Assembly (NCBI RefSeq): GCF_001261735.1
Contig: NZ_CVRP01000001.1
Location: 186,001-250,000, forward strand
DNA: 64,000 nucleotides
Direction of reading: 5' to 3'
From: Dysgonomonas sp. BGC7
GTDB taxonomy: Bacteria; Bacteroidota; Bacteroidia; Bacteroidales; Dysgonomonadaceae
The first letter of the stretch is position 1. Every line of letters begins with the position of its first letter. Made by a program: the position numbers and the translations under genes. Shown one piece after another: positions 1-64,000 of the stretch. The notes below the pieces were generated by a model that ran no database searches, had not been told where the DNA came from, and worked only from the letters and a program-made list of their open reading frames with translations.

Positions 1-1874
1 AGAATGTGAAAATGTTTGAGCAATACGATGTCCAACGTAAGATATATACCCAAAATTGGGATATGGCTCCCGGCGAATATGTCTTGCAAAATCCATACTG
101 GGTCAATTACCGAAACTTACGAGAGAACAAGAAAGATCGTTACATGTTAAATGCCGGCTTAAACTATAAAGTGCTTGACTGGTTAACACTCTCTGGTCGT
201 GTTCGCTTAGATGATTCTCAGGAAAAGTCTACAAAGAAATATTATGCAACAACAAATACTCAGCTTACCGAGAATTCAACGAATGGTCTTTACGGAGAGA
301 GTACGCTGGACAATAGGCTAATATATGCCGATGCAATGGCGAGAGTAAATAAACGTTTTAATGAAGATTGGAGTTTAGATGCCTTTGCCGGCGCTTCTAT
401 ACAAGATACAAGAACATTTGTAAATGGTATCTCAGGCCCTATACGTGATGGTTCTGTTGATGGAGAAACTGCTCTTATTCCAAATGTATTTAATATACTT
501 CAAATAAGTAATTCTCTTTCTAAAAGAGATGTTTCCGGAATAAAAGAGCAACAACAATCTATTTTTGCAAGTGCAGAGGTTGGGTTTAAAAATTCATATT
601 ACTTATCAGCTACATTGCGTACAGACTGGCCATCACAGTTAGCTGGTCCCGAATCTGTAAATAGTTCTTTTACATATCCTTCGGTAGGAGGTTCGTTGAT
701 ATTATCCGAAATATTCAAGCTGCCCAAAGTAATAAACTATCTTAAGCTCAGGGGTTCTTATGCAGATGTAGGGTTAGCATTTCAACGATATTTGTCAAAT
801 CCTACCTATTCATGGACAGGAACACAATGGTCTACGACTTATGATTCTTACCCTATTAAGAATCTGAAACCGGAACGCACCCATTCATATGAAATAGGTC
901 TTACCGCAAAATTCCTTAATGACTTCAATTTTGACGCTACTTTGTATCATACTAATACTTTAGATCAGCTTATAAATACAGGGATTTCACCCGGATCAGG
1001 TTATAACACCATGTATATACAGACCGGAGATGTTCGTAACCAAGGTATTGAGCTTAGCCTGGGATATGCTAAGAAGTGGAAAAATTTTGCATGGAACAGC
1101 AATTTTACTTTTAGTGCTAACAGGAATAAAATAATGAAGCTTGCGGGGAATGTAACAAATTACGAAACAGGAGAAACCTTCTCTTTCTCTCATCTCGATA
1201 TGGGTAATCTTGGAGATGTTCATTACTTGGTTGCAGAAGGAGGTACTTTAGGTGATCTTTATTCGTCAGCAGATTTAGTTCGCGATAGCGATGGGAAAAT
1301 TTATGTTGATGAAAATGGTCAGGTGCAAGCTATCCGGGGAATAAAAGATATCTCTCAGTGGAAAAAATTGGGGAGTGTTTTCCCTAAAGCGAATTTGGCA
1401 TGGAGAAATGATTTTAGCTATAAAGGTATAAGTTTAGGTTTTCTTGTAACTGCACGTTTGGGTGGGGTTGTATTTTCTCGTACACAAGCTACTCTCGACT
1501 ATTTTGGCGTTTCAGATGCCTCAGCTGCAGCTCGTGATAATGGAGGAATCGAGATAGATGGAAATATGTTGGATGCTTATAATTGGTATAGTGTCGTAGC
1601 TAGTTCTGATGGCATACCTCAATACTATACATATAGTGCAACTAATGTTCGTTTGCAAGAAGCCTCTATTGGTTATACAATACCAAGAAAATGGACTAAA
1701 ATATGCGATGCGACAGTATCGGTAGTTGGCCGTAATTTATTGATGATCTACAAGAGAGCTCCATTCGATCCTGAATCTGTTTCTACAATTACTGACAATT
1801 ATTATCAGGGAATGGACTATTTTATTACTCCGAGTACAAGAAATATTGGTTTTAGTGTACGAGTGAAATTTTAA
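1..1874 (+). CDS. susC: SusC-family TonB-dependent outer-membrane transporter, C-terminal part (cut by window start)
   Basis: The reading frame is open at the first base, so the N-terminal half (signal peptide, any STN domain, carboxypeptidase-regulatory-like domain, plug) lies outside the window. What remains is about 620 residues of the TonB-dependent beta-barrel. It aligns along its length with the complete SusC at 35057-38410, starting near that protein's residue 505; shared stretches include QNPYW near the start, the YTYSATNVRLQE-type segment and a GFSVRVKF-type aromatic C-terminus typical of barrel insertion. Role by family: energised import of oligosaccharides across the outer membrane in complex with SusD. 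It is followed 12 bases later by susD, so the two are co-transcribed. The GTG at position 6 is not the real start. The truncation is an artefact of the window edge. Confidence 0.95.
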   Translation, partial: NVKMFEQYDVQRKIYTQNWDMAPGEYVLQNPYWVNYRNLRENKKDRYMLNAGLNYKVLDWLTLSGRVRLDDSQEKSTKKYYATTNTQLTENSTNGLYGESTLDNRLIYADAMARVNKRFNEDWSLDAFAGASIQDTRTFVNGISGPIRDGSVDGETALIPNVFNILQISNSLSKRDVSGIKEQQQSIFASAEVGFKNSYYLSATLRTDWPSQLAGPESVNSSFTYPSVGGSLILSEIFKLPKVINYLKLRGSYADVGLAFQRYLSNPTYSWTGTQWSTTYDSYPIKNLKPERTHSYEIGLTAKFLNDFNFDATLYHTNTLDQLINTGISPGSGYNTMYIQTGDVRNQGIELSLGYAKKWKNFAWNSNFTFSANRNKIMKLAGNVTNYETGETFSFSHLDMGNLGDVHYLVAEGGTLGDLYSSADLVRDSDGKIYVDENGQVQAIRGIKDISQWKKLGSVFPKANLAWRNDFSYKGISLGFLVTARLGGVVFSRTQATLDYFGVSDASAAARDNGGIEIDGNMLDAYNWYSVVASSDGIPQYYTYSATNVRLQEASIGYTIPRKWTKICDATVSVVGRNLLMIYKRAPFDPESVSTITDNYYQGMDYFITPSTRNIGFSVRVKF

Positions 1875-1886
1875 TTAGCAAAGATT

Positions 1887-3458
1887 ATGAAAATAAAAAT
1901 ATCTAACATATTTTTTGTAATTGTCGTACTGTTAGCAACTGTTGCATGTACAGCTAATTACGAAGATATTAACAAGAATCCTTATTCTACAGATTCGGAA
2001 GAGCAAGGTCGTGATGGATATAATATATCAGCTCCATTACGTACAATGCAATCTAATGTGATTTCAACAGATGTGAATAGATGTCATCAGACTGATATAT
2101 TACTAGGTGGGGCTTATGGTAGATATGCCTCTGAATCTAAAGCAAGTTCATGGCCGAACAAATTTTCAACCTTCGATGCTCCGGACGGTTGGTCGAGTGT
2201 GATGTTTGATGAGGTTATCCCAGAGGTATATCCCGCGTATATTAAGCTGAAAGGTCTTACCGATGATCAGATAACACTTTCTATAGCCGAGATTCTTAAA
2301 GTGCTAGCTATACACCGGGTTGCTGATGCATATGGTCCTATACCATACTCAAAGATTGGTGCTGATGGGGCAATTCAGGTTCCATATGATTCTCAAAAAG
2401 ATGTCTATATGAAGATGTTTGAAGAGCTTGATGCTGCAATAGATGCTTTGACAGAGCGACAAACGGGGTCAATAAGTACAAATGCAGATCTTATTTTTGG
2501 TGGAGATGTTGTAAAATGGATAAAGCTGGCTAATTCTGTCAAGCTACGTCTTGCTATGCGCATAGTATATGCTGAACCGAGTATAGCTAAGACAAAAGCT
2601 GAAGAGGCTGTAAATCATTCGATCGGAGTTATGACGTCGAATGATGATAATGCAGCTCTTTCTACTTTTGGCATTGATGGTAATCCTATAAATGTAGCAG
2701 TTAAGTATAACGATGGAGACAATCGCTCTGTAGCAGATATGACAGCATATATGAATGCTTATAAAGATCCTCGGAGAGCTGCGTATTTCTTAAAGTCAGG
2801 ATTTACTGGAGTAGATTATGCCGGTTATCGATCGGGAGTTTCTATTGGTAGTGTAAGCGAGTTTAAAGACTATTCTATTTTTAATATAAATAGAACAACT
2901 CCTTTGCAGTGGATGAATGTAGCAGAGGTTATGTTCCTGAGAGCTGAAGGTTCTTTACGTGGCTGGAATATGGGCGGAACAGCAGAGTCGTTTTACAATC
3001 AGGCCGTTACATTGTCTTTTAGTCAATGGGGTGTAACTGGTGCAGACACATATTTAGCAGATGCTACTTCTTTTCCTAATGGATATACAGACCCAAGTGG
3101 TAAATATTCTTATAATACACAATTATCGACTGTAACAGTAAAATGGAATACAGATGATGAAGCTAACTTTGAAAAGAGTCTTGAACGTATTATTATACAG
3201 AAGTGGCTGGCTAATTTCCCTTTAGGGCAAGAGGCATGGGCAGATCGTCGCCGTACCGGATATCCTGTTATGATTCCTGTTGTAGTAAATAATAGTCCAA
3301 ATAGCATATTAGCTAATTCGGATATTCCTAGAAGATGTCCTTATCCTGCACAGGAAGCAATTAACAACACTGCTAATTATACTGCTGCAGTTTCTATGTT
3401 AGGTGGTGCTGATAATATTGCTACTCGTGTGTGGTGGGATTGTAAACCTAATAAATGA
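1887..3458 (+). CDS. susD: SusD/RagB-family glycan-binding lipoprotein
   Basis: 523 residues with a lipoprotein signal ending TVAC (Cys21), followed by the NPYSTD-type segment common at SusD N-termini. The helical TPR-like core is seen in segments such as LKVLAIHRVADAYGPIPYS and KWIKLANSVKLRLAMRIVY, and the C-terminal part has the family pattern (EAWADRRRTGYP). By family it forms the extracellular lid on the SusC barrel and presents oligosaccharide to it. It sits 12 bases after the SusC stop. A full-length paralogue is at 38416. The substrate is inferred from the downstream GH18, GH92 and GH125 genes as mannose-rich N-glycan. Confidence 0.95.
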   Translation: MKIKISNIFFVIVVLLATVACTANYEDINKNPYSTDSEEQGRDGYNISAPLRTMQSNVISTDVNRCHQTDILLGGAYGRYASESKASSWPNKFSTFDAPDGWSSVMFDEVIPEVYPAYIKLKGLTDDQITLSIAEILKVLAIHRVADAYGPIPYSKIGADGAIQVPYDSQKDVYMKMFEELDAAIDALTERQTGSISTNADLIFGGDVVKWIKLANSVKLRLAMRIVYAEPSIAKTKAEEAVNHSIGVMTSNDDNAALSTFGIDGNPINVAVKYNDGDNRSVADMTAYMNAYKDPRRAAYFLKSGFTGVDYAGYRSGVSIGSVSEFKDYSIFNINRTTPLQWMNVAEVMFLRAEGSLRGWNMGGTAESFYNQAVTLSFSQWGVTGADTYLADATSFPNGYTDPSGKYSYNTQLSTVTVKWNTDDEANFEKSLERIIIQKWLANFPLGQEAWADRRRTGYPVMIPVVVNNSPNSILANSDIPRRCPYPAQEAINNTANYTAAVSMLGGADNIATRVWWDCKPNK

Positions 3459-3464
3459 TAAGTC

Positions 3465-4514
3465 ATGAATAAAATGCTTAAATCCAAAGTTATATATACT
3501 GTTTTTAGTCTCTTGTTAGTCTTTACCGCTTGTAGTGATTGGACTGAAACCGAAAGTCTCGATCTGGTAGAGGCTGATATAGAAAAAGATAATCCGGAAC
3601 TTTATGCTCAGTATCTGAGTAATCTTCGTGCATACCGAAATATAGACCATAAAATGACATATGTTTGGTTTGACAATATTAAGGATATGCCTAATAGTAG
3701 AGGGCAACGTATAAATGCGATACCGGATAGTGTGGATGTGGTGAACTTAACAAATCCGGAAGAATTATCTTCTTGGGTAATTTCTGATATGAAAAGTGTT
3801 CGTGAAAATAAAGGGATGAAATTTGTTTTCACTATAAGCTATCCTGATCTGGAGAAAGAATATGAGCAATATCTTTTGCAAAACGGAGAAACGGGAGATG
3901 AGACTGTCGATGGATTTTTGGCATATGCCGAGGAATTTGTGAACAAGAAGCTCTCAATCATTGATAAGTATAATTACGATGGAATTTCTGTCCTCTTTTA
4001 TGGAATGAAAACAACTCATTTGACTGAAGCTGCTAAAAAAGCATATTTGGCTAGAGAGAATGCATTTATGTCGAAGGTAAGCGGATGGGTTAGTCAGAAC
4101 TCTAATAAATTATTTATATTCGAAGGATATCCTCAGAACCTTACAGACAAATCTATCCTAAAAGAAGCTAAGTTTATTGTAATTCGTACCGAATCTTTAA
4201 AATATGCTTCAGGGCTTAGTTACGAAGTTCTTCTTTCTATCGAAGATGGAGTACCTACTGATCGCTTTGTTATAACAGTATCTACGAAGTCTCTTGATCC
4301 GACAGATCTAAAGACAGGCTACTATTACAATACAGAGAATGAATTAGTCTCTTGTATTCCTTTAGCAGCCGAGTGGATTGTTACATATGAATCGAAATTT
4401 ACTAAAGCAGGATTGGGTATATTGAACGTACAGAATGATTATTACAACTCAGGTAATAGTTATCAAAACATACGGAATGCTATTAGTACAATGAATCCTT
4501 CACCAAAAAAATGA
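3465..4514 (+). CDS. GH18-like lipoprotein with destroyed catalytic motif; probable surface glycan-binding protein
   Basis: 349 residues with a lipoprotein signal ending FTAC (Cys23). The fold is recognised by alignment with the intact GH18 at 40047: both have an ...IPDSVDVVNL/LPDSIDIVNL strand, a matching KGxxFV strand and a central YDG/LDG strand, and both end in MNPSP/MNPAA. Where GH18 enzymes carry DxxDxDxE, this protein reads DGISVLFYG (from D172): the two later aspartates and the catalytic glutamate are S175, L177 and Y179. Hydrolysis is therefore not expected. Position after susD fits a surface glycan-binding role, like the GH18-like binding proteins I recall from Bacteroides N-glycan loci. 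The frame is intact over its whole length, so this is a repurposed protein, not a pseudogene. It overlaps the next gene by 4 bases (ATGA). Confidence 0.85.
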   Translation: MNKMLKSKVIYTVFSLLLVFTACSDWTETESLDLVEADIEKDNPELYAQYLSNLRAYRNIDHKMTYVWFDNIKDMPNSRGQRINAIPDSVDVVNLTNPEELSSWVISDMKSVRENKGMKFVFTISYPDLEKEYEQYLLQNGETGDETVDGFLAYAEEFVNKKLSIIDKYNYDGISVLFYGMKTTHLTEAAKKAYLARENAFMSKVSGWVSQNSNKLFIFEGYPQNLTDKSILKEAKFIVIRTESLKYASGLSYEVLLSIEDGVPTDRFVITVSTKSLDPTDLKTGYYYNTENELVSCIPLAAEWIVTYESKFTKAGLGILNVQNDYYNSGNSYQNIRNAISTMNPSPKK

Positions 4515-5656
4515 AAGATATGAATAAAATAAAAATATGCATATTATGTCTATTGACTATTATGCTATTCTCCTGTAAAGAAGATTTTGAAAATTTTGAG
4601 AGCAAGGCATATATTAATTCAGATTCTAAACTGACCACATATTTAATTAAGCCTGATGTATCTACATATTCTGCTTCTTTGAATATAGTTGTTCCAAAAC
4701 CAGCTACACAGGATGTTGAGTTTACCTTCAAAGCTGATGCATCTCTTGTTGGGTCTTATAATAATATATTCTCAGACAATGCAGTAATACTTCCTTCCGA
4801 CTATTACACTATATCAAAAGCAAATGTGAAGATAGCGAAGGAAAGTGTACGCTCTACTGATATAGATATTGAATTTAATGATATCAATCAGCTTGATCGT
4901 AATACTGTATATGTATTACCTGTTACTATAGCCAATGCTGGTATGCAGCTGGTAGAAAGTGCCCGTACACATTATTATTTATTTAAAGGAGGAGCTCTTA
5001 TCAACTGGGCAGGAGACATCGAAGAGAATTATTTCCCTGTAAAATGGGGCAACAGTTCACTTGTTAGCGGAATGAGCGAGATAACTATAGAGAGTATGCT
5101 ATATCTACGCCAAGCTGAAAGAGATGGATCTGATAGTCATATTATGACATTCTTCGGAGTAGAAAATGGTTTCTTGATCCGCCTTGGCGACACCTTCGAA
5201 GCAGGACAAATAATGGTCGTAAAAGGATCTGGTAAATATCCGGATAATGCGAATGATCGTACAAAAGCTCCTGTCGGAAGATGGTTCCATTTAGCTGTAA
5301 CATACGATTCGTCAAATCTTATTAAGATATATATTGATGGTGTGTTGAAATCAACTAGTACAGCCTCTAGTGGAACAGTTAATCTTGCGTCTAGCTGCTA
5401 TATTGGATATTCATATAATTCCAATCGCTGGTGGCCGGGAATGATTGCAGAAACACGTGTATGGAATAAAGCCCGGACACAGGACGAGATTACTACTTAT
5501 ATGTATGGTGTAACCTCAGATGCAGAGGGACTTGTTGCTTATTGGAAATTTGATGAGGGTAATGGTAATACTATAACCGATTATAGTGGCAATAACTCTT
5601 CTATTACGGCAAATTCGGCATTGAAATGGACCAGCGTGTCGTTACCTGAAGAATAA
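4511..5656 (+). CDS. DUF1735 + LamG-like surface glycan-binding lipoprotein
   Basis: 381 residues. The lipobox is MLFSC (Cys22). Residues about 30-160 match the DUF1735 beta-sandwich found in Bacteroidota glycan-binding proteins and endoglycosidases (pattern ...VYVLPVTIANA...). Residues about 165-375 form a concanavalin/LamG-like domain, with segments PVGRWFHLAVTYD and IKIYIDGV and a final EGLVAYWKFDEG. This combination is typical of surface proteins that bind or position glycans for SusCD. The start overlaps the preceding stop as ATGA, which suggests translational coupling; a second ATG three codons later (4520) is equally possible. The paralogue at 41029 in PUL2 has the same architecture and gene position. 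Confidence 0.88.
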   Translation: MKDMNKIKICILCLLTIMLFSCKEDFENFESKAYINSDSKLTTYLIKPDVSTYSASLNIVVPKPATQDVEFTFKADASLVGSYNNIFSDNAVILPSDYYTISKANVKIAKESVRSTDIDIEFNDINQLDRNTVYVLPVTIANAGMQLVESARTHYYLFKGGALINWAGDIEENYFPVKWGNSSLVSGMSEITIESMLYLRQAERDGSDSHIMTFFGVENGFLIRLGDTFEAGQIMVVKGSGKYPDNANDRTKAPVGRWFHLAVTYDSSNLIKIYIDGVLKSTSTASSGTVNLASSCYIGYSYNSNRWWPGMIAETRVWNKARTQDEITTYMYGVTSDAEGLVAYWKFDEGNGNTITDYSGNNSSITANSALKWTSVSLPEE

Positions 5657-7080
5657 TGTCTATTAATAAAAATTATCAAGAAATGAAACATTATAAAATA
5701 TTCAAAACATATATACTTGTACCCAGTATAATGGCAATAATGTCGTTCGTGATGTCATGCACTGATGATGTCGTGGTTACAACCGGAGATTACGGAAAAT
5801 ATGAAGCCGTAAACAGTCCGTATGGGTATATCAAAAATGCTATTGCTCCATCAGAGAGGCTAGTCGATTTGTATCAAACAAATGTAGTCAGGAAAGTACA
5901 AATAGGTCTGACTAAGGCTATGAATCATGCTGTGGATATGAAGATTTCTGTTGATGAAAGTATTCTTGCTGTTTATAACAGTACCAACAATCAGAACTAT
6001 CCAATGTTGCCGGCATCTTTAGTCACTATTGGTCAAAGTGGAGATATTGTTATTCCTCCGGGATATACGACTTCCGAACCAATAAATATAACAATTTCAT
6101 CATCGGCTGATCTTGTTGAAGGAAAGACTTATGCTATACCTTTACGTATATCAACAAATGATGGTGAAGTGAAGCTGACAGATTCTCAAAAACAATACAT
6201 CTTCTTTGTTGTAGCACAAGGAGAACGTCTTAATCCTGAAAAAAGTGCAGGCTATAAAGTTGTTAGTTGTATGGAAACCGGAGATGTAGACCCTCGTATT
6301 CATTGTGAATTCTTTCTTTCTAATGAAGGTAAACCTCTTTTCGATTATGTAATCTTATTCTCAGGAAACTTAAATTATAATGCTTCTAGTGGTAAGGTAT
6401 ATCTTCATACTAACAATAGTGTTGGGGCTATACTGAATAATAGAGACAGATACATAAAGCCACTACAAGATATGGGTATAAAAGTTATCCTTGGGCTTAT
6501 GGGTAATCATGATCCGGCAGGAGTATCTCATCTACAAGAAGCTACGGCCATTGAATTTGTTAATTCTCAATTGAAGCCGGCTATAGAAGCTTATGGCCTT
6601 GATGGTGTCTTTTGGGATGATGAATATACTTCGGCTAATGCATCTATTCCAGGATTTTCTTCTGCGAGCAAAGCCAATGCATCAAGGCTTATTTTTGAAA
6701 CAAAGAGAGCCATGCCCGATAAATTAAATATGGTATTTGCTTATTCTACCATTTCATCTTTAAATGAGATTGATGGTGTTAAATCCGGAGAGTATGTTGA
6801 CTTCTATATTTCCAATTATGGTAGTACAATTGGTGTAGGAAACTTCCCCGGATCAACTACTAAGCAAGGAATGCCAAGACCATATGAGTTTGCATTACAA
6901 AGCACAGGTTCTCCATCGACTATTGTCAGTGGTAACTGGGGAGGTATTATGGTATTTGCTTTGAGTGAACATCGCAGTAACTGGAACTCATTCGGACTTC
7001 CGGCATTGAGGACTATTGCGAGTACAATGTTCAAAGATGAGCTTTATTATACAGGGAAAAGCTATCCTGTAGAATGGTAA
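5656..7080 (+). CDS. DUF1735-GH18 endo-beta-N-acetylglucosaminidase-like lipoprotein
   Basis: 474 residues. Lipobox VMSC (Cys35), then a DUF1735 domain (about 50-190), then a GH18 barrel (about 200-470). The active-site strand reads GLDGVFWDDEY, ending in D321-D322-E323. Relative to the Endo H type DGVDFDDEY, the catalytic Asp-x-Glu pair is kept but the first Asp of DxDxE is Phe. The architecture matches Bacteroides endoglycosidases of the BT3987 type (known to cut high-mannose N-glycans in the chitobiose core), so the predicted reaction is GlcNAc-beta-1,4-GlcNAc cleavage at the cell surface, feeding SusCD. The A of the start shares the preceding TAA. A start at 5683 (codon 10) gives a tidier signal peptide. 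Activity is likely but depends on tolerance of the F318 substitution. Confidence 0.87.
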   Translation: MSINKNYQEMKHYKIFKTYILVPSIMAIMSFVMSCTDDVVVTTGDYGKYEAVNSPYGYIKNAIAPSERLVDLYQTNVVRKVQIGLTKAMNHAVDMKISVDESILAVYNSTNNQNYPMLPASLVTIGQSGDIVIPPGYTTSEPINITISSSADLVEGKTYAIPLRISTNDGEVKLTDSQKQYIFFVVAQGERLNPEKSAGYKVVSCMETGDVDPRIHCEFFLSNEGKPLFDYVILFSGNLNYNASSGKVYLHTNNSVGAILNNRDRYIKPLQDMGIKVILGLMGNHDPAGVSHLQEATAIEFVNSQLKPAIEAYGLDGVFWDDEYTSANASIPGFSSASKANASRLIFETKRAMPDKLNMVFAYSTISSLNEIDGVKSGEYVDFYISNYGSTIGVGNFPGSTTKQGMPRPYEFALQSTGSPSTIVSGNWGGIMVFALSEHRSNWNSFGLPALRTIASTMFKDELYYTGKSYPVEW

Positions 7081-7108
7081 TATTCTATATCTAAAAAATG
7101 ATTATTGT

Positions 7109-8644
7109 ATGAAAAAGTTATTAATTATATTAATATCGTTAGCAGCGTTTCTTATAAGCTGTAGTGACGATAATGATAATACAGGCAGCTTTGAAAACCA
7201 AAATCTCTCTCTGAGTGCTGAAGCTATTATTTTAGATGTGCAGGGTAACGTCTCAGAAGGAGCTCAAAATACTATTACTGTAACATCTACGGCCGACTGG
7301 AAACTAACCGGAGATGTTTCTTGGTGCACTCCTTCTGTTACTAAAGGCAATACAGGAACAACAGTGACTTTTACTGCTGAAAAAAATAATACAGGAGAAT
7401 ACAGAGAAGTGAACTTATTTTTCATTTGTGGCGATGCTGCTAAGAAATTTACAGTGAAACAGTTTCCTGAAGGAGTAGTTGAGTTCATAAACTTGAGTGA
7501 TACTTATACGATGAGTAACATTGGGGGACGGATGACTGTAAAGGTAAATACTAATCTTGATGTTTTTAATACTGAAATATCAGAGGATTGGGTATCGATA
7601 CGTGCAGAGAAAGATAATTCGGAAACGAAATGGGTACAGTTTGTTTTTGATGCGAACAAAACGTTCTATGATAGACCTGTGACTATTACGATGTTTAAAG
7701 GAACTGATTTTGAGAAATCTTTTGTTGTAACTCAGACTAAATTTACTGGAGTTATAATAACAGGAACATCTGACTATGAATTTGGTGTAGAAGGAGGAAA
7801 AGTAACTGTAACAGCAAGTGCAAACGTCAATTTTAGTACTTCTATAACGACAGCTAATGCTGCATGGATAAGTGCTGTAGAGACATCTTCATCGGGTACT
7901 GATGTTATAACAAAAACTTTTGAAATTACTTGTGCAGCCGGAGCTTGGACTCGTAATGGGATTGTAACGCTGTCTCCTATATCAGGAACATCTGCTGTGA
8001 TAAATATATCTCAAGTAGATCCGAATCCCGAATTATTTAGTGTTCCAGACAAAGTCTTTGCCGATCGTCTGGTTTCTCTCGGATACATTGTTGCTAAAGA
8101 TAGTAAGTATTATATGACTTATTTGGGTTATACTGCGACATCTTTGTCATTTGGCTCTAGTTCTTATTCAGCAATGGAGTCTGTGGAAGGAATTGAACGC
8201 TTTGTTAACTTAACATCTCTGTCTTTGCAATATGTGAATGTAAGGAAACTGGATCTGAGTAAAAATACTAAAATTACGACCCTGACAAGCAATTATTTGC
8301 CTCTGGAAGAACTCATCTTAGGAGATCTTTCTCTGACATCTCGTTCTATAACTTATTTGTATAATTATTACAATAATACAAATAGAGCTAAGTCGTTTAC
8401 AGCGTCGAGTAGTAAATTAACAAGCCTTTCATTAGCTCATACTTCAACTGCATCTTATGATGAAGTGGAATGGATTGATGTTACTAGATGTCCTGCACTA
8501 ACATCTCTTAATTGCAATCGTAACAGTGGCAACTTGAAGTTCATTTATGTGACTGCTGCACAGAAAGCTGCGTATGATGGTGGTACCCTTGCTATTACAA
8601 CGAATGCTAATTTTGATAAGACAACAGGAATTGTTGTAAAATAA
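7109..8644 (+). CDS. Lipoprotein with three BACON domains and a leucine-rich C-terminus
   Basis: 511 residues with lipobox LISC (Cys18). Three successive beta-sandwich repeats of BACON type are visible at about 33-118, 122-210 and 214-302. Each has a W-containing strand (ADWKL, EDWVSI, AAWISA) and ends in a VKQ, VTQ or ISQ strand. Residues about 340-480 have leucine-rich-repeat-like spacing (LTSLSL, VRKLDLS, LEELILGDL, LTSLSLAH). BACON domains are common in Bacteroidota carbohydrate-binding surface proteins and often act as spacers, so this is probably the outermost binding protein of PUL1. No catalytic motif was seen. It is the last gene before a strong terminator and has no counterpart in PUL2. 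Confidence 0.8.
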   Translation: MKKLLIILISLAAFLISCSDDNDNTGSFENQNLSLSAEAIILDVQGNVSEGAQNTITVTSTADWKLTGDVSWCTPSVTKGNTGTTVTFTAEKNNTGEYREVNLFFICGDAAKKFTVKQFPEGVVEFINLSDTYTMSNIGGRMTVKVNTNLDVFNTEISEDWVSIRAEKDNSETKWVQFVFDANKTFYDRPVTITMFKGTDFEKSFVVTQTKFTGVIITGTSDYEFGVEGGKVTVTASANVNFSTSITTANAAWISAVETSSSGTDVITKTFEITCAAGAWTRNGIVTLSPISGTSAVINISQVDPNPELFSVPDKVFADRLVSLGYIVAKDSKYYMTYLGYTATSLSFGSSSYSAMESVEGIERFVNLTSLSLQYVNVRKLDLSKNTKITTLTSNYLPLEELILGDLSLTSRSITYLYNYYNNTNRAKSFTASSSKLTSLSLAHTSTASYDEVEWIDVTRCPALTSLNCNRNSGNLKFIYVTAAQKAAYDGGTLAITTNANFDKTTGIVVK

Positions 8645-8660
8645 TATAAATTACTTATTC

Positions 8661-8688
8661 AATACCCCTGCATATTTGCAGGGGTATT
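8661..8688 (+). terminator. Rho-independent-type terminator closing the PUL1 surface operon
   Basis: A perfect 12-bp inverted repeat (AATACCCCTGCA / TGCAGGGGTATT) with a 4-base TATT loop begins 16 bases after the BACON gene stop and is followed by CTTTAAA. It separates the surface-protein genes from the mannosidase genes. Confidence 0.85.
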
Positions 8689-8759
8689 CTTTAAACACAT
8701 AATACTCCTTTTCTATCAAGAATAAGGATGGGTTGTAAAAGTCTATTTATTAGATTAAT

Positions 8760-11042
8760 ATGTCAATTTATAATGATGAAATGAAACCAGATTATATTTA
8801 TGTTTTAAGGAAATCTTTAGGCTATCTATTTTTTGGTATGGTTATGCTTGTCTCTTCTTGTAAGGGAATGAATAGTCATCCTGAAGAATCCGATTTTGCA
8901 CAATATGTAGACCAACGTATTGGAACAGGTGGGCATGGACATGTTTTTATGGGAGCAAATGTTCCTTTTGGACTTGTACAGTTAGGGCCAACCAGTATTC
9001 CGCAAACTTGGGATTGGACTTCGGGATACCATATTTCTGATACTACTGTGATAGGTTTTAGTCATTTACACCTTAGTGGTACGGGAATTGGTGATTTAAG
9101 TGATATTGTCCTGATGCCCACAACAGGGGCTGTTAATCACAATCGAGGAACAAATGATAGTTATGATACAGGAATGTGGTCTTATTTCAGCCGAGTAAAT
9201 GAGCATTTTGCTCCTGGCTATTATGCTACATTTTTAGACCGTTATAAGGTCGGTGTGGAACTGACAACTACAAAAAGAGTTGGTTTTCATAAGTATTCTT
9301 TTCCGGAAAATGCTGATGATGCCCGTGTAGTTATTGATTTGGAAAATGGTACATGTTGGGATGCTCCTATAGAAGGTAACCTGCATGTGTTAGATAATCG
9401 TACTATTGCCGGATATCGTTACTCGAAAGGCTGGGCTAAAGATCAGCGAATATATTTTGTTGCCGAGTTCTCTCATCCATTCGAAAAATTCCAGATATAC
9501 GATAAAAATACTCCTAAAGAAGGTTCTGTTTATACTTCACAGCAGGTATACGGAGAGGCTTGTTTTGGATCATCCATTGGCTCAGCACCTGTTTATATTA
9601 AAGTAGCTTTGTCTCCGGTCAGTATCGAAAATGCAAAACAGAATATAAAGGCAGAACTCCCAGACTGGGATTTTGAGTTAACTAAGAAAAATGCATATAG
9701 CGCATGGAATGAAGAGTTGTCTAAAATAAAGATAAAAACGGAAGATGAAAGCGTAAAAAGGATTTTTTACACAGCGCTCTATCATACAATGATAGCACCA
9801 TCAGTTTTCTGTGATGTCAATGGTGACTACAGGGGTGCAGATGGAAATTATCATAGAAATGAAGGCTTTACTAATTATACAACTTTTTCACTATGGGACA
9901 CTTATCGTGCTGCACATCCACTGATGACTATAATTCATCCCGAAAAGGTGAATGACATAATAAATACTATGCTGCATATCTATAAGCAGCAAGGGAAACT
10001 ACCTGTTTGGCATCTGATGGGATGTGAAACAGACTGTATGGTAGGCAATCCTGCTATACCGGTTGTGGCTGATGCCATATTAAAGGGCTTTAATGGTTTC
10101 GATTCAGAATTAGCATACGAAGCAATGAAAGCTTCTGCTATGCTCGATGAACGAGGATTAGATCTGTATAAGAAATATGGTTATATCCCTTTCGATAAAT
10201 ATAATGAGTCTGTGGCCACATGTCTCGAATATGCTTTGGCTGACTGGTCCTTAGCTCAAGTTGCTCAACGAAACGGGAAAAAGATAGACTACCAATATTT
10301 CAATGATAGGAGCAGAGCTTATAAATACTATTTTGATACAGAAACATCTTTTTTAAGGGGACTTTCCTCTGATGGGAAATGGCGTACACCTTTCGATGCC
10401 TTTCGTTCTACACATCGAGAAGATGACTATACAGAAGGTAATGCCTGGCAATATACATGGTTGGTACCACACGATATTGAAGGCTTAATGGGACTTTTTG
10501 GTTCGCAGGAGAATTTTCATAATAAACTCGATTCTCTTTTTACTGTTGAGGGGAATTTAGGTAAGGAGGCTTCTCCTGATATCAGTGGTCTAATAGGTCA
10601 GTATGCACACGGGAATGAACCCAGCCATCATGTACTTTACCTGTATACTATGACAGGCCGGCCGGGAAAAACTGCTGATCTTGTAAGACAGGTACTTTCA
10701 ACCCTTTATCATGATAAACCAGATGGATTGTCAGGAAATGAAGATGTAGGACAAATGTCGGCATGGTATGTTTTGTCTGCGTTAGGACTATATCAAGTAG
10801 AACCGGCCGGTGGTCGTTACTTCTTTGGATCGCCTATAATTGACGAAGCAATAATAAATGTAGGTAATGGCAAATCATTAACTATAAAAGTTGTCAATAA
10901 TTCTAAAGAAAATAAGTATATTCAGAGAATAAAATTGAATAACAATCTATATAAGCAGGCTTATATAAATTTTACAGACTTATCTGCTGGTGGAATTCTC
11001 GAATTAGAGATGGGAGCCAATCCTACAGTATGGTTTGAATAA
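8760..11042 (+). CDS. GH92 exo-alpha-mannosidase lipoprotein (GNEPSHH type)
   Basis: 760 residues; N-terminal hydrophobic segment ending LVSSC, so probably a lipoprotein. GH92 landmarks in order: HGHVFMGANVPFG near the N-terminus; TTFSLWDTYRAAHPL; GCETDCMVGNPAIP; TEGNAWQYTW, whose Glu is expected to be the general acid; HGNEPSHH; and GNEDVGQMSAWY, carrying the candidate base region. GH92 enzymes are calcium-dependent inverting exo-alpha-mannosidases. The GNEPSHH form, as opposed to GNQPIQH in the paralogue at 12555, resembles what I recall for alpha-1,2-specific members; this specificity is inference. It is closely similar to the GH92 at 51601 (about three quarters identical over the first 78 aligned mature residues, counted by eye). 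An ATG seven codons in (8781) is an alternative start. Confidence 0.95.
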   Translation: MSIYNDEMKPDYIYVLRKSLGYLFFGMVMLVSSCKGMNSHPEESDFAQYVDQRIGTGGHGHVFMGANVPFGLVQLGPTSIPQTWDWTSGYHISDTTVIGFSHLHLSGTGIGDLSDIVLMPTTGAVNHNRGTNDSYDTGMWSYFSRVNEHFAPGYYATFLDRYKVGVELTTTKRVGFHKYSFPENADDARVVIDLENGTCWDAPIEGNLHVLDNRTIAGYRYSKGWAKDQRIYFVAEFSHPFEKFQIYDKNTPKEGSVYTSQQVYGEACFGSSIGSAPVYIKVALSPVSIENAKQNIKAELPDWDFELTKKNAYSAWNEELSKIKIKTEDESVKRIFYTALYHTMIAPSVFCDVNGDYRGADGNYHRNEGFTNYTTFSLWDTYRAAHPLMTIIHPEKVNDIINTMLHIYKQQGKLPVWHLMGCETDCMVGNPAIPVVADAILKGFNGFDSELAYEAMKASAMLDERGLDLYKKYGYIPFDKYNESVATCLEYALADWSLAQVAQRNGKKIDYQYFNDRSRAYKYYFDTETSFLRGLSSDGKWRTPFDAFRSTHREDDYTEGNAWQYTWLVPHDIEGLMGLFGSQENFHNKLDSLFTVEGNLGKEASPDISGLIGQYAHGNEPSHHVLYLYTMTGRPGKTADLVRQVLSTLYHDKPDGLSGNEDVGQMSAWYVLSALGLYQVEPAGGRYFFGSPIIDEAIINVGNGKSLTIKVVNNSKENKYIQRIKLNNNLYKQAYINFTDLSAGGILELEMGANPTVWFE

Positions 11043-11108
11043 TATTTATTATAAGTATAGTTTTTTATAGGAATCGCTAATTGTACATTCTTGCTAAGAC
11101 ATTATAAC

Positions 11109-12542
11109 ATGAGATTTAAATTATATATCATATCCTTCTCTCTCCTCATTTTACAGGGAACATTGAGTGTAAATGGCCAAATGGCGACAAGTTATGTATC
11201 TCAACGTAAACCTGTCGGAGAGCGGTTATTCTCCTCACAAGCTATTGAGAACGAAATAAATCGTATATCTGGGTTATTGAACAATCCTAAACTGAAGTGG
11301 ATGTTTACTAACTGTTTTCCTAATACGCTTGAAACTACAGTGCATTATCGTATCAAAGACGGAAAACCCGATACTTTTGTTTACACAGGAGATATTCATG
11401 CAATGTGGCTGCGTGATTCAGGAGCTCAGGTATGGCCTTACGTTCAATTTGCAAATCAAGATCCTGAACTGAAACAAATGTTAGCAGGCGTTATAAATCG
11501 TCAGTTTATCTGCCTGACAATAGACCCTTATGCCAATGCCTTTAATGATGGATATATTGAAAATAGTCGCTGGAACAGTGATGTAACTAATGAAGAAGCA
11601 AATCCGTTAGTTTATGAGCGTAAATGGGAGATAGATTCACATTGTTATCCTATTCGCTTAGCTTATGAATATTGGAAGACGACAGGAGACACAAATGTAT
11701 TTGACAATAATTGGATAAAAGCTATTCAGAATGTTTTGAAGACAATGCGGGAGCAGCAGCGTAAGGAAAATCCCGGAGAATATTTCTTCTTGCGGATAAC
11801 AGATCGTCAACTTGATACTAAGAATAATCGAGGTTGGGGGAATCCTGTTAGGCCGGTTGGGCTGATTGCTTCTTCGTTCAGACCTTCAGATGATGCTACT
11901 ACTTACGAATTCCTTATTCCATCCAATTTTATGGCTGTGACTTCATTGAGAAAAGCGTCAGAAGTTCTTACATCCGTCAATGGAGACTATAAACTTGCCC
12001 AACAATGTTCTGCTTTGGCAGAAGAGGTGGAAACAGCTCTCAAAAAATATGCGACATACAAACATCCTGAGTATGGTACTATATATGCATATGAAGTTGA
12101 TGGCTTTGGTAATTATTATTTGATGGATGATCCGAATGTGCCTAGTTTACTTGCGATGCCTTATCTCGGAGATATAGATGTTAACGATCCTATCTATCAA
12201 AATACACGTCGTTTTGTACTCAGTCAAGAAAACCCCTATTTCTTTAAAGGACTAGCAGGAGAAGGTATTGGAAGCCCTCATATTGGCAGATATGATATGA
12301 TATGGCCTATGAGTATTATGATGCGAGCCTTTACTTCACAAAGTGATGAGGAAATTAAAGATTGTATAAAACTTATATTGAATACTGATGCAGGCAAAGG
12401 CTTTATACATGAGTCTTTTAATAAAGATAATCCTGATGACTTTACAAGAGAGTGGTTTGCCTGGCAAAATACACTTTTCGGGGAACTTATAATAAAGCTG
12501 GTCAATGAAGGAAAACTTGATATCTTAAATTCTATATCTTAA
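11109..12542 (+). CDS. GH125 exo-alpha-1,6-mannosidase
   Basis: About 477 residues of the GH125 (former DUF1237) family. A Sec signal peptide runs from MRFKLYII to about NGQ. Family landmarks: GDIHAMWLRDSGAQVWPYV; the acidic NDGYIENSRWNSD region; YERKWEIDSHCYPIRLAYEYW; a central YEFLIPSNFMAV segment; and GIGSPHIGRYDMIWPMSIMM near the end. The family removes non-reducing alpha-1,6-mannose from N-glycan cores with inversion. I chose ATG 11109 over the upstream in-frame TTG at 11091 because it gives a compact signal peptide. Flanking GH92 genes on both sides and a 12-base gap to the next gene make a three-enzyme mannose-trimming operon, probably periplasmic. Confidence 0.93.
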   Translation: MRFKLYIISFSLLILQGTLSVNGQMATSYVSQRKPVGERLFSSQAIENEINRISGLLNNPKLKWMFTNCFPNTLETTVHYRIKDGKPDTFVYTGDIHAMWLRDSGAQVWPYVQFANQDPELKQMLAGVINRQFICLTIDPYANAFNDGYIENSRWNSDVTNEEANPLVYERKWEIDSHCYPIRLAYEYWKTTGDTNVFDNNWIKAIQNVLKTMREQQRKENPGEYFFLRITDRQLDTKNNRGWGNPVRPVGLIASSFRPSDDATTYEFLIPSNFMAVTSLRKASEVLTSVNGDYKLAQQCSALAEEVETALKKYATYKHPEYGTIYAYEVDGFGNYYLMDDPNVPSLLAMPYLGDIDVNDPIYQNTRRFVLSQENPYFFKGLAGEGIGSPHIGRYDMIWPMSIMMRAFTSQSDEEIKDCIKLILNTDAGKGFIHESFNKDNPDDFTREWFAWQNTLFGELIIKLVNEGKLDILNSIS

Positions 12543-12554
12543 AATGCTGATATT

Positions 12555-14867
12555 ATGAGAAAAATATACTTATCTCTTTTGTTGATTGTTTTTATCTCTT
12601 TTATAAATCTGTCTTGTAGTACAGATTCTACAAAAGTAAAACAAGATGAAACTCGTCCATCAGATTATGTGAGTACGCTCGTAGGTACACTTTCTACATT
12701 TTCTCTATCTACAGGCAATACTTATCCGGCTACAGCAGTGCCTTGGGGAATGAATTTCTGGACTCCTCAAACAGGTAAAATGGGTGATGGATGGGTATAT
12801 AATTATGCTGAAAGTGAGATACGAGGATTGAAACAAACGCATCAGCCGAGTCCTTGGATAAACGATTATGGACAGTTTGCTATAATGCCTGTCAATGGAC
12901 GAAATAAAATAGATCAAGATAGCCGTAAAAGTAAATTTTCTCATAAGTCCGAGATAGCTAAGCCCTATTACTACAGTGTATATTTAGGTAGTCATAATAT
13001 AATGGCAGAAGTAGCTCCTACGGAACGGGCTGCTATTATGAGATTTACTTTTCCAGAAAGTAATGAAAGTGCAGTTGTTATAGATGCTTTCGATAAAGGT
13101 TCTTACATAAAGATTATTCCTGATAAAAACACGATAGAAGGTTATACTACAAGAAACAGCGGAGGTGTTCCAGACAATTTCTGTAATTGGTTTGTCATAG
13201 AATTTGATACTCCTTTTACTGTTGCCAATGTATGGAAAGATGGAGGAGATATTGTCACAGAATCTACTGAGTATAAAGGTAATCATGCCGGAGCAATAAT
13301 TGGTTTTGATACAAAGCGAGGCCAACAAGTTAATGTTCGTATAGCATCTTCATTCATAAGTACGGAGCAAGCATATACTAATCTGAAAGAAGTAAGCGGA
13401 CACAAATTTGATGAAGTAAAGGATATTGCTCAGCAACGATGGGATGATGTTTTAGGGCGTATAAAGGTTGAAGGGGGTACTGATGAACAATATCGTACAT
13501 TCTACTCTTGTTTATACCGAAGTCTTTTATTTCCACGCAAGTTTTATGAAATAACGGAAGCAGGTGAAGTTCTGCATTATAGTCCTTATAATGGAAAAGT
13601 CCTTCCGGGATATATGTATACCGATACAGGCTTTTGGGATACATTTCGTAGTCTTTTTCCTTTGCTTAACCTTGTTTACCCTTCTGTCAATCAGGAAATA
13701 CAACAAGGTTTGGAAAATGTTGCTAAAGAGAGTGGTTTTTTACCCGAATGGGCTAGCCCCGGACACAGGGATTGTATGATAGGAAATAACTCAGCTTCTG
13801 TGGTCGCTGATGCTGCGATTAAAGGAGTCACAGGACAAGACCTTAAGGTATTGTATGATGCTCTTCTACATGGAACAGAGAATGTATATCCGAGTGTTAG
13901 TTCGACAGGCAGATTGGGACATGAATATTATAATACTTTAGGTTATGTGCCATATGATGTTAATATTAATGAAAATGCTGCTCGTACGCTAGAATATGCT
14001 TATAACGATTGGTGCATTCTTCAATTAGCCAAAAAGTTAGGAAGGCCACAGGAAGAATTAGATAAATGGGCTTCACGAGCATTAAATTACAGAAATGTAT
14101 TCGATCCTACAACAAACCTGATGCGAGGACGCAACAAAGATGGAAGTTTTCAAGAGCCGTTTAGTCCTTATAAATGGGGTGACGCATTTACCGAAGGTAA
14201 TAGCTGGCATTATACATGGAGTGTTTTCCATGATGTACAAGGTTTGATAAATCTTATGGGAGGTGAAGACCGGTTTACCCAAATGCTGGACTCTATTTTT
14301 ATTGTTCCACCTATATTCGATGATAGTTATTATGGATATCAGATACATGAAATAACCGAAATGATGATAATGAATATGGGTAATTATGCGCATGGTAACC
14401 AGCCTATTCAGCATATGATATACCTTTACGATTGGGCAAGGCAACCTTGGAAAACACAATATTGGGCACGCGAAGTTATGGATAGGCTATATACTGCTGC
14501 ACCGGATGGATATTGTGGGGATGAAGACAATGGTCAGACATCTGCCTGGTATGTGTTTTCTGCTCTTGGGTTTTATCCTGTTTGCCCTGGAACGAATCAA
14601 TACGCCCTTGGTTCCCCTTTGTTTGAGAATGTTACTATCACTTTAGAGAACGGTAAACAAATAGGTATAACGGCAAACAATAACAGTAAATCGAATAGAT
14701 ATATAAGAACTATGAGTGTAAATGGTAAACCATATTTAAAAAACTTTATCACTCATGAAGATTTAATGGATGGAGCCAATATAAATTATCAAATGTCGAA
14801 AAATCCTGAGAAGGAAAGGGGCGTTCAGGTTGAAGATAAACCTTATTCTTTATCAATGCCACAATAG
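12555..14867 (+). CDS. GH92 exo-alpha-mannosidase lipoprotein (GNQPIQH type)
   Basis: 770 residues, lipobox NLSC. It is GH92 but of a different subgroup from the other two in this window: the N-terminal strand reads GNTYPATAVPWGMNFW instead of HGHVFMGANVPFG, the mid-domain is HRDCMIGNNSASVVADAA, the acid segment is TEGNSWHYTW, the next site is HGNQPIQH, and the C-terminal signature is GDEDNGQTSAWY. The Gln for Glu change in GNQ and the Asp at GDED imply a different linkage preference, plausibly alpha-1,3 or alpha-1,6 branches, complementing the gene at 8760; this is inference. Last gene of the operon, followed by a long hairpin. Confidence 0.93.
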   Translation: MRKIYLSLLLIVFISFINLSCSTDSTKVKQDETRPSDYVSTLVGTLSTFSLSTGNTYPATAVPWGMNFWTPQTGKMGDGWVYNYAESEIRGLKQTHQPSPWINDYGQFAIMPVNGRNKIDQDSRKSKFSHKSEIAKPYYYSVYLGSHNIMAEVAPTERAAIMRFTFPESNESAVVIDAFDKGSYIKIIPDKNTIEGYTTRNSGGVPDNFCNWFVIEFDTPFTVANVWKDGGDIVTESTEYKGNHAGAIIGFDTKRGQQVNVRIASSFISTEQAYTNLKEVSGHKFDEVKDIAQQRWDDVLGRIKVEGGTDEQYRTFYSCLYRSLLFPRKFYEITEAGEVLHYSPYNGKVLPGYMYTDTGFWDTFRSLFPLLNLVYPSVNQEIQQGLENVAKESGFLPEWASPGHRDCMIGNNSASVVADAAIKGVTGQDLKVLYDALLHGTENVYPSVSSTGRLGHEYYNTLGYVPYDVNINENAARTLEYAYNDWCILQLAKKLGRPQEELDKWASRALNYRNVFDPTTNLMRGRNKDGSFQEPFSPYKWGDAFTEGNSWHYTWSVFHDVQGLINLMGGEDRFTQMLDSIFIVPPIFDDSYYGYQIHEITEMMIMNMGNYAHGNQPIQHMIYLYDWARQPWKTQYWAREVMDRLYTAAPDGYCGDEDNGQTSAWYVFSALGFYPVCPGTNQYALGSPLFENVTITLENGKQIGITANNNSKSNRYIRTMSVNGKPYLKNFITHEDLMDGANINYQMSKNPEKERGVQVEDKPYSLSMPQ

Positions 14868-15179
14868 CTAATTATATAGTTTTGATAAGATTGAAAAAGT
14901 TTCTGTTTTCGTTGTAATTTATATTAGGACAGAATATTACATATTATAAGAGTTTCAAGAGGGTTTAGTGATTTATAAATTACTAAATCCTCTTTGTCTG
15001 TATTGAAGATAAATTTAATACTTGGAATGAGTAACACCTGAATAGCAGATAATTCTGCTGCTACTCTTCTGAATTCAAAGCTATATTCCCCTTTGTTGTA
15101 TTTAATATAAATGCAACAACCGCTTAACTGTATTGTAATTGATTGATAATACTTTTGATAAGGATGAAAAAAAGTATTT
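14868..15179. other. 312-base intergenic region between the PUL1 mannosidase operon and the PHP-GT4 gene
   Basis: Holds one long hairpin (listed separately) and about 180 AT-rich bases upstream of the next gene. I see no small gene and no convincing TAnnTTTG promoter element. The following gene must have its own promoter here if the hairpin terminates. Confidence 0.6.
14957..14994 (+). terminator. Long terminator-like hairpin after PUL1
   Basis: The arms 14957-14975 and 14976-14994 can pair over 19 positions with two G-T wobbles (AAGAGG..TTTAGT / ACTAAA..CCTCTT); the innermost bases form the loop. It lies about 90 bases after the GH92 stop and is followed by a short T-rich stretch. It probably ends the mannosidase transcript and isolates the next operon. 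Confidence 0.7.
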
Positions 15180-17822
15180 ATGAATATGAAATTTCAAGAA
15201 AATTTAAAGAATGAATTGGATAAATTTTTATCAATTCAGGAGAATAGATTCCCCAAGGAAGATATACTTAAGATAGACCTTCATTGCCACGATTATAATA
15301 GCGATGTTCCGGATGAACTGATAGGACGTATTTTGCGTGTCCCTGAAACATGGCTTTCGAGTGAACGTCTACTACAAGAATTGGAGAAAAACGGATGTGA
15401 CGCTTTAACTATAACAAATCACAATAATGCACGTTCGTGCTATATATTACAAGACAAAGGGGTTGATGTGCTCACTGCTGCAGAATTTAGTTGCTGGGTA
15501 CCGGACTTTGAAATAGGAATACATGTTTTAACTTATGGTTTTACTCCCGATCAGGAAGTACAACTAAACAAATTGAGGAAAAATGTTTACCTCTTTTTGC
15601 AATATACTCGCATACATAATATTCCCACAGTTTGGGCACACCCCCTTTACCATTATTCTGTAAAGAAAATGCCCCCAAAAGATTTCTTTGATAAGATGAT
15701 GTTGATATTCGAACGATTTGAAACACTCAACGGACAGAGAGATACATGGCAGAATATGTTAGTGAAAGAATGGATAGATCAAGTAGATGAAGAACAAGTT
15801 GCAAAATATTCGAAAGAATTTGGGATAGATCCCTCAATATATTGCGTCGATCCATATAAAAAGAGTTTGACTGGAGGTTCTGATAGTCATATGGGGATAT
15901 TTGCAGGGATGACAGGGTCTTATCTCTATGTGCCTGATCTCAAGAGCAGGATGCAAACCGTATCTAAATCGGAACTGGTACTAGAAGCCTTGCGCAATGG
16001 TAATATTGCTCCCTTCGGTGCACATCAGAATACTGAGAAACTGACTATTGCATTTCTCAATTATGTTTGTCAAATAGCCCTCAATTATAAAGATCCAGGG
16101 CTTATACGCATGCTTTTGCATAAAGGAGATATGTCGGATAAGGTCGTTTCATTCATGGCTTCCAATATGTTTAGTGAGGTGCAAAAACATAAAGTGACAA
16201 TGTCTTTCATCAGGTTATTCTATAATTGTATGATGGGAGAGAAGCCCTCTTTTTTCAAAAAACTGCTCCTTCCATCACATTATAAACCAATATTCGAAGA
16301 GGCTGTGAAAATAGCAGAAATAGGGAAAGGGACAACTGATAAAGATGTGGTAGACGGATATTATAACTCGATACTGACTATCAATAACCAATTGAATGAT
16401 TTGTTGGCTAATCGCTTAGATAAGAAGATAACTAATTTGCATCTAGATGATAAAATTGGAGAGAAATCGTTAGACTCTATTATCGAGAGCTTAGAACTTC
16501 CGATAAGCATTCGTTCATATATAGATAAGAGTAATAATAACTCTTCTATCGATATTTCTAAATTTTTGGATGGTCTCTCATTCCCGTTTTTTGCTTCAGT
16601 ATTTATTCTAGCTGCACACTTTACCAGCGCAAAGACAATGTTTCATACTCGTCCTTTTTTACGACGATTTTCTGAACAATTGAAGAAATTTGAACAGCCT
16701 AAAAGAATCCTTTGGCTAACTGATACATTCGGAGATAAGAATGGAGTGTCTATGTTTCTGCACGAAATGCATGAGCAAATAAAAATAAAAGGACTTTCTA
16801 TAGATATTCTTACATGTAGTAACGAAGTTGTGCCTGACGATAATCTGATTGTATTAAAGCCTATTGGAGAATTTACAACACCTATCTATAAAGATCAAAA
16901 AATTAATATCCCCAATTTTGTAGAATTACATAATCTCTTTCTTAAGGGAGAATATGATCGTATCATATGTTCTACTGAAGGTATTATGGGGATGTGCGGA
17001 CTGTATCTGAAACATGCCTATACCGTAGAGGCTAATTTTTATATGCATACAGACTGGCTAATGTTTGCCCGTAAGGCATTGGGAATAACAGGGCATAATC
17101 TGGACAGGGTACGTCGTATGCTTCGCTTCTTTTACAGATCATTTGACAGGGTATTGGTACTCAACTCAGATCAGAAGAAGTGGCTTACCGGATCGGATAT
17201 GAATCTTGAGGATCAGAAAGTCTTTCAGACTGCTCATTGGAGCAATAGTTGCTTTACTGTTCAGCCATCGGATAAGTCTTCTTTGTTCGGGGTAGAGACT
17301 AATACGCCAATCTTGCTCTATGTGGGAAGAATAAGCAAGGAGAAAGGAGTCTTAGAACTTGCTCCAATTTATAAACGGGTCAAAGAAGTACATAAAGATG
17401 TACGAATTGTAATAGTAGGAAAGGGGCCGGCATTGCAACAGTTGCAACAGGATATTCCTGATGGAATATTCATCGATTGGGTTCATCAGTCTAAGCTACC
17501 GGCCATATACTCTTCTGCCGATGTCCTTTTATTACCTTCCAAATTTGATACTTTCTGCAATGTTGTACTAGAATCGTTGAGTTGTGGGTTACCTGTGATA
17601 GCATATAATAAGAAAGGGCCTAAAGATATTATTGTGGATAATGAATGTGGTTATCTGGTAAATTCAATATCTGAAATGACGGAGAAAACAATAGAGTATT
17701 TGTCTTCGGATCTTAATGAAACGTTTAGATCAGCTGCAACAAAACGAGCAAAAGATTATGATGCCGATACTATAATAAAAGAGTTGTTACAATCTGTTGG
17801 TGCAGGAGATGAGCAGCAATAA
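15180..17822 (+). CDS. PHP-domain / GT4 glycosyltransferase fusion protein
   Basis: 880 residues with two unrelated halves. Residues about 30-300 form a PHP metal-dependent phosphoesterase-like domain with its ligand motifs in order: DLHCHD (H35, H37), TNHNN, AEFSC, WAHPLYH and GGSDSHMG. Residues about 510-870 form a GT-B glycosyltransferase of family 4 type: WLTDTFGDKNGVS at the first Rossmann fold, LLYVGRISKEKG at the second, and DTFCNVVLESLSCGLPVIA at the nucleotide-sugar site (Asp replacing the usual first Glu of EX7E). The roughly 200-residue middle is helical and unassigned. No signal peptide, so cytoplasmic. The gene overlaps the following GH13 gene by 14 bases. It is likely a biosynthetic or retailoring enzyme for a glycolipid or disaccharide; the product is unknown. 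Confidence 0.85.
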   Translation: MNMKFQENLKNELDKFLSIQENRFPKEDILKIDLHCHDYNSDVPDELIGRILRVPETWLSSERLLQELEKNGCDALTITNHNNARSCYILQDKGVDVLTAAEFSCWVPDFEIGIHVLTYGFTPDQEVQLNKLRKNVYLFLQYTRIHNIPTVWAHPLYHYSVKKMPPKDFFDKMMLIFERFETLNGQRDTWQNMLVKEWIDQVDEEQVAKYSKEFGIDPSIYCVDPYKKSLTGGSDSHMGIFAGMTGSYLYVPDLKSRMQTVSKSELVLEALRNGNIAPFGAHQNTEKLTIAFLNYVCQIALNYKDPGLIRMLLHKGDMSDKVVSFMASNMFSEVQKHKVTMSFIRLFYNCMMGEKPSFFKKLLLPSHYKPIFEEAVKIAEIGKGTTDKDVVDGYYNSILTINNQLNDLLANRLDKKITNLHLDDKIGEKSLDSIIESLELPISIRSYIDKSNNNSSIDISKFLDGLSFPFFASVFILAAHFTSAKTMFHTRPFLRRFSEQLKKFEQPKRILWLTDTFGDKNGVSMFLHEMHEQIKIKGLSIDILTCSNEVVPDDNLIVLKPIGEFTTPIYKDQKINIPNFVELHNLFLKGEYDRIICSTEGIMGMCGLYLKHAYTVEANFYMHTDWLMFARKALGITGHNLDRVRRMLRFFYRSFDRVLVLNSDQKKWLTGSDMNLEDQKVFQTAHWSNSCFTVQPSDKSSLFGVETNTPILLYVGRISKEKGVLELAPIYKRVKEVHKDVRIVIVGKGPALQQLQQDIPDGIFIDWVHQSKLPAIYSSADVLLLPSKFDTFCNVVLESLSCGLPVIAYNKKGPKDIIVDNECGYLVNSISEMTEKTIEYLSSDLNETFRSAATKRAKDYDADTIIKELLQSVGAGDEQQ

Positions 17823-19419
17823 TACTGAGCAAACTTATTGGTGGAAATATGGAGTTGTGTATCATATATATCCCCAAAGTTTTATGGATTCGGATGAGGA
17901 TGGGTTTGGTGATCTGAAAGGAATAATTCAAAAGTTAGATTATCTGGTGTCCTTGGGTATTGATGCAGTATGGTTATCCCCCATATATCCATCGCCGATG
18001 GTAGATTCTGGATATGATATAACAGACTACAAAAATATTAATCCTCTCTATGGAAATATAGATGATTTCATGCAGCTATTAGCACAGGCCCACTCTAGAG
18101 GGCTAAAAGTTATAATGGACTTAGTGCTTAACCATACGTCGGATCAGCATCCATGGTTCTTAGAATCCCGAAGTTCAAAAAATAATCCTAAACGAGGTTG
18201 GTATATATGGGAACCACCAAAACTGGGAAAAAAGCCCAATAATTGGATGACTAACTTTGGACAAAGTGCATGGACATACGATTCTTTCACCAATGAATAT
18301 TATTATCATTCGTTCTTTAAAGAACAACCCGACCTGAATTGGCGAAATTCCGAGTTGAGGTCAGAGATGTACGATGTTATACGCTTTTGGCTCGAATTAG
18401 GTGTTGATGGGTTTCGTCTCGATGTTATAAACTTGATTTTTAAAGATAAGCATTTGAGGAAGAACCCGATTGGTTTTCTCCTTAGTAAGAAGAAAGTATA
18501 TAACCGAAATCGTCCATCAGTATGTGAGGTGCTTACTGAGTTTCGCAGTATACTTGATGAATATCCTCATAAAACAAGTGTAGGGGAAATATATAGCCCT
18601 CCTCCGGGTGATCCTGACCTGACAGCTAGATTTCAGGGAAACGGTTCAGATATGCTTCATATGGCTTTTGATTTCTCTGCCTTTTTCTCGAGATGGAGTG
18701 CAAAAGCATATTATGAAATGATAAAAAATTATTATCAGGCTCTACCTAAAGATGGTTGGCCTTGTTTTGTTTTCTCCAATCACGACTTGGGGCGTAGTAC
18801 TAACAGATGGATGTTTAGTTTCTATAAAATAGAGAAAGCTAAAGTACGAGCTATGCTTCTTCTTACACTAAAGGGGACTCCTTTTATTTACTACGGGGAT
18901 GAGATAGGAATGGAGAATGTAAATATTTCTAGAAGTCAGATTCATGATATGTATGGGAAATTATTTTATCCTTTTTATAAAGGGCGTGATGCTTATCGCA
19001 CACCAATGCAATGGAATAGTCAGATAAATGCTGGTTTTAGTAAAACACGACCATGGTTGCCCGTGCATAAAAATTATAAAACCATCAATGTAGAAAATGA
19101 AGAGGGTAGGAGAGATTCTATACTGTCTTTGTATAGAGGATTGATACAGTTAAGAAAAAAATATACCATATTGCAATATGGAGATTTTGAATTCATAGAT
19201 TCTGGCAATCCTAAAGTGTTGTCATATCGGCGATATTTTGAGAATAAATCTATTGTTGTAATATTGAATTTTAGTAATAACTCTGAAAAAGTAGAAATAT
19301 CCGGCTTAAGAGATTATTCATATTTATATTCAATATCTGACCTCGACAATTGTGATGACACACTTTCTGATATATTAGTGCTTAAAGCTTTCGAGGGTTT
19401 TATTTTATCTTCAAAATAG
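17809..19419 (+). CDS. GH13 alpha-glucosidase / glycosyltransferase-type enzyme
   Basis: 536 residues, no signal peptide. GH13 regions are all visible: GYDITDYKNI and LVLNHTSDQHPWF (region I), GFRLDVIN (nucleophile Asp), SVGEIY (acid/base Glu) and FSNHDLGR (transition-state Asp). Spacing and the HTSDQHPWF form fit the oligo-1,6-glucosidase, alpha-glucosidase and trehalose-synthase group of GH13. I chose ATG 17809 over the upstream TTG at 17797; it is directly preceded by AGGAG. The 14-base overlap with the PHP-GT4 gene suggests that both proteins are made together, so this cytoplasmic enzyme may hydrolyse or transglycosylate the glucoside made by the glycosyltransferase. It is not obviously part of the N-glycan locus. 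Substrate not determinable from sequence. Confidence 0.88.
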   Translation: MSSNNTEQTYWWKYGVVYHIYPQSFMDSDEDGFGDLKGIIQKLDYLVSLGIDAVWLSPIYPSPMVDSGYDITDYKNINPLYGNIDDFMQLLAQAHSRGLKVIMDLVLNHTSDQHPWFLESRSSKNNPKRGWYIWEPPKLGKKPNNWMTNFGQSAWTYDSFTNEYYYHSFFKEQPDLNWRNSELRSEMYDVIRFWLELGVDGFRLDVINLIFKDKHLRKNPIGFLLSKKKVYNRNRPSVCEVLTEFRSILDEYPHKTSVGEIYSPPPGDPDLTARFQGNGSDMLHMAFDFSAFFSRWSAKAYYEMIKNYYQALPKDGWPCFVFSNHDLGRSTNRWMFSFYKIEKAKVRAMLLLTLKGTPFIYYGDEIGMENVNISRSQIHDMYGKLFYPFYKGRDAYRTPMQWNSQINAGFSKTRPWLPVHKNYKTINVENEEGRRDSILSLYRGLIQLRKKYTILQYGDFEFIDSGNPKVLSYRRYFENKSIVVILNFSNNSEKVEISGLRDYSYLYSISDLDNCDDTLSDILVLKAFEGFILSSK

Positions 19420-19459
19420 CAAAGTTTTGATAGTAGCTTTCTTTAGGAAACGAATAGAA

Positions 19460-20032
19460 CTAGAGTAAGAATAAAAGGAATAGTATTGGAATAAGTATTC
19501 CTATTCCAAATTCGATACCTCCACGTCCCCAGAAACCTTTTGGCCCTTTTAACATAATTATTCCTGTAACAGTTATTATAAGCAACGATATGGCAAATAT
19601 ATCAGAGAACCATGTCCACCAGCGATTGGGGTTCATATGTAGTCGATTGAAAGTATTCAGTATAGGACGTTTCTGTAGTTTTTCATAAATAGCATTCCCT
19701 GTATTCATATTCACATCGAGAGAAGAGCCGCCTTTGAGGAAGACTTTCATTTTTTGTTCTTCGTAGTAGTAATGCTTGGCATAAGCATTTTGTTCGTCAA
19801 TTTGTTTTAGTAAACTATTAACTGCCTGTTCATTTATGTTTGGAGCCATCGGGAACTTACCGGATAAGGTAAGTTCCTGACGAGAAATGCTGTAACTGGG
19901 ATTGAAATCGCGTTTGTGATTCAGTGCAATACCGGATATCGCATATATAACAATTATACCGGAAAAGAAGAACGAAAGATCGCGATGGATAGTTCTACTC
20001 CATTTACGGATTTTAGCTCCAATTTTTTTCAC
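19460..20032 (-). CDS. PepSY-associated transmembrane protein
   Basis: About 190 residues. An N-terminal TM helix follows RTIHRDLSFFFSG, a periplasmic PepSY-like region follows (about 45-125), then two helices begin around RWWTWFSDIFAISLL and GIEFGIGILIPILF. His residues at RTIHRDL, ALNHKRD and RLHMNPN lie near membrane edges, the pattern of PepSY_TM proteins often linked to iron or flavin/heme redox functions. The start is best at GTG 20032 (MKKIGAKIRKW), 7 bases after the upstream stop; a longer frame to an ATG at 20134 would overlap the previous gene by 95 bases and add a non-conserved-looking leader. Last gene of the minus-strand operon, convergent with the GH13 gene. Confidence 0.75.
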   Translation of the reverse strand: MKKIGAKIRKWSRTIHRDLSFFFSGIIVIYAISGIALNHKRDFNPSYSISRQELTLSGKFPMAPNINEQAVNSLLKQIDEQNAYAKHYYYEEQKMKVFLKGGSSLDVNMNTGNAIYEKLQKRPILNTFNRLHMNPNRWWTWFSDIFAISLLIITVTGIIMLKGPKGFWGRGGIEFGIGILIPILFLLFLL

Positions 20033-20039
20033 TTCTATA

Positions 20040-20558
20040 TTATTTTTTGTCAGTAGTATATTCGGATACTTCGAGAGTAAACTGGCTCCAATAGTTACGT
20101 CCGTGTTTTTCTCTGTTCTCACGCATAGCGTCATATATCTGAGATATTTGCTGTTTCAGTTGCGCAACTGCGGCTGGATTACCATTAGGCCCTTTCAGGC
20201 TTTCGTCAAGTTTTGTTTCCCAATCTACAAGAAAAAGACTGTCTACTCTTTTTTCGTGCAATATGCCTTTTACCGTTAGATTATTGAATTTTAGTTCAGA
20301 ATTGAATGCCGAAAGCTGTTTGTTTGCAATAGCCTGTATAGCTTTTGTCGAATCACTGCCTTGCAATACAATCCAATCTCCTCCCTGGCACATATCGGCA
20401 CAGAAACCGGATACAGAAAGAGTATCGCCTACTATATCGTAAGCTGCTTCGGTGAGTTCATCTACAGTATATACTTTTTCTGTTGTTTCAGAAGTGTTTT
20501 GTTTACAAGAATAGAAGGCAATAAATAGAGTTGCCAATAGTACATTAAATACTTTCAT
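20040..20558 (-). CDS. Small lipoprotein with an OB-fold-like segment; function unknown
   Basis: 172 residues with a lipobox (FYSC, Cys18). Residues about 40-110 (DTLSVSGFCADMC, DWIVLQGSDS, LTVKGILHEKRV) look like a small beta-barrel/OB-type domain with two Cys separated by three residues. The C-terminal 60 residues are helical and charged. I do not recognise the family. It lies between the PorV/PorQ-like barrel and the PepSY membrane protein, 7 bases ahead of the latter, suggesting a joint envelope role. The paired cysteines could bind a metal or form a disulfide; this is speculative. Confidence 0.7.
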   Translation of the reverse strand: MKVFNVLLATLFIAFYSCKQNTSETTEKVYTVDELTEAAYDIVGDTLSVSGFCADMCQGGDWIVLQGSDSTKAIQAIANKQLSAFNSELKFNNLTVKGILHEKRVDSLFLVDWETKLDESLKGPNGNPAAVAQLKQQISQIYDAMRENREKHGRNYWSQFTLEVSEYTTDKK

Positions 20559-20577
20559 AATTATAATATTAATAGAT

Positions 20578-21516
20578 TTATATTCCTACTTTTAATCCTA
20601 ACATATACATATTTTCCAAATCTTTACGAAGAGCTATCTTCGATCCGAAGCTAAAATCAAATATTTTGTATTTAACCCCGAATCCGGCAGAGAAGAAATC
20701 GTCATTGTCGCCGGAATGGGCTCCTATACGAAGAGAGTACTTTTTGAAGAATGAATAATCGAATCCAATGCTAATAAAAGAGGTTGATTTATTGTCTGCT
20801 ACCGGAAGAAAAACTCCCCCGTCTAAAAAAGTTTCTATTGTCTGATTACTTGCTGTTGGAATCATAATGGATCCTCCTAATCTTACATTTGGTGACAAGA
20901 AATCAGTTTTGCTTTTATAAGAATATTTTCCAAGATTACCGGCTGAGATACCTACCGAATAAGTTACATCTTTGTTGAAGAGATTACCGTTGCCATTATA
21001 ATAAGAACCAAGATCTACCCGATAAGCCCAAATAGAAGCTACAGTTTTTTCTTTTACATAGCCTACTGTCGAATAGAAAGAAAAAGCTTCGTTAAGTTTG
21101 TATGCATAGCCCAGATCGATAGTATATGAGTAAAAACTGATTTTGCCAAGTGTGCTGTTTTCTTCCATGTCGTTATTGAGCCAATTGTCGAAAGAGCCCA
21201 TCGACAAGTAGCGCCCTCCCACAAAAAAAGCGCTTTTACCATTTCGGTATGCTGTAGTCAATGTATGTAATAGATATGTATTTTCACTTTCGGAAGGAAT
21301 GATTCCTAGCGAATAATCTACTGCTTTAGAGGTTGAATAAAAGAGTGCTGTCGGATTATTGTATATAAATGCATTGTCTATATTTCCCATCTTAGAGTTT
21401 CCCAAACTCAAAGATTTAGGAGAAGAGGGTGACTCTGTCACAGGTAGTATTCTACTTTGGGCTTCTGCCTTAAAGAAAGCTACTATAGCAAATAATAGTA
21501 ATATATAAATTCTCAT
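20578..21516 (-). CDS. PorV/PorQ-family outer-membrane beta-barrel protein
   Basis: 312 residues. Signal peptide to about AEAQ, then LSLGNSKMGNIDNAFIYNNPTALF. The early asparagine- and proline-containing NPTAL segment after a short lead is characteristic of the PorV/PorQ (FadL-like, UPF0164) proteins of type IX secretion systems. The rest is alternating beta-strand (YSLGIIP, FFVGGRYLSMGSF, YTIDLGYAYKLNEAFSFYSTVGYV) and ends in LGLKVGI. By family such proteins shuttle type IX cargo or attach it at the surface. It lies directly downstream (13 bases) of a protease with a Por-type C-terminal tail, which fits a dedicated partner. No core type IX secretion genes are in this window. Confidence 0.8.
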   Translation of the reverse strand: MRIYILLLFAIVAFFKAEAQSRILPVTESPSSPKSLSLGNSKMGNIDNAFIYNNPTALFYSTSKAVDYSLGIIPSESENTYLLHTLTTAYRNGKSAFFVGGRYLSMGSFDNWLNNDMEENSTLGKISFYSYTIDLGYAYKLNEAFSFYSTVGYVKEKTVASIWAYRVDLGSYYNGNGNLFNKDVTYSVGISAGNLGKYSYKSKTDFLSPNVRLGGSIMIPTASNQTIETFLDGGVFLPVADNKSTSFISIGFDYSFFKKYSLRIGAHSGDNDDFFSAGFGVKYKIFDFSFGSKIALRKDLENMYMLGLKVGI

Positions 21517-21529
21517 TTCTTTTCTTTAT

Positions 21530-24331
21530 TTATTCTTTTACAAAAGATTCTTTATATGTTTTGCCGTTGTTTATTATGCTTAGTTCGTATTTTCCGGGGA
21601 AAAGAGAACCCACATTCACGAGTAAAGTGCGTTTCTGAGAATCAATACTATTAGTGTTGTATGTTTTCTCTAATGCCAGTTTGCCCATAATGTTTCGTAT
21701 TCTTAATTGGATATCTCCATTAATAATATCTCCCAGCTTCACATACACGGTTTGTGATACAGATGTCGGATATAAACTATAGATACCTTCGTTTTGATAT
21801 ATAAATATTGGTAAAGTCAATTCTGATTTTTGGTTATGCTTGTCTGTAACAGAAAAAGACAGCTCCGTTTCTCCAATTTTCTTAGGGGTAATAGTCAGTT
21901 GATCGTTGAGGAGAGATACTCTGGCATTCTCATTCTTTAAAACACCAAGAGAGAATATTAACGAACTCTTGTCTTCATCTTCGATGAGATTTCTTAAAGA
22001 AATTGTTTTAGGACTGTCGATATGTACATTGATAGAACTGATACTATTTACGAGTCTCGGAGGGTTATCATTTTCTATTTTTACATTTAATTTTGCAGAT
22101 GAAGAAGCTCCGTATTCATCATTAACAGTCAACTGAATAGTATGGGTTCCGGAAGCAAACTTATTAGCGAAAATTCGGATTCTAATGGTGTTCCCTGATT
22201 GTTCGGTAAAGAGTTGTTCTTTATAAGTTATGTTATAAGTCCATGCATGATTTTCTTTATCGTTTATTTCGAAAATAATCTCTTGTACATCGTTTCCAGC
22301 CAAGACAATGGTATTATTCAGGTCGACACTGGACGATATTGCTGGAGGGGTATTTGTAAGAGTCGATATTCCTCCTTGGTATATTACCAGATTTGAAGAA
22401 TTTCCATTTCTGGAGAAGGCCTGAATTGCAAAATAATATGTTTTTCCACTTTTTAAGCTCTTTAGGCTTCTTTTCAATATATCATTCGGACTTGTGAAAC
22501 TTGCAGTCACTTCAATTTGACTAACATCTGTATTTAGATAATTAGAGCTTGTTATTTCTTTATCAGAAAAGTATAAAATATAGCTTTGTATAGAACCATC
22601 ATTACTCTCTGATGTAGATTTCCATGCTAATGATATTGAGCTGTAACTCCGTTCAGTCTGATCCGGAATAAAGGCCGGGTTGGCAGGTACAATATTATTA
22701 TCGTAGTCGGATAGAGCAATTTGAGCGTCTATATAGCCTCTACCCAATTTATTGTGGTATTTTTCAGTATTATAATTATTTGGATTTATCTTTTTTACTC
22801 CGGTAAGGAGTCTTTGTCTTAACTCGCTTACAGTAAAATTATCTCCTCCATATTTTGATACAATTAATGCTGCTATTCCCGATACATGAGGACAAGCCAT
22901 GGATGTTCCTTGCATATATCCATATCTGCTTTGCCCATTTTTGGAAACGATAGTGCTATAAATTCCGGAAGTCATTTCTCCTCCTTCGTAAGGATATTTT
23001 TGTCCTATTTTTTGGGTTCCTCCCGGAGCAGCTATATCAACCCAGTCACCATAGTTTGTATACCATGTTGCTGAAAAATCGGGAGCATAAGCTGCAACAG
23101 AAACAACATCTGCTTCGGCAGCAGGATATGCCTTAAATTCTGTATAATCATTAGATGCTGCAAAAACTACTAAGCCTCCTTTCATCTGTGAGTTTGTACT
23201 TCCTCCAGCATGTTTCGTAAAATAAGCAATGGCTTCTTTTACTACTTGCGGCGTAGATATACCAATATCATATCCCCACGAATTTTGGCTTATTACAGCG
23301 CCATTATTTGCCCCGTAGACAATCGCTGCTGCGGTTTGGTTGGTTGTTGTAGATATATTGCTGGACGAATCTGGATCGTTAGGATCATAGTTAGGATTTG
23401 TCATAAACATTTGGCAACTCATAAGCCTTACTCCCGAATTTGCAGAACCATCCCCCCCTGCTATACCGCAAATACCTTTTCCATTATTATTTTTAGCAGC
23501 AATAACTCCTGCTACGTGTGTTCCGTGATCGTGAGGTTCGATTATTCCTGTTCCATTTACAAAGTTGTACCCGTATACATCGTCTATAAAACCATTATTG
23601 TCATCGTCTATTCCGTTACCGGGGATCTCTCCTTTATTTATCCACAAATTGTCTATCAGATCTTCGTGGTAAATATCTATTCCTCCGTCAACAACTGCTA
23701 CTATAACATTGGGATTGCCACTTTCTTCAGCCCACGCTGGTAATATATTAATATCTGCTCCTGTTATAGAGCTAATTATAACTTCACTGCCTATCTGATA
23801 ATTACCTACTTTTCCTTCATTATACATATTCCATTGTCTGGAAAAGCCCGGATCGTTGAAGGAGATTTGAGATAAACTTTTAGTAGAAGGATTTTGAACC
23901 GCAGAAACTGTATAGTCTCCAATTACGGGATGATATACCGGCTCTACAAAATCGAAAATGCTGGCAGACACTGAAGATTTTACATTCGTTTTAGATTCGT
24001 TATACCATACTGTATACCACGCATTAAGACCTTCAGATATCTGTAGATCTTCTGATTTTCCCGCATATGGAAATATTCTTTGCATCTTATATGCTCCGAT
24101 AGAATTTAAGTATTCGTCTAGTTGAGGATTGCCCGTAGGGATTGCCAATTCGCCAGCCTTATTATCAATTGTTTTTATAATTTGGCTTTGTAGCTTGACA
24201 GACTGCATACCCGGAATAGAACTAGGTTCTTCTGTCGTGGTTGTATCTTGATTTCCAATATCGGAAAAATTATCATCCTGACATGAAACTAACAATAGAC
24301 CAAGGATGATATATAGAAAATATTTTCTCAT
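21530..24331 (-). CDS. Subtilisin-like S8 serine protease with FnIII, cadherin-like and Por-type C-terminal sorting domains
   Basis: About 933 residues from MRKYFLYI, with lipobox LLLVSC. Peptidase S8 catalytic triad (numbered from this start): D215 in AVVDGGIDIYHEDL, H269 in HDHGTHVAGVIAA, S477 in GTSMACPHVSGIAAL; the oxyanion Asn region is SQNSWGYD. A helical N-terminal region (about 40-200) resembles an inhibitory propeptide. Residues about 560-660 look like fibronectin type III, 665-850 like Ig/cadherin-type repeats, and the last 80 (LYPTSVSQTVYV..., MGKLALEKTY..., LFPGKYELSI) match the type IX Por secretion tail. The usual upstream start at 24358 adds nine residues and is possible. Expected at the cell surface, degrading protein and supplying peptides or released cofactor to the receptor encoded upstream. 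Confidence 0.9.
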   Translation of the reverse strand: MRKYFLYIILGLLLVSCQDDNFSDIGNQDTTTTEEPSSIPGMQSVKLQSQIIKTIDNKAGELAIPTGNPQLDEYLNSIGAYKMQRIFPYAGKSEDLQISEGLNAWYTVWYNESKTNVKSSVSASIFDFVEPVYHPVIGDYTVSAVQNPSTKSLSQISFNDPGFSRQWNMYNEGKVGNYQIGSEVIISSITGADINILPAWAEESGNPNVIVAVVDGGIDIYHEDLIDNLWINKGEIPGNGIDDDNNGFIDDVYGYNFVNGTGIIEPHDHGTHVAGVIAAKNNNGKGICGIAGGDGSANSGVRLMSCQMFMTNPNYDPNDPDSSSNISTTTNQTAAAIVYGANNGAVISQNSWGYDIGISTPQVVKEAIAYFTKHAGGSTNSQMKGGLVVFAASNDYTEFKAYPAAEADVVSVAAYAPDFSATWYTNYGDWVDIAAPGGTQKIGQKYPYEGGEMTSGIYSTIVSKNGQSRYGYMQGTSMACPHVSGIAALIVSKYGGDNFTVSELRQRLLTGVKKINPNNYNTEKYHNKLGRGYIDAQIALSDYDNNIVPANPAFIPDQTERSYSSISLAWKSTSESNDGSIQSYILYFSDKEITSSNYLNTDVSQIEVTASFTSPNDILKRSLKSLKSGKTYYFAIQAFSRNGNSSNLVIYQGGISTLTNTPPAISSSVDLNNTIVLAGNDVQEIIFEINDKENHAWTYNITYKEQLFTEQSGNTIRIRIFANKFASGTHTIQLTVNDEYGASSSAKLNVKIENDNPPRLVNSISSINVHIDSPKTISLRNLIEDEDKSSLIFSLGVLKNENARVSLLNDQLTITPKKIGETELSFSVTDKHNQKSELTLPIFIYQNEGIYSLYPTSVSQTVYVKLGDIINGDIQLRIRNIMGKLALEKTYNTNSIDSQKRTLLVNVGSLFPGKYELSIINNGKTYKESFVKE

Positions 24332-24364
24332 AATGTATGTTATATAAGAGTGGTTCATACTTTT

Positions 24365-26056
24365 TTAAAATATATAAAAGAGGTTCAGATTTAGCCTTAA
24401 AGATTCTCTATCCGGCTCTGCGAACTGAGATAAAGAAGTGATATAAGGGGCTTTTGTGCGTTGCCCGTACAAAAAGGATATTCTGCTACCAATTTTATTT
24501 TTTTGATTCACTGAATGAGAGTAGGTGATCTCTGATGAAAATGTATTATTATCTTCTCCTCTGATAAGGTATGGGATATACGCCTGCTGAATAATTGTTT
24601 CTTTATCTACAGCAGGTAAGTCGAATACATTGTCTATGGCTCGTTTAGCAGAAAATCCTAGATTTATTTCGAGACTGTTTTTGTTGAAGATGCTATTATA
24701 GCCTATTCCTATGGATGGTGTAATAGATTGATTACAGATTCTTCTGTGGGGAGAAATATACTTTTCTTCATAATAGTCGTAATTTATTCTCCCTAGGAAA
24801 TGTAGAGAACGAATAGGCGAAAGATTATAAATAGCCTTAAACTGTGCAGAATTGGAATATGAGTTTTGACTGTACAGTTTATTTGATCCTACTTTCACGT
24901 AATCTTTTAGAGATGAATTATTCTCGGATGAACTTACTTTTTCATAAACATGCTCTGTTCCTTTTCTGATGTTATTATTACCTGTTAGCAACAAAAAGAA
25001 AAGGAAGTCTTTGTGTCTTTTAGAGAGAATAAGGTTGGGACTGAAGTGATGAGTCGTAGAGGAAAATAGGTTTTTGTATGCTCTACTTGTCAATGAACTT
25101 GTCCCCATGAGATCCTCAGTGTTCATACTCCTATAATTATATACAAAGTTGAATGTGTAATTTATAGAATTATCATTCGTAGAGAGCCGTTTGTAAGTAA
25201 TGTCTGCACCTATTCCGTTAATAGTCATGAGTTTCTTATAGGCATTGTCTATTGTACTTTCTTTTCGGTTCCATTCGCCGAATCCATAATAAAGAAAATA
25301 GCTAGCAGCCTTTTGTGTATAATTATTAGCATCTATATTTTGTCGGTTCAGCTCCGGATATATTTTGACCGAGTAAAGATTGTTTTTTATTATTTTAGCT
25401 ATTCCAAAATCCAACCTTAACCACGAGTTGTACACAGATAAGCGTGGATCGGTTACTTTTGACGATGAAATACCTGTATAGGTACCTCCCAAACCGTAGT
25501 AATATCCTTTATGTTTGAAACTGAAACCTCCACTTATCTCATACTTCTCATTGTTTATATCTCCTACACCAAGAGTGTCTCCAACCAGATATGGGTAATA
25601 ATCCGAAGGGTTAGTCGCATAATTGGAATAGATATTTTTTTTACGTCCCGAAGAAAAAGAGGCTGAGCCGTAAAGAGTACCCAGACCGTCAATTATCTTT
25701 TCGCCTCCGGCTAGTACTGAGCCTTCGAATTGTTTGTTACCATCATAAAAGACATAGTCTCCATTTGTTTTGTCGAACGATGCTGAACCCAAAAGGATTG
25801 CTGATGGTCTCATTCGCTTTATCTGATAACTATTTAGTGTACTGTCGGCGTTATTATAATATAAGTCGATAAATGCCGGATTTCGTCTGAGGATATATAT
25901 ATAATTATTTTCTATATCGAATATTTGTGAAGATACATCTTCGTAAGTCGATACCTTTTTTTCAAACTTGTTCAACTGATAACTGAGGTCGCTTTGTGAC
26001 TTACACAACAGTGATACAAACAATAAAACCAGAACAATATAATTTTTCTTATTCAT
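24365..26056 (-). CDS. DUF6850-like outer-membrane beta-barrel protein
   Basis: 563 residues; Sec signal peptide ending near CKSQS. The remainder is a dense series of amphipathic beta-strands with aromatic girdles (GSASFDKTNGDYVFYDG, ISGGFSFKHKGYYYGLGGTY, LRLNLNLFYIF) and a terminal Phe, typical of an outer-membrane barrel. I assign it from memory to the DUF6850 family found next to DUF4876 and TonB receptor genes. No enzymatic motif. Its start overlaps the end of the TonB receptor gene by 4 bases, so the two are probably translationally coupled. Confidence 0.72.
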   Translation of the reverse strand: MNKKNYIVLVLLFVSLLCKSQSDLSYQLNKFEKKVSTYEDVSSQIFDIENNYIYILRRNPAFIDLYYNNADSTLNSYQIKRMRPSAILLGSASFDKTNGDYVFYDGNKQFEGSVLAGGEKIIDGLGTLYGSASFSSGRKKNIYSNYATNPSDYYPYLVGDTLGVGDINNEKYEISGGFSFKHKGYYYGLGGTYTGISSSKVTDPRLSVYNSWLRLDFGIAKIIKNNLYSVKIYPELNRQNIDANNYTQKAASYFLYYGFGEWNRKESTIDNAYKKLMTINGIGADITYKRLSTNDNSINYTFNFVYNYRSMNTEDLMGTSSLTSRAYKNLFSSTTHHFSPNLILSKRHKDFLFFLLLTGNNNIRKGTEHVYEKVSSSENNSSLKDYVKVGSNKLYSQNSYSNSAQFKAIYNLSPIRSLHFLGRINYDYYEEKYISPHRRICNQSITPSIGIGYNSIFNKNSLEINLGFSAKRAIDNVFDLPAVDKETIIQQAYIPYLIRGEDNNTFSSEITYSHSVNQKNKIGSRISFLYGQRTKAPYITSLSQFAEPDRESLRLNLNLFYIF

Positions 26057-28824
26057 AGATTAATGATTAGTTCTGTACCAAAAAATGGAGAATGCCAGTC
26101 TCTCTCGGTTCTTTGAAAATTAGTTTTATATGTAGGACTGATTTCTAGTATATTGTTGGCAAAAAAAGAAAGTTTAACCGAGCGATTAAATTCTTTAGTC
26201 AGCTTCAGGTTTATCAACATCGAAACAGGTCGTTTATTTTTTTCATATCTAGCATCGTTAAAAACTCTTTTCATTGCTCTTAACTGAGAGTCGTTGTCCA
26301 CTTCTTGTGGAGTAATATTTATAATGTTTCCATTCAAATCCATGTATTTACTTGGATAAGGATCTACATCGCGTCCTAACTGTGAAGACTCGAACCAAAC
26401 CAACTGAATAAAATTTGTAAATATCAATTTCAGTTTAGGCAGGTGGGTATTTATCCATACATTTGTATTGAAGCGATCTGAGTATGTTTTTTCGTAACCA
26501 TCATATATCCCAATATAAGGGTAAAATCCGTTAGCATCTATTCCCCTTGGACGTTCCATCCCTGGTACTCCACTTGTATATAGTGTTTTGTAATAGGCCC
26601 CGTTTATTTCAATGTCTGATTTTATAATATCTATCTTAGGTATGCTAATCCGGTATTCAAGACCTTTTTTTATAATCTTGGCACTGTTGACAAGGTTGCT
26701 ACTGATTATATAATCAGATATTTGTTTAGATTCGAAATCATCTATGTTTGGTTTTTCGGTAATAGGAGGGTTTTTCGGTTTTTCACCATCATACTTTGTA
26801 TAAGATATGGCTGTATATCCCGGATAATATTCTATGCCTCCTTTCATTTTCTCTCTGAATAATGTAAGTGAAAATATATATTTGTCATATTTTATATCCC
26901 AGCCCAGTTCTATTTTCTTGTTTTGATTCTCCCTTATGCCCGAATTGGATGGATCATGTACCGTTGAATAAACGTAGGCTGTTCTTAATTCAGATGTATT
27001 GCTGTAATAATTTAATGCGACAAAATCTTTATACACTTTATCCGGATATAAAAAATCTAATGACGGAAGCTTATTTTCAATACCAAATCCGAACCGGATG
27101 GTGTTAGAAAGCATGCGCTCTTCCTTTATTTTATTCCGCAGAGTGTAGGAAAACTGTATTCTGGGTTCAAGCAATAGTAATCCATTCAAGGCATAATCCT
27201 TAGGCAGGTTTAGCACCTGTGTACCTCTTAGCCCGATAGATGTATTTAGCTCGTTTTTCCCTTTTTGGTAGCGAAGCTTTGTTTCTATGTAAGATGCACT
27301 GTTTACAAGAGCAGGTATGTCTGAGTTTGCACGAGGTCTGGTATAAGCATCTGAAGGGAATGGTGGTCTGAAAAGATCAACAACTACTCCTCGTCCGTGA
27401 TTTTTGACATGGCTCAACGAAGTTCCTGCCAGTACCGAATAATTCAAATTTTCAACAATTAGGCCTTGCTTTGTTCCGCTTATTGAGCTGAAAATATTCA
27501 GAGGTTTATTTTCTATCTTATAACTTGTTCTGTACAAATCGGGCAGATATATGGCTTCATTTATTCCTTCTTGTGTTGCTGTTGATGAGATTGTAACTGT
27601 AGTAAGCGAAACCTTTTTGTCGTGATTCAGAATATCCTTTGAATAGTCGGCAGATATAAGCACTTCCAATTCGTCGATTATCGGGTAGTCAAGCGATGCT
27701 ATTATTTTGGAAGATGCAGTATATCTTTTATATGTTGTCTTATAGTGCTCTGTATTTTCTTCGGTCAATTCATCCTTCTTTGTATTACTAAAAGACGAGA
27801 CAAGGCTACCTCTTAGGTTAAAGTCTATTTTCTTTCCAAATAGATAAAACAAATTATTGTAGTTTGCCTGAGCTGTAATTCTGTTATATGCGTCTTTCGT
27901 ACTTCTGAGGTCGCTGGCCGACTTTGTTATATCTATTCCTGTATGTAAGGTTCCCAGTTTTTCGGATAAGAAGAATCCTTTTCCCACATAAGCTAATTTA
28001 TTCAATGGGTCTATTTTTGCTCTGATTCTGAGAGGTGTTTTCCCTTTTTTAGATGATACCTTAATAGAACCACTGCTCAGATTACCCTCTTTTGCTGAAG
28101 CTATACCTTTCGTTACAGTTACACTCTCGATATGGTCTGTTGATATTGTTCGCAGATCGACACCTGTATTCAGAGAAGAAACTTTGCCATACGGGTCAGT
28201 AGACGATTGACCGGTATATCCTCCCATTTGCATACGTATTCCGTCGTTTTGCATAGGCATTCCATCTACAGATACTCCCATGCCAAAGGATGTGCTTTGG
28301 TCGCTGCCTGCTTGTCGGGACGATGTAAGCGAACGATTTTGGATATTGTTGCTGCCGATTGTACCACCCGGTAATAGAAGGAAGATATCTTTTATGGATG
28401 TCGGTTGAATGTATTCTAGCGCCTCTTGCCCTATTTTTGCATCGCTTCCCATATTCTCTGAATATTTAGCTGTAACAGAAAACTCTTCCAACTCGATGCT
28501 CAGTGGCATTAAAAGAATCTCAATTTGGGATGGATTCTTTTTTATAGTAATATTTTGGGTTGCATACCCTAAGCTACTGAATCTTATTCTCAAATTATCT
28601 CTGTATGTTGCAGAAAAAGAAAAGAATCCGTCAGCATCGGTTATTGTTCCTTTCTCTATATCGGGCATATATATATTTGCAAAAGGAATGGGCATCTTGG
28701 TAGAATTATCTAATATCCGTCCTTTAATCTGGTATGTAGAACCACCGTTCTGTGCTATAATACCGAAGGCGCAAAATGCAGAAAAAAAGAATACAAGGAA
28801 TAATCGCCGGATTGTTATATCCAT
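26053..28824 (-). CDS. TonB-dependent outer-membrane receptor (non-SusC type)
   Basis: 923 residues. Signal peptide to about FGIIAQ, then a carboxypeptidase-regulatory-like domain (about 30-115: YQIKGRILDNSTKMPIPFANIY, TDADGFFSFSA, LGYATQNITI), a plug domain (about 130-260: SIKDIFLLLPGG, VSVDGMPMQNDG, ESVTVTKGIASAKEGNLSSG) and a barrel ending GTELIINL. There is no partner SusD, so this is not a SusCD transporter. By family it imports iron complexes, heme, vitamins or peptides with TonB energy. The gene neighbours (surface protease, PepSY protein, DUF4876 lipoprotein) suggest a protein-derived ligand or metal/heme; the ligand is unknown. Confidence 0.9.
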   Translation of the reverse strand: MDITIRRLFLVFFFSAFCAFGIIAQNGGSTYQIKGRILDNSTKMPIPFANIYMPDIEKGTITDADGFFSFSATYRDNLRIRFSSLGYATQNITIKKNPSQIEILLMPLSIELEEFSVTAKYSENMGSDAKIGQEALEYIQPTSIKDIFLLLPGGTIGSNNIQNRSLTSSRQAGSDQSTSFGMGVSVDGMPMQNDGIRMQMGGYTGQSSTDPYGKVSSLNTGVDLRTISTDHIESVTVTKGIASAKEGNLSSGSIKVSSKKGKTPLRIRAKIDPLNKLAYVGKGFFLSEKLGTLHTGIDITKSASDLRSTKDAYNRITAQANYNNLFYLFGKKIDFNLRGSLVSSFSNTKKDELTEENTEHYKTTYKRYTASSKIIASLDYPIIDELEVLISADYSKDILNHDKKVSLTTVTISSTATQEGINEAIYLPDLYRTSYKIENKPLNIFSSISGTKQGLIVENLNYSVLAGTSLSHVKNHGRGVVVDLFRPPFPSDAYTRPRANSDIPALVNSASYIETKLRYQKGKNELNTSIGLRGTQVLNLPKDYALNGLLLLEPRIQFSYTLRNKIKEERMLSNTIRFGFGIENKLPSLDFLYPDKVYKDFVALNYYSNTSELRTAYVYSTVHDPSNSGIRENQNKKIELGWDIKYDKYIFSLTLFREKMKGGIEYYPGYTAISYTKYDGEKPKNPPITEKPNIDDFESKQISDYIISSNLVNSAKIIKKGLEYRISIPKIDIIKSDIEINGAYYKTLYTSGVPGMERPRGIDANGFYPYIGIYDGYEKTYSDRFNTNVWINTHLPKLKLIFTNFIQLVWFESSQLGRDVDPYPSKYMDLNGNIINITPQEVDNDSQLRAMKRVFNDARYEKNKRPVSMLINLKLTKEFNRSVKLSFFANNILEISPTYKTNFQRTERDWHSPFFGTELIINL

Positions 28825-28843
28825 ATTGTATATTCAGCAAGAT

Positions 28844-28876
28844 AGGAGATACACTGAACAAAGCAATGTATCTCCT
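28844..28876. other. Hairpin between the DUF4876 gene and the TonB receptor gene
   Basis: A perfect 10-bp inverted repeat (AGGAGATACA / TGTATCTCCT) with a 13-base loop lies between the stop of the DUF4876 gene and the start of the receptor gene on the minus strand. No long U-tract follows in the minus direction, so it may be an attenuator or RNA-processing or stabilising element within the operon and not a full terminator. Confidence 0.5.
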
Positions 28877-28900
28877 TTTACTTATTTATTTTGTGAGGAA

Positions 28901-30079
28901 TTATTTTTTAGGGTAGCTTTTTTGACCTCCGATATTTAGAATGAAGTCCTTAGCACTGTCATTAGTGTCTTGTACGATATTATTACCTTTGTCGTCTATT
29001 ATTGGTGTTCTTTGAACAAACTGTTCGTTGAATCCTCCATAGAATGCATCATTTATACGGATAGAACTTCTGTCTACAATAAGAGGGAGTACTTTTCCAT
29101 AAAACTCGTCAGCGCATCCTGTTTCTACTGCATCAATAATATATTTAGTCGGTAGTTTTACGAAATCTTGATTCATTATTCCCATCGATGCCGGATTTGG
29201 TAGGTTCACTTTATTATTTTCAAGGAATGTTGCAGCATCTTCTTCAAGTCGGAACAAGATCATAGGTGCAGCACCTGAATATTGCCAATGGAACGCCTGA
29301 AATACAGAGTAGTTTACTATCACGTTAGGAACATCCGGATTGTCTGCGGTCATCCCTCCTTCTACATAAATTTCAAGATCGGCTCCTGAAAGGTCCAGAC
29401 TCTTTGGCTTGCTTCCGCTTTCGTTATGGTTGATAGCAGAGAAAGCTATAACAAGGCTTTTGTTTGGCTCTATTTTATATGTTCTTCCATCTCCGGGGAT
29501 TGTATAAAACTGGCTGATAATTACATTGTCGGGCAGATATTTAGACATGTCGTCTCCTATTTCCAATGCATTATAATCACCTGCCACTCCAAATGAAAGT
29601 CCATCGGCATATAATGCTCTGTCGCTGATATTACGTATTGTGAAATATTGTTCGTAGTAGGTATAATTCCAACTACCGTTCTTGGCACCATTGAAATATA
29701 ATTCGTCGAGGACAAATGTTTTTTCCAAAGTGTTCATTAGAGGCTCTACCTTTATCGATAGTGTAGCTTGAGATCCACTTAGAGTATAGTTTTCTACACT
29801 TGCATACATAATGCTGGCTCCATCGATTAGATCCTCTACTGTAATTTCGTATGTACCCATAGGCAGTTCAAAAACAGAAGTTCCACTTGCATTAGATTTT
29901 CCAGTAGATTTTGTTCCGGTTCTAGACTCTGTAATAGATATTTGAAATATAGAGTAATCTTTGATTGTTTCGTCACTTGTTATTTTAATCGTTAACTGAC
30001 TCAAAACTTCATTATTATCATCACTGCTACAAGATACCAGTAACAATGCAAATAATAGGATGTGAATTGCTTTCTTCAT
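28901..30079 (-). CDS. DUF4876-family surface lipoprotein
   Basis: 392 residues from MKKAIHILLFA, lipobox LLVSC. Residues about 25-115 form a carboxypeptidase-regulatory/Ig-like sandwich (SDETIKDYSIFQISITES, GTSVFELPMGTYEITVED). Residues about 120-390 match what I recall as DUF4876, with a lamin-tail-like core (LDELYFNGAKNG, YYEQYFTIRNISDRALYADGL). The family occurs with TonB receptors and a partner barrel in Bacteroidota, so this may be the ligand-capturing lid or partner lipoprotein, by analogy with SusD; inference. An upstream extension to 30181 lacks a signal peptide and was not used. First gene of the seven-gene minus-strand operon. Confidence 0.8.
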   Translation of the reverse strand: MKKAIHILLFALLLVSCSSDDNNEVLSQLTIKITSDETIKDYSIFQISITESRTGTKSTGKSNASGTSVFELPMGTYEITVEDLIDGASIMYASVENYTLSGSQATLSIKVEPLMNTLEKTFVLDELYFNGAKNGSWNYTYYEQYFTIRNISDRALYADGLSFGVAGDYNALEIGDDMSKYLPDNVIISQFYTIPGDGRTYKIEPNKSLVIAFSAINHNESGSKPKSLDLSGADLEIYVEGGMTADNPDVPNVIVNYSVFQAFHWQYSGAAPMILFRLEEDAATFLENNKVNLPNPASMGIMNQDFVKLPTKYIIDAVETGCADEFYGKVLPLIVDRSSIRINDAFYGGFNEQFVQRTPIIDDKGNNIVQDTNDSAKDFILNIGGQKSYPKK

Positions 30080-30445
30080 TTTTAAATAATATTTATGAAA
30101 ATTAGTTGTCGTAATTTTATGCAAAGGAAAAAGTTTATAGGCGGGGGCACAATACCTAAAAATAATGATTTTGGAGGCCATCTTTTGTTAAGTCTCCCAA
30201 TAAATAATTAATTTGAACCATTATATTTGTTTGATACTTTTTATAGATGAAGGAAAAAAGGCTATATTTTGTATATAGTCAAAAATGATGAAAGCCGTCT
30301 ATAATTAGAAGAGTTTTGTAAAAGAATATAAGCAGAGAATATAGTGTTTTTTATAGTGTTACGTCTCTGTTTATCAGTTTTGTATAAAATAAATCAGACT
30401 ATATTAAGAATATAGCCTGATTATTAATTTCGATAAGTTTATCTT
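30080..30445. other. 366-base intergenic region between gap and the DUF4876 operon
   Basis: Contains the gap terminator (30392-30422) at one end and the upstream region of the DUF4876 gene at the other. A GC-rich patch (GGCGGGGGCACAATACC, near 30137) stands out in otherwise AT-rich sequence. I see no gene and no clear promoter consensus. Confidence 0.55.
30392..30422 (-). terminator. Terminator after gap
   Basis: On the minus strand, AATCAGGCTATATT (30422-30409) pairs with AATATAGTCTGATT (30405-30392), 14 positions with one G-U wobble and a 3-base loop. It is followed by TATTTTATAC. It starts 24 bases after the gap stop codon. Confidence 0.8.
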
Positions 30446-31489
<1,044 letters not shown>

Positions 31490-31504
31490 TTATCTTTTGT
31501 ATCA

Positions 31505-31535
31505 CAAAGATACATTATAATATTGTTGTCTGAAA
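31505..31535 (-). promoter_or_regulatory. Candidate Bacteroidota-type promoter of gap
   Basis: On the minus strand TATCTTTG (31512-31505) exactly fits the TAnnTTTG -7 consensus of the primary sigma factor in this phylum. It is preceded after 19 bases by TTTC (31535-31532), one base off the -33 TTTG. It would place transcription start about 45 bases upstream of the gap ATG. Confidence 0.6.
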
Positions 31536-31622
31536 TGACAAAAAGTATGTAATTTCTGCCAATCGTATTGTACTCTGATAAATAATATTTACTTTTAAAT
31601 AACAAAGACTGAGTATCGATCT

Positions 31623-31650
31623 TTTTAACTAAAAGGTGACAAAAGTGACA
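31623..31650 (-). promoter_or_regulatory. Repeated intergenic motif, copy A (upstream of gap)
   Basis: Exact core TTTTAACTAAAA at 31623-31634 on the plus strand, followed by GGTGACAAAAGTGACA. In the direction of gap this reads TGTCACTTTTGTCACC-TTTTAGTTAAAA, with an internal tandem GTCAC. It lies about 170 bases upstream of the gap start, upstream of its promoter element. Four more exact cores occur near 54.1, 54.2 and 59.5-59.6 kb. Confidence 0.6.
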
Positions 31651-31731
31651 TATTTTACTTACTTTTTACATATACCTTTTGACATTCTCTAAAAAAGATA
31701 TTTCCTTTATAGATAAACCTGTAAAATAAAT

Positions 31732-32739
31732 ATGACTATGGCGTTAAATATAAAACATATAGTAATATTAGTCCCTCGAAATTCTACGTTACTGACTACT
31801 GTAGGCCCATTAGAAGTTTTTACCAAAGCAATAGATCAGTTTTCTTGTGCGCAAGAGAAGCCGGACTTTGTATATCAGACACATGTAGTATCTATGGAAA
31901 AGGAGAAATTAATAAACACTTCTTCAGGTCTTCCTATTATGAGCGAAGGATCATATTCGAAGATAGATTATCCTATAGATACTCTTATTATAACAGGATT
32001 AGCACGAGATATCGAGATAGATATAAGAACGCAGATGTTAGATTGGTTAAGAGAACAATCGAAGGCTATTCGTCGGATATGTTCGGTATGCTCAGGGGCT
32101 TTTATTCTTGCTGAAGCAGGATTGTTAGATGGAAAGAAAGCTACAGCGCACTGGTCAAAGAATGAAGAGTTGGCTCAAATGTATCCTTTGATAGATGTGC
32201 AAATAGCACGCATCTTTGTCAAAGACAATAATATATATACGGCAGCAGGTATTACTTCGGGGATGGATCTGGCTTTGGCTCTCATCGAAGAAGACCTAGG
32301 ACAGTCATTTGCTTTGCAAGTTGCACGATGGTTGGTTCTATATCTGAAGCGCCCCGGAAATCAGTCTCAATTTAGCACTCATTTAGATTGTAAAAAGATA
32401 GGTAATCCGACTATACGAAAAGTCTGTGAGTGGATTTTAGAGCATTTGCGAGAAGATATAACAGTAGAAAATCTGGCGGAATATGCCCTTATGAGCCCTC
32501 GCAATTTTGCTCGGGTTTTTGTTCGGGAATTAAGGGTGACTCCGGCCAAATTCATTAATAAACTTAGAGTAGAGAATGCTAGCCGGCATTTGATCGAAAC
32601 AGAGTTGTCGTTGGACGAGATTGCTTATCATTGTGGACTAAGAACAGGAGAGAACTTAAGACGCCAATTTATCAGTCTTTTTGATACTACGCCTGCTCAA
32701 TATCGGAAAAGTTTTCAGACTTCGCTATGCGATGTGTAA
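31732..32739 (+). CDS. GlxA-type transcriptional regulator (DJ-1/PfpI domain + AraC DNA-binding domain)
   Basis: 335 residues. Residues about 5-190 form a DJ-1/PfpI class-I amidotransferase-like sensor domain (IVILVPRNSTLLTTVGPLEV, RRICSVCSGAFILAEAG with the nucleophile-elbow Cys, TAAGITSGMDLALALIEED). Residues about 225-330 are an AraC-type double helix-turn-helix (TVENLAEYALMSPRNFARVF, LSLDEIAYHCGLRTGENLRR). Such regulators sense small molecules, but the effector is unknown. It is divergent from gap and 277 bases ahead of the PUL2 sigma factor, so it may regulate itself, gap or neither; PUL2 has its own sigma/anti-sigma pair. Confidence 0.9.
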   Translation: MTMALNIKHIVILVPRNSTLLTTVGPLEVFTKAIDQFSCAQEKPDFVYQTHVVSMEKEKLINTSSGLPIMSEGSYSKIDYPIDTLIITGLARDIEIDIRTQMLDWLREQSKAIRRICSVCSGAFILAEAGLLDGKKATAHWSKNEELAQMYPLIDVQIARIFVKDNNIYTAAGITSGMDLALALIEEDLGQSFALQVARWLVLYLKRPGNQSQFSTHLDCKKIGNPTIRKVCEWILEHLREDITVENLAEYALMSPRNFARVFVRELRVTPAKFINKLRVENASRHLIETELSLDEIAYHCGLRTGENLRRQFISLFDTTPAQYRKSFQTSLCDV

Positions 32740-33016
32740 TTTTGATTATATTTTAGTCGCTTTTTGTTAAAATAGTGTAAGGTATACTTTGAAAATAATT
32801 CAATATTGCTACTTCATTCTTACACTTGCTGTTGTATAACATTATAAATATCTATAATAACTGTACTGAATAAGTATATTTTTGTATTTGGATAAATTTT
32901 AATATTTTTGACTCCGATATAATCAAAGCTAAGCGTAGATCTGAGTTGTAATGCTATTTTAGAATTTAATAAATTAAATCGAAATCTTCGGTGATATTAA
33001 ATTAATATCAGAGCTT

Positions 33017-33637
33017 ATGGGGCAAAAAACATTCGACGATGATCAAGACATAATTGGTCTTCGGACAGGAGATGAACTCTATTTCGAAAAAGTATATAAA
33101 AAATATTTTGCAGGGTTGACTGCCTTCGCTTCACAATATATTTCTCTCGAGGATGCTAAAAGTATTGTTCAGGAAACAATGCTTTGGCTATGGGAAAACA
33201 GAACCTCGTTAAATCCTAATTTGTCTTTGAAATCGCTGTTGTTTACTATTGTAAAGAATAAATCTCTGAACAAAATAACTCATATCGAAACCAAAAGCAG
33301 AGTATTACAGATTATAGAAGAAAAATATCAGGAACAGCTAAGCGACCCCGACTTCTATTTAGAAAAAGAGCTTATAGGTTTGTATGAGCAAGCACTGGAA
33401 AAACTTCCTCAAGAATTTCGTAAAGCTTTTGAGATGAATCGGCTTGACGGCTTTACTCACAAAGAAATAGCAGATAAATTGGGAGTCTCGCCTCAAACAA
33501 TTAACTATCGTATCGGACAAGCATTGAAAATTCTTAGAAAAGAATTGAGGGATTATTTGCCTCTGTTCATTATTTGTATTTCAGCAAGCGATAATCCTTA
33601 CATTGAACACTTATTCGATTCTTTGTTTTTAAACTAA
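33017..33637 (+). CDS. ECF RNA polymerase sigma factor of PUL2
   Basis: 206 residues. Region 2 at about 20-90 (FEKVYKKYFAGLTAFASQYI, AKSIVQETMLWLWENR) and region 4 at about 130-185 (LPQEFRKAFEMNRLDGFTHKEIADKLGVSPQTINYR contains the helix-turn-helix). This is the Bacteroidota RpoE-like type that works with FecR-like anti-sigma factors to induce SusCD loci. It is followed 243 bases later by the anti-sigma gene, then susC with an STN signalling domain, the classic trans-envelope cascade. The short hydrophobic C-terminal tail (LPLFIICIS) is common in this group. Confidence 0.95.
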   Translation: MGQKTFDDDQDIIGLRTGDELYFEKVYKKYFAGLTAFASQYISLEDAKSIVQETMLWLWENRTSLNPNLSLKSLLFTIVKNKSLNKITHIETKSRVLQIIEEKYQEQLSDPDFYLEKELIGLYEQALEKLPQEFRKAFEMNRLDGFTHKEIADKLGVSPQTINYRIGQALKILRKELRDYLPLFIICISASDNPYIEHLFDSLFLN

Positions 33638-33880
33638 AGTGAATTGTAGTCATTATAATAGCTGTGTATCTTTTCAATATACTTCCCTTCTAATCATTAA
33701 TATGGACTATAGAATTATATGACCTTAGAAATCATGTTTGTGATTTCTAAAGTTGCTACAGTATTTCTTTATAAAAATACTGTGCTTTATCGAGAGACTT
33801 TAAAATATTTAAAAAAAAAGACAAAACTGTTTAGTATGTTTCTTTTTTGAATTGTATCAATTACAAAGAGGTTAAGAAAA

Positions 33881-34882
33881 ATGGATCAAAAAATAGATAA
33901 TCAAATATTAATATCATATCTGAACAATCAGCTAGATGCATCTCAATCCGAAGAAGTAGAAGCATGGTATTGGGCATCCAGAAAAAATCAGAATCTTCTG
34001 GAACAATTATATTATACTCTCTTCATTGGAGAACGCTTGTATGCCATGAACCAGATTGATGTGGAAGCCTCTTTCAAAGAGCTGCAAAAACAAATTAAGA
34101 GTAGAAGGCCTAAGCCTTATATGAGGATTCTGAAATATAGTGGACGCATAGCCGTTGCAGCAGCACTTGTGGGTCTTCTGTTTATGGCCGGATTATTTAT
34201 AAAAGAAATGCACGATACTTTATCGCAGCCCTTTGTTGTTGTTACAGACTTAGGAGAACGCACACATACTATTTTACCCGACGGAAGTAAGGTTTGGGTT
34301 GCTGCGTATAGTAAAGTAGAATACTACAATCCTTATCCTTTTTCGAAAGAAAGAAGGGTGAAACTGGAAGGCGAAGCATATTTTGAAGTAAAGAAAGATG
34401 AATCTCATCCGTTTATAGTCAATAGTGGAAATCAGTCAACAAGAGTTTTAGGTACTAAATTTAATATTCGGGCTAATAAAGGTGACCGATATATGGTTAC
34501 AACTCTTATTGAAGGACGCATACAGCTAACTTCTCCTTTATTAGCAGAAGAAGGGGTGTATATGAAACCCAACCAACAATTCAGAATAGATACTCAAACA
34601 GGGAAATCTGAACTTTATGATTGTTCATATGCCGAAGAGTTTGTCAGTTGGATAGATGGTTCTTTACATTTCAGGCAAACGACGTTAGCTGAAATTGCTT
34701 TAGATCTGGAGCGGTATTATAATGTAGAAATAATTATAACAACCGATAAACTGAAAGAAGAACGTTTTACGTGTGATTTTGAAACATCTGATAATATTTA
34801 TCAAATATTTTCTATTCTCAAGTTAACCAATAAGTTCAATTATAAGATAGAAAACAGACGGGTTACCATTTTTGAAAATTAA
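33881..34882 (+). CDS. FecR-family anti-sigma factor
   Basis: 333 residues. Cytoplasmic N-terminal segment (about 1-85), one TM helix (about 88-107, IAVAAALVGLLFMAGLF), a periplasmic FecR domain (about 118-215: TDLGERTHTILPDGSKVWV, KLEGEAYFEVKKD) and a C-terminal DUF4974/STN-binding-type domain (about 260-332: GSLHFRQTTLAEIALDLERYYNVEI). It would hold the sigma factor at the membrane until the STN domain of the substrate-loaded SusC signals through its periplasmic part. The position between sigma factor and STN-SusC supports this. The upstream gap of 243 bases is AT-rich with no gene seen. Confidence 0.95.
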   Translation: MDQKIDNQILISYLNNQLDASQSEEVEAWYWASRKNQNLLEQLYYTLFIGERLYAMNQIDVEASFKELQKQIKSRRPKPYMRILKYSGRIAVAAALVGLLFMAGLFIKEMHDTLSQPFVVVTDLGERTHTILPDGSKVWVAAYSKVEYYNPYPFSKERRVKLEGEAYFEVKKDESHPFIVNSGNQSTRVLGTKFNIRANKGDRYMVTTLIEGRIQLTSPLLAEEGVYMKPNQQFRIDTQTGKSELYDCSYAEEFVSWIDGSLHFRQTTLAEIALDLERYYNVEIIITTDKLKEERFTCDFETSDNIYQIFSILKLTNKFNYKIENRRVTIFEN

Positions 34883-35056
34883 AGTGGTTGTGTTGCCCCA
34901 TATTTAGTTTATGTAAAAGCTTACCTCGAAATAATAAAAACAATCCATTAAAAACCAATTGTATGAAACATTGAATTTCTACTCTAATGCTGTACACAAA
35001 AAAGAGACAGCAAATTCCTTTATTCTAAACTATTATTTATTAAAGTATTGAATTAA

Positions 35057-38000
35057 ATGATGAAAACTATGGAAAAACCAACAGACAAAATTGCTGTTTG
35101 TTGTAGTAAGGCATCGAAATGCCTGAGAGGAAGGCTATTCCTTCTCTTACTTGTTTTGTCGGGTTTGACGACTTCCGTTTTTGCCCAAACGGCCCGTGTC
35201 AATTTAAATTTTAAAGACACTCCTGTTACAGATATTTTACAGGAAATCAAAAAGCAAACACAATTGTCTATTGTGTACAATGTTAATGACCTTGATCTAG
35301 CTAAAAGCATATCTATAAATGTGCAAAACGAGGAAGTAGGTAACGTATTGAAACAAATACTGTCACCGCTAGATTTGACTTATTCTTTTAAAGACAATCA
35401 TATTATATTGGCGAAAAGAGAAAAAGGAAAAGATGTGAAAGCTGACATTCCGGTTACCGTTACGGGAACTGTTATTGATGCAAGTGGAGAACCTCTAATA
35501 GGGGTGAGCGTAAAAGTACAGGGAACAACACATGGAACTGTGACTGATATTGATGGTAAATTTTCATTGAAAGCTTCTGTCGGCAACAGGTTGGAATTCT
35601 CTTATGTAGGATATACAACACAAAACATCAGAGTTGCTGATGCTAATCCACTAAAGATAACAATGGCTGAAAATACACATTTGATGGATGAAGTCGTTGT
35701 TACAGCTTTGGGTATCAAAAAAGAAGCAAAATCATTGTCTTATAATGTGCAACAGATTAGTGCCAGTGAGGTTACTAAAGTGCCGGATGCCAACTTTATC
35801 AATAGTCTTAGCGGAAAAATAGCCGGGGTGACAATCAACAGTGCCTCTTCCGGGGTAGGTAGTGCTTCACGTGTGGTAATGCGTGGTACAAAATCTATAT
35901 CGGGAAGTAATAATGCCTTGTATGTGATAGACGGAGTGCCTATGTTTAACGTAGAAAGAGGTGAAATCACAGATCGTTTTTCCGGAGCAGGACAGTCCGG
36001 AGATGCTCTTGCGAACATTAACCCTGACGATATTGAAAGTATTTCGGTACTTAGTGGAGCCTCTGCTGCTGCATTGTATGGTAGTGCTGCTGCTAACGGG
36101 GTTGTTATGGTAACTACAAAGAAAGGTCAAGAAGGAAAGACTTCTATCAACTTCTCTAATAGTACCACCTTCTCTGAAGCTTTGGTATTGCCTGATTTCC
36201 AAAATACTTACGGAACATCTAGTGCAGGAGATTTTTATAGCTGGGGTGATAAAAGCGCTACACCTTATTCTTATTCTCCAAAAGATTTCTTCCAGACAGG
36301 ATATTCCTTGACTAACTCGTTGAATCTATCTACGGGAACAGATAAGAATCAGACTTATGTTTCTGTTGGTAATATGATGGCGGAAGGAATTATCAGGAAT
36401 AATGACTACAACAGAATTAATTTTACATTCCGTAATACGACTAAATTCTTGAATGATAAATTGATTCTCGATTTGCAGTATACATTGAGTAATATTAAGG
36501 AAGAAAACATGGTTGCTCAGGGTGAATATCACAACCCGATTGTTCCTGTTTATCTTTTCCCTGCAGGAGAAGATTTTCAGAAAGTAAAAGCATTTGAAAG
36601 ATACGATGCATCGAGAAACTTCCCTGTACAGTATTGGGATTACGATGACGGTATGGGACTTCAAAATCCTTATTGGGTAACAGATAGAGAGCTGTTCCAA
36701 AACAAAAAGAACCGTCATATGACTACAGCATCCTTGAAATACGAACTCACAAAGGGAATCAACCTGTCGGGACGTTTCAAATTGGATCAGTCAAATGAGA
36801 AATCTGAAAAGAAATTTAATGCATCAACAAACAATCTATTTGCTTCTAAAACCGGATACTATTCGTTAGATAATGTTACTAGCCGTCAGATGTATGGAGA
36901 AGCATTGTTGAATATAGACCGTTATTTCTTAGAAGATAAACTAAATCTGATTGCCAATATTGGAGCAAGTATTGATGATATTCGCTTCGATCGCGATCTG
37001 TATGGAGGTAAACTCGCTAAAGTACCTAATATGTTTTCATATAGCAATGTGGCGAGATCAACTGCTGAGGCGATTCAGACTGGTTACATTAAACAAAAAC
37101 AATCTGTTTTTGCCAGTATGCAATTAGGTTATAAGAGTATGGCGTATTTGGATGTTACAGCCCGTAACGACTGGCCATCGACACTAGCTAATACTAATAA
37201 CTCTTCGTTCTTTTACCCTTCTGTCGGTTTGTCTGGAATTATAACAGAAATGTTCAAGATCGACACATGGGTGATGCCATATATGAAATTGCGTGTTTCT
37301 TACTCTGAAGTGGGAAATGAACCGTTGTATCATATTACTATTCCAACTTATCTTGTGGCAGATGGTACACCATATACTCAAACAAGGCTGCATAACCCTT
37401 ATTTGAATCCTGAGCGTACAAAAGCATGGGAAATAGGAGCTAATTTTGGCCTTTTCAAAAATAAACTAAAGGTAGACGCTACATTATACAAATCAAGTAC
37501 CTACAATCAGATATTTGATGTGCCTCTAGCTGCCACTTCTGGATATACAAGTATCTTCCTGAATGCAGGAAAGATCGACAATCGTGGGATTGAACTTTCT
37601 GCCAGATATGGAGATAAGATAGGCAAATTCTCATGGAGTACTTATCTTACTTATTCATTGAATCAGAATAAGATAGTTAAATTAATTGACGAGAATACAA
37701 AAAATCCTGTAAATGGAGATGATATTACATTACCATCATTCGATATGGCCGGAACAGGTAACTATCGTATCTCTCTCAAAGAAGGTGGATCAATGGGCGA
37801 TATATATGTAAGTTCGATAAGAACAGACGAACATGGTGTTATCTATGTCGATCCTCTATCCAATAAAGTTGTGGCAGAGTCTAACAAGTTTATCTATGCC
37901 GGTAACGCTGCTCCAAAATACAACCTTGGATGGGGTGGAGATTTTGGTTGGAATGGTATTTCTTTAAGTTTCTTAGTGTCAGCCCGTGTAGGTGGTGTTG

Positions 38001-38410
38001 TGGTATCTAATACACAAGCTCTTCTTGATTATTATGGAGTATCTAAAACGACAGCTGATGCTCGTGATGCCGGAGGTGCTTTGGTTAACGGTTACCGTAT
38101 TCCTGCTAAAGATTACTATCAAACAATTGGTGCACCTAATGGTGGAGCTGCTTCTATGTATACATATAGTGCAACTAACGTACGATTGGGAGAACTTACT
38201 TTGGGCTATGATGTGCCTGTCAGCAAATGGACAAATGTTATTAAGGGATTGAATGTGTCGTTTATCGGTCGAAACTTATTCTTCTTGTATAGAAAAGCAC
38301 CTTACGATCCGGAAGTAACAGCCAGTACAGGAACATATTTCCAAGGGATAGACTATTTTATGCAGCCAAGCCTTCGCAATCTTGGATTTTCTGTTAAACT
38401 TCAATTCTAA
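35057..38410 (+). CDS. susC: SusC-family TonB-dependent transporter with STN signalling domain
   Basis: 1117 residues. Signal peptide to about VFAQ (44). STN domain at about 47-120 (ARVNLNFKDTPVTDILQEI, NVLKQILSPLDLTY), which contacts the anti-sigma factor. Carboxypeptidase-regulatory-like domain at about 134-205 (VTGTVIDASGEPLIGVSVKV). Plug from about 210 (DEVVVTALGI, SLSGKIAGV, GSNNALYVIDGVPMFN). The remainder is the barrel, ending GFSVKLQF. It imports oligosaccharides across the outer membrane and reports their presence to the sigma/anti-sigma pair encoded just upstream. Three near ATGs (35057, 35060, 35069) could start it. Paralogue of the partial SusC at the window start. Confidence 0.97.
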   Translation: MMKTMEKPTDKIAVCCSKASKCLRGRLFLLLLVLSGLTTSVFAQTARVNLNFKDTPVTDILQEIKKQTQLSIVYNVNDLDLAKSISINVQNEEVGNVLKQILSPLDLTYSFKDNHIILAKREKGKDVKADIPVTVTGTVIDASGEPLIGVSVKVQGTTHGTVTDIDGKFSLKASVGNRLEFSYVGYTTQNIRVADANPLKITMAENTHLMDEVVVTALGIKKEAKSLSYNVQQISASEVTKVPDANFINSLSGKIAGVTINSASSGVGSASRVVMRGTKSISGSNNALYVIDGVPMFNVERGEITDRFSGAGQSGDALANINPDDIESISVLSGASAAALYGSAAANGVVMVTTKKGQEGKTSINFSNSTTFSEALVLPDFQNTYGTSSAGDFYSWGDKSATPYSYSPKDFFQTGYSLTNSLNLSTGTDKNQTYVSVGNMMAEGIIRNNDYNRINFTFRNTTKFLNDKLILDLQYTLSNIKEENMVAQGEYHNPIVPVYLFPAGEDFQKVKAFERYDASRNFPVQYWDYDDGMGLQNPYWVTDRELFQNKKNRHMTTASLKYELTKGINLSGRFKLDQSNEKSEKKFNASTNNLFASKTGYYSLDNVTSRQMYGEALLNIDRYFLEDKLNLIANIGASIDDIRFDRDLYGGKLAKVPNMFSYSNVARSTAEAIQTGYIKQKQSVFASMQLGYKSMAYLDVTARNDWPSTLANTNNSSFFYPSVGLSGIITEMFKIDTWVMPYMKLRVSYSEVGNEPLYHITIPTYLVADGTPYTQTRLHNPYLNPERTKAWEIGANFGLFKNKLKVDATLYKSSTYNQIFDVPLAATSGYTSIFLNAGKIDNRGIELSARYGDKIGKFSWSTYLTYSLNQNKIVKLIDENTKNPVNGDDITLPSFDMAGTGNYRISLKEGGSMGDIYVSSIRTDEHGVIYVDPLSNKVVAESNKFIYAGNAAPKYNLGWGGDFGWNGISLSFLVSARVGGVVVSNTQALLDYYGVSKTTADARDAGGALVNGYRIPAKDYYQTIGAPNGGAASMYTYSATNVRLGELTLGYDVPVSKWTNVIKGLNVSFIGRNLFFLYRKAPYDPEVTASTGTYFQGIDYFMQPSLRNLGFSVKLQF

Positions 38411-38415
38411 TAAAT

Positions 38416-40032
38416 ATGATTATGTTAACAAATAGATTATATAAATATGCTAAACTGATAACCACAAGCGTTATTGTTGGCACGTTTACCATGGGATGTA
38501 CTGACTCATATATGGATTATAATGAGAACAAACATCAGGCAAGTGAATATCAGATGTCTTTGGACAACCTTAAGACAGGAGCCTTCTTTTCTCAAATGCA
38601 ACGAAATGTAGTAATATTTAAAGATGGAGTAAATGCAAGTAGTGACTATCAGGTTGCTCAAGGGCTTTCTTCCGATCTTTATGCCGGATATGTAGCTCCA
38701 ACAGGAACATGGCTCGGTGGTGTACATAATGGATCGTATGCATTTCAGACAGGCTGGATTGCTCAGATGTTCGAAAAACCATTTGTATATGTTATGCCTG
38801 CATGGCAATCAGTTTCGAAAATTTCTAAAGATCAAGGACTTCCTCATATAGCTGCTTTGGCCACAGTTGTTAAAGTTGCAGGAATGCATAGAGTTGCAGA
38901 TACATATGGTCCTATCCCTTACGTTAACTTTGGAGGAGGTGAATTACAGAGCGGATACGATTCGTTAGAAGATGTCTATAAAAAATTCTTCGAGGAGTTG
39001 GATAAATCAATAGATGAATTGACTGCTTATGTAATAGGTAATCCGGGAGTCAAAATCATGGAAGACTTCGATTATGTGTACCAGGGTGATGCTACAAAAT
39101 GGGTGAAGTTTGCTAATACTTTAAGACTTCGTTTAGCAATGCGTGTAGTATATGCAGATGCTACTCTAGCTCAAAGAGAGGCTGAAAAGTCAATAAATAA
39201 TCCTATTGGAGTGATTACTGCATCTAATGAAAAAGCAAGTCTGAAGCATTCGTCAGATCTTATCTATTATCACCCATTGTGGGAGATAAAAGACTTTAAT
39301 GCCGGAGAAGCTAGAATGAATGCCAGTATGGATGCTTATATGAATGGATATGCAGATCCGCGTCGTGCTAGATACTTTACTCCTGCTGTTTCGGATGGAG
39401 GATATCATGGCGTACGTTTAGGTATTGTTACAACAAGCTGGGGTGATTATGTAGGAAACAAAATCTCGAGCTTCAATATGGATCAGAGCTCTACAGAAAT
39501 AGTTTGGATGAGTGCTGCTGAATCATATTTTCTTCGAGCAGAGGGAGCTATACGTGGCTGGAGTATGGGAGGCACTGCCCAAGACTTTTATGAGAAAGGT
39601 ATTGCTGTTTCTTTCGAAGAAACAGGAGCCGGAGCAGCTACTACTTATATTGCCAGTTCTGCCACTCCTGCGGCTTATGTAGATAATGCTAAAGGTTCGA
39701 ACGGAATGGTTGCCCCTAGTACTATTGCTATAAAATGGTCTGAAACAGATACTAATGAAAAGAAGCTGGAACGTATTATTACACAAAAATGGATTGCTAT
39801 GTTTCCTAATGGACCGGAAGGTTGGGCTGAATTTCGCCGCACCGGATATCCTAAGCTATTTCCTGTAGTAAGTAATAGAAGTAACGGTACTATTAATACA
39901 GATATTCAGGTTCGTCGTATTCCATACCCACAATCGGAGTATAATAAGAACGAAGCAGGAGTACAATCTGGTATAGCTAAACTTGGAGGTGCCGACAATG
40001 GAGGTACTAAACTATGGTGGGACAAAAAGTAA
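38416..40032 (+). CDS. susD: SusD/RagB-family glycan-binding lipoprotein of PUL2
   Basis: 538 residues; lipobox FTMGC, then DSYMDYNENK. Family segments match the PUL1 SusD: ATVVKVAGMHRVADTYGPIPYV, KWVKFANTLRLRLAMRVVY, YMNGYADPRRARYF, VWMSAAESYFLRAEGAIRGWSMGGTA and EGWAEFRRTGYPKL (each shared nearly residue for residue). It caps the SusC barrel and captures glycans at the surface. It lies 5 bases after SusC. Ends in GTKLWWDKK, as its paralogue ends in ATRVWWDCK. Confidence 0.96.
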   Translation: MIMLTNRLYKYAKLITTSVIVGTFTMGCTDSYMDYNENKHQASEYQMSLDNLKTGAFFSQMQRNVVIFKDGVNASSDYQVAQGLSSDLYAGYVAPTGTWLGGVHNGSYAFQTGWIAQMFEKPFVYVMPAWQSVSKISKDQGLPHIAALATVVKVAGMHRVADTYGPIPYVNFGGGELQSGYDSLEDVYKKFFEELDKSIDELTAYVIGNPGVKIMEDFDYVYQGDATKWVKFANTLRLRLAMRVVYADATLAQREAEKSINNPIGVITASNEKASLKHSSDLIYYHPLWEIKDFNAGEARMNASMDAYMNGYADPRRARYFTPAVSDGGYHGVRLGIVTTSWGDYVGNKISSFNMDQSSTEIVWMSAAESYFLRAEGAIRGWSMGGTAQDFYEKGIAVSFEETGAGAATTYIASSATPAAYVDNAKGSNGMVAPSTIAIKWSETDTNEKKLERIITQKWIAMFPNGPEGWAEFRRTGYPKLFPVVSNRSNGTINTDIQVRRIPYPQSEYNKNEAGVQSGIAKLGGADNGGTKLWWDKK

Positions 40033-40046
40033 TTCAAAAATTAAAA

Positions 40047-41003
40047 ATGAATATTATGAAATTTAGAATTATATATTTAATCGCAGTTACGGTGGCAGCA
40101 TTAGCTTTTGTCAGTTGCGATACCGATGTCGAGACTTTAGAAATACAGAAGCCATATACGTATAGCGAAGAGTATTATGCTGCTTTGCGTGAATACAAAA
40201 AATCTGACCATCAGATTAGTTATGCGTATTATGAAGCGTGGTCTCCTGTAGAAGGTGTAGAAGGAACAAAATATCCGTCTTCTTGGGGCGAACGTATAAT
40301 GGGATTGCCTGATAGTATTGATATCGTAAATCTATGGATGGGAATACCCACAGCAAGTACACATCCTCTAGCCTATCAGGATATGAAGTTTTGTCAAGAG
40401 AAGAAAGGTACTCGCTTTGTAATGCATGCTGATGCTTCTCACTACAGACATAAGTTTACTGTTGATGGAAAAGAATATGATATGGGGAATAATCGTAACA
40501 ATCTTAACGATGAAATGATGGCTGCATATGCAAAATGGATTGTAAATCAGGTACTAGAACCGGGTCTTGATGGTGTAGACGTAGACTGGGAAGGCTGGGA
40601 ATCTCCCGATTTGTCAAGGTTAATAAAAGAACTGGCCAAATATTTCGGGCCAAAGAGTCCAGATCCGAGTAAACTGCTTATAGTTGACTTTTTTAGTCAT
40701 GTTCCGCCAACAGATATAATACCTTATTGCGACTATTTTGTCAGCCAGTCTTATTCTAATCAGACCGGTGGTATTTATCATCCATCTGGTTTTCCTTACG
40801 AGAATATGATCTATTGCGAGTCATTTGGTGTTTTCTATGCTGATGGAGGCAAACTCCTTGACTATGCAAGGTGGCAGCCGGCAACAGGTCGTAAAGGTGG
40901 CTGTGGTGTTTTCTTCTTAGGAAGGAATTACTATTCTGCATCGGGTATTCCTTATAATGAATTCCGTCAATCTATTCAAATAATGAATCCTGCAGCTCAT
41001 TAA
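40047..41003 (+). CDS. GH18 endo-beta-N-acetylglucosaminidase-like lipoprotein with intact active site
   Basis: About 318 residues from MNIMKFRIIYLI; lipobox FVSC. The GH18 signature is complete: LDGVDVDWEGWE, with D175, D178, D180 and catalytic E182. The substrate-side strand YCDYFVSQSYS and a C-terminal barrel follow. The family at this locus position cleaves the chitobiose core of N-glycans, here presumably the complex type given the GH35, GH29 and GH20 enzymes downstream. A frame extending to 40014 would overlap susD and has no signal peptide at its start, so ATG 40047 (or 40056) was preferred. It is homologous to the inactive protein at 3465, which has S, L and Y in place of D178, D180 and E182. 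Confidence 0.88.
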   Translation: MNIMKFRIIYLIAVTVAALAFVSCDTDVETLEIQKPYTYSEEYYAALREYKKSDHQISYAYYEAWSPVEGVEGTKYPSSWGERIMGLPDSIDIVNLWMGIPTASTHPLAYQDMKFCQEKKGTRFVMHADASHYRHKFTVDGKEYDMGNNRNNLNDEMMAAYAKWIVNQVLEPGLDGVDVDWEGWESPDLSRLIKELAKYFGPKSPDPSKLLIVDFFSHVPPTDIIPYCDYFVSQSYSNQTGGIYHPSGFPYENMIYCESFGVFYADGGKLLDYARWQPATGRKGGCGVFFLGRNYYSASGIPYNEFRQSIQIMNPAAH

Positions 41004-41028
41004 TATTCACTTTAAATGGTAAATTAAT

Positions 41029-42246
41029 ATGAAAACTAAAAATATATATATTATTCTCTTATGTCTCGTAGCCATCTTAGGCTCTTGTACAGGAGATGAT
41101 AAATTTGATCCTAACAAAAACTATCTGATGTTTACAGGTACCGAGAGGGAACCTTTTGTTCAGTTCCAGTTAGACGATACACCATCATCTCATACTGTAA
41201 CTACTTCTTCTACACGAAAATTGACAGAGAATGCAATTGTTTATTATGAGATAGATAATGCTGCACTCGAAGAGTATAATCAGAAGAATAAGACTACTTA
41301 TTTTGCTGTGCCCGAGTCATCTGTGAAATTATTGGAAAATCACGATACCATTTATGCTGGAAAGGCTGCATCTACAGGTGCCAGAGCTCAGATTATTTCT
41401 ACAGAAGATTGGGTAGATGGACGTACGTATGTTGTTCCTGTATCGGTTAAGAACATATCGGGAGGAAGTCTGGAAGCGCTAAATTCTTCTAAGACTGTAT
41501 TTCTGAAAGTTTCTCGCAAAATAATGTTCAGTTCATTGGATGTTTCGGATAATAATTTGTACAGTGAATTTTTGTTTGAAAAATCAAAACAAGGATTTAC
41601 TCCTATTGATCTTCCTCAATTTACCTGTGAAATAAAAGTATATCTTACCGAAAGCAAGCCGGGTAGAATCAGACGTTTATGTAACTGGGGTGGTGTAAAT
41701 GGACAAAATATGCTCCGTTTTGGAGAATCTGGTATGGATGGGGATCAGTTGCAATGGGTTTCTCCTGCCGGTAGTATTCCTTCCAAAACCTTATTCTCGC
41801 CTAATAGATGGTATACTGTCTCTTTAACTTTCGATGGAAGCAGATATACAATGTATGTTGACGGGGTAAAGGATAACGAAATCAATGGCGGAGATAAATC
41901 ATTTAAATTCACTAAATTTGAAATAGGAATGTCTTGGGCTGGCTATACTTCTTCTCAGCGAGTAAGAGGTAGAATTTCTGAGATTAAGCTATGGAAGAAA
42001 GCTCTCGTATCAAGTGAAATTCAGCTTGGAATGTGCGGTCTCGATCCTAAGACAGAAGGGCTTGTTGCTTATTGGAAAATGAATGAAACATCAGGAGCTA
42101 TTTTCCATGATGCTACAGGGAATGGCTATGATATAGATTGGTCTGATACTTGGCGTTCTCCGAAAGAAGATGATGTTTATCAGCCATACAATAAGAGCAG
42201 TTATGTGAAGTGGCTTAAGGATGAGAAAAACGAATGTTATCAATAA
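41029..42246 (+). CDS. DUF1735 + LamG-like surface glycan-binding lipoprotein of PUL2
   Basis: 405 residues; lipobox LGSC. DUF1735-like sandwich at about 35-165 (NAIVYYEIDNAALEEYN, RTYVVPVSVKNISGG), then a LamG/concanavalin-like domain at about 175-375 (RWYTVSLTFDGSRYTMYVDGV, RGRISEIKLWKKAL, EGLVAYWKMNE). Same architecture and same place as the gene at 4511 in PUL1. Expected role: holding glycan or glycoprotein at the cell surface near SusCD and the GH18 enzyme. Last gene before a strong terminator. Confidence 0.88.
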   Translation: MKTKNIYIILLCLVAILGSCTGDDKFDPNKNYLMFTGTEREPFVQFQLDDTPSSHTVTTSSTRKLTENAIVYYEIDNAALEEYNQKNKTTYFAVPESSVKLLENHDTIYAGKAASTGARAQIISTEDWVDGRTYVVPVSVKNISGGSLEALNSSKTVFLKVSRKIMFSSLDVSDNNLYSEFLFEKSKQGFTPIDLPQFTCEIKVYLTESKPGRIRRLCNWGGVNGQNMLRFGESGMDGDQLQWVSPAGSIPSKTLFSPNRWYTVSLTFDGSRYTMYVDGVKDNEINGGDKSFKFTKFEIGMSWAGYTSSQRVRGRISEIKLWKKALVSSEIQLGMCGLDPKTEGLVAYWKMNETSGAIFHDATGNGYDIDWSDTWRSPKEDDVYQPYNKSSYVKWLKDEKNECYQ

Positions 42247-42364
42247 TAGGTAACTCTATTGATAATAAGATATTCAAGACTCTTTTAGAGTCATAATAAA
42301 TTTTCAGTTTTGTTCAATCTTTATACTGAGAATCAGATGTAGATAAAGATTTATTTGGTCTATC

Positions 42365-42407
42365 AAAGAGGCGGTTTCCTTCTAAACCGAAAACCGCCTC
42401 TTTTTTT
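42365..42407 (+). terminator. Terminator after the PUL2 surface operon
   Basis: Perfect 13-bp inverted repeat (AAAGAGGCGGTTT at 42365-42377, AAACCGCCTCTTT at 42391-42403) with a 13-base loop and a run of seven T (42401-42407). It separates the surface-protein genes from the exoglycosidase genes, as the 8661 terminator does in PUL1. Confidence 0.92.
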
Positions 42408-42426
42408 ACTATAACATTAGTATTTC

Positions 42427-43164
42427 ATGAAAAACAATTTTTTATATCTATTTCTAATGTTTTTTTTCAGTGCAAATCTTTTTGCACAAACTCCATCATC
42501 TCAACTCTCATATGATAAGCGTATCCACGACTTTGGAGAAATACAAGAGAAGGATGGAAAAGTATCCCATACATTTATTTTTACCAATACCAGTAAAGTT
42601 CCTGTTGTAATAGGTGGTACTCATAGCGGTTGTGGTTGTACCTCGACAGACTATACTAAAGAACCTATCAAACCAGGTAGTACAGGAAAAGTGACAGTAA
42701 CATATAATCCTGCAAATCGTCCCGGCTTTTTTTCTAAAGAAATAGTTGTTTTTTCTAATAATGCGAAAAACTATACCCGTATATGGGTAAAAGGAACAGT
42801 AGTTCCTTCCTTGCGTCCGGTAGAAGAAGACCATCCATACAATCTAGGAAGTGGACTTCATTCTAGTCTCAAGGTACTTACTTTTGGTTCTGTGAAAAGA
42901 GGCGAAAGCAAAGAAATAGGCATGTTCTATGCCAATAATACAGAAAAAGAAATGAATCTTACCTTTATTGTAGAAGGTAATCATTCCAATATAACGTTTA
43001 CTAATCCGGGCAAACTAGCGCCGAAAGGAAGAGGGAAAATAAACTTCAAATATACCTCTTCATCTAAAAAACAAGAACGCTTGACTTTCAATATCTATCC
43101 TTATGTGAACGAAAAAAAAACGTCAACCCCGATAATTGTTAAAGTAACTGAAATAAGTGATTAA
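42427..43164 (+). CDS. DUF1573 (immunoglobulin-like) exported protein
   Basis: 245 residues; Sec signal to about LFAQ. First DUF1573 domain at about 25-130, with the characteristic THSGCGCTSTDYTKEPIKPG segment and VTYNPANRPGFFSKEIVV. A second, more diverged Ig-like domain at about 145-240 (TFGSVKRGESKEIGMFYANN). DUF1573 domains are ASPM/SPD-2/Hydin-like Ig folds of unknown biochemical role, common in this phylum. It is the first gene of the exoglycosidase operon, starting 20 bases after the terminator, so it may be a periplasmic or surface partner of these enzymes. Confidence 0.85.
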   Translation: MKNNFLYLFLMFFFSANLFAQTPSSQLSYDKRIHDFGEIQEKDGKVSHTFIFTNTSKVPVVIGGTHSGCGCTSTDYTKEPIKPGSTGKVTVTYNPANRPGFFSKEIVVFSNNAKNYTRIWVKGTVVPSLRPVEEDHPYNLGSGLHSSLKVLTFGSVKRGESKEIGMFYANNTEKEMNLTFIVEGNHSNITFTNPGKLAPKGRGKINFKYTSSSKKQERLTFNIYPYVNEKKTSTPIIVKVTEISD

Positions 43165-43180
43165 TTATAAGATATATAAC

Positions 43181-45070
43181 ATGAAGTTTAAAAGTGCTTT
43201 TTATTTACTATTTTTCTTCTCTGCTTTTCTCTCTTTCGATGGTGTAGCTCAAAATAAACACACATTTGAAATAAAACAAGGCAATTTCCTATATGATGGT
43301 AAGGCAATCCAAATTCATTCGGGTGAAATGCATTATAGCAGAATACCCCATCAATACTGGCGTCATCGTATGCAAATGTTGAAGGCAATGGGGTTGAACA
43401 GCGTTGCCACATATGTATTTTGGAATCATCATGAAATTTTACCCGAACAATGGGACTTTGAAGGGGATAAAAATCTGGCAGAGTATATTAAGATTGCAGG
43501 AGAAGAAGGCTTACTTGTTGTCTTGCGCCCGGGGCCCTATGCCTGTGCCGAATGGGAATTTGGAGGTTATCCATGGTGGTTGCAAAACATATCCGGTATG
43601 GAGCTTCGCAGAGATAATCCGGAGTTTCTGAAACGTACAGAAATTTATATTAATCGTTTATTTAAAGAAATAGGACACTTACAGATAACTAATGGTGGTC
43701 CTGTAATTATGGTACAGGTGGAAAATGAGTTTGGCTCTTATGTATCACAAAGGAAAGACATTCCTCTAAATGAGCATCGTAGTTATAATGCAAAAATAAA
43801 AGACCAGTTAGTTAGAGCTGGATTCAATGTCCCATTGTTTACCTCGGATGGAACATGGTTATTCGAAGGCGGAGCTATAGATGGAGTATTACCAACGGCT
43901 AATGGAGAAGGTAATATTCTAAATCTGAAAAAAGCAGTTGATCAGTATCATGGCAATAAAGGGCCTTATATGGTAGCAGAATTTTATCCGGGATGGCTTG
44001 CACATTGGGCAGAACCACATCCGGCTATAGATGCTTCTAATATTGCCCGACAAACAGAGGAATATCTGAAAAATGATATTTCATTCAATCTCTATATGGC
44101 TCATGGAGGTACAAATTGGGGATTTACCAGTGGAGCCAATTACGATAAAAAACATGATATACAACCAGATCTTACCAGCTACGATTACGATGCCCCTATA
44201 AGCGAGGCGGGGTGGGCAACACCTAAGTTTGATTCGTTGCGTGCTGTGATTAAAAAATATGCTCAATATGATATTCCGGATATACCGGCACCTTTCTCTA
44301 CAATAGAGATACCATCGATAAAGCTAACAAGAGTTGGTGATGTATTGAGTATTCTCGAAAAGCAGAAAAGTGTTCAGAGCACTACTCCTCTTACATTCGA
44401 ACAACTGAATCAGGGATACGGATATGTTTTATATTCTCGTAAGTTTAACCAGCCTATCAGCGGCACTCTTGATGTATCAGGATTGCGTGACTATGCTGTT
44501 GTCTATATCAATGGAGAGAAAGTAGGAGAACTGAACAGGTACTATAATAATTATACTATGGAGATTGATGTCCCGTTCAACTCTACCTTAGAAATCCTTG
44601 TTGAAAATATGGGGCGCATCAATTATGGACCTGAAATAGTAAACAATAAAAAAGGTATAATAAGCCCTGTAAAGATTAATAATATAGAGATCGAAGGCAA
44701 CTGGGAAATGTACACATTGCCAATGCAGGAAGCTCCTGATTTAGATAATATAAAAAAGAATGATGTGTTTAATGTACCTGCTAAAACGAAACAGTTACAA
44801 GGGAAACCTATTATTTATGAAGGAGTTTTCGACTTGTCCGAAGTCGGAGATACATTCCTTGATATGGAAAATTGGGGAAAAGGCATTGTGTTCATCAACG
44901 GCATTAATATCGGGCGTTATTGGCATGTAGGCCCACAACAAACCCTGTTTATTCCCGGAGTCTGGCTTAATAAGGGGAGCAATAAGATTGTAATATTTGA
45001 GCAGATCAATAGTGAGTTGAAAAGTGAAGTGAAAACAGTGAAAACCCCTGTTCTGAATAAATTAAAATAA
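43181..45070 (+). CDS. GH35 beta-galactosidase
   Basis: About 629 residues; signal peptide to about DGVAQ. GH35 landmarks: IHSGEMHYSRIPHQYWRHR, GLNSVATYVFWNHHE, LRPGPYACAEWEFGGYPWWL, acid/base Glu in MVQVENEFGSY, nucleophile Glu in MVAEFYPGW. Downstream beta-sandwich domains end in the WGKGIVFINGINIGRYWHVGPQ jelly-roll typical of the family. It removes terminal beta-linked galactose, consistent with antennae of complex N-glycans or mucin-type glycans. The ATG at 43181 is used; an upstream GTG (43157) would overlap the DUF1573 gene by 8 bases and place charged residues before the signal peptide. Confidence 0.95.
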   Translation: MKFKSAFYLLFFFSAFLSFDGVAQNKHTFEIKQGNFLYDGKAIQIHSGEMHYSRIPHQYWRHRMQMLKAMGLNSVATYVFWNHHEILPEQWDFEGDKNLAEYIKIAGEEGLLVVLRPGPYACAEWEFGGYPWWLQNISGMELRRDNPEFLKRTEIYINRLFKEIGHLQITNGGPVIMVQVENEFGSYVSQRKDIPLNEHRSYNAKIKDQLVRAGFNVPLFTSDGTWLFEGGAIDGVLPTANGEGNILNLKKAVDQYHGNKGPYMVAEFYPGWLAHWAEPHPAIDASNIARQTEEYLKNDISFNLYMAHGGTNWGFTSGANYDKKHDIQPDLTSYDYDAPISEAGWATPKFDSLRAVIKKYAQYDIPDIPAPFSTIEIPSIKLTRVGDVLSILEKQKSVQSTTPLTFEQLNQGYGYVLYSRKFNQPISGTLDVSGLRDYAVVYINGEKVGELNRYYNNYTMEIDVPFNSTLEILVENMGRINYGPEIVNNKKGIISPVKINNIEIEGNWEMYTLPMQEAPDLDNIKKNDVFNVPAKTKQLQGKPIIYEGVFDLSEVGDTFLDMENWGKGIVFINGINIGRYWHVGPQQTLFIPGVWLNKGSNKIVIFEQINSELKSEVKTVKTPVLNKLK

Positions 45071-45076
45071 ATAGAC

Positions 45077-46948
45077 ATGAGACATATTTCAATTTTATTT
45101 TACTCTGTTTTTTTACTACTGCTATCTTCATGTAGTAGTACTCTTCCTCCCAACCCATATGGAGCAATACCTTCTCCTGCTCAGCTCGAATGGCAGAAGA
45201 TGGAATACTATATGTTCATTCATTTTGGGCCTAATACATTTACTGATGTAGAGTGGGGGGATGGGAAAGAAAATCCTAAGGTTTTTAACCCTTCCGATTT
45301 AGATTGTCGCCAATGGGCTGCAACAGCAAAGGCTGCCGGTATGAAGGGGATAATAATAACAGCAAAACATCACGATGGTTTTTGTCTTTGGCCTAGTAAA
45401 TATAGTACACATACAGTACGTGAAAGTCCTTGGAAAGAAGGTAAGGGCGATTTGCTCAGAGAACTTTCGGATGCATGTAAAGAATATGGACTTAAATTTG
45501 GCGTATATCTTTCTCCTTGGGATCAGAACCATCCTGATTATGGAACCCCTGTGTATAATCAAACATTTGTCAATACATTGGATGAAGTGCTGAGTAATTA
45601 CGGAGATGTGTTTGAGCAATGGTTTGATGGTGCTAATGGAGAAGGTCATAATGGTAAAAAACAGATTTATGACTGGGAACTGTTTAATAATACTGTGTAT
45701 AAAAAACAGCGGGATGCAATTATATTCAGTGATATAGGTCCCGGATGTCGATGGGTTGGCAATGAAGAAGGCTATATGAGCGAAACCAACTGGTCGAGAT
45801 TGAATGTAGAAGGATTCGAAGCCGGAAGAAAATCGCCTCCTCTCGATACATTAAATATAGGAAATACACATGGTGAAAAATGGGTGCCCGCTGAAGCAAA
45901 TACATCTATCCGTCCGGGATGGTTCTTTAGCCCGTCTACAAATGATAAGGTGAAGTCTCTCGAAAAACTCTTAGACATTTATTACGCCTCGGCAGGACGA
46001 AATGCAAACCTATTACTTAATGTACCGCCTGACAGAAGAGGACGTATTCACCCCAACGATTCTACCCGTTTAATGGAATTTAGAAACGCTTTGGACAAAT
46101 CGTTCGAAACGAATCTTGCAAAAGGAGCTGTTTCTGCCAGCTCTGTTCGGGGAGATTCTAAAAGTTATTCTCCCGATAATATTCTGGATGGAAATTATGA
46201 TAGTTATTGGACTACCGATGATGATATTACCACTGCATCTATAGAGTTGCAATTTGCTTCATCCCGTACTTTCAACAGAATTCTTTTACAAGAGTATATT
46301 CCTCTTGGACAGAGAATAGCCCGTTTTAATATTGAATATTGGGATGATGATACCAATTCTTGGAAATTCTTATCCGATGGAACTACAATCGGTTATAAAC
46401 GTATCTTATGTTTTCCGTCAATAACTACTTCTGGAATAAAAATTAATATAACAAATTCTTTTGCGTGCCCTATTATTAATAATCTGGAAATATACAATGC
46501 TCTCAATTTTTCCTCCGGTCTAAAAGAATCAATAGATATTCATGGAGGTATATCGACAGCTAAATGGTCTGTATTTTCGCCTGCATTGGAGAATGTTGGT
46601 AGAATAATTGATGGAAAAGATGATGACCCTATATCTCTGGCTATACAATACCCTGTTATCGTCGATTTGGGAGAGAGGGTTGAGTTTAAAGGCTTTTTCT
46701 ATATTCCGCAAAACTCAGTGGGTGCAGCCAATGTTTCACGATACAATTTTTATGTTAGCGATGATAATAAAAGTTGGATTAAATTGAAATCAAATTCATT
46801 GTTTAATAATTTAAGGAATAATCCAATACGACAGGATGTCTTTTTCGACAAAGAAACTAAAGCTCGGTTTATTAAATTCGAAGCTCTCGAATTGACTAAT
46901 GATGGGGATAAATACAATATTGTAGAACTAGGTATAATTAAGCCATAA
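45077..46948 (+). CDS. GH29 alpha-L-fucosidase with C-terminal discoidin-type domains
   Basis: 623 residues; lipobox LLSSC. Catalytic barrel at about 35-340: EYYMFIHFGPNTFTDVEWG, GIIITAKHHDGFCLWPS, EQWFDGANG (nucleophile Asp), NLLLNVPPDRRG. This resembles the GH29 subgroup that prefers alpha-1,3/1,4-fucose on branched acceptors (Lewis-type); inference from similarity in memory. Two F5/8 type C-like modules follow at about 355-480 (NILDGNYDSYWTTDD) and 495-623 (RIIDGKDDDPISLAI). They may bind galactose-containing glycans. The stop codon's last A starts the next gene's ATG. Confidence 0.93.
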   Translation: MRHISILFYSVFLLLLSSCSSTLPPNPYGAIPSPAQLEWQKMEYYMFIHFGPNTFTDVEWGDGKENPKVFNPSDLDCRQWAATAKAAGMKGIIITAKHHDGFCLWPSKYSTHTVRESPWKEGKGDLLRELSDACKEYGLKFGVYLSPWDQNHPDYGTPVYNQTFVNTLDEVLSNYGDVFEQWFDGANGEGHNGKKQIYDWELFNNTVYKKQRDAIIFSDIGPGCRWVGNEEGYMSETNWSRLNVEGFEAGRKSPPLDTLNIGNTHGEKWVPAEANTSIRPGWFFSPSTNDKVKSLEKLLDIYYASAGRNANLLLNVPPDRRGRIHPNDSTRLMEFRNALDKSFETNLAKGAVSASSVRGDSKSYSPDNILDGNYDSYWTTDDDITTASIELQFASSRTFNRILLQEYIPLGQRIARFNIEYWDDDTNSWKFLSDGTTIGYKRILCFPSITTSGIKINITNSFACPIINNLEIYNALNFSSGLKESIDIHGGISTAKWSVFSPALENVGRIIDGKDDDPISLAIQYPVIVDLGERVEFKGFFYIPQNSVGAANVSRYNFYVSDDNKSWIKLKSNSLFNNLRNNPIRQDVFFDKETKARFIKFEALELTNDGDKYNIVELGIIKP

Positions 46949-49221
46949 TGAATAATAAAACAATTATATTCTCTTTTTTTCTATTAGTTAGTAGTATTAT
47001 TTCAGCTCAGAATGCGGAAAAAGATATTCCCTTAATCCCTTATCCTCAAAATGTAGAGGTAAGAACAGGAGCTTTTACTCTATCATCAAAGACACAATTG
47101 GTGCTGCAGGATAGAGGTTTGTTTTGGCAAGAAGCAGCTTATTTGCAGTCTTTAATAAACTCTCTTGTCGGACAAGGTCTGTCTGCTAAAGAAGGTGATA
47201 ATCGCATTGTTATTACTTATTCTGACAAGATTGCCAAAAGCGAAGGATATGAGTTAGACATAATGCCGGCTCAGATACAATTATCGGCTGCTGATACCAA
47301 AGGAATGTTCTATGGTATACAAACCCTTCGGCAATTACTTGAAATATCGGGAAACAGCGAAGGTGGGCTAACTATTCCTTCAATGTATATATCCGACTAT
47401 CCAGCTTTCGATTGGCGAGGGTCTATGATAGATGTTTCACGCCATTTTTTTTCTATCGAATATTTGAAGAAACATATCGACAGGCTGGCATTTTACAAGA
47501 TGAATAAACTACATATTCATCTCACCGATGATCAAGGATGGAGAATAGAAATAAAAAAATATCCGGAGCTCACCGGTAAAGGCGCATGGCGCACATACAA
47601 TAATCAGGATTCTATATGTATGAATTTGGCGAAAAGCAATCCGGACTTTGAGATCGACTCTCGTTATATTATAAAAAAAGGAGAGAAGGATCTATATGGT
47701 GGATATTATACTCAAGATCAACTTCGCGATTTAATACAGTATGCCGCAGCACGCCATATAGAAGTTATACCCGAAATAGATATGCCCGGACATATGATGG
47801 CGGCAATATCTACCTATCCCGAACTTACTGATGGGAAAATAGGGTGGGGCGAGTTATTTTCTACACCTATATGTCCATGCAAAGAAGGTGTTTATACATT
47901 TATAGAAAATATACTGGACGAAGTTGCAGCAATATTTCCGTCCCGATATATCCATATTGGAGCCGATGAGGTAGATAAAATAACATGGAAAGAGTCAGAA
48001 TTGTGTAAAAAGCTAATGCAGGAAGAAAATATTACTGATGTTGAGAAGCTACAAAGCTACTTTGTTCATCGGGTACAAGATATAGCTCGTTCGAAAGGAA
48101 AAGAAATTCTTGTTTGGGATGAGGCATTAGATGGTGGAATTAATTCTGATGCTACTGTTATGTATTGGCGTGGATGGGTAGGTGATTCTCCCCGAAAAGC
48201 GGCATTGAATAACAATAAAGTGATTATGTCTCCTACTAACCCTCTCTATTTTGATTATGCTCCCGATAAAAGTTCGCTACATAGCATTTACAATATGAAT
48301 GTTGTTTATGAAAATGTACCTGCCGAAAAATCTCATCTTATACAGGGTGCACAAGCTAATCTTTGGACAGAACAGATTCCGTCAGAGAACAGAGCCGACT
48401 TTCTTCTTTTTCCTCGTCTGACCGCATTGTCTGAACGAGTATGGACTAATCAGAACTTGTATGATAGTTATAGTCAGCGTCTCATAACTCATTTTCCTGT
48501 TTTCGATAAATTAGGAATTAAGTATCGCCTTCCCGATCTATCTGGCTTTGCTATGGAAAGTGTATTTACAAAGGAGGCTTTCTTCAATGTTAAAAATCCT
48601 CTTCCTGAGATGCAAGTGCGTTATACGACCGACGGTAGTGTTCCTAGCCTGCACTCCTCTATACTTGATTCCCCTATCAAAATAACCGAACCTATACAGT
48701 TAAAGTTTGCATTGTTTAGCCCTGCCGGCTCAAAAGGAGATATTTATACCGTTAATTACAGAAGAGTTTCGATGCCAAAAGCTATAAAGCTTAATGCAAC
48801 AGAGGTGAAGCAAGGTTTGTTGTGTCGTTTCTATGATGGTCTTGTAAAAGGTACGACAGAAATTAAAGAACAATGGGATAAAGAGCAACAAGTCGCATCT
48901 ATTACTGTTCCAAAAGATTTTGTAACATCAGCTTTTGCCCTGAAATACGCAGGATATATCAATGTGCCTGAAACAGGCATCTATACCTTTTTCCTTACTT
49001 GCGACGATGGAGGTGTACTTAGCATCAACAATAAAGTTGTTGTAGATAATGATGGATTGCATTCTGCTATCGAAAAAAGTGGGCAGGCTGCTTTAGCAAA
49101 AGGATATAACGCTTTCCAACTCAACTTTGTGGAAGGTGGTGGAGGCTTTACCTTAAGACTTCAGTATAGTTTCAATGGTTCCGAACCTAAAGATATACCC
49201 GATAGCTGGTTTGCTTATTAA
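46948..49221 (+). CDS. GH20 beta-N-acetylhexosaminidase with PA14-like domain
   Basis: 757 residues; signal to about IISAQ. GH20 N-terminal alpha/beta domain (about 25-140) and catalytic barrel (about 150-510): HIHLTDDQGWRIEIKKYPELT, EVIPEIDMPGHMMA, catalytic Asp-Glu in HIGADEVDK, VMYWRGW. Then a chitobiase-C-like sandwich (about 540-610, VRYTTDGSVPSLHSS) and a C-terminal PA14-like module (about 625-755: GLLCRFYDGLV, GIYTFFLTCDDGGVLSINN). It removes terminal GlcNAc or GalNAc by substrate-assisted catalysis. It shares one base with the GH29 stop, so the two are tightly coupled. The PA14 module may bind carbohydrate. Confidence 0.94.
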   Translation: MNNKTIIFSFFLLVSSIISAQNAEKDIPLIPYPQNVEVRTGAFTLSSKTQLVLQDRGLFWQEAAYLQSLINSLVGQGLSAKEGDNRIVITYSDKIAKSEGYELDIMPAQIQLSAADTKGMFYGIQTLRQLLEISGNSEGGLTIPSMYISDYPAFDWRGSMIDVSRHFFSIEYLKKHIDRLAFYKMNKLHIHLTDDQGWRIEIKKYPELTGKGAWRTYNNQDSICMNLAKSNPDFEIDSRYIIKKGEKDLYGGYYTQDQLRDLIQYAAARHIEVIPEIDMPGHMMAAISTYPELTDGKIGWGELFSTPICPCKEGVYTFIENILDEVAAIFPSRYIHIGADEVDKITWKESELCKKLMQEENITDVEKLQSYFVHRVQDIARSKGKEILVWDEALDGGINSDATVMYWRGWVGDSPRKAALNNNKVIMSPTNPLYFDYAPDKSSLHSIYNMNVVYENVPAEKSHLIQGAQANLWTEQIPSENRADFLLFPRLTALSERVWTNQNLYDSYSQRLITHFPVFDKLGIKYRLPDLSGFAMESVFTKEAFFNVKNPLPEMQVRYTTDGSVPSLHSSILDSPIKITEPIQLKFALFSPAGSKGDIYTVNYRRVSMPKAIKLNATEVKQGLLCRFYDGLVKGTTEIKEQWDKEQQVASITVPKDFVTSAFALKYAGYINVPETGIYTFFLTCDDGGVLSINNKVVVDNDGLHSAIEKSGQAALAKGYNAFQLNFVEGGGGFTLRLQYSFNGSEPKDIPDSWFAY

Positions 49222-49248
49222 CGGACTTACTACTTATAAAATAATCTC

Positions 49249-51585
49249 ATGAAAACGACTATATATCTTTTTTGTATTCTTTTTTTTAGTATTTCATCTC
49301 TCTCGGCACAACAATCTTTCAAGTACAAAGATCCTACATTAAGTGTAGAAGAACGTACTAAAGACCTGTTGAGGCTTATGACTCTGGAAGAAAAAATAGG
49401 ACAGCTTCTCTGTCCTTTGGGATGGGAAATGTATGAGAAAAAAGAAGGTAAGATAACACATTCTGCCAAGTTTGAAGAATATGTAAGCAAACAACATATT
49501 GGTATGCTATGGGCTACCTACAGAGCTGATCCTTGGACTAAAAAAACACTTGAGAATGGTTTAACTCCGGCTCAGGCAGCAGAAGCAGGAAATGTTTTGC
49601 AGCGTTATGTTATGGAAAATACCCGCTTGGGAATACCTGTCTTCTTGGCCGAAGAGGCTCCTCATGGGCATATGGCTATAGGCACTACGGTGTTTCCTTC
49701 GGGGATAGGACAGGCTGCAACGTGGAATCCTTCCCTTGTAGAGAAGATGGGAGAAGCTATATCTAAAGAGATACGTTTGCAGGGAGGACATATAAGCTAC
49801 GGGCCTGTACTCGATCTGTCTCGTGATCCACGCTGGTCTCGGGTAGAAGAGAGCTTTGGAGAAGATCCTGTACTTACTGCCGAGATAGGAGCTGCTATAG
49901 TGAGAGGTACTGGAAAAGGAAATATTAGAGATCAATTTGCTACCATTGCCACTCTGAAACACTTCACCGCTTATGGTATACCCGAAGGAGGGCATAATGG
50001 GAATACAGCTACTGTCGGCCCACGCGAACTTTTGGATAATTTTTTACCCCCTTTCAAGAAGGCAATCGAAGCAGGAGCTTTATCTATAATGACGGCCTAT
50101 AATTCTATAGATGGAGTGCCGTGTACATCAAATAAATACCTATTGACAGATATATTGCGTGATGATTGGAAATTCAGAGGATTTTCTGTTTCCGATCTTG
50201 GTAGTATAGAAGGCATTCATGAAAATCATGCTGTCGCTTCGTCTGTGAAAGAAGCTTCCACCTTGGCTATTAATGCCGGACTCGATGCCGATTTGGGAGG
50301 AAAAGCATATCTGCAATTGATAGATGCAGTTCGTGAAGGCAAAGTACAGGAAGCTGTGATTGATACTGCAGTCTGTCGTATTCTTCGTCTCAAATTTGAA
50401 ATGGGGTTGTTCGACAATCCTTATGTAGATAGTAAAAAAGCGGCAACAGAAGTTCGAAATGACTCACATGTTACATTAGCCCGCAAGGTAGCACAGGAAT
50501 CTATTGTTTTATTAAAGAATGAGAATGGTACTCTTCCTTTATCCAAGAAGGTAAAGATCGCCTTAATTGGCCCCAATGCAGATAATATATACAATATGCT
50601 GGGAGACTATACTGCTCCACAAGAAACAAAAAATATTAAAACTGTGCTGGATGGCTTGAAGAGTAAAACGCAAAATAGTCGTATAGAGTATGTAAAAGGA
50701 TGTGCCATACGCGATACTGCTAACCTTTCTATAGACGAGGCTGTTGCAGCTGCTAAGCGTGCCGATATAGCTATTGTTGTGGTTGGAGGCTCCAGTGCTC
50801 GCGACTTTAAGACTAAATATATTGAGACAGGAGCTGCTGTTGCGTCCGAAGAAAGTGTCTCTGATATGGAGAGTGGGGAAGGTTTTGACAGATCAACTCT
50901 TGATTTGCTGGGAAAGCAAGAGGAACTCCTCAAGGCTATCAAAGAAACAGGTAAACCTATGATCGTTATTTATATACAAGGACGTCCTTTGAATATGAAT
51001 TGGGCGGCTGATAATGCTCAGGCATTACTTACAGCATGGTATCCGGGGCAAGAAGGCGGTTTAGCGATTGCCGATGTTCTTTTCGGAGATTACAATCCGG
51101 CAGGACGATTACCTATATCAGTGCCGAGATCGGTAGGACAGATTCCTGTATATTACAATCGTAAAAATCCGTGGGGACATAATTATGTTGAAATCACATC
51201 TAAACCTTTATATACGTTTGGTTATGGATTAAGCTATTCTTCATTCGAATATAAAGATCTGAAGATAACAGAAAAAGGTGAAAGTGGATATACAGTGTCC
51301 TTAAAGGTGAAAAATGCCGGGCTATACGATGGCGATGAAGTTGTGCAACTTTATATTAGAGACGAATTTGCTTCTGTGGTACAACCTGTAAAGCAATTAA
51401 AACATTTCGAACGAGTTAAACTGAAAAAAGGGGAAACTAAAAATATTGTTTTCTCTCTATCCAATAGCGATTTGTCTATCATAAATGAAAAAATGGAGAG
51501 AATTGTTGAGCCGGGCACTTTCTCTCTTCTGATAGGAGCTTCAGCCGACGATATTAGGCTTGAAGGTAAACTAAATGTAAAATAA
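49249..51585 (+). CDS. GH3 beta-glycosidase (beta-glucosidase-like)
   Basis: 778 residues; signal to about LSAQ. N-terminal barrel with the substrate-binding KHFTAYGIPEGGHNG and the nucleophile Asp in FSVSDLGSIEG; the alpha/beta sandwich (about 400-620) contains IVLLKNENGTLPLSK and the flexible GFDRSTLDL loop; a C-terminal FnIII-like domain (about 680-775) contains QLYIRDEFASVVQPVKQLKHF. The three-domain layout fits beta-glucosidase/beta-xylosidase-type GH3 enzymes. It is not the short NagZ hexosaminidase type. Its substrate in a host-glycan operon is not obvious. Confidence 0.92.
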   Translation: MKTTIYLFCILFFSISSLSAQQSFKYKDPTLSVEERTKDLLRLMTLEEKIGQLLCPLGWEMYEKKEGKITHSAKFEEYVSKQHIGMLWATYRADPWTKKTLENGLTPAQAAEAGNVLQRYVMENTRLGIPVFLAEEAPHGHMAIGTTVFPSGIGQAATWNPSLVEKMGEAISKEIRLQGGHISYGPVLDLSRDPRWSRVEESFGEDPVLTAEIGAAIVRGTGKGNIRDQFATIATLKHFTAYGIPEGGHNGNTATVGPRELLDNFLPPFKKAIEAGALSIMTAYNSIDGVPCTSNKYLLTDILRDDWKFRGFSVSDLGSIEGIHENHAVASSVKEASTLAINAGLDADLGGKAYLQLIDAVREGKVQEAVIDTAVCRILRLKFEMGLFDNPYVDSKKAATEVRNDSHVTLARKVAQESIVLLKNENGTLPLSKKVKIALIGPNADNIYNMLGDYTAPQETKNIKTVLDGLKSKTQNSRIEYVKGCAIRDTANLSIDEAVAAAKRADIAIVVVGGSSARDFKTKYIETGAAVASEESVSDMESGEGFDRSTLDLLGKQEELLKAIKETGKPMIVIYIQGRPLNMNWAADNAQALLTAWYPGQEGGLAIADVLFGDYNPAGRLPISVPRSVGQIPVYYNRKNPWGHNYVEITSKPLYTFGYGLSYSSFEYKDLKITEKGESGYTVSLKVKNAGLYDGDEVVQLYIRDEFASVVQPVKQLKHFERVKLKKGETKNIVFSLSNSDLSIINEKMERIVEPGTFSLLIGASADDIRLEGKLNVK

Positions 51586-51600
51586 CTAAATCATTGTATC

Positions 51601-53856
51601 ATGAATATATTAAAACAAATATTAACGTGTGGGGTTCTTCTCGGCGGACTATTCTGTTCTTGTGCCAATCAACAGAACGAAAATAACAATTTAGCCGAAC
51701 TCACGCAGTATGTTGATCCATACATCGGTACGGGAGATCACGGGCATGTTTTTATGGGAGCGAATGTTCCTTTCGGATTGGTTCAACTAGGCCCTACGAA
51801 TCTGAGTACAGGTTGGGATTGGTGCTCGGGTTATCACTATTCCGATTCTACAATATTAGGATTTGGTCATATGCACCTTAGTGGAACGGGTATAGGCGAT
51901 TTGGGAGATATAAGCCTGATGCCTGTATTGGGTGATGTAAAATTAGAGAAAGGTACTTTACCCGATCCTTCTACCGGGCTGTATTCTTTTTTCTCACACG
52001 AACGGGAGACTGCAAAAGCCGGATATTATGCTGTTCATCTCGATAGATTCGGTATAGATGTAGAACTGACAGCTACAAAGAGGGTTGGTTTTCATAAATA
52101 TACATTTCCCGAGTCGGATGATGCCCGGATTATTATCGATTTGGAACGTGGCATAGGCTGGGATACACCAACAAAAGGATATGTTGTTCAGGAGAACGAC
52201 TCTGTTGTATCAGGATACCGTTATTCAAGGGGGTGGGCTAAAGATCAACGAGTATATTTTACAGCTGTCTTTTCTAAACCAATTACGGGTTTTTCGGTAC
52301 TCGATACCACCCGGATAAGCGATACTCGCAAAGAGGAAATGCATAGTGTTTTTGCCCAAGTACATTTGTCTAAAAGTCTGAAGAATGAACCCGTATTTGT
52401 AAAAGTAGCTTTGTCTCCTGTTAGTATAGATAATGCTAAGTTGAACATGGAGCAAGAACTCTCCGGTTGGAATTTTGATCAAACGGTTGCCGAGGCCGAT
52501 AAAGCATGGAATGAGGAACTGAATAAAGTGAAGATAGAAACTAATGATATACATGTCAAGCGTACATTTTATACAGCATTGTATCATACAATGATTGCTC
52601 CATCTGAGTTTTGTGATGTAAATGGAGACTATTATGGTGCTGATCAACAGAATCACTCTTCCGACGGATTTGTCAACTATACTACTTTTTCTTTGTGGGA
52701 TACCTATAGGGCTGCACATCCGTTGATGTCGATTATTCACCCCGAAAAGATGAAGGATATAATAAATACAATGCTTCATATATATAGCCAGCAAGGCAAG
52801 CTGCCTGTATGGCATCTTATGGGGTGCGAAACAGATTGTATGGTTGGTAATCCGGCTATTCCTGTAGTTGCTGATGCCATACTGAAAGGTTATGACGGAT
52901 TCGATTATAATCTGGCATACGATGCAATGAAAGCGTCTGCTATGTTTGATGACAGGAGTCTCGATCTTCTTAAGAAGTATGGATATATACCTTACGATAA
53001 GGATAAATCATTTGAGACAGTAGCTAAGGGGCTCGAATATGCCATAGCAGACTGGTCGTTGGCTCAGATTGCAAAAAAGATGGAGAAAAACGATGACTAT
53101 GAATACTTCAGTAAACGGGCAATGTCTTATAAGTACTACTTCGATACGCAAACTCGTTTTATGAGAGGAGTTTCTTCACAAGGGAAATTTCGTGAACCTT
53201 TCGATCCCATTCATTCTATCCACATGGGTGATGATTATACCGAAGGTAATGCTTGGCAATACACATGGCTTGTGCCTCACGACATACCGGGACTTATTAA
53301 TCTAATGGGAAGTAAAGATATTTTTATCAATAAACTGGACTCCTTATTCACCATACAAGGAGATATGGGTAAGGAAGCTTCTCCCGATATTAGTGGATTA
53401 ATCGGACAATATGCTCATGGAAATGAGCCTAGTCATCACATTCTGTATATTTATCCGTATGTTGGTCAACCTTGGAAAACCGCAGATAAGGTGCGGGAGG
53501 TGATGTCTTCATTCTATTCTGATAGTCCGGCAGGATTGTCCGGAAATGAAGATGTCGGACAGATGTCAGCATGGTATATACTCTCTGCTCTGGGTTTTTA
53601 TCAGGTAGAACCGGCAGGAGGTAAGTATATTTTTGGTAGTCCTCTTATTGATAAGGCCGAAATAAAAGTAAAAGATGGTAAGGTCTTTTCTATTATCGCT
53701 AAAAATAATAGCTCTGAGAATAAATATATACAAAATATAAAATTGAATGGAAAAGCCTACAATAGTTATTATATTGATTTCAAAGATATTGCAGTAGGCG
53801 GACTATTGGAAATAGAGATGGGTAATACACCTTCCAAAACTTATGGTGTACAATAA
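51601..53856 (+). CDS. GH92 exo-alpha-mannosidase lipoprotein of PUL2 (GNEPSHH type)
   Basis: 751 residues; lipobox LFCSC. GH92 motifs: HGHVFMGANVPFG, TTFSLWDTYRAAHPL, GCETDCMVGNPAIP, TEGNAWQYTW (candidate acid Glu), HGNEPSHH and GNEDVGQMSAWY. It is a close paralogue of the enzyme at 8760, with identical sequence at every listed motif, so the linkage specificity is probably the same. It would remove alpha-mannose from hybrid or core glycans after Gal, Fuc and GlcNAc have been trimmed. Last gene of the PUL2 exoglycosidase operon; a terminator follows 33 bases later. Confidence 0.95.
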   Translation: MNILKQILTCGVLLGGLFCSCANQQNENNNLAELTQYVDPYIGTGDHGHVFMGANVPFGLVQLGPTNLSTGWDWCSGYHYSDSTILGFGHMHLSGTGIGDLGDISLMPVLGDVKLEKGTLPDPSTGLYSFFSHERETAKAGYYAVHLDRFGIDVELTATKRVGFHKYTFPESDDARIIIDLERGIGWDTPTKGYVVQENDSVVSGYRYSRGWAKDQRVYFTAVFSKPITGFSVLDTTRISDTRKEEMHSVFAQVHLSKSLKNEPVFVKVALSPVSIDNAKLNMEQELSGWNFDQTVAEADKAWNEELNKVKIETNDIHVKRTFYTALYHTMIAPSEFCDVNGDYYGADQQNHSSDGFVNYTTFSLWDTYRAAHPLMSIIHPEKMKDIINTMLHIYSQQGKLPVWHLMGCETDCMVGNPAIPVVADAILKGYDGFDYNLAYDAMKASAMFDDRSLDLLKKYGYIPYDKDKSFETVAKGLEYAIADWSLAQIAKKMEKNDDYEYFSKRAMSYKYYFDTQTRFMRGVSSQGKFREPFDPIHSIHMGDDYTEGNAWQYTWLVPHDIPGLINLMGSKDIFINKLDSLFTIQGDMGKEASPDISGLIGQYAHGNEPSHHILYIYPYVGQPWKTADKVREVMSSFYSDSPAGLSGNEDVGQMSAWYILSALGFYQVEPAGGKYIFGSPLIDKAEIKVKDGKVFSIIAKNNSSENKYIQNIKLNGKAYNSYYIDFKDIAVGGLLEIEMGNTPSKTYGVQ

Positions 53857-53889
53857 ATGAACTAAGGAAACTTAGGCCGCTATATTTTT

Positions 53890-53933
53890 ATACCTCTAAA
53901 GATGTAAATTATGTTTTAAATCTTTAGGGGTAT
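53890..53933 (+). terminator. Terminator after PUL2
   Basis: ATACCTCTAAAGA (53890-53902) pairs with TCTTTAGGGGTAT (53921-53933), 13 positions with one G-U wobble and an 18-base loop, followed by TTTTTATTTT. It closes the exoglycosidase operon. Confidence 0.8.
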
Positions 53934-54100
53934 TTTTATTTTCAATTGTCATAGGGTTAAAGTTCGGATAAGAGAGCTTATTCGTTAGTAATACAAATCT
54001 GCATCTGAAATTATTTTATTGTTTGTAAAGATTTATCTATAAGGTAAATATATTTCTTGTAGTAATGATTAAAGTAATAAACGAAAGAAGAGTGAAAACC

Positions 54101-54127
54101 GTTACATTCGTTACTTTTTAGTTAAAA
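54101..54127 (+). promoter_or_regulatory. Repeated intergenic motif, copy D (upstream of VIT-VWA gene)
   Basis: Reads GTTACATTCGTTACT followed by the exact core TTTTAGTTAAAA (54116-54127), in the direction of the gene at 54338. The GTTAC...GTTAC tandem matches the GTCAC...GTCAC tandem of copy A. Confidence 0.6.
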
Positions 54128-54184
54128 CGATGATTCGTGAAAAGTGTAAAACGAAAGGTGAAAATAGAATGAAAACCTGTAAGG

Positions 54185-54205
54185 TTTGTCAGGTTTTAGT
54201 TAAAA
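54185..54205 (+). promoter_or_regulatory. Repeated intergenic motif, copy E (upstream of VIT-VWA gene)
   Basis: TTTGTCAGG followed by the exact core TTTTAGTTAAAA (54194-54205), 78 bases downstream of copy D and in the same orientation. It ends about 130 bases before the start codon. Its flank is identical to that of copy C near 59.6 kb. Confidence 0.6.
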
Positions 54206-54337
54206 TTTCGATTGTCGAAACAGATAGAGTAATTATTTCAAATGATGTTAATCTTATTTGTATTATGGAATATATAGAGCATTATTCTCTATAACTTGTA
54301 AAGTAGATTCTAAATATTCACACAAACAATAACTCCT

Positions 54338-57300
54338 ATGAAAAAGTTTTTTATGTATTTGTTAGCTTTAGTCTGTTCGGGTACTATATCCGCTCAGATG
54401 CCTTCTATAGCGAGTGCAGATAATGCAGTTGTATTCCAAAAGTTGCGAATAGATGTCAAGATTGTAGGTAATGTAGCTTCATCCACATGGACAATGACGT
54501 TTGAGAATAAATCTCATCGCACGATGGAAGGAAATCTTACTTTTCCTTTGGGTGAAGGCATTGCTGTAGACAATTATGCTATCGACATAAATGGGAAAAT
54601 GCGTAATGCTGTTCCTGTAGAAAAAGCAAAAGCTACAACTGTATTCGAGGACATATCACGAAGAAAAGTCGATCCGGGTATATTGGAAAAAATAGACGGA
54701 AACAGTTTTCGCACACGAATATATCCTATAGCAGCAAGGGGTGGAACTCGTACGGTTTCTATAGGATTCAATGAGGAATTGACAGTAGAAGATAATATGC
54801 TGAAGATGAACATTCCTCTTGCATTTAAAGAAAAGTTAAAAGACTTTACTGTCAATATTGATGTTATAGAGAGTGCTTTACCTCCTAAGATAGTAAACAG
54901 TAGTCAGTTTGTTTTTGAAAAAGCTGAACAAACATATAGCCTAAGCAAAACTTTTAAAGATTATATACCTGACAACTCGATAAATATTGTTATTCCGAAA
55001 AGTTCGAATGTACCTGAAGTTAGTATACAGAAGCTGAACAATAGTTATTACTTTCTGGCTAATGTAATGATAGAGGGACAAAAACGGGTTAAGCCTCAAC
55101 CAAAACATATAACTATTCTTTGGGATCAATCACTTAGTTGCGAAAGCCGTAATCTAAAAAAAGAGCTGGAAATGCTAGGCGCTTATATAACTAAAGTGCA
55201 GCCCGCAACTGTACGTCTGATTGCTTTCAGCAACGATATAATAGAAGATAAAGATTATACTGTGAACGGAACAGACTGGAGCAATTTGGAAAAGCGGCTG
55301 AGGGCTACAATTTACGATGGTGCGACTAATTATGCTCCATTGAAACTAAAAAAATATAGAACGGATGAATTCATTCTTTTTAGTGATGGATTGGCCAATT
55401 ATGTAGGTGAAGAATTAGAAATTGGTAGATCGGCTGTATATACTATAGCCTCCAATCCTAAGAGTAATTTCTCTTTACTTAAAAGTATTGCATCTAGGTC
55501 GAAAGGTGAATTTATTAATCTCAATGTGTTAGATACAGGACAGGCAGTAGACCTGTTAAGCACTCAGGTTTTTAAATTTTTGGGAGTAAAAGAGAGTAGA
55601 AGTGAAAATAATGGAGCTTTATTGCTTTCTCAGAATACAAATGAGTATTATCCCTCCATACCTACTGCCGTTTCCAATAATATACTGATTGCAGGTTGTG
55701 TTGCCAACTACGGGCAGGCGATTACCCTTCAGTTTGGATATAGTGGAGATGTAACAGTTGAACGTACTATAGAAATAAAAGGGAAAACAACCGACAAACT
55801 CGACCTTAGCCGTATATGGGCAGGCAAAAAGATTGATGAGTTGGATATGGAGTATGATAAAAACAGAAAAGAGATAGAGGAGTTAGGACGGAGATATGGT
55901 ATTGTTACTCGTAATACTTCATTGATGGTACTTGAAGAAGTTCGTGACTATATCCGTTATAATATAGACCCTCCGGCTGAATTGAGGGCTGAGTATGATC
56001 AACTAAGGGGACGAACTCCTAATAATAAGAATAGCTTTGAGCAATCTATTTTCAATCTTGAATATCTGTTGGCACGTCTCGATAAATGGTATAATTGGCA
56101 AACTCCGGTAGTAAAAAAAGAAAGACCAATAAACAACTCTGTGAAGAATAATAACAAGTTTGTCCCTCCTGCTATTGTAAGTGACAATGAAGTTACAGAA
56201 AGTTCTTTTGTTATGGAAGATAATTCTGATATTTTAGAAGAGGTGGTAGTCGTTGGATATGGAACACAGAAAAAATCACATGCTACAGGAAGTGTATCGT
56301 CTGTTCACTCTTCTGAATTGAGTTCGGCACTGAGTGGTAAAGTTGCCGGAGTATCTGTTACTAATGCAGAAGAAAAGAAATCGGTATCTAAAGATGCTGT
56401 TTCAGATGCAAGTAATAAAGATATCTCAATAAATGTACAACAAGCAGAGAATAATACTATACCTACAAGTGTATTTAAACCTCATGTCGCTGAAAATAGG
56501 AAATATCTGTCTACGATAGAAAATGCGGACGATAGCTATATTGCTTATCTGGAATGCAGGAACGAGTATCGTACTTCGACTAAATTCTATTTCGATGTTG
56601 CTCAGTTCTTTGCCGACAGGAATGAGAAAGAAATCGCTTTGCGTATATTGTCTAACATAGCCGAACTGGATCAGGAAAACTATGAACTATACAAAGGTCT
56701 TGGTTACAAGCTAAAGGCTATGGGACAACATCATGCAGCCAGCTATGTGTTCAAAAAAGTTTTGGCATGGCGTCCTATGGAACCTCAACCATATAGAGAC
56801 TACGGACTTTCGCTGGTTGATGAAGGTAAACTGCAAGAAGGGTTAGATATGCTGATTGAAGGTATAACCCGTAAATATGCTGCTAATATTCCAAATCTTT
56901 TTAGAGGAGTTCAAGAAATATTCTTTACCGACATAAATGGATTAGTAGCCAGATATCCCGATCTTAAAGTAAAGGAGGATTTCCGGAAATATGTAAAACC
57001 TGTAGACTCTGATGTGCGTGTGATACTCAGCTGGAATCTTGCCGACTCTTATATCGACCTGCATATCACCGATCCTAATAGTGAGCTTTGCGATTACAGA
57101 AATATGAATACCAGTACAGGAGGACAGTTTTCATCCGATTTTGCAGGAGGATATGGACCTCGTGAATTTATACAACACAAAGCTGTAAAGGGTACTTACC
57201 GCATTCAGACTAACTACTATGGTGATAATATACAGAAAGTCGCAGGTCCGGCTATGATTATGGTAGAGGTCTATAAAAACTTTGGTACATTCAAAGAGCA

Positions 57301-57373
57301 ACGAACTATTGTTGCTGTACATCCGAATACGACTAAAGGTAGCATGTTCGATGTAGGTGAATTGGTATGGTAG
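54338..57373 (+). CDS. VIT-VWA-TPR-DUF2135 exported protein with a TonB-plug-like insert
   Basis: 1011 residues; signal to about ISAQ (20). A VIT domain covers about 25-155 (NLTFPLGEGIAVDNYAIDI, ARGGTRTVSIGF). A VWA-like domain covers about 255-420 with a MIDAS-type DQSLS (263-267) and FSDG (348-351). The segment 633-677 reads LEEVVVVGYGTQKKS...GSVSSV...LSGKVAGVSV, which is the plug-start signature of SusC-type receptors. A helical TPR-like region (about 720-880) and a C-terminal DUF2135-like domain (about 905-1000, SWNLADSYIDLHITDPNSE) follow. No barrel is present, so it cannot be a transporter. Probably an envelope adhesion or scaffold protein. Preceded by a long control region, followed by a terminator, monocistronic. 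Confidence 0.85.
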   Translation: MKKFFMYLLALVCSGTISAQMPSIASADNAVVFQKLRIDVKIVGNVASSTWTMTFENKSHRTMEGNLTFPLGEGIAVDNYAIDINGKMRNAVPVEKAKATTVFEDISRRKVDPGILEKIDGNSFRTRIYPIAARGGTRTVSIGFNEELTVEDNMLKMNIPLAFKEKLKDFTVNIDVIESALPPKIVNSSQFVFEKAEQTYSLSKTFKDYIPDNSINIVIPKSSNVPEVSIQKLNNSYYFLANVMIEGQKRVKPQPKHITILWDQSLSCESRNLKKELEMLGAYITKVQPATVRLIAFSNDIIEDKDYTVNGTDWSNLEKRLRATIYDGATNYAPLKLKKYRTDEFILFSDGLANYVGEELEIGRSAVYTIASNPKSNFSLLKSIASRSKGEFINLNVLDTGQAVDLLSTQVFKFLGVKESRSENNGALLLSQNTNEYYPSIPTAVSNNILIAGCVANYGQAITLQFGYSGDVTVERTIEIKGKTTDKLDLSRIWAGKKIDELDMEYDKNRKEIEELGRRYGIVTRNTSLMVLEEVRDYIRYNIDPPAELRAEYDQLRGRTPNNKNSFEQSIFNLEYLLARLDKWYNWQTPVVKKERPINNSVKNNNKFVPPAIVSDNEVTESSFVMEDNSDILEEVVVVGYGTQKKSHATGSVSSVHSSELSSALSGKVAGVSVTNAEEKKSVSKDAVSDASNKDISINVQQAENNTIPTSVFKPHVAENRKYLSTIENADDSYIAYLECRNEYRTSTKFYFDVAQFFADRNEKEIALRILSNIAELDQENYELYKGLGYKLKAMGQHHAASYVFKKVLAWRPMEPQPYRDYGLSLVDEGKLQEGLDMLIEGITRKYAANIPNLFRGVQEIFFTDINGLVARYPDLKVKEDFRKYVKPVDSDVRVILSWNLADSYIDLHITDPNSELCDYRNMNTSTGGQFSSDFAGGYGPREFIQHKAVKGTYRIQTNYYGDNIQKVAGPAMIMVEVYKNFGTFKEQRTIVAVHPNTTKGSMFDVGELVW

Positions 57374-57397
57374 CAAGCCCAACCTTGTAACAACGTT

Positions 57398-57428
57398 TCC
57401 GGACATAGGCAATGAGACTATGTCCGGA
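57398..57428 (+). terminator. Terminator between the convergent VIT-VWA and MarR genes
   Basis: Perfect 11-bp inverted repeat TCCGGACATAG / CTATGTCCGGA with a 9-base loop, followed on the plus strand by TTATTTG. The opposite side is not U-rich, so it serves mainly the plus-strand gene. Confidence 0.82.
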
Positions 57429-57446
57429 TTATTTGTTGCTATCTGA

Positions 57447-57800
57447 TTAAGTTAGTGTCTTTATCTGCTTCAGAAGACTAGCAATCTCACCTTCTTCTTT
57501 TTTTATCATTTTGAGAATATCATTGCCCAATTGTGTCAGGGTAAAATACATCTGACGTTTGTCTTCTTTCCCTAATGCCCGCTCAATGAATCCTTTGTTT
57601 TCTACCGATTTTATAACCTTCGATGTATTGGAGCCACTCAAAGCCAAAGCTTCGGCGAGTTCAGAAGAAGAAAGTTTCTTTTCTTTCAGGCTACACAAAA
57701 GCATACCTTCATTTAGAGACAGATCATGTTTCTGCTGAAAATATTCTTCAAACTCTCTTATCGAACGATAAATATCCCGTATGGTACAAAGCGTTTTCAT
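57447..57800 (-). CDS. MarR-family transcriptional regulator
   Basis: 117 residues, short for the family but with the full winged helix: LSLNEGMLLCSL, LSSSELAEALALSGSNTSKVIKSVENKGFIER (recognition helix), KEDKRQMYFTLTQLGNDIL (wing and dimer helix). It is probably the regulator of the redox cluster in whose operon it is the last gene. It starts 2 bases from the thioredoxin stop. The ligand is unknown; two Cys (one near the N-terminus, one in LLCSLKE) could sense oxidants, which is speculative. Confidence 0.88.
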   Translation of the reverse strand: MKTLCTIRDIYRSIREFEEYFQQKHDLSLNEGMLLCSLKEKKLSSSELAEALALSGSNTSKVIKSVENKGFIERALGKEDKRQMYFTLTQLGNDILKMIKKEEGEIASLLKQIKTLT

Positions 57801-57802
57801 CC

Positions 57803-58282
57803 TTATTTTTTTTCTAACAATATCTCATTTATTAACTTCTTAAATTCACTTTTAGGCAGAGCACCCTGAACCATTTGTGGTTTTCCGTTCTTTGGAACAA
57901 ATAAAAGAGAGGGGATACTTCTTATTCCGAATACGGCAGCCAGTTCTTGTTCTTGTTCTGTATCTATTTTATAGATATAAATTTCTTTATCATATTCTTC
58001 GGCCAACTCTTCCAATACAGGAGCTATTGCTTTACAAGGGCCACACCAGTCTGCATAAAAGTCTATGATTGCCGGTTTGTCGCCCAGATACTTCCATTCG
58101 TTAGGATTAGCCTCGTAATTTGCTATTTTAGTAAGAAAGTCGATTTTATTTAATTTTATTGTTTTCATTTTATTTTCTACTATTTTTGTTTCACTTTTAT
58201 TTGTTGATGAAGACTGTCCGTTGCAAGACATAAAGTGCATGCTCGAGATGATTATTAAAGTCGCTGTAATTATTTTTTTCAT
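57803..58282 (-). CDS. Thioredoxin-like lipoprotein
   Basis: 159 residues. N-terminal lipobox (MHFMSC, Cys20), a 20-residue polar linker, then a thioredoxin fold (about 45-157) with active site DFYADWCGPCKAI and cis-Pro in IRSIPSLLFV. Attached to the periplasmic face of the membrane or to the outer membrane, it would act as a dithiol reductant/oxidant there. An internal Met (MKTIKLNKIDF) could give a cytoplasmic form. The neighbours (rhodanese, MarR, methyltransferase) suggest a thiol or sulfur stress role. Confidence 0.92.
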   Translation of the reverse strand: MKKIITATLIIISSMHFMSCNGQSSSTNKSETKIVENKMKTIKLNKIDFLTKIANYEANPNEWKYLGDKPAIIDFYADWCGPCKAIAPVLEELAEEYDKEIYIYKIDTEQEQELAAVFGIRSIPSLLFVPKNGKPQMVQGALPKSEFKKLINEILLEKK

Positions 58283-58310
58283 TTATTATCTGTGTTATTA
58301 GATTATTGTA

Positions 58311-58928
58311 TCATTTTTTTCTCCCAAAGAAACGTATTACTGATCCTGTCCCTTTATGTCCAGCTCCTTCGCTTAGTTCTATTTCTATTTGTTCCAGGTT
58401 GATAATTTCAAGTTCGGGAAAATCTGTTTTTATTTCATCTGTAGAATATAACATATCGACATCGGAAGGTCCTCCTACCGAAGAATTTATTTGCTGGTAC
58501 TCTAAATGCTCTTTGCTAAATCCTTCCAGAATTATATACCCTCCCGATTTTAGCAAAGATAATAACATTTTATAGTATTCAGTCCTTTTGCTATGTGCTA
58601 TATGGACATATATAAGTGCTATTGCATCATAATAATCAGGAATATAATTTTCTTTTGCTTCTTCAAAATCAATTACTTTGTACATTATGTTTACACCGTT
58701 CTTTACTGCCAACTGCATCGCTTTTTCTTTGGCTTGTTTGCTTTGGTCGAAAGCATCTACTGTCCATCTCTTTTTTGCTGAGTAGACACCATTACGGCTT
58801 TCTCCGTCAGCCGGGAGTAAGATTTTACCGGGAGGCAAAGTGTCGATTATTTCTTTGAAATAGTTGTTTGACGCTTCTCCATAGGCATATTCCTTACCAC
58901 TATATTTTGTGTCCCATCTTCCGTTCAT
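58311..58928 (-). CDS. Class I SAM-dependent methyltransferase-like protein
   Basis: 205 residues. The fold resembles the TehB/thiopurine methyltransferase-like group: WDTKYSGKEYAYGEASNNYF at the N-terminus, motif I ILLPADGESRNGVYSA, an acidic strand end in VDAFDQSKQAKEKA, DAIALIYVHI at motif IV, and a KSGGYIILEGFSKEHLEY strand typical of this group. Motif I departs from the more usual LPGEGEGRNA. Known relatives methylate tellurite, thiols or small molecules; the substrate here is unknown. Cytoplasmic. It is separated from the rhodanese gene by 10 bases. Confidence 0.82.
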   Translation of the reverse strand: MNGRWDTKYSGKEYAYGEASNNYFKEIIDTLPPGKILLPADGESRNGVYSAKKRWTVDAFDQSKQAKEKAMQLAVKNGVNIMYKVIDFEEAKENYIPDYYDAIALIYVHIAHSKRTEYYKMLLSLLKSGGYIILEGFSKEHLEYQQINSSVGGPSDVDMLYSTDEIKTDFPELEIINLEQIEIELSEGAGHKGTGSVIRFFGRKK

Positions 58929-58938
58929 ACTTGATGCT

Positions 58939-59253
58939 TTATAAAATTATCAATCTGAAATTAATCCAACTACCTCCATTGTGACAATTAGAGAAGCCAT
59001 TCTTTTTCATCAGGCTCACAGCACTGGAACTTCTCATACCGCTGGCACATACTACAACAAAGCATTGAGTCTTGTCTAGCTTTTGCAAATGCTTACTCAA
59101 TTCATCCAAAGGAATGTTTTTCGAGTTTCTGATATTCCCACTTGCATATTCACTTTTTGTCCGGACATCCAAAAGAGATGCACCATTTTCTAAAAGCTCT
59201 CTTAACTCAGCTTTAGAATTCATGTTAAACATATTCTTTAGAAACTGTATCAT
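58939..59253 (-). CDS. Rhodanese-domain protein
   Basis: 104 residues, a single rhodanese domain: LLDVRTKSEYASGNIRNSKNIPLDEL, then the active-site loop VVCASGMRSSSAV with Cys and Arg in place (CxxGxR), and the terminal GFSNCHNGGSW. It transfers sulfane sulfur or handles persulfides in the cytoplasm. It overlaps the DUF6132 gene by 4 bases. It could start at an internal Met (MNSKAELREL), which is closer to the usual domain boundary. Confidence 0.9.
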   Translation of the reverse strand: MIQFLKNMFNMNSKAELRELLENGASLLDVRTKSEYASGNIRNSKNIPLDELSKHLQKLDKTQCFVVVCASGMRSSSAVSLMKKNGFSNCHNGGSWINFRLIIL

Positions 59254-59465
59254 TGTTGTCTATCTGTTCTTGAAAAAAACATACTCAGTAATGTGGCTCC
59301 CAATAGTGTCCCCCATAATATACTCATGGTAGGAGATGCGGTAATAGGGCATGTACCTGTGCTACATCCTATATAGTACCAATATATGTATCCTCCTGCT
59401 CCTCCGATGAGCCCTCCTACCAGATAGGGCCAGTTCTTTTTTGCTAATCTGATTATTTTGTCCAT
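59250..59465 (-). CDS. DUF6132-like small membrane protein
   Basis: 71 residues: two probable TM helices (YLVGGLIGGAGGYIYWYYIG and ILWGTLLGATLLSMFF) flanking a loop with the conserved-looking GCSTGTCPIT cysteine pair. I recall this as the DUF6132 family, usually beside rhodanese genes. The cysteine pair between the helices suggests a role in sulfur, thiol or metal transport or handling; inference. First gene of the five-gene operon; the upstream region holds two copies of the repeated motif. Confidence 0.78.
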   Translation of the reverse strand: MDKIIRLAKKNWPYLVGGLIGGAGGYIYWYYIGCSTGTCPITASPTMSILWGTLLGATLLSMFFSRTDRQQ

Positions 59466-59543
59466 TTTTTGTCCATTTTAAATTGTCCTATCAAAGTATT
59501 TTTGATTTGAAACTACTGATTTATGAATTTATATAGTCATCGC

Positions 59544-59570
59544 TTTTAACTAAAAAGTAATGAAAGTAAC
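59544..59570 (-). promoter_or_regulatory. Repeated intergenic motif, copy B (upstream of DUF6132 operon)
   Basis: Core TTTTAACTAAAA at 59544-59555 on the plus strand followed by AGTAATGAAAGTAAC. In the direction of the DUF6132 gene it reads GTTACTTTCATTACT-TTTTAGTTAAAA, nearly the same as copy D. It lies about 80 bases upstream of the start. Confidence 0.6.
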
Positions 59571-59607
59571 TGTTTTTATCTGTTTTTATTTGTCGCTTTT
59601 CTATCCG

Positions 59608-59628
59608 TTTTAACTAAAACCTGACAAA
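59608..59628 (-). promoter_or_regulatory. Repeated intergenic motif, copy C (upstream of DUF6132 operon)
   Basis: Core TTTTAACTAAAA at 59608-59619 followed by CCTGACAAA. The core plus flank is identical to copy E over 21 bases when reverse-complemented. It is 64 bases from copy B. Confidence 0.6.
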
Positions 59629-59690
59629 GTTGTACACATTTTCTTCTGTTTCACAATTATCATTATTCAGCTCTCTTGGTTTCGCTCAAG

Positions 59691-59722
59691 CTTCTACCTC
59701 GGAGAAGTTCGAAGAGCTTCTC
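59691..59722. other. Candidate alternative RNA stems
   Basis: GGAGAAG (59701-59707) can pair with upstream CTTCTACC (59691-59698, one bulge) or, through GAGAAG, with downstream CTTCTC (59717-59722). The patch is more GC-rich than its surroundings. Transcription here is not established. Confidence 0.3.
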
Positions 59723-59861
59723 TATAGATAAATCTTTTAAATTCAACGACTAAATCTCTTTATATACAAATATAGGAATAAAATTCCATAAGAAAATAAT
59801 TCTATAGGAATATTATATAGTTTTTTTCTATGGTTGATAAATCTTTTCTTGTTTGTAACAA

Positions 59862-60047
59862 CTATTTAATATTAAGCTTTTTCAAGATCAATTCGAGAGG
59901 ACAAAACTTAGTAAAAGATGACTGAATAAGGTTGATTGCTACAAAAGCAGGAAGTAATAACCAACCTGCCGAAACTAAATATGCAAGGATAGTTCCTGTT
60001 AATACAAGTGTTCCTGCCACGATTCGGATAATATATTCTCGTTTCAT
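59862..60047 (-). CDS. DUF2892 (YgaP-like transmembrane) small membrane protein
   Basis: 61 residues: IIRIVAGTLVLTGTILAYLV and LLLPAFVAINLIQSSFT form two TM helices, and the FCPLELILKKLNIK tail is characteristic of the YgaP-type DUF2892 membrane domain (FCPxExIL). In YgaP this domain is fused to a rhodanese; here a rhodanese gene is nearby but separate. It is the last gene of the RND efflux operon, 1 base after the PII-like gene. Confidence 0.88.
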   Translation of the reverse strand: MKREYIIRIVAGTLVLTGTILAYLVSAGWLLLPAFVAINLIQSSFTKFCPLELILKKLNIK

Positions 60048-60048
60048 A

Positions 60049-60360
60049 TCATAAAAATTTTGAAAAGTTTTCTATATCTAGTATAAACGCATGCACCGGA
60101 AACGGATTTTGGGTTTCCTCGTTACACTTGTCTATTTTTGAAATGGTTTTATTCGCTATTTCTTCGGTGGTAAAGCTGAATAGCATAATAGAATTTGTTT
60201 TGGCATCGCCGGCATTGGCGGCAAACCAACCCGGGTTTTCCTTCTTTTTCTTGTACCCAATAATATTACTTACACTAAATCTTTTTATACCTGTATTTTG
60301 GAGCAGGTCGGCTACCTGCTCCTGATGCTCTTTTATGCTTAATACGACTAATAATTTCAT
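60049..60360 (-). CDS. PII-like / DUF3240-like small cytoplasmic protein
   Basis: 103 residues: KLLVVLSIKEHQEQVADLLQNTGIKRFSV begins a beta-alpha-beta ferredoxin-like fold similar to PII signalling proteins. SIMLFSFTTEEIANKTISKID and the final FPVHAFILDIE strand complete it. No T-loop uridylylation motif is visible, so it is probably not GlnB. PII-like proteins occur beside several transport systems, which may be the role here, next to an RND pump (6 bases from its stop). Family assignment is from fold pattern and context. Confidence 0.65.
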   Translation of the reverse strand: MKLLVVLSIKEHQEQVADLLQNTGIKRFSVSNIIGYKKKKENPGWFAANAGDAKTNSIMLFSFTTEEIANKTISKIDKCNEETQNPFPVHAFILDIENFSKFL

Positions 60361-60366
60361 AACAGT

Positions 60367-63300
60367 TTATTTTATTTTATTTTTCAGCATTTTGTAATAC
60401 AACAGAGGAACCACAATAAGGGTAAGTATTGTAGAGGTTATTGTTCCTCCCATCAGAGAGATTGCCAATCCTTGAAATATGGGATCGAAAAGTATTACTA
60501 TAGCACCCAATACCACTCCTCCGGCGGTAAGTATAATGGGTGTAGTGCGTACAGCACCGGCCTCTATTACTGCTTGTTTGAGAGGAACACCTTCTTTCAG
60601 GCGTATATCTATAAAGTCTATCAGGAGTACTGAGTTTCGTACCATAATACCCGCCAGGGCGATGAAACCTATCATAGAAGGTGCACTAAAGTAAGCCCCC
60701 ATAATCCAATGTCCGAATATGATACCTATCAGAGATAGTGGTATAACTGATAGCTGTACTAATGGGGTGATAAAGTTCTGAAACCATGCTACAATGAGCA
60801 CATAGATAATAATAAGCACAAATAAGAATGCCAGTCCCAAATCACGAAAGACTTCGTAAGTGATTTGCCATTCGCCATCCCATTTCAGAGAAAAATTGTC
60901 TTCATACTTGGGTTGCTCGCTATACTCTTCCGATAGGGTATAGCCTTCGGGTAGTTTTATCGACGATAGCTTTTCCGACACCTCTGTAATCGGGTAAACA
61001 GGACTTTCCAAATTTCCGGCCACCTCAGTAAGAACATATACTACACGTTTCTGATCTTTACGATGTATGCTCTTGTCTTTTTCTCCCTCTGTTACATTTA
61101 TCAGATCGCCTATCGGGATAGTCATTCCTTGTTGGTTTATAGCTTTCATACTAAGTACTTCTTCTATGCTCGATTTATCCTTGTCGGGTAATTGGAGGTT
61201 TATTCCTATCTGATTTACAGTCGAAGGGTGATGTAGTATGTCCACCTGCATACCCGATAGAGCGGCCTGTACGTTTTGTACTATCTGAGCATTAGGTATT
61301 CCTAGCTTCATAGCCTTGTCTTTGTCTACTTCAAATTTGTATTCCGTCTGGTTGTCCTCTACAGACCAATCTACATCTACTACATTTTCCGTTGCTACCA
61401 GCAGGTCTTTCACTTGCTTTGCCACTGCTATTTGCTGCGTATAGTCCGGCCCGTATATTTCGGCAACAATGGTAGACATTACCGGTGGGCCCGGTGGAAC
61501 TTCTACTACTTTCACATTGGCATTATATCTTTTACCTATATTTTGCAATTCTGAACGCATCGACTTGGCTATGTCGTGGCTTTGTTCGCTTCGGCTGCCT
61601 TTGTCTACCAGATTTACTTGTATGTCGGCTACATTATCGCCCATGCGCATGTCGTAGTGACGTACCAAGCCATTGAAGCTGATAGGTGCTGATGTGCCTA
61701 TGTATGTCTGATAGTTAGTAACCTTGTTGTTTCTTCCTATATATATGGATAGTTCTTTGGCTACGGCAGCAGTACGCTCAAGGGTTGTACCCTCGGGCAT
61801 ATCTATAATTACCTGAAATTCGTTCTTATTGTCGAACGGTAACATTTTTACAGGTACCGATTTTGTGTAGAACAGAACAAAAGAACCTAGCAGAACAACG
61901 CTTAGTGTAATCATAAAAGTCCAGCGCTTTTTCCTGCTTTCGAGAAAAGGGGAAACAATATGCGAGTATATTTTATATATTTTGGTTTTATGCAAAATTT
62001 GTTCGGAATCTTCAGCTCCTTCTGTATTTGAGCCTCCTTTTTGTTCTTTATGTCTTAAGAATAGATATCCGAAATAGGGGGTGAGGGTAAGGGCTACAAG
62101 CAATGAAAATATCATGGCTATGGATGCCCCGATGGGCATCGGACTCATATAAGGGCCCATCATACCAGAGACGAATGCCATAGGTAATACAGCTGCAATA
62201 ACGGTAAGTGTAGCCAATATTGTAGGATTACCTACTTCATTTATCGCATACAAGGCTGCTTGCAATGGCGGTAATTTTTTCATCTTGAAGTGGCGGTGCA
62301 TATTCTCAGCAATGACAATGGAATCGTCAACCACAATACCCGTAACGAAGACCAATGCAAACAGAGTTATCCTGTTGAGGGTATATCCTAAGAAATAATA
62401 GGCAAATAGTGTGAGTGCAAATGTAACGGGTACGGAAAGGAAGACCACCAGTCCGCCACGCCATCCCATTGCTGCCATTACGAAAAGTGTGACCACGACG
62501 ATAGCAATAGACAAGTGCCATAGCAGCTCAGATACTTTATGTGAAGCTGTTTCTCCATAGTTGCGTGTGGTTTCTACTTGTATGTCGTTCGTTATCACGT
62601 CTTTTTTTAAATGTTCTACTTTTTCGATGACTACTTCGGCGAGTCTCATGGCGTCTGCACCTTTTTTCTTTGCAACAGAAATTGTTACGGCCGAATAGTC
62701 GTCTGGCATAGCTGCTCTTTTGTCGACTGAATTAGCTCCATATCCGAAGGAAACATAGCGTTGAGCTGTTTCAGGACCGTCTTCTATTTCGGCTATCTGA
62801 TATAGATATACAGGCTGATTGGTATTTGTTCCTACTATCAGATTCTTCACTTCGTCTACATTGGCAAAAAAGTTTCCTGTACGAACAGAATATACCATAT
62901 CGACTGTAACTATGTTTCCGCTGTGCATCTGTGCATTATTAGCCTGCAATGCTTGAGATATAGTACCGAAATCGAGTTTGTTTTCGGCCATTTTATCTTT
63001 GTCGAGCATCACTTTCACTTGCCTGCTTCGCCCTCCTATAATATTTATTTGTGAAACGTCTGGTATCTTTTTTATCTCGTTGCCAACCACTTCTGCTACT
63101 TGCCGTATCTGATAATCGCCTACATTGTCGCTCCAGAGGGTAAATGCCAGTGCGGGTACATCGTCAATAGCCCGTGTTTTTACCAGAGGCATAGTCGCTC
63201 CCTGTGGCATGCGATCCATATTCTTTATTATTTCGTTGTAGAGTTTCACCAGTGAGCGCTCTACATCTTCTCCCACATAAAACTGGACAGTGAGCATGGC

Positions 63301-63579
63301 CATGCCGTTCATTGAGGTAGAATAGACATGTTCCACGCCTTTTATATTTGATATTATTTTTTCGATGGGCTGCACCAGACCCGATTCCACTTCCAGAGGT
63401 GTAGCTCCCGGGTAACCGATCATAATATCGGCCATAGGAACTTCTATCTGAGGCTCTTCTTCTCTTGGTATAAAGTATATACTAAATATGCCAAGGAGTA
63501 TGAAAGCAAACATGAGTAGAATGCTCAGTTTCGATTTAATAAATGCTCCGGCTATTTTTCCTGAAATTCCGTTTTCCAT
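60367..63579 (-). CDS. RND-family efflux pump inner-membrane subunit (AcrB/HAE-like)
   Basis: 1070 residues, full length for the family. TM1 (SKLSILLMFAFILLGIFSIY), porter-domain start PREEEPQIEVPMADI and YPGATPLEVE, central TM block with LVFVTGIVVDDSIVIAENMHRHFK (paired Asp for proton relay), second half starting near RKKRWTFMITLSVVLLG, and a final TM block ILTLIVVPLLYYKML. By family it exports drugs, dyes or metals from the periplasm with the adaptor encoded upstream. No outer-membrane channel gene is in the window. Substrate not determinable; the paired PII-like and DUF2892 genes resemble contexts seen for metal or sulfur stress pumps. Confidence 0.95.
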   Translation of the reverse strand: MENGISGKIAGAFIKSKLSILLMFAFILLGIFSIYFIPREEEPQIEVPMADIMIGYPGATPLEVESGLVQPIEKIISNIKGVEHVYSTSMNGMAMLTVQFYVGEDVERSLVKLYNEIIKNMDRMPQGATMPLVKTRAIDDVPALAFTLWSDNVGDYQIRQVAEVVGNEIKKIPDVSQINIIGGRSRQVKVMLDKDKMAENKLDFGTISQALQANNAQMHSGNIVTVDMVYSVRTGNFFANVDEVKNLIVGTNTNQPVYLYQIAEIEDGPETAQRYVSFGYGANSVDKRAAMPDDYSAVTISVAKKKGADAMRLAEVVIEKVEHLKKDVITNDIQVETTRNYGETASHKVSELLWHLSIAIVVVTLFVMAAMGWRGGLVVFLSVPVTFALTLFAYYFLGYTLNRITLFALVFVTGIVVDDSIVIAENMHRHFKMKKLPPLQAALYAINEVGNPTILATLTVIAAVLPMAFVSGMMGPYMSPMPIGASIAMIFSLLVALTLTPYFGYLFLRHKEQKGGSNTEGAEDSEQILHKTKIYKIYSHIVSPFLESRKKRWTFMITLSVVLLGSFVLFYTKSVPVKMLPFDNKNEFQVIIDMPEGTTLERTAAVAKELSIYIGRNNKVTNYQTYIGTSAPISFNGLVRHYDMRMGDNVADIQVNLVDKGSRSEQSHDIAKSMRSELQNIGKRYNANVKVVEVPPGPPVMSTIVAEIYGPDYTQQIAVAKQVKDLLVATENVVDVDWSVEDNQTEYKFEVDKDKAMKLGIPNAQIVQNVQAALSGMQVDILHHPSTVNQIGINLQLPDKDKSSIEEVLSMKAINQQGMTIPIGDLINVTEGEKDKSIHRKDQKRVVYVLTEVAGNLESPVYPITEVSEKLSSIKLPEGYTLSEEYSEQPKYEDNFSLKWDGEWQITYEVFRDLGLAFLFVLIIIYVLIVAWFQNFITPLVQLSVIPLSLIGIIFGHWIMGAYFSAPSMIGFIALAGIMVRNSVLLIDFIDIRLKEGVPLKQAVIEAGAVRTTPIILTAGGVVLGAIVILFDPIFQGLAISLMGGTITSTILTLIVVPLLYYKMLKNKIK

Positions 63580-63590
63580 AATTTGCTCGC

Positions 63591-64000
63591 TTATTTAGAT
63601 GTTGCAACTTTCTTACCGTTATATAATTTCCTTTCGGCTTTTAGTACAATTCTCTCATTTGGTCTAATCCCCGAAAGAACTTCGACCCGATTGCCCGACT
63701 TTTTGCCTAAGCGTATCCAGCGCAGTATAGCTTGATTCTCTTCGTCTACAATGTATACCCCTGTGAGTTGGTCGCGGTGAACAATCGAAGACTCTTCTAT
63801 CATTATCCGAGAAGAAGTTCTCTCTTTTGTATTGTTGGGAATGAAGATACTGGCATACATACCCGGACGGATGTTCGTTTTATCTTTACTGTTTATAGCC
63901 AGCTTCATCGAATACTGTCCTCCGGTCCGATATGCTGATGGACTTAACTCTACTATTTTGCCGGTTATTGCTATATCCTGTGAGTTGAGCTCTATTTGGG
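63591..64000 (-). CDS. RND efflux periplasmic adaptor subunit (HlyD/MFP family), C-terminal part
   Basis: The reading frame is open through the last base, so only about 136 C-terminal residues are present. Beta-barrel/membrane-proximal features: GKIVELSPSAYRTGGQYSMKLAI, NIRPGMYASIFIPN, GVYIVDEENQAILRWIRLGK, VEVLSGIRPNERIVLKAERKLYNGKKV. This is the typical end of RND adaptors, which bridge the inner-membrane pump to an outer-membrane channel. It lies 11 bases before the pump gene. The Met at 63908 is internal, not a start. Confidence 0.92.
   Translation of the reverse strand, partial: QIELNSQDIAITGKIVELSPSAYRTGGQYSMKLAINSKDKTNIRPGMYASIFIPNNTKERTSSRIMIEESSIVHRDQLTGVYIVDEENQAILRWIRLGKKSGNRVEVLSGIRPNERIVLKAERKLYNGKKVATSK

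Follow-up and report, generated by a model that had tools for sequence, protein, structure and literature searches.

The seven genes at 19460..30079 of the window (the whole stretch of 64,000 nucleotides that was analysed) are, on comparison of related loci, a join of two conserved blocks rather than one ancient set. We read them, with a probability of about 0.5, as an iron-scavenging operon that is on when iron is short and in which surface proteolysis would feed a TonB importer of iron or haem. The link to iron is drawn from a gene-name match to published transcriptomes together with a DNA motif, from which we infer both the cargo and the regulation. The seven genes and their order, given in a preliminary description, were confirmed, and so was its 4-base overlap, which the DUF6850 and receptor genes share. 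The features are as follows.

30151..30170, minus strand: candidate operator AATCATTATTTTTAGGTATT, a PWM match 91 nt upstream of the DUF4876 start (position calculated from that distance)
28901..30079, minus strand: DUF4876 lipoprotein (PF16215, 80 bits; start MKKAIH at 30079)
26053..28824, minus strand: TonB-dependent receptor (CarbopepD_reg_2 and Plug; under the SusC/RagA cut-off)
24365..26056, minus strand: DUF6850, predicted outer-membrane barrel (PF21012, E 1e-39; 4-nt overlap with the receptor gene)
21530..24358, minus strand: S8 protease, lipoprotein (likely start 24331; Peptidase_S8_N, Ig/fn3-like domains)
21533..21775, minus strand: type IX-type C-terminal domain of the S8 protease
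20578..21516, minus strand: PorV/PorQ-family barrel (NF033709; fold match TM 0.80)
20040..20558, minus strand: small lipoprotein (family comparison)
19460..20032, minus strand: PepSY_TM_like_2 inner-membrane protein (GTG start; PF16357 60.2 bits and PF03929 31.6 bits, both above cut-off)

Two conserved blocks

The first block consists of a core of TonB receptor, DUF4876 lipoprotein and DUF6850 barrel, completed by the small lipoprotein and the PepSY protein. The second consists of the lipidated S8 protease with its type IX-type tail and the PorV-like barrel, and by locus comparison it occupies in the window the slot that ABC/DUF4857 genes hold in relatives. The 140 loci compared were selected from a larger number of hits and were for the most part better-scoring ones (hits in G665, G690, G714 and G626, for example, were left out); some had been picked through lipoprotein or barrel hits, and these hold no DUF6850. 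The set of 127 has one row per DUF6850 gene, in which the double locus L184 is counted twice and near-identical loci are kept separate. In 108 of these 127 loci the core runs TonB-DUF4876-DUF6850, with the TonB gene first. All three core genes are adjacent in the window, and their order there, DUF4876-TonB-DUF6850, accounts for 1/127.

Among the loci examined, the exact seven-gene set was found in the window only. The view of the seven as a single conserved set was not upheld, as the S8-PorV pair lies inside none of the other DUF6850 operons of the 127 set. The preliminary description had made its proposal depend on the neighbours being conserved together, and this was found for each of the two sub-blocks and not for the full seven. 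It is conceivable, though we consider it unlikely, that the pair is a surface-protease module in its own right, which came to lie in an uptake operon by chance and shares only the transcript with it. The pair was seen within an operon once, and beyond the window and the locus L152 no such pair was seen near a DUF6850 locus. However, at L152, which belongs to a genome distant from that of the window, the pair stands divergently next to a DUF6850 locus, and the gap between the two carries an operator-like site (score reached in 0/500 randomised); peptidases of five kinds other than S8-PorV were found within DUF6850 operons. Peptidase genes occur in 38 of the 127 operons, and they and the ABC set are nearly always mutually exclusive (both in 2).

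In a literature search we found no paper on DUF6850. The protein ends in Phe in 84/125 complete homologues, and a terminal Phe is common among outer-membrane barrels. In a quick tree (one short row, L100, left out), the window DUF6850 falls within a clade of 36 rows (SH-aLRT 99), 17 of which have ABC partners. It is divergent, with a branch of 1.7, therefore its ligand may have changed, and this was counted against the iron reading. The DUF4876 lipoprotein is similar to PDB 4q1z, a 'putative lipoprotein' (E 4e-10); a longer reading frame starting at 30181 would include the candidate operator site. In the PepSY protein, H16-R17 and N38-H39 are invariant in 8/8 aligned sequences. A CxHxCxH motif is frequent in relatives of the small lipoprotein, whose window copy reads C-A-D-M-C; the lack of the histidines common in the family also speaks against the iron reading.

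Relation to iron uptake

According to the available part of PMC10434189, DUF4876 is among the strongly iron-induced genes in published transcriptomes, expression of BT3625-33 of B. theta rises about 37-128-fold in low iron, and that of PG1019-22 of P. gingivalis rises 21-215-fold under iron starvation. By gene names only, both operons share DUF4876 and a TonB receptor with the window (PG1019-22 in part), and BT3625-33 also names PepSY, which the window has, as well as ABC and DUF4857. That part of the source assigns no function to either operon and names no protease or PorV-like gene for them, whereas the window has both. This likeness and the operator-type site lend support, by analogy, to the earlier hint at iron or haem.

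XusABC (B. theta BT2063-65) is described in the available parts of PMC13142918 and PMC10434189 as an iron-induced system for xenosiderophore uptake, and like the window it combines a surface lipoprotein, a TonB receptor and a PepSY inner-membrane protein. Its lipoprotein is a DUF4374 propeller, whereas that of the window is DUF4876; in a profile search of the window lipoproteins, the DUF4374 propeller was not found and no family other than DUF4876 scored above cut-off. The window further adds the DUF6850 barrel, the small lipoprotein and the protease with its PorV-like barrel. By analogy, the window operon stands functionally closest to iron uptake of the Xus type, not to glycan uptake.

The kinship with SusC/SusD that had been proposed was not borne out. 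SusCD/RagAB systems do resemble the window in having a TonB receptor, a surface lipoprotein and a degradative enzyme, but a profile search gave no SusD/RagB match among the seven proteins, and the receptor scored 55 bits against a SusC/RagA cut-off of 368 (TIGR04056). Of the proteolysis-and-uptake proposal, what finds support is the presence of a surface-type protease in an operon for uptake, in line with the peptidase genes of 38 of the 127 DUF6850 operons and with S8-PorV pairs near SusD-family genes at other loci.

At four other loci (L248, L269, L276 and L303, with a TonB receptor in view at three), an S8-PorV pair follows SusD-family genes on their downstream side. Together with the amino-acid permease and S46 dipeptidyl-peptidase clusters, which were identified through scanned representatives and each have a gene in 7/127 DUF6850 operons, these pairs favour nutrient proteolysis as first proposed, in which the receptor would import peptides as carbon and nitrogen. 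We regard this as rather unlikely here, for SusD, permease and exopeptidase are all absent from the window operon, which has instead the lipoprotein/PepSY pair of ABC-type loci and an operator-like site.

The PWM for this AATACC-N8-GGTATT type of site was built from 21 sites at other loci, with the window left out. The window site scored 13.1, a value that 3 of 1000 upstream regions reached after randomisation; one of its halves is good and the other poor. Across the DUF6850 loci, the motif was found upstream of 39/123 at p<=0.01, training rows included. Within the genus, its exact form precedes one such operon with ABC genes, as well as a porin/imelysin-kind porin and TonB receptors. On sequence grounds, the motif is a putative operator that occurs at iron-type loci, and the window copy is a candidate. 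Counted against the iron reading were the poor half, the 9 hits of the exact pattern vs 5 for a reversed control, and HmuY genes, only 3/18 of which, among those tested, had an operator site at p<=0.01.

The surface protease and its barrel

The subtilase domain of the protease is clear (PF00082, E 8e-37), and D215, H269 and S477 (numbering from 24331), which we take to be the S8 catalytic triad, are invariant in 5/5 aligned sequences. The lipobox Cys is likewise present in 5/5, in place of an ordinary lipobox-free signal peptide. The protein bears a C-terminal sorting domain with a type A-like tail, and the genome has a type IX translocon (SprA family, 2767.6 bits at C5). Type IX cargo is normally without a lipobox; the combination of lipobox and type IX tail in one protein is unusual and was counted against the iron reading.

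The barrel belongs to the PorV/PorQ family (NF033709, 112.4 vs a cut-off of 90) and is not PorV proper (52.5 bits vs 250 for the T9SS_OM_PorV equivalog); the true PorV may instead be a longer relative that this genome encodes at C7:559352. A barrel gene lay within the fetched stretch for 15/17 tailed S8 homologues vs 3/63 others, so that in these sequences tail and barrel go together. Barrels were compared with 14 of 16 listed plus the window (L233 and L241 left out), and tails with 17 of 20 plus the window (L247, L254 and L281 left out).

A cell-tethered protease with an S8_N domain and a PorV-like partner could also process or prune surface proteins, such as the receptor or competing bacteriocins, and would then act on neither food nor iron-proteins. 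We hold this to be improbable, as no processed partner is apparent and the peptidase type differs between loci. The protease is made part of the iron reading because its catalytic motifs are kept, its tail is of surface type, the barrel is linked to it and peptidases recur in DUF6850 operons.

Proposed mechanism

Since the protease and its docking barrel replace genes that relatives keep, surface protein cutting is suggested to free the cargo for import. Iron shortage would switch the operon on. By locus comparison, the conserved receptor, DUF4876 and DUF6850 make up the outer-membrane unit, which is completed by the small lipoprotein and the PepSY protein. The lipidated S8 protease would be displayed on the surface, its tail held by its own PorV-like barrel, and would cleave metal- or haem-holding proteins. 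The iron complex or haem released in this way would be captured by the receptor, aided by DUF4876 and DUF6850, and TonB would drive its import. In the periplasm, ferric iron may be reduced by the PepSY protein, which has conserved histidines, in the manner proposed for XusC; the small lipoprotein may relay metal or electrons.

More widely, and tentatively, at a little under even odds, Bacteroidota may use a lipidated, type IX-tailed S8 protease with a private PorV-like barrel as a swappable module for digestion at the surface, behind differing TonB importers (SusCD-type ones and, in the window, an iron importer with DUF4876 and DUF6850 that an iron-starvation operator controls). The DUF6850 importers as a family may fall into two classes that hardly overlap, one with ABC/DUF4857 genes and the other with peptidases. 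If true, a single transcript would link the display of a protease by a type IX-type route to iron uptake through TonB, and DUF4876 and DUF6850 would be given a function. It would also offer a testable reason for the existence of PorV-like paralogues, and a candidate operator for the iron response of Bacteroidota; the regulation of that response is scarcely known according to the available part of PMC10434189.

Cognate barrels that anchor or protect tails are reported or suggested in the available parts of PMC9143113 and PMC10202324. As described there, PorU-PorV, PorZ-PorQ and SprB-SprF resemble the window in that a surface protein with a tail is paired with a barrel of the FadL type; the window differs in having a lipidated S8 protease, a type A-like tail and an own, adjacent barrel. 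Mirolase, an S8 protease of T. forsythia with a type IX tail, is like the window protein in both its S8 catalytic domain (8ehe_A) and its tail fold (8qb1).

Results

Seven genes with short gaps and a single 4-nt overlap, the layout put forward in the preliminary description, were found in the order claimed.

30079-19460, minus strand: seven-gene operon; in the direction of transcription DUF4876 lipoprotein, TonB receptor, DUF6850 barrel, S8 protease, PorV/PorQ-family barrel, small Cys-pair lipoprotein and PepSY protein, with successive gaps of 76, -4, 6, 13, 19 and 7 nt
30170-30151: candidate operator site
30422-30392: terminator-like stem behind the upstream gene, from a stem scan at chance level overall

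Because the spacing between the genes is short, all seven are probably carried on one transcript. For the PepSY gene, the GTG at 20032 is the likeliest start, in preference to the overlapping ATG at 20134. Upstream, in the same orientation, is a gene judged GAPDH-like by eye, and the downstream neighbour is a convergent gene of the alpha-amylase family. Beside a gene of the alpha-amylase family, positions 15180-17822 encode an 880-aa protein in which Pfam matches a C-terminal glycosyltransferase only, the long N-terminal half being PHP-type phosphoesterase-like by eye. In addition, genes for an ECF sigma factor, a FecR anti-sigma factor and an STN-domain TonB receptor at 33017-38410 make up a distinct, regulated uptake locus.

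DUF6850 was present in 22 of 61 genomes, own genome included. A phylum-wide set gave 47 of 394 genomes (37 above the curated cut-off), and a set from the order 86 of 393 (73 above it). Gene calling in 140 excised loci and the window yielded 127 DUF6850 genes in all, together with their neighbours on the same strand. DUF4876 accompanied 124 of these and a TonB receptor 121, some of the exceptions being cut by contig ends. Gene order is conserved for the uptake core, with TonB-DUF4876-DUF6850 in 108/127 loci, but does not extend to the protease, since S8 lies within a DUF6850 operon in the window only (1/127); the window is also the one locus (1/127) where DUF4876 comes first. Its genome holds two further DUF6850 loci, L068 with a C25-like gene and L069 with ABC and DUF4857 genes.

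An ABC ATPase or DUF4857 was found in 38 of the 127 operons and a peptidase gene likewise in 38. According to scans of gene-cluster representatives, the peptidases were C25-like (23, the least secure assignment), M16 (11), S46 (7), Met-zincin (3), M28 (3) and S8 (1, the window). Both kinds of partner occurred together in only two operons (L135 and L145) against about 11 expected under independence (Fisher p 2e-5, operons counted as independent and kinship ignored). When the C25-like genes are set aside, 17 operons still hold a peptidase (38 - 23, plus L134 and L151, which have both kinds). At least nine changes between the ABC and peptidase states are needed on the quick DUF6850 tree, which, if that tree is about right, points to repeated exchange of partners. 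The window DUF6850 forms a long branch inside a 36-row clade (SH-aLRT 99, quick tree), and 17 of these rows have ABC partners. In loci of the L069 type from the same genus, an ABC ATPase, a 223-aa protein and DUF4857 stand between DUF6850 and the lipoprotein-PepSY pair, a slot occupied in the window by S8-PorV.

Other accessory genes were also noted. A HEAT-repeat family (L068:4756-6960 and 31 cluster members) resembles clan CD cysteine peptidases in its N-terminal half, with invariant HG and DxC motifs; Pfam Peptidase_C25 matched only 2 of 22 aligned members. Eight operons, none of them from a genome of the order (L111, L113, L116, L118, L120, L124, L126 and L130; representative scanned, L124), carry a MauG/MbnH-like di-haem cluster gene, a hint of one more variant of the locus. 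YCF48-like propeller cluster genes were seen in seventeen operons (L134, L135, L137-L143, L145, L147, L168, L172, L189, L190, L194 and L195), and their representative (L147) bears a type IX tail.

In the family search, 4 of 101 genomes, own genome included, had the PorV-like barrel at E<=1e-10, and in the other three (G006, G030 and G122) an S8 gene adjoins it; the uptake core was not found near the pair in their fetched stretches, two of which stop at contig ends. Among 12 genomes picked for barrel matches, 11 had a strong S8 match (G354 had none), and by comparison of positions an S8 adjoins the barrel in 11/11. Among the 80 nearest named S8 homologues in the matches listed, from which records near own genome may be missing, 15 of the 17 aligning over the type IX-type C-terminal tail had a barrel in the stretch fetched (exceptions L228 and L263), compared with 3 of the 63 without tail alignment (L233, L241 and L293; Fisher p 1.5e-11). 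One gene separates the two in L248 and L259. Neither DUF6850 nor DUF4876 was found in any of these 80 stretches, subject to the same possible gap in records. SusD-family genes (Pfam) lie upstream of S8-PorV in L248, L269, L276 and L303, a TonB receptor is in view at the first three, and a Calx-beta lipoprotein was confirmed at L276; two Porphyromonas loci scanned (L227 and L232) have BACON-domain proteins instead. At L152, from a distant genome of another family in the same order, S8-PorV is divergent from a DUF6850 locus, with a PepSY gene on one side and the TonB gene on the other.

The palindrome AATACC-N8-GGTATT was first spotted by eye upstream of several loci and scored afterwards. With spacings of 5-12 allowed in real regions and shuffles alike, it occurred at 0-1 mismatch in 19 of the 122 upstream regions other than the window's, where block shuffling predicted about 1, and spacing 8 was seen in 18 of the 19. 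A PWM gave p<=0.01 in 39/123 upstream regions of DUF6850 loci (training rows and window included). The score of the window site was reached by 3 of 1000 randomised regions with the window left out of training, and a strong site in the gap shared with S8-PorV at L152, 77 nt before the TonB start, by 0 of 500. No site was found at 13 other S8-PorV loci (lowest p 0.083), in several of which S8 is not the first gene. Across 25 genomes of the window's genus, the exact form AATACCYA-N4-TRGGTATT occurred 9 times in 7 genomes; the reversed control had 5 occurrences, in 2 genomes.

Exact-form sites and the genes they precede
L306, L313: TonB genes of DUF4876 loci
L308: ABC operon of L069 type
L309: porin
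L307, L310, L312: three other TonB loci; L307 and L310 are apparently a single locus shared by two species
L311:1501-1520: phosphoglycerate mutase gap
L314: TetR-like gene adjoining an ABC transporter (by eye only)

L224, an own-genome relative of L309, combines a one-mismatch site with a porin gene and an imelysin gene (Peptidase_M75). Together with L212 and L223, these loci have the palindrome upstream of TonB, porin-imelysin and ABC-DUF4857 genes and, by eye, of TetR-ABC genes. The L311 site is flanked by two genes, one for an iPGM metalloenzyme and one for a phosphoglycerate mutase-like protein of the histidine-phosphatase type, as if metal shortage switched which enzyme is used. Before HmuY genes, some of which may not be first in their operon, sites reached p<=0.01 in only 3 of 18 stretches; therefore the site is not universal for iron loci. 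We regard the palindrome as a candidate operator of a Bacteroidota iron response.

Discussion

In the present study, we class the window operon with importers, probably for iron, that resemble Xus, the xenosiderophore uptake system of B. theta; a type IX-like protease module has been added to it. No description of the operon or of the S8-PorV pair was found in the consulted portions of the literature, mostly outside subscription journals, and a similarly bounded search found no paper on DUF6850.

The available parts of published expression data support the link to iron. BT3625-33 (annotated DUF4857, ABC, PepSY, DUF4876 and TonB) rose about 37- to 128-fold and PG1019-22 (DUF4876, TonB and hypothetical) 21- to 215-fold in low iron (PMC10434189), both being matched to DUF6850 loci by gene names, not by sequence. 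Porin/M75 and TetR/ABC loci of B. theta were likewise iron-induced in that source. In P. gingivalis, a DUF4876 gene and HmuY appeared together in a hemin comparison, both with the same sign (PMC10470040), and PG_1019/1020 appeared with HmuY in data from a mutant (PMC10101095).

Beside what was observed (gene content, partner exchange, tail-barrel linkage, fold matches and the candidate operator), a mechanism may be proposed. The S8 protease would be displayed on the surface through its lipid and docking of its tail, and would cut iron- or haem-bearing proteins; the TonB receptor, together with DUF4876 and DUF6850, would then import, and the PepSY protein would carry out reduction, a role proposed for XusC in the accessible part of PMC13142918. 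His16 and His39 were conserved in 8/8 of the PepSY set, which is compatible with a reductase that binds haem or a metal. A CxHxCxH site is frequent among relatives of the small lipoprotein; in the window copy only its two cysteines are retained.
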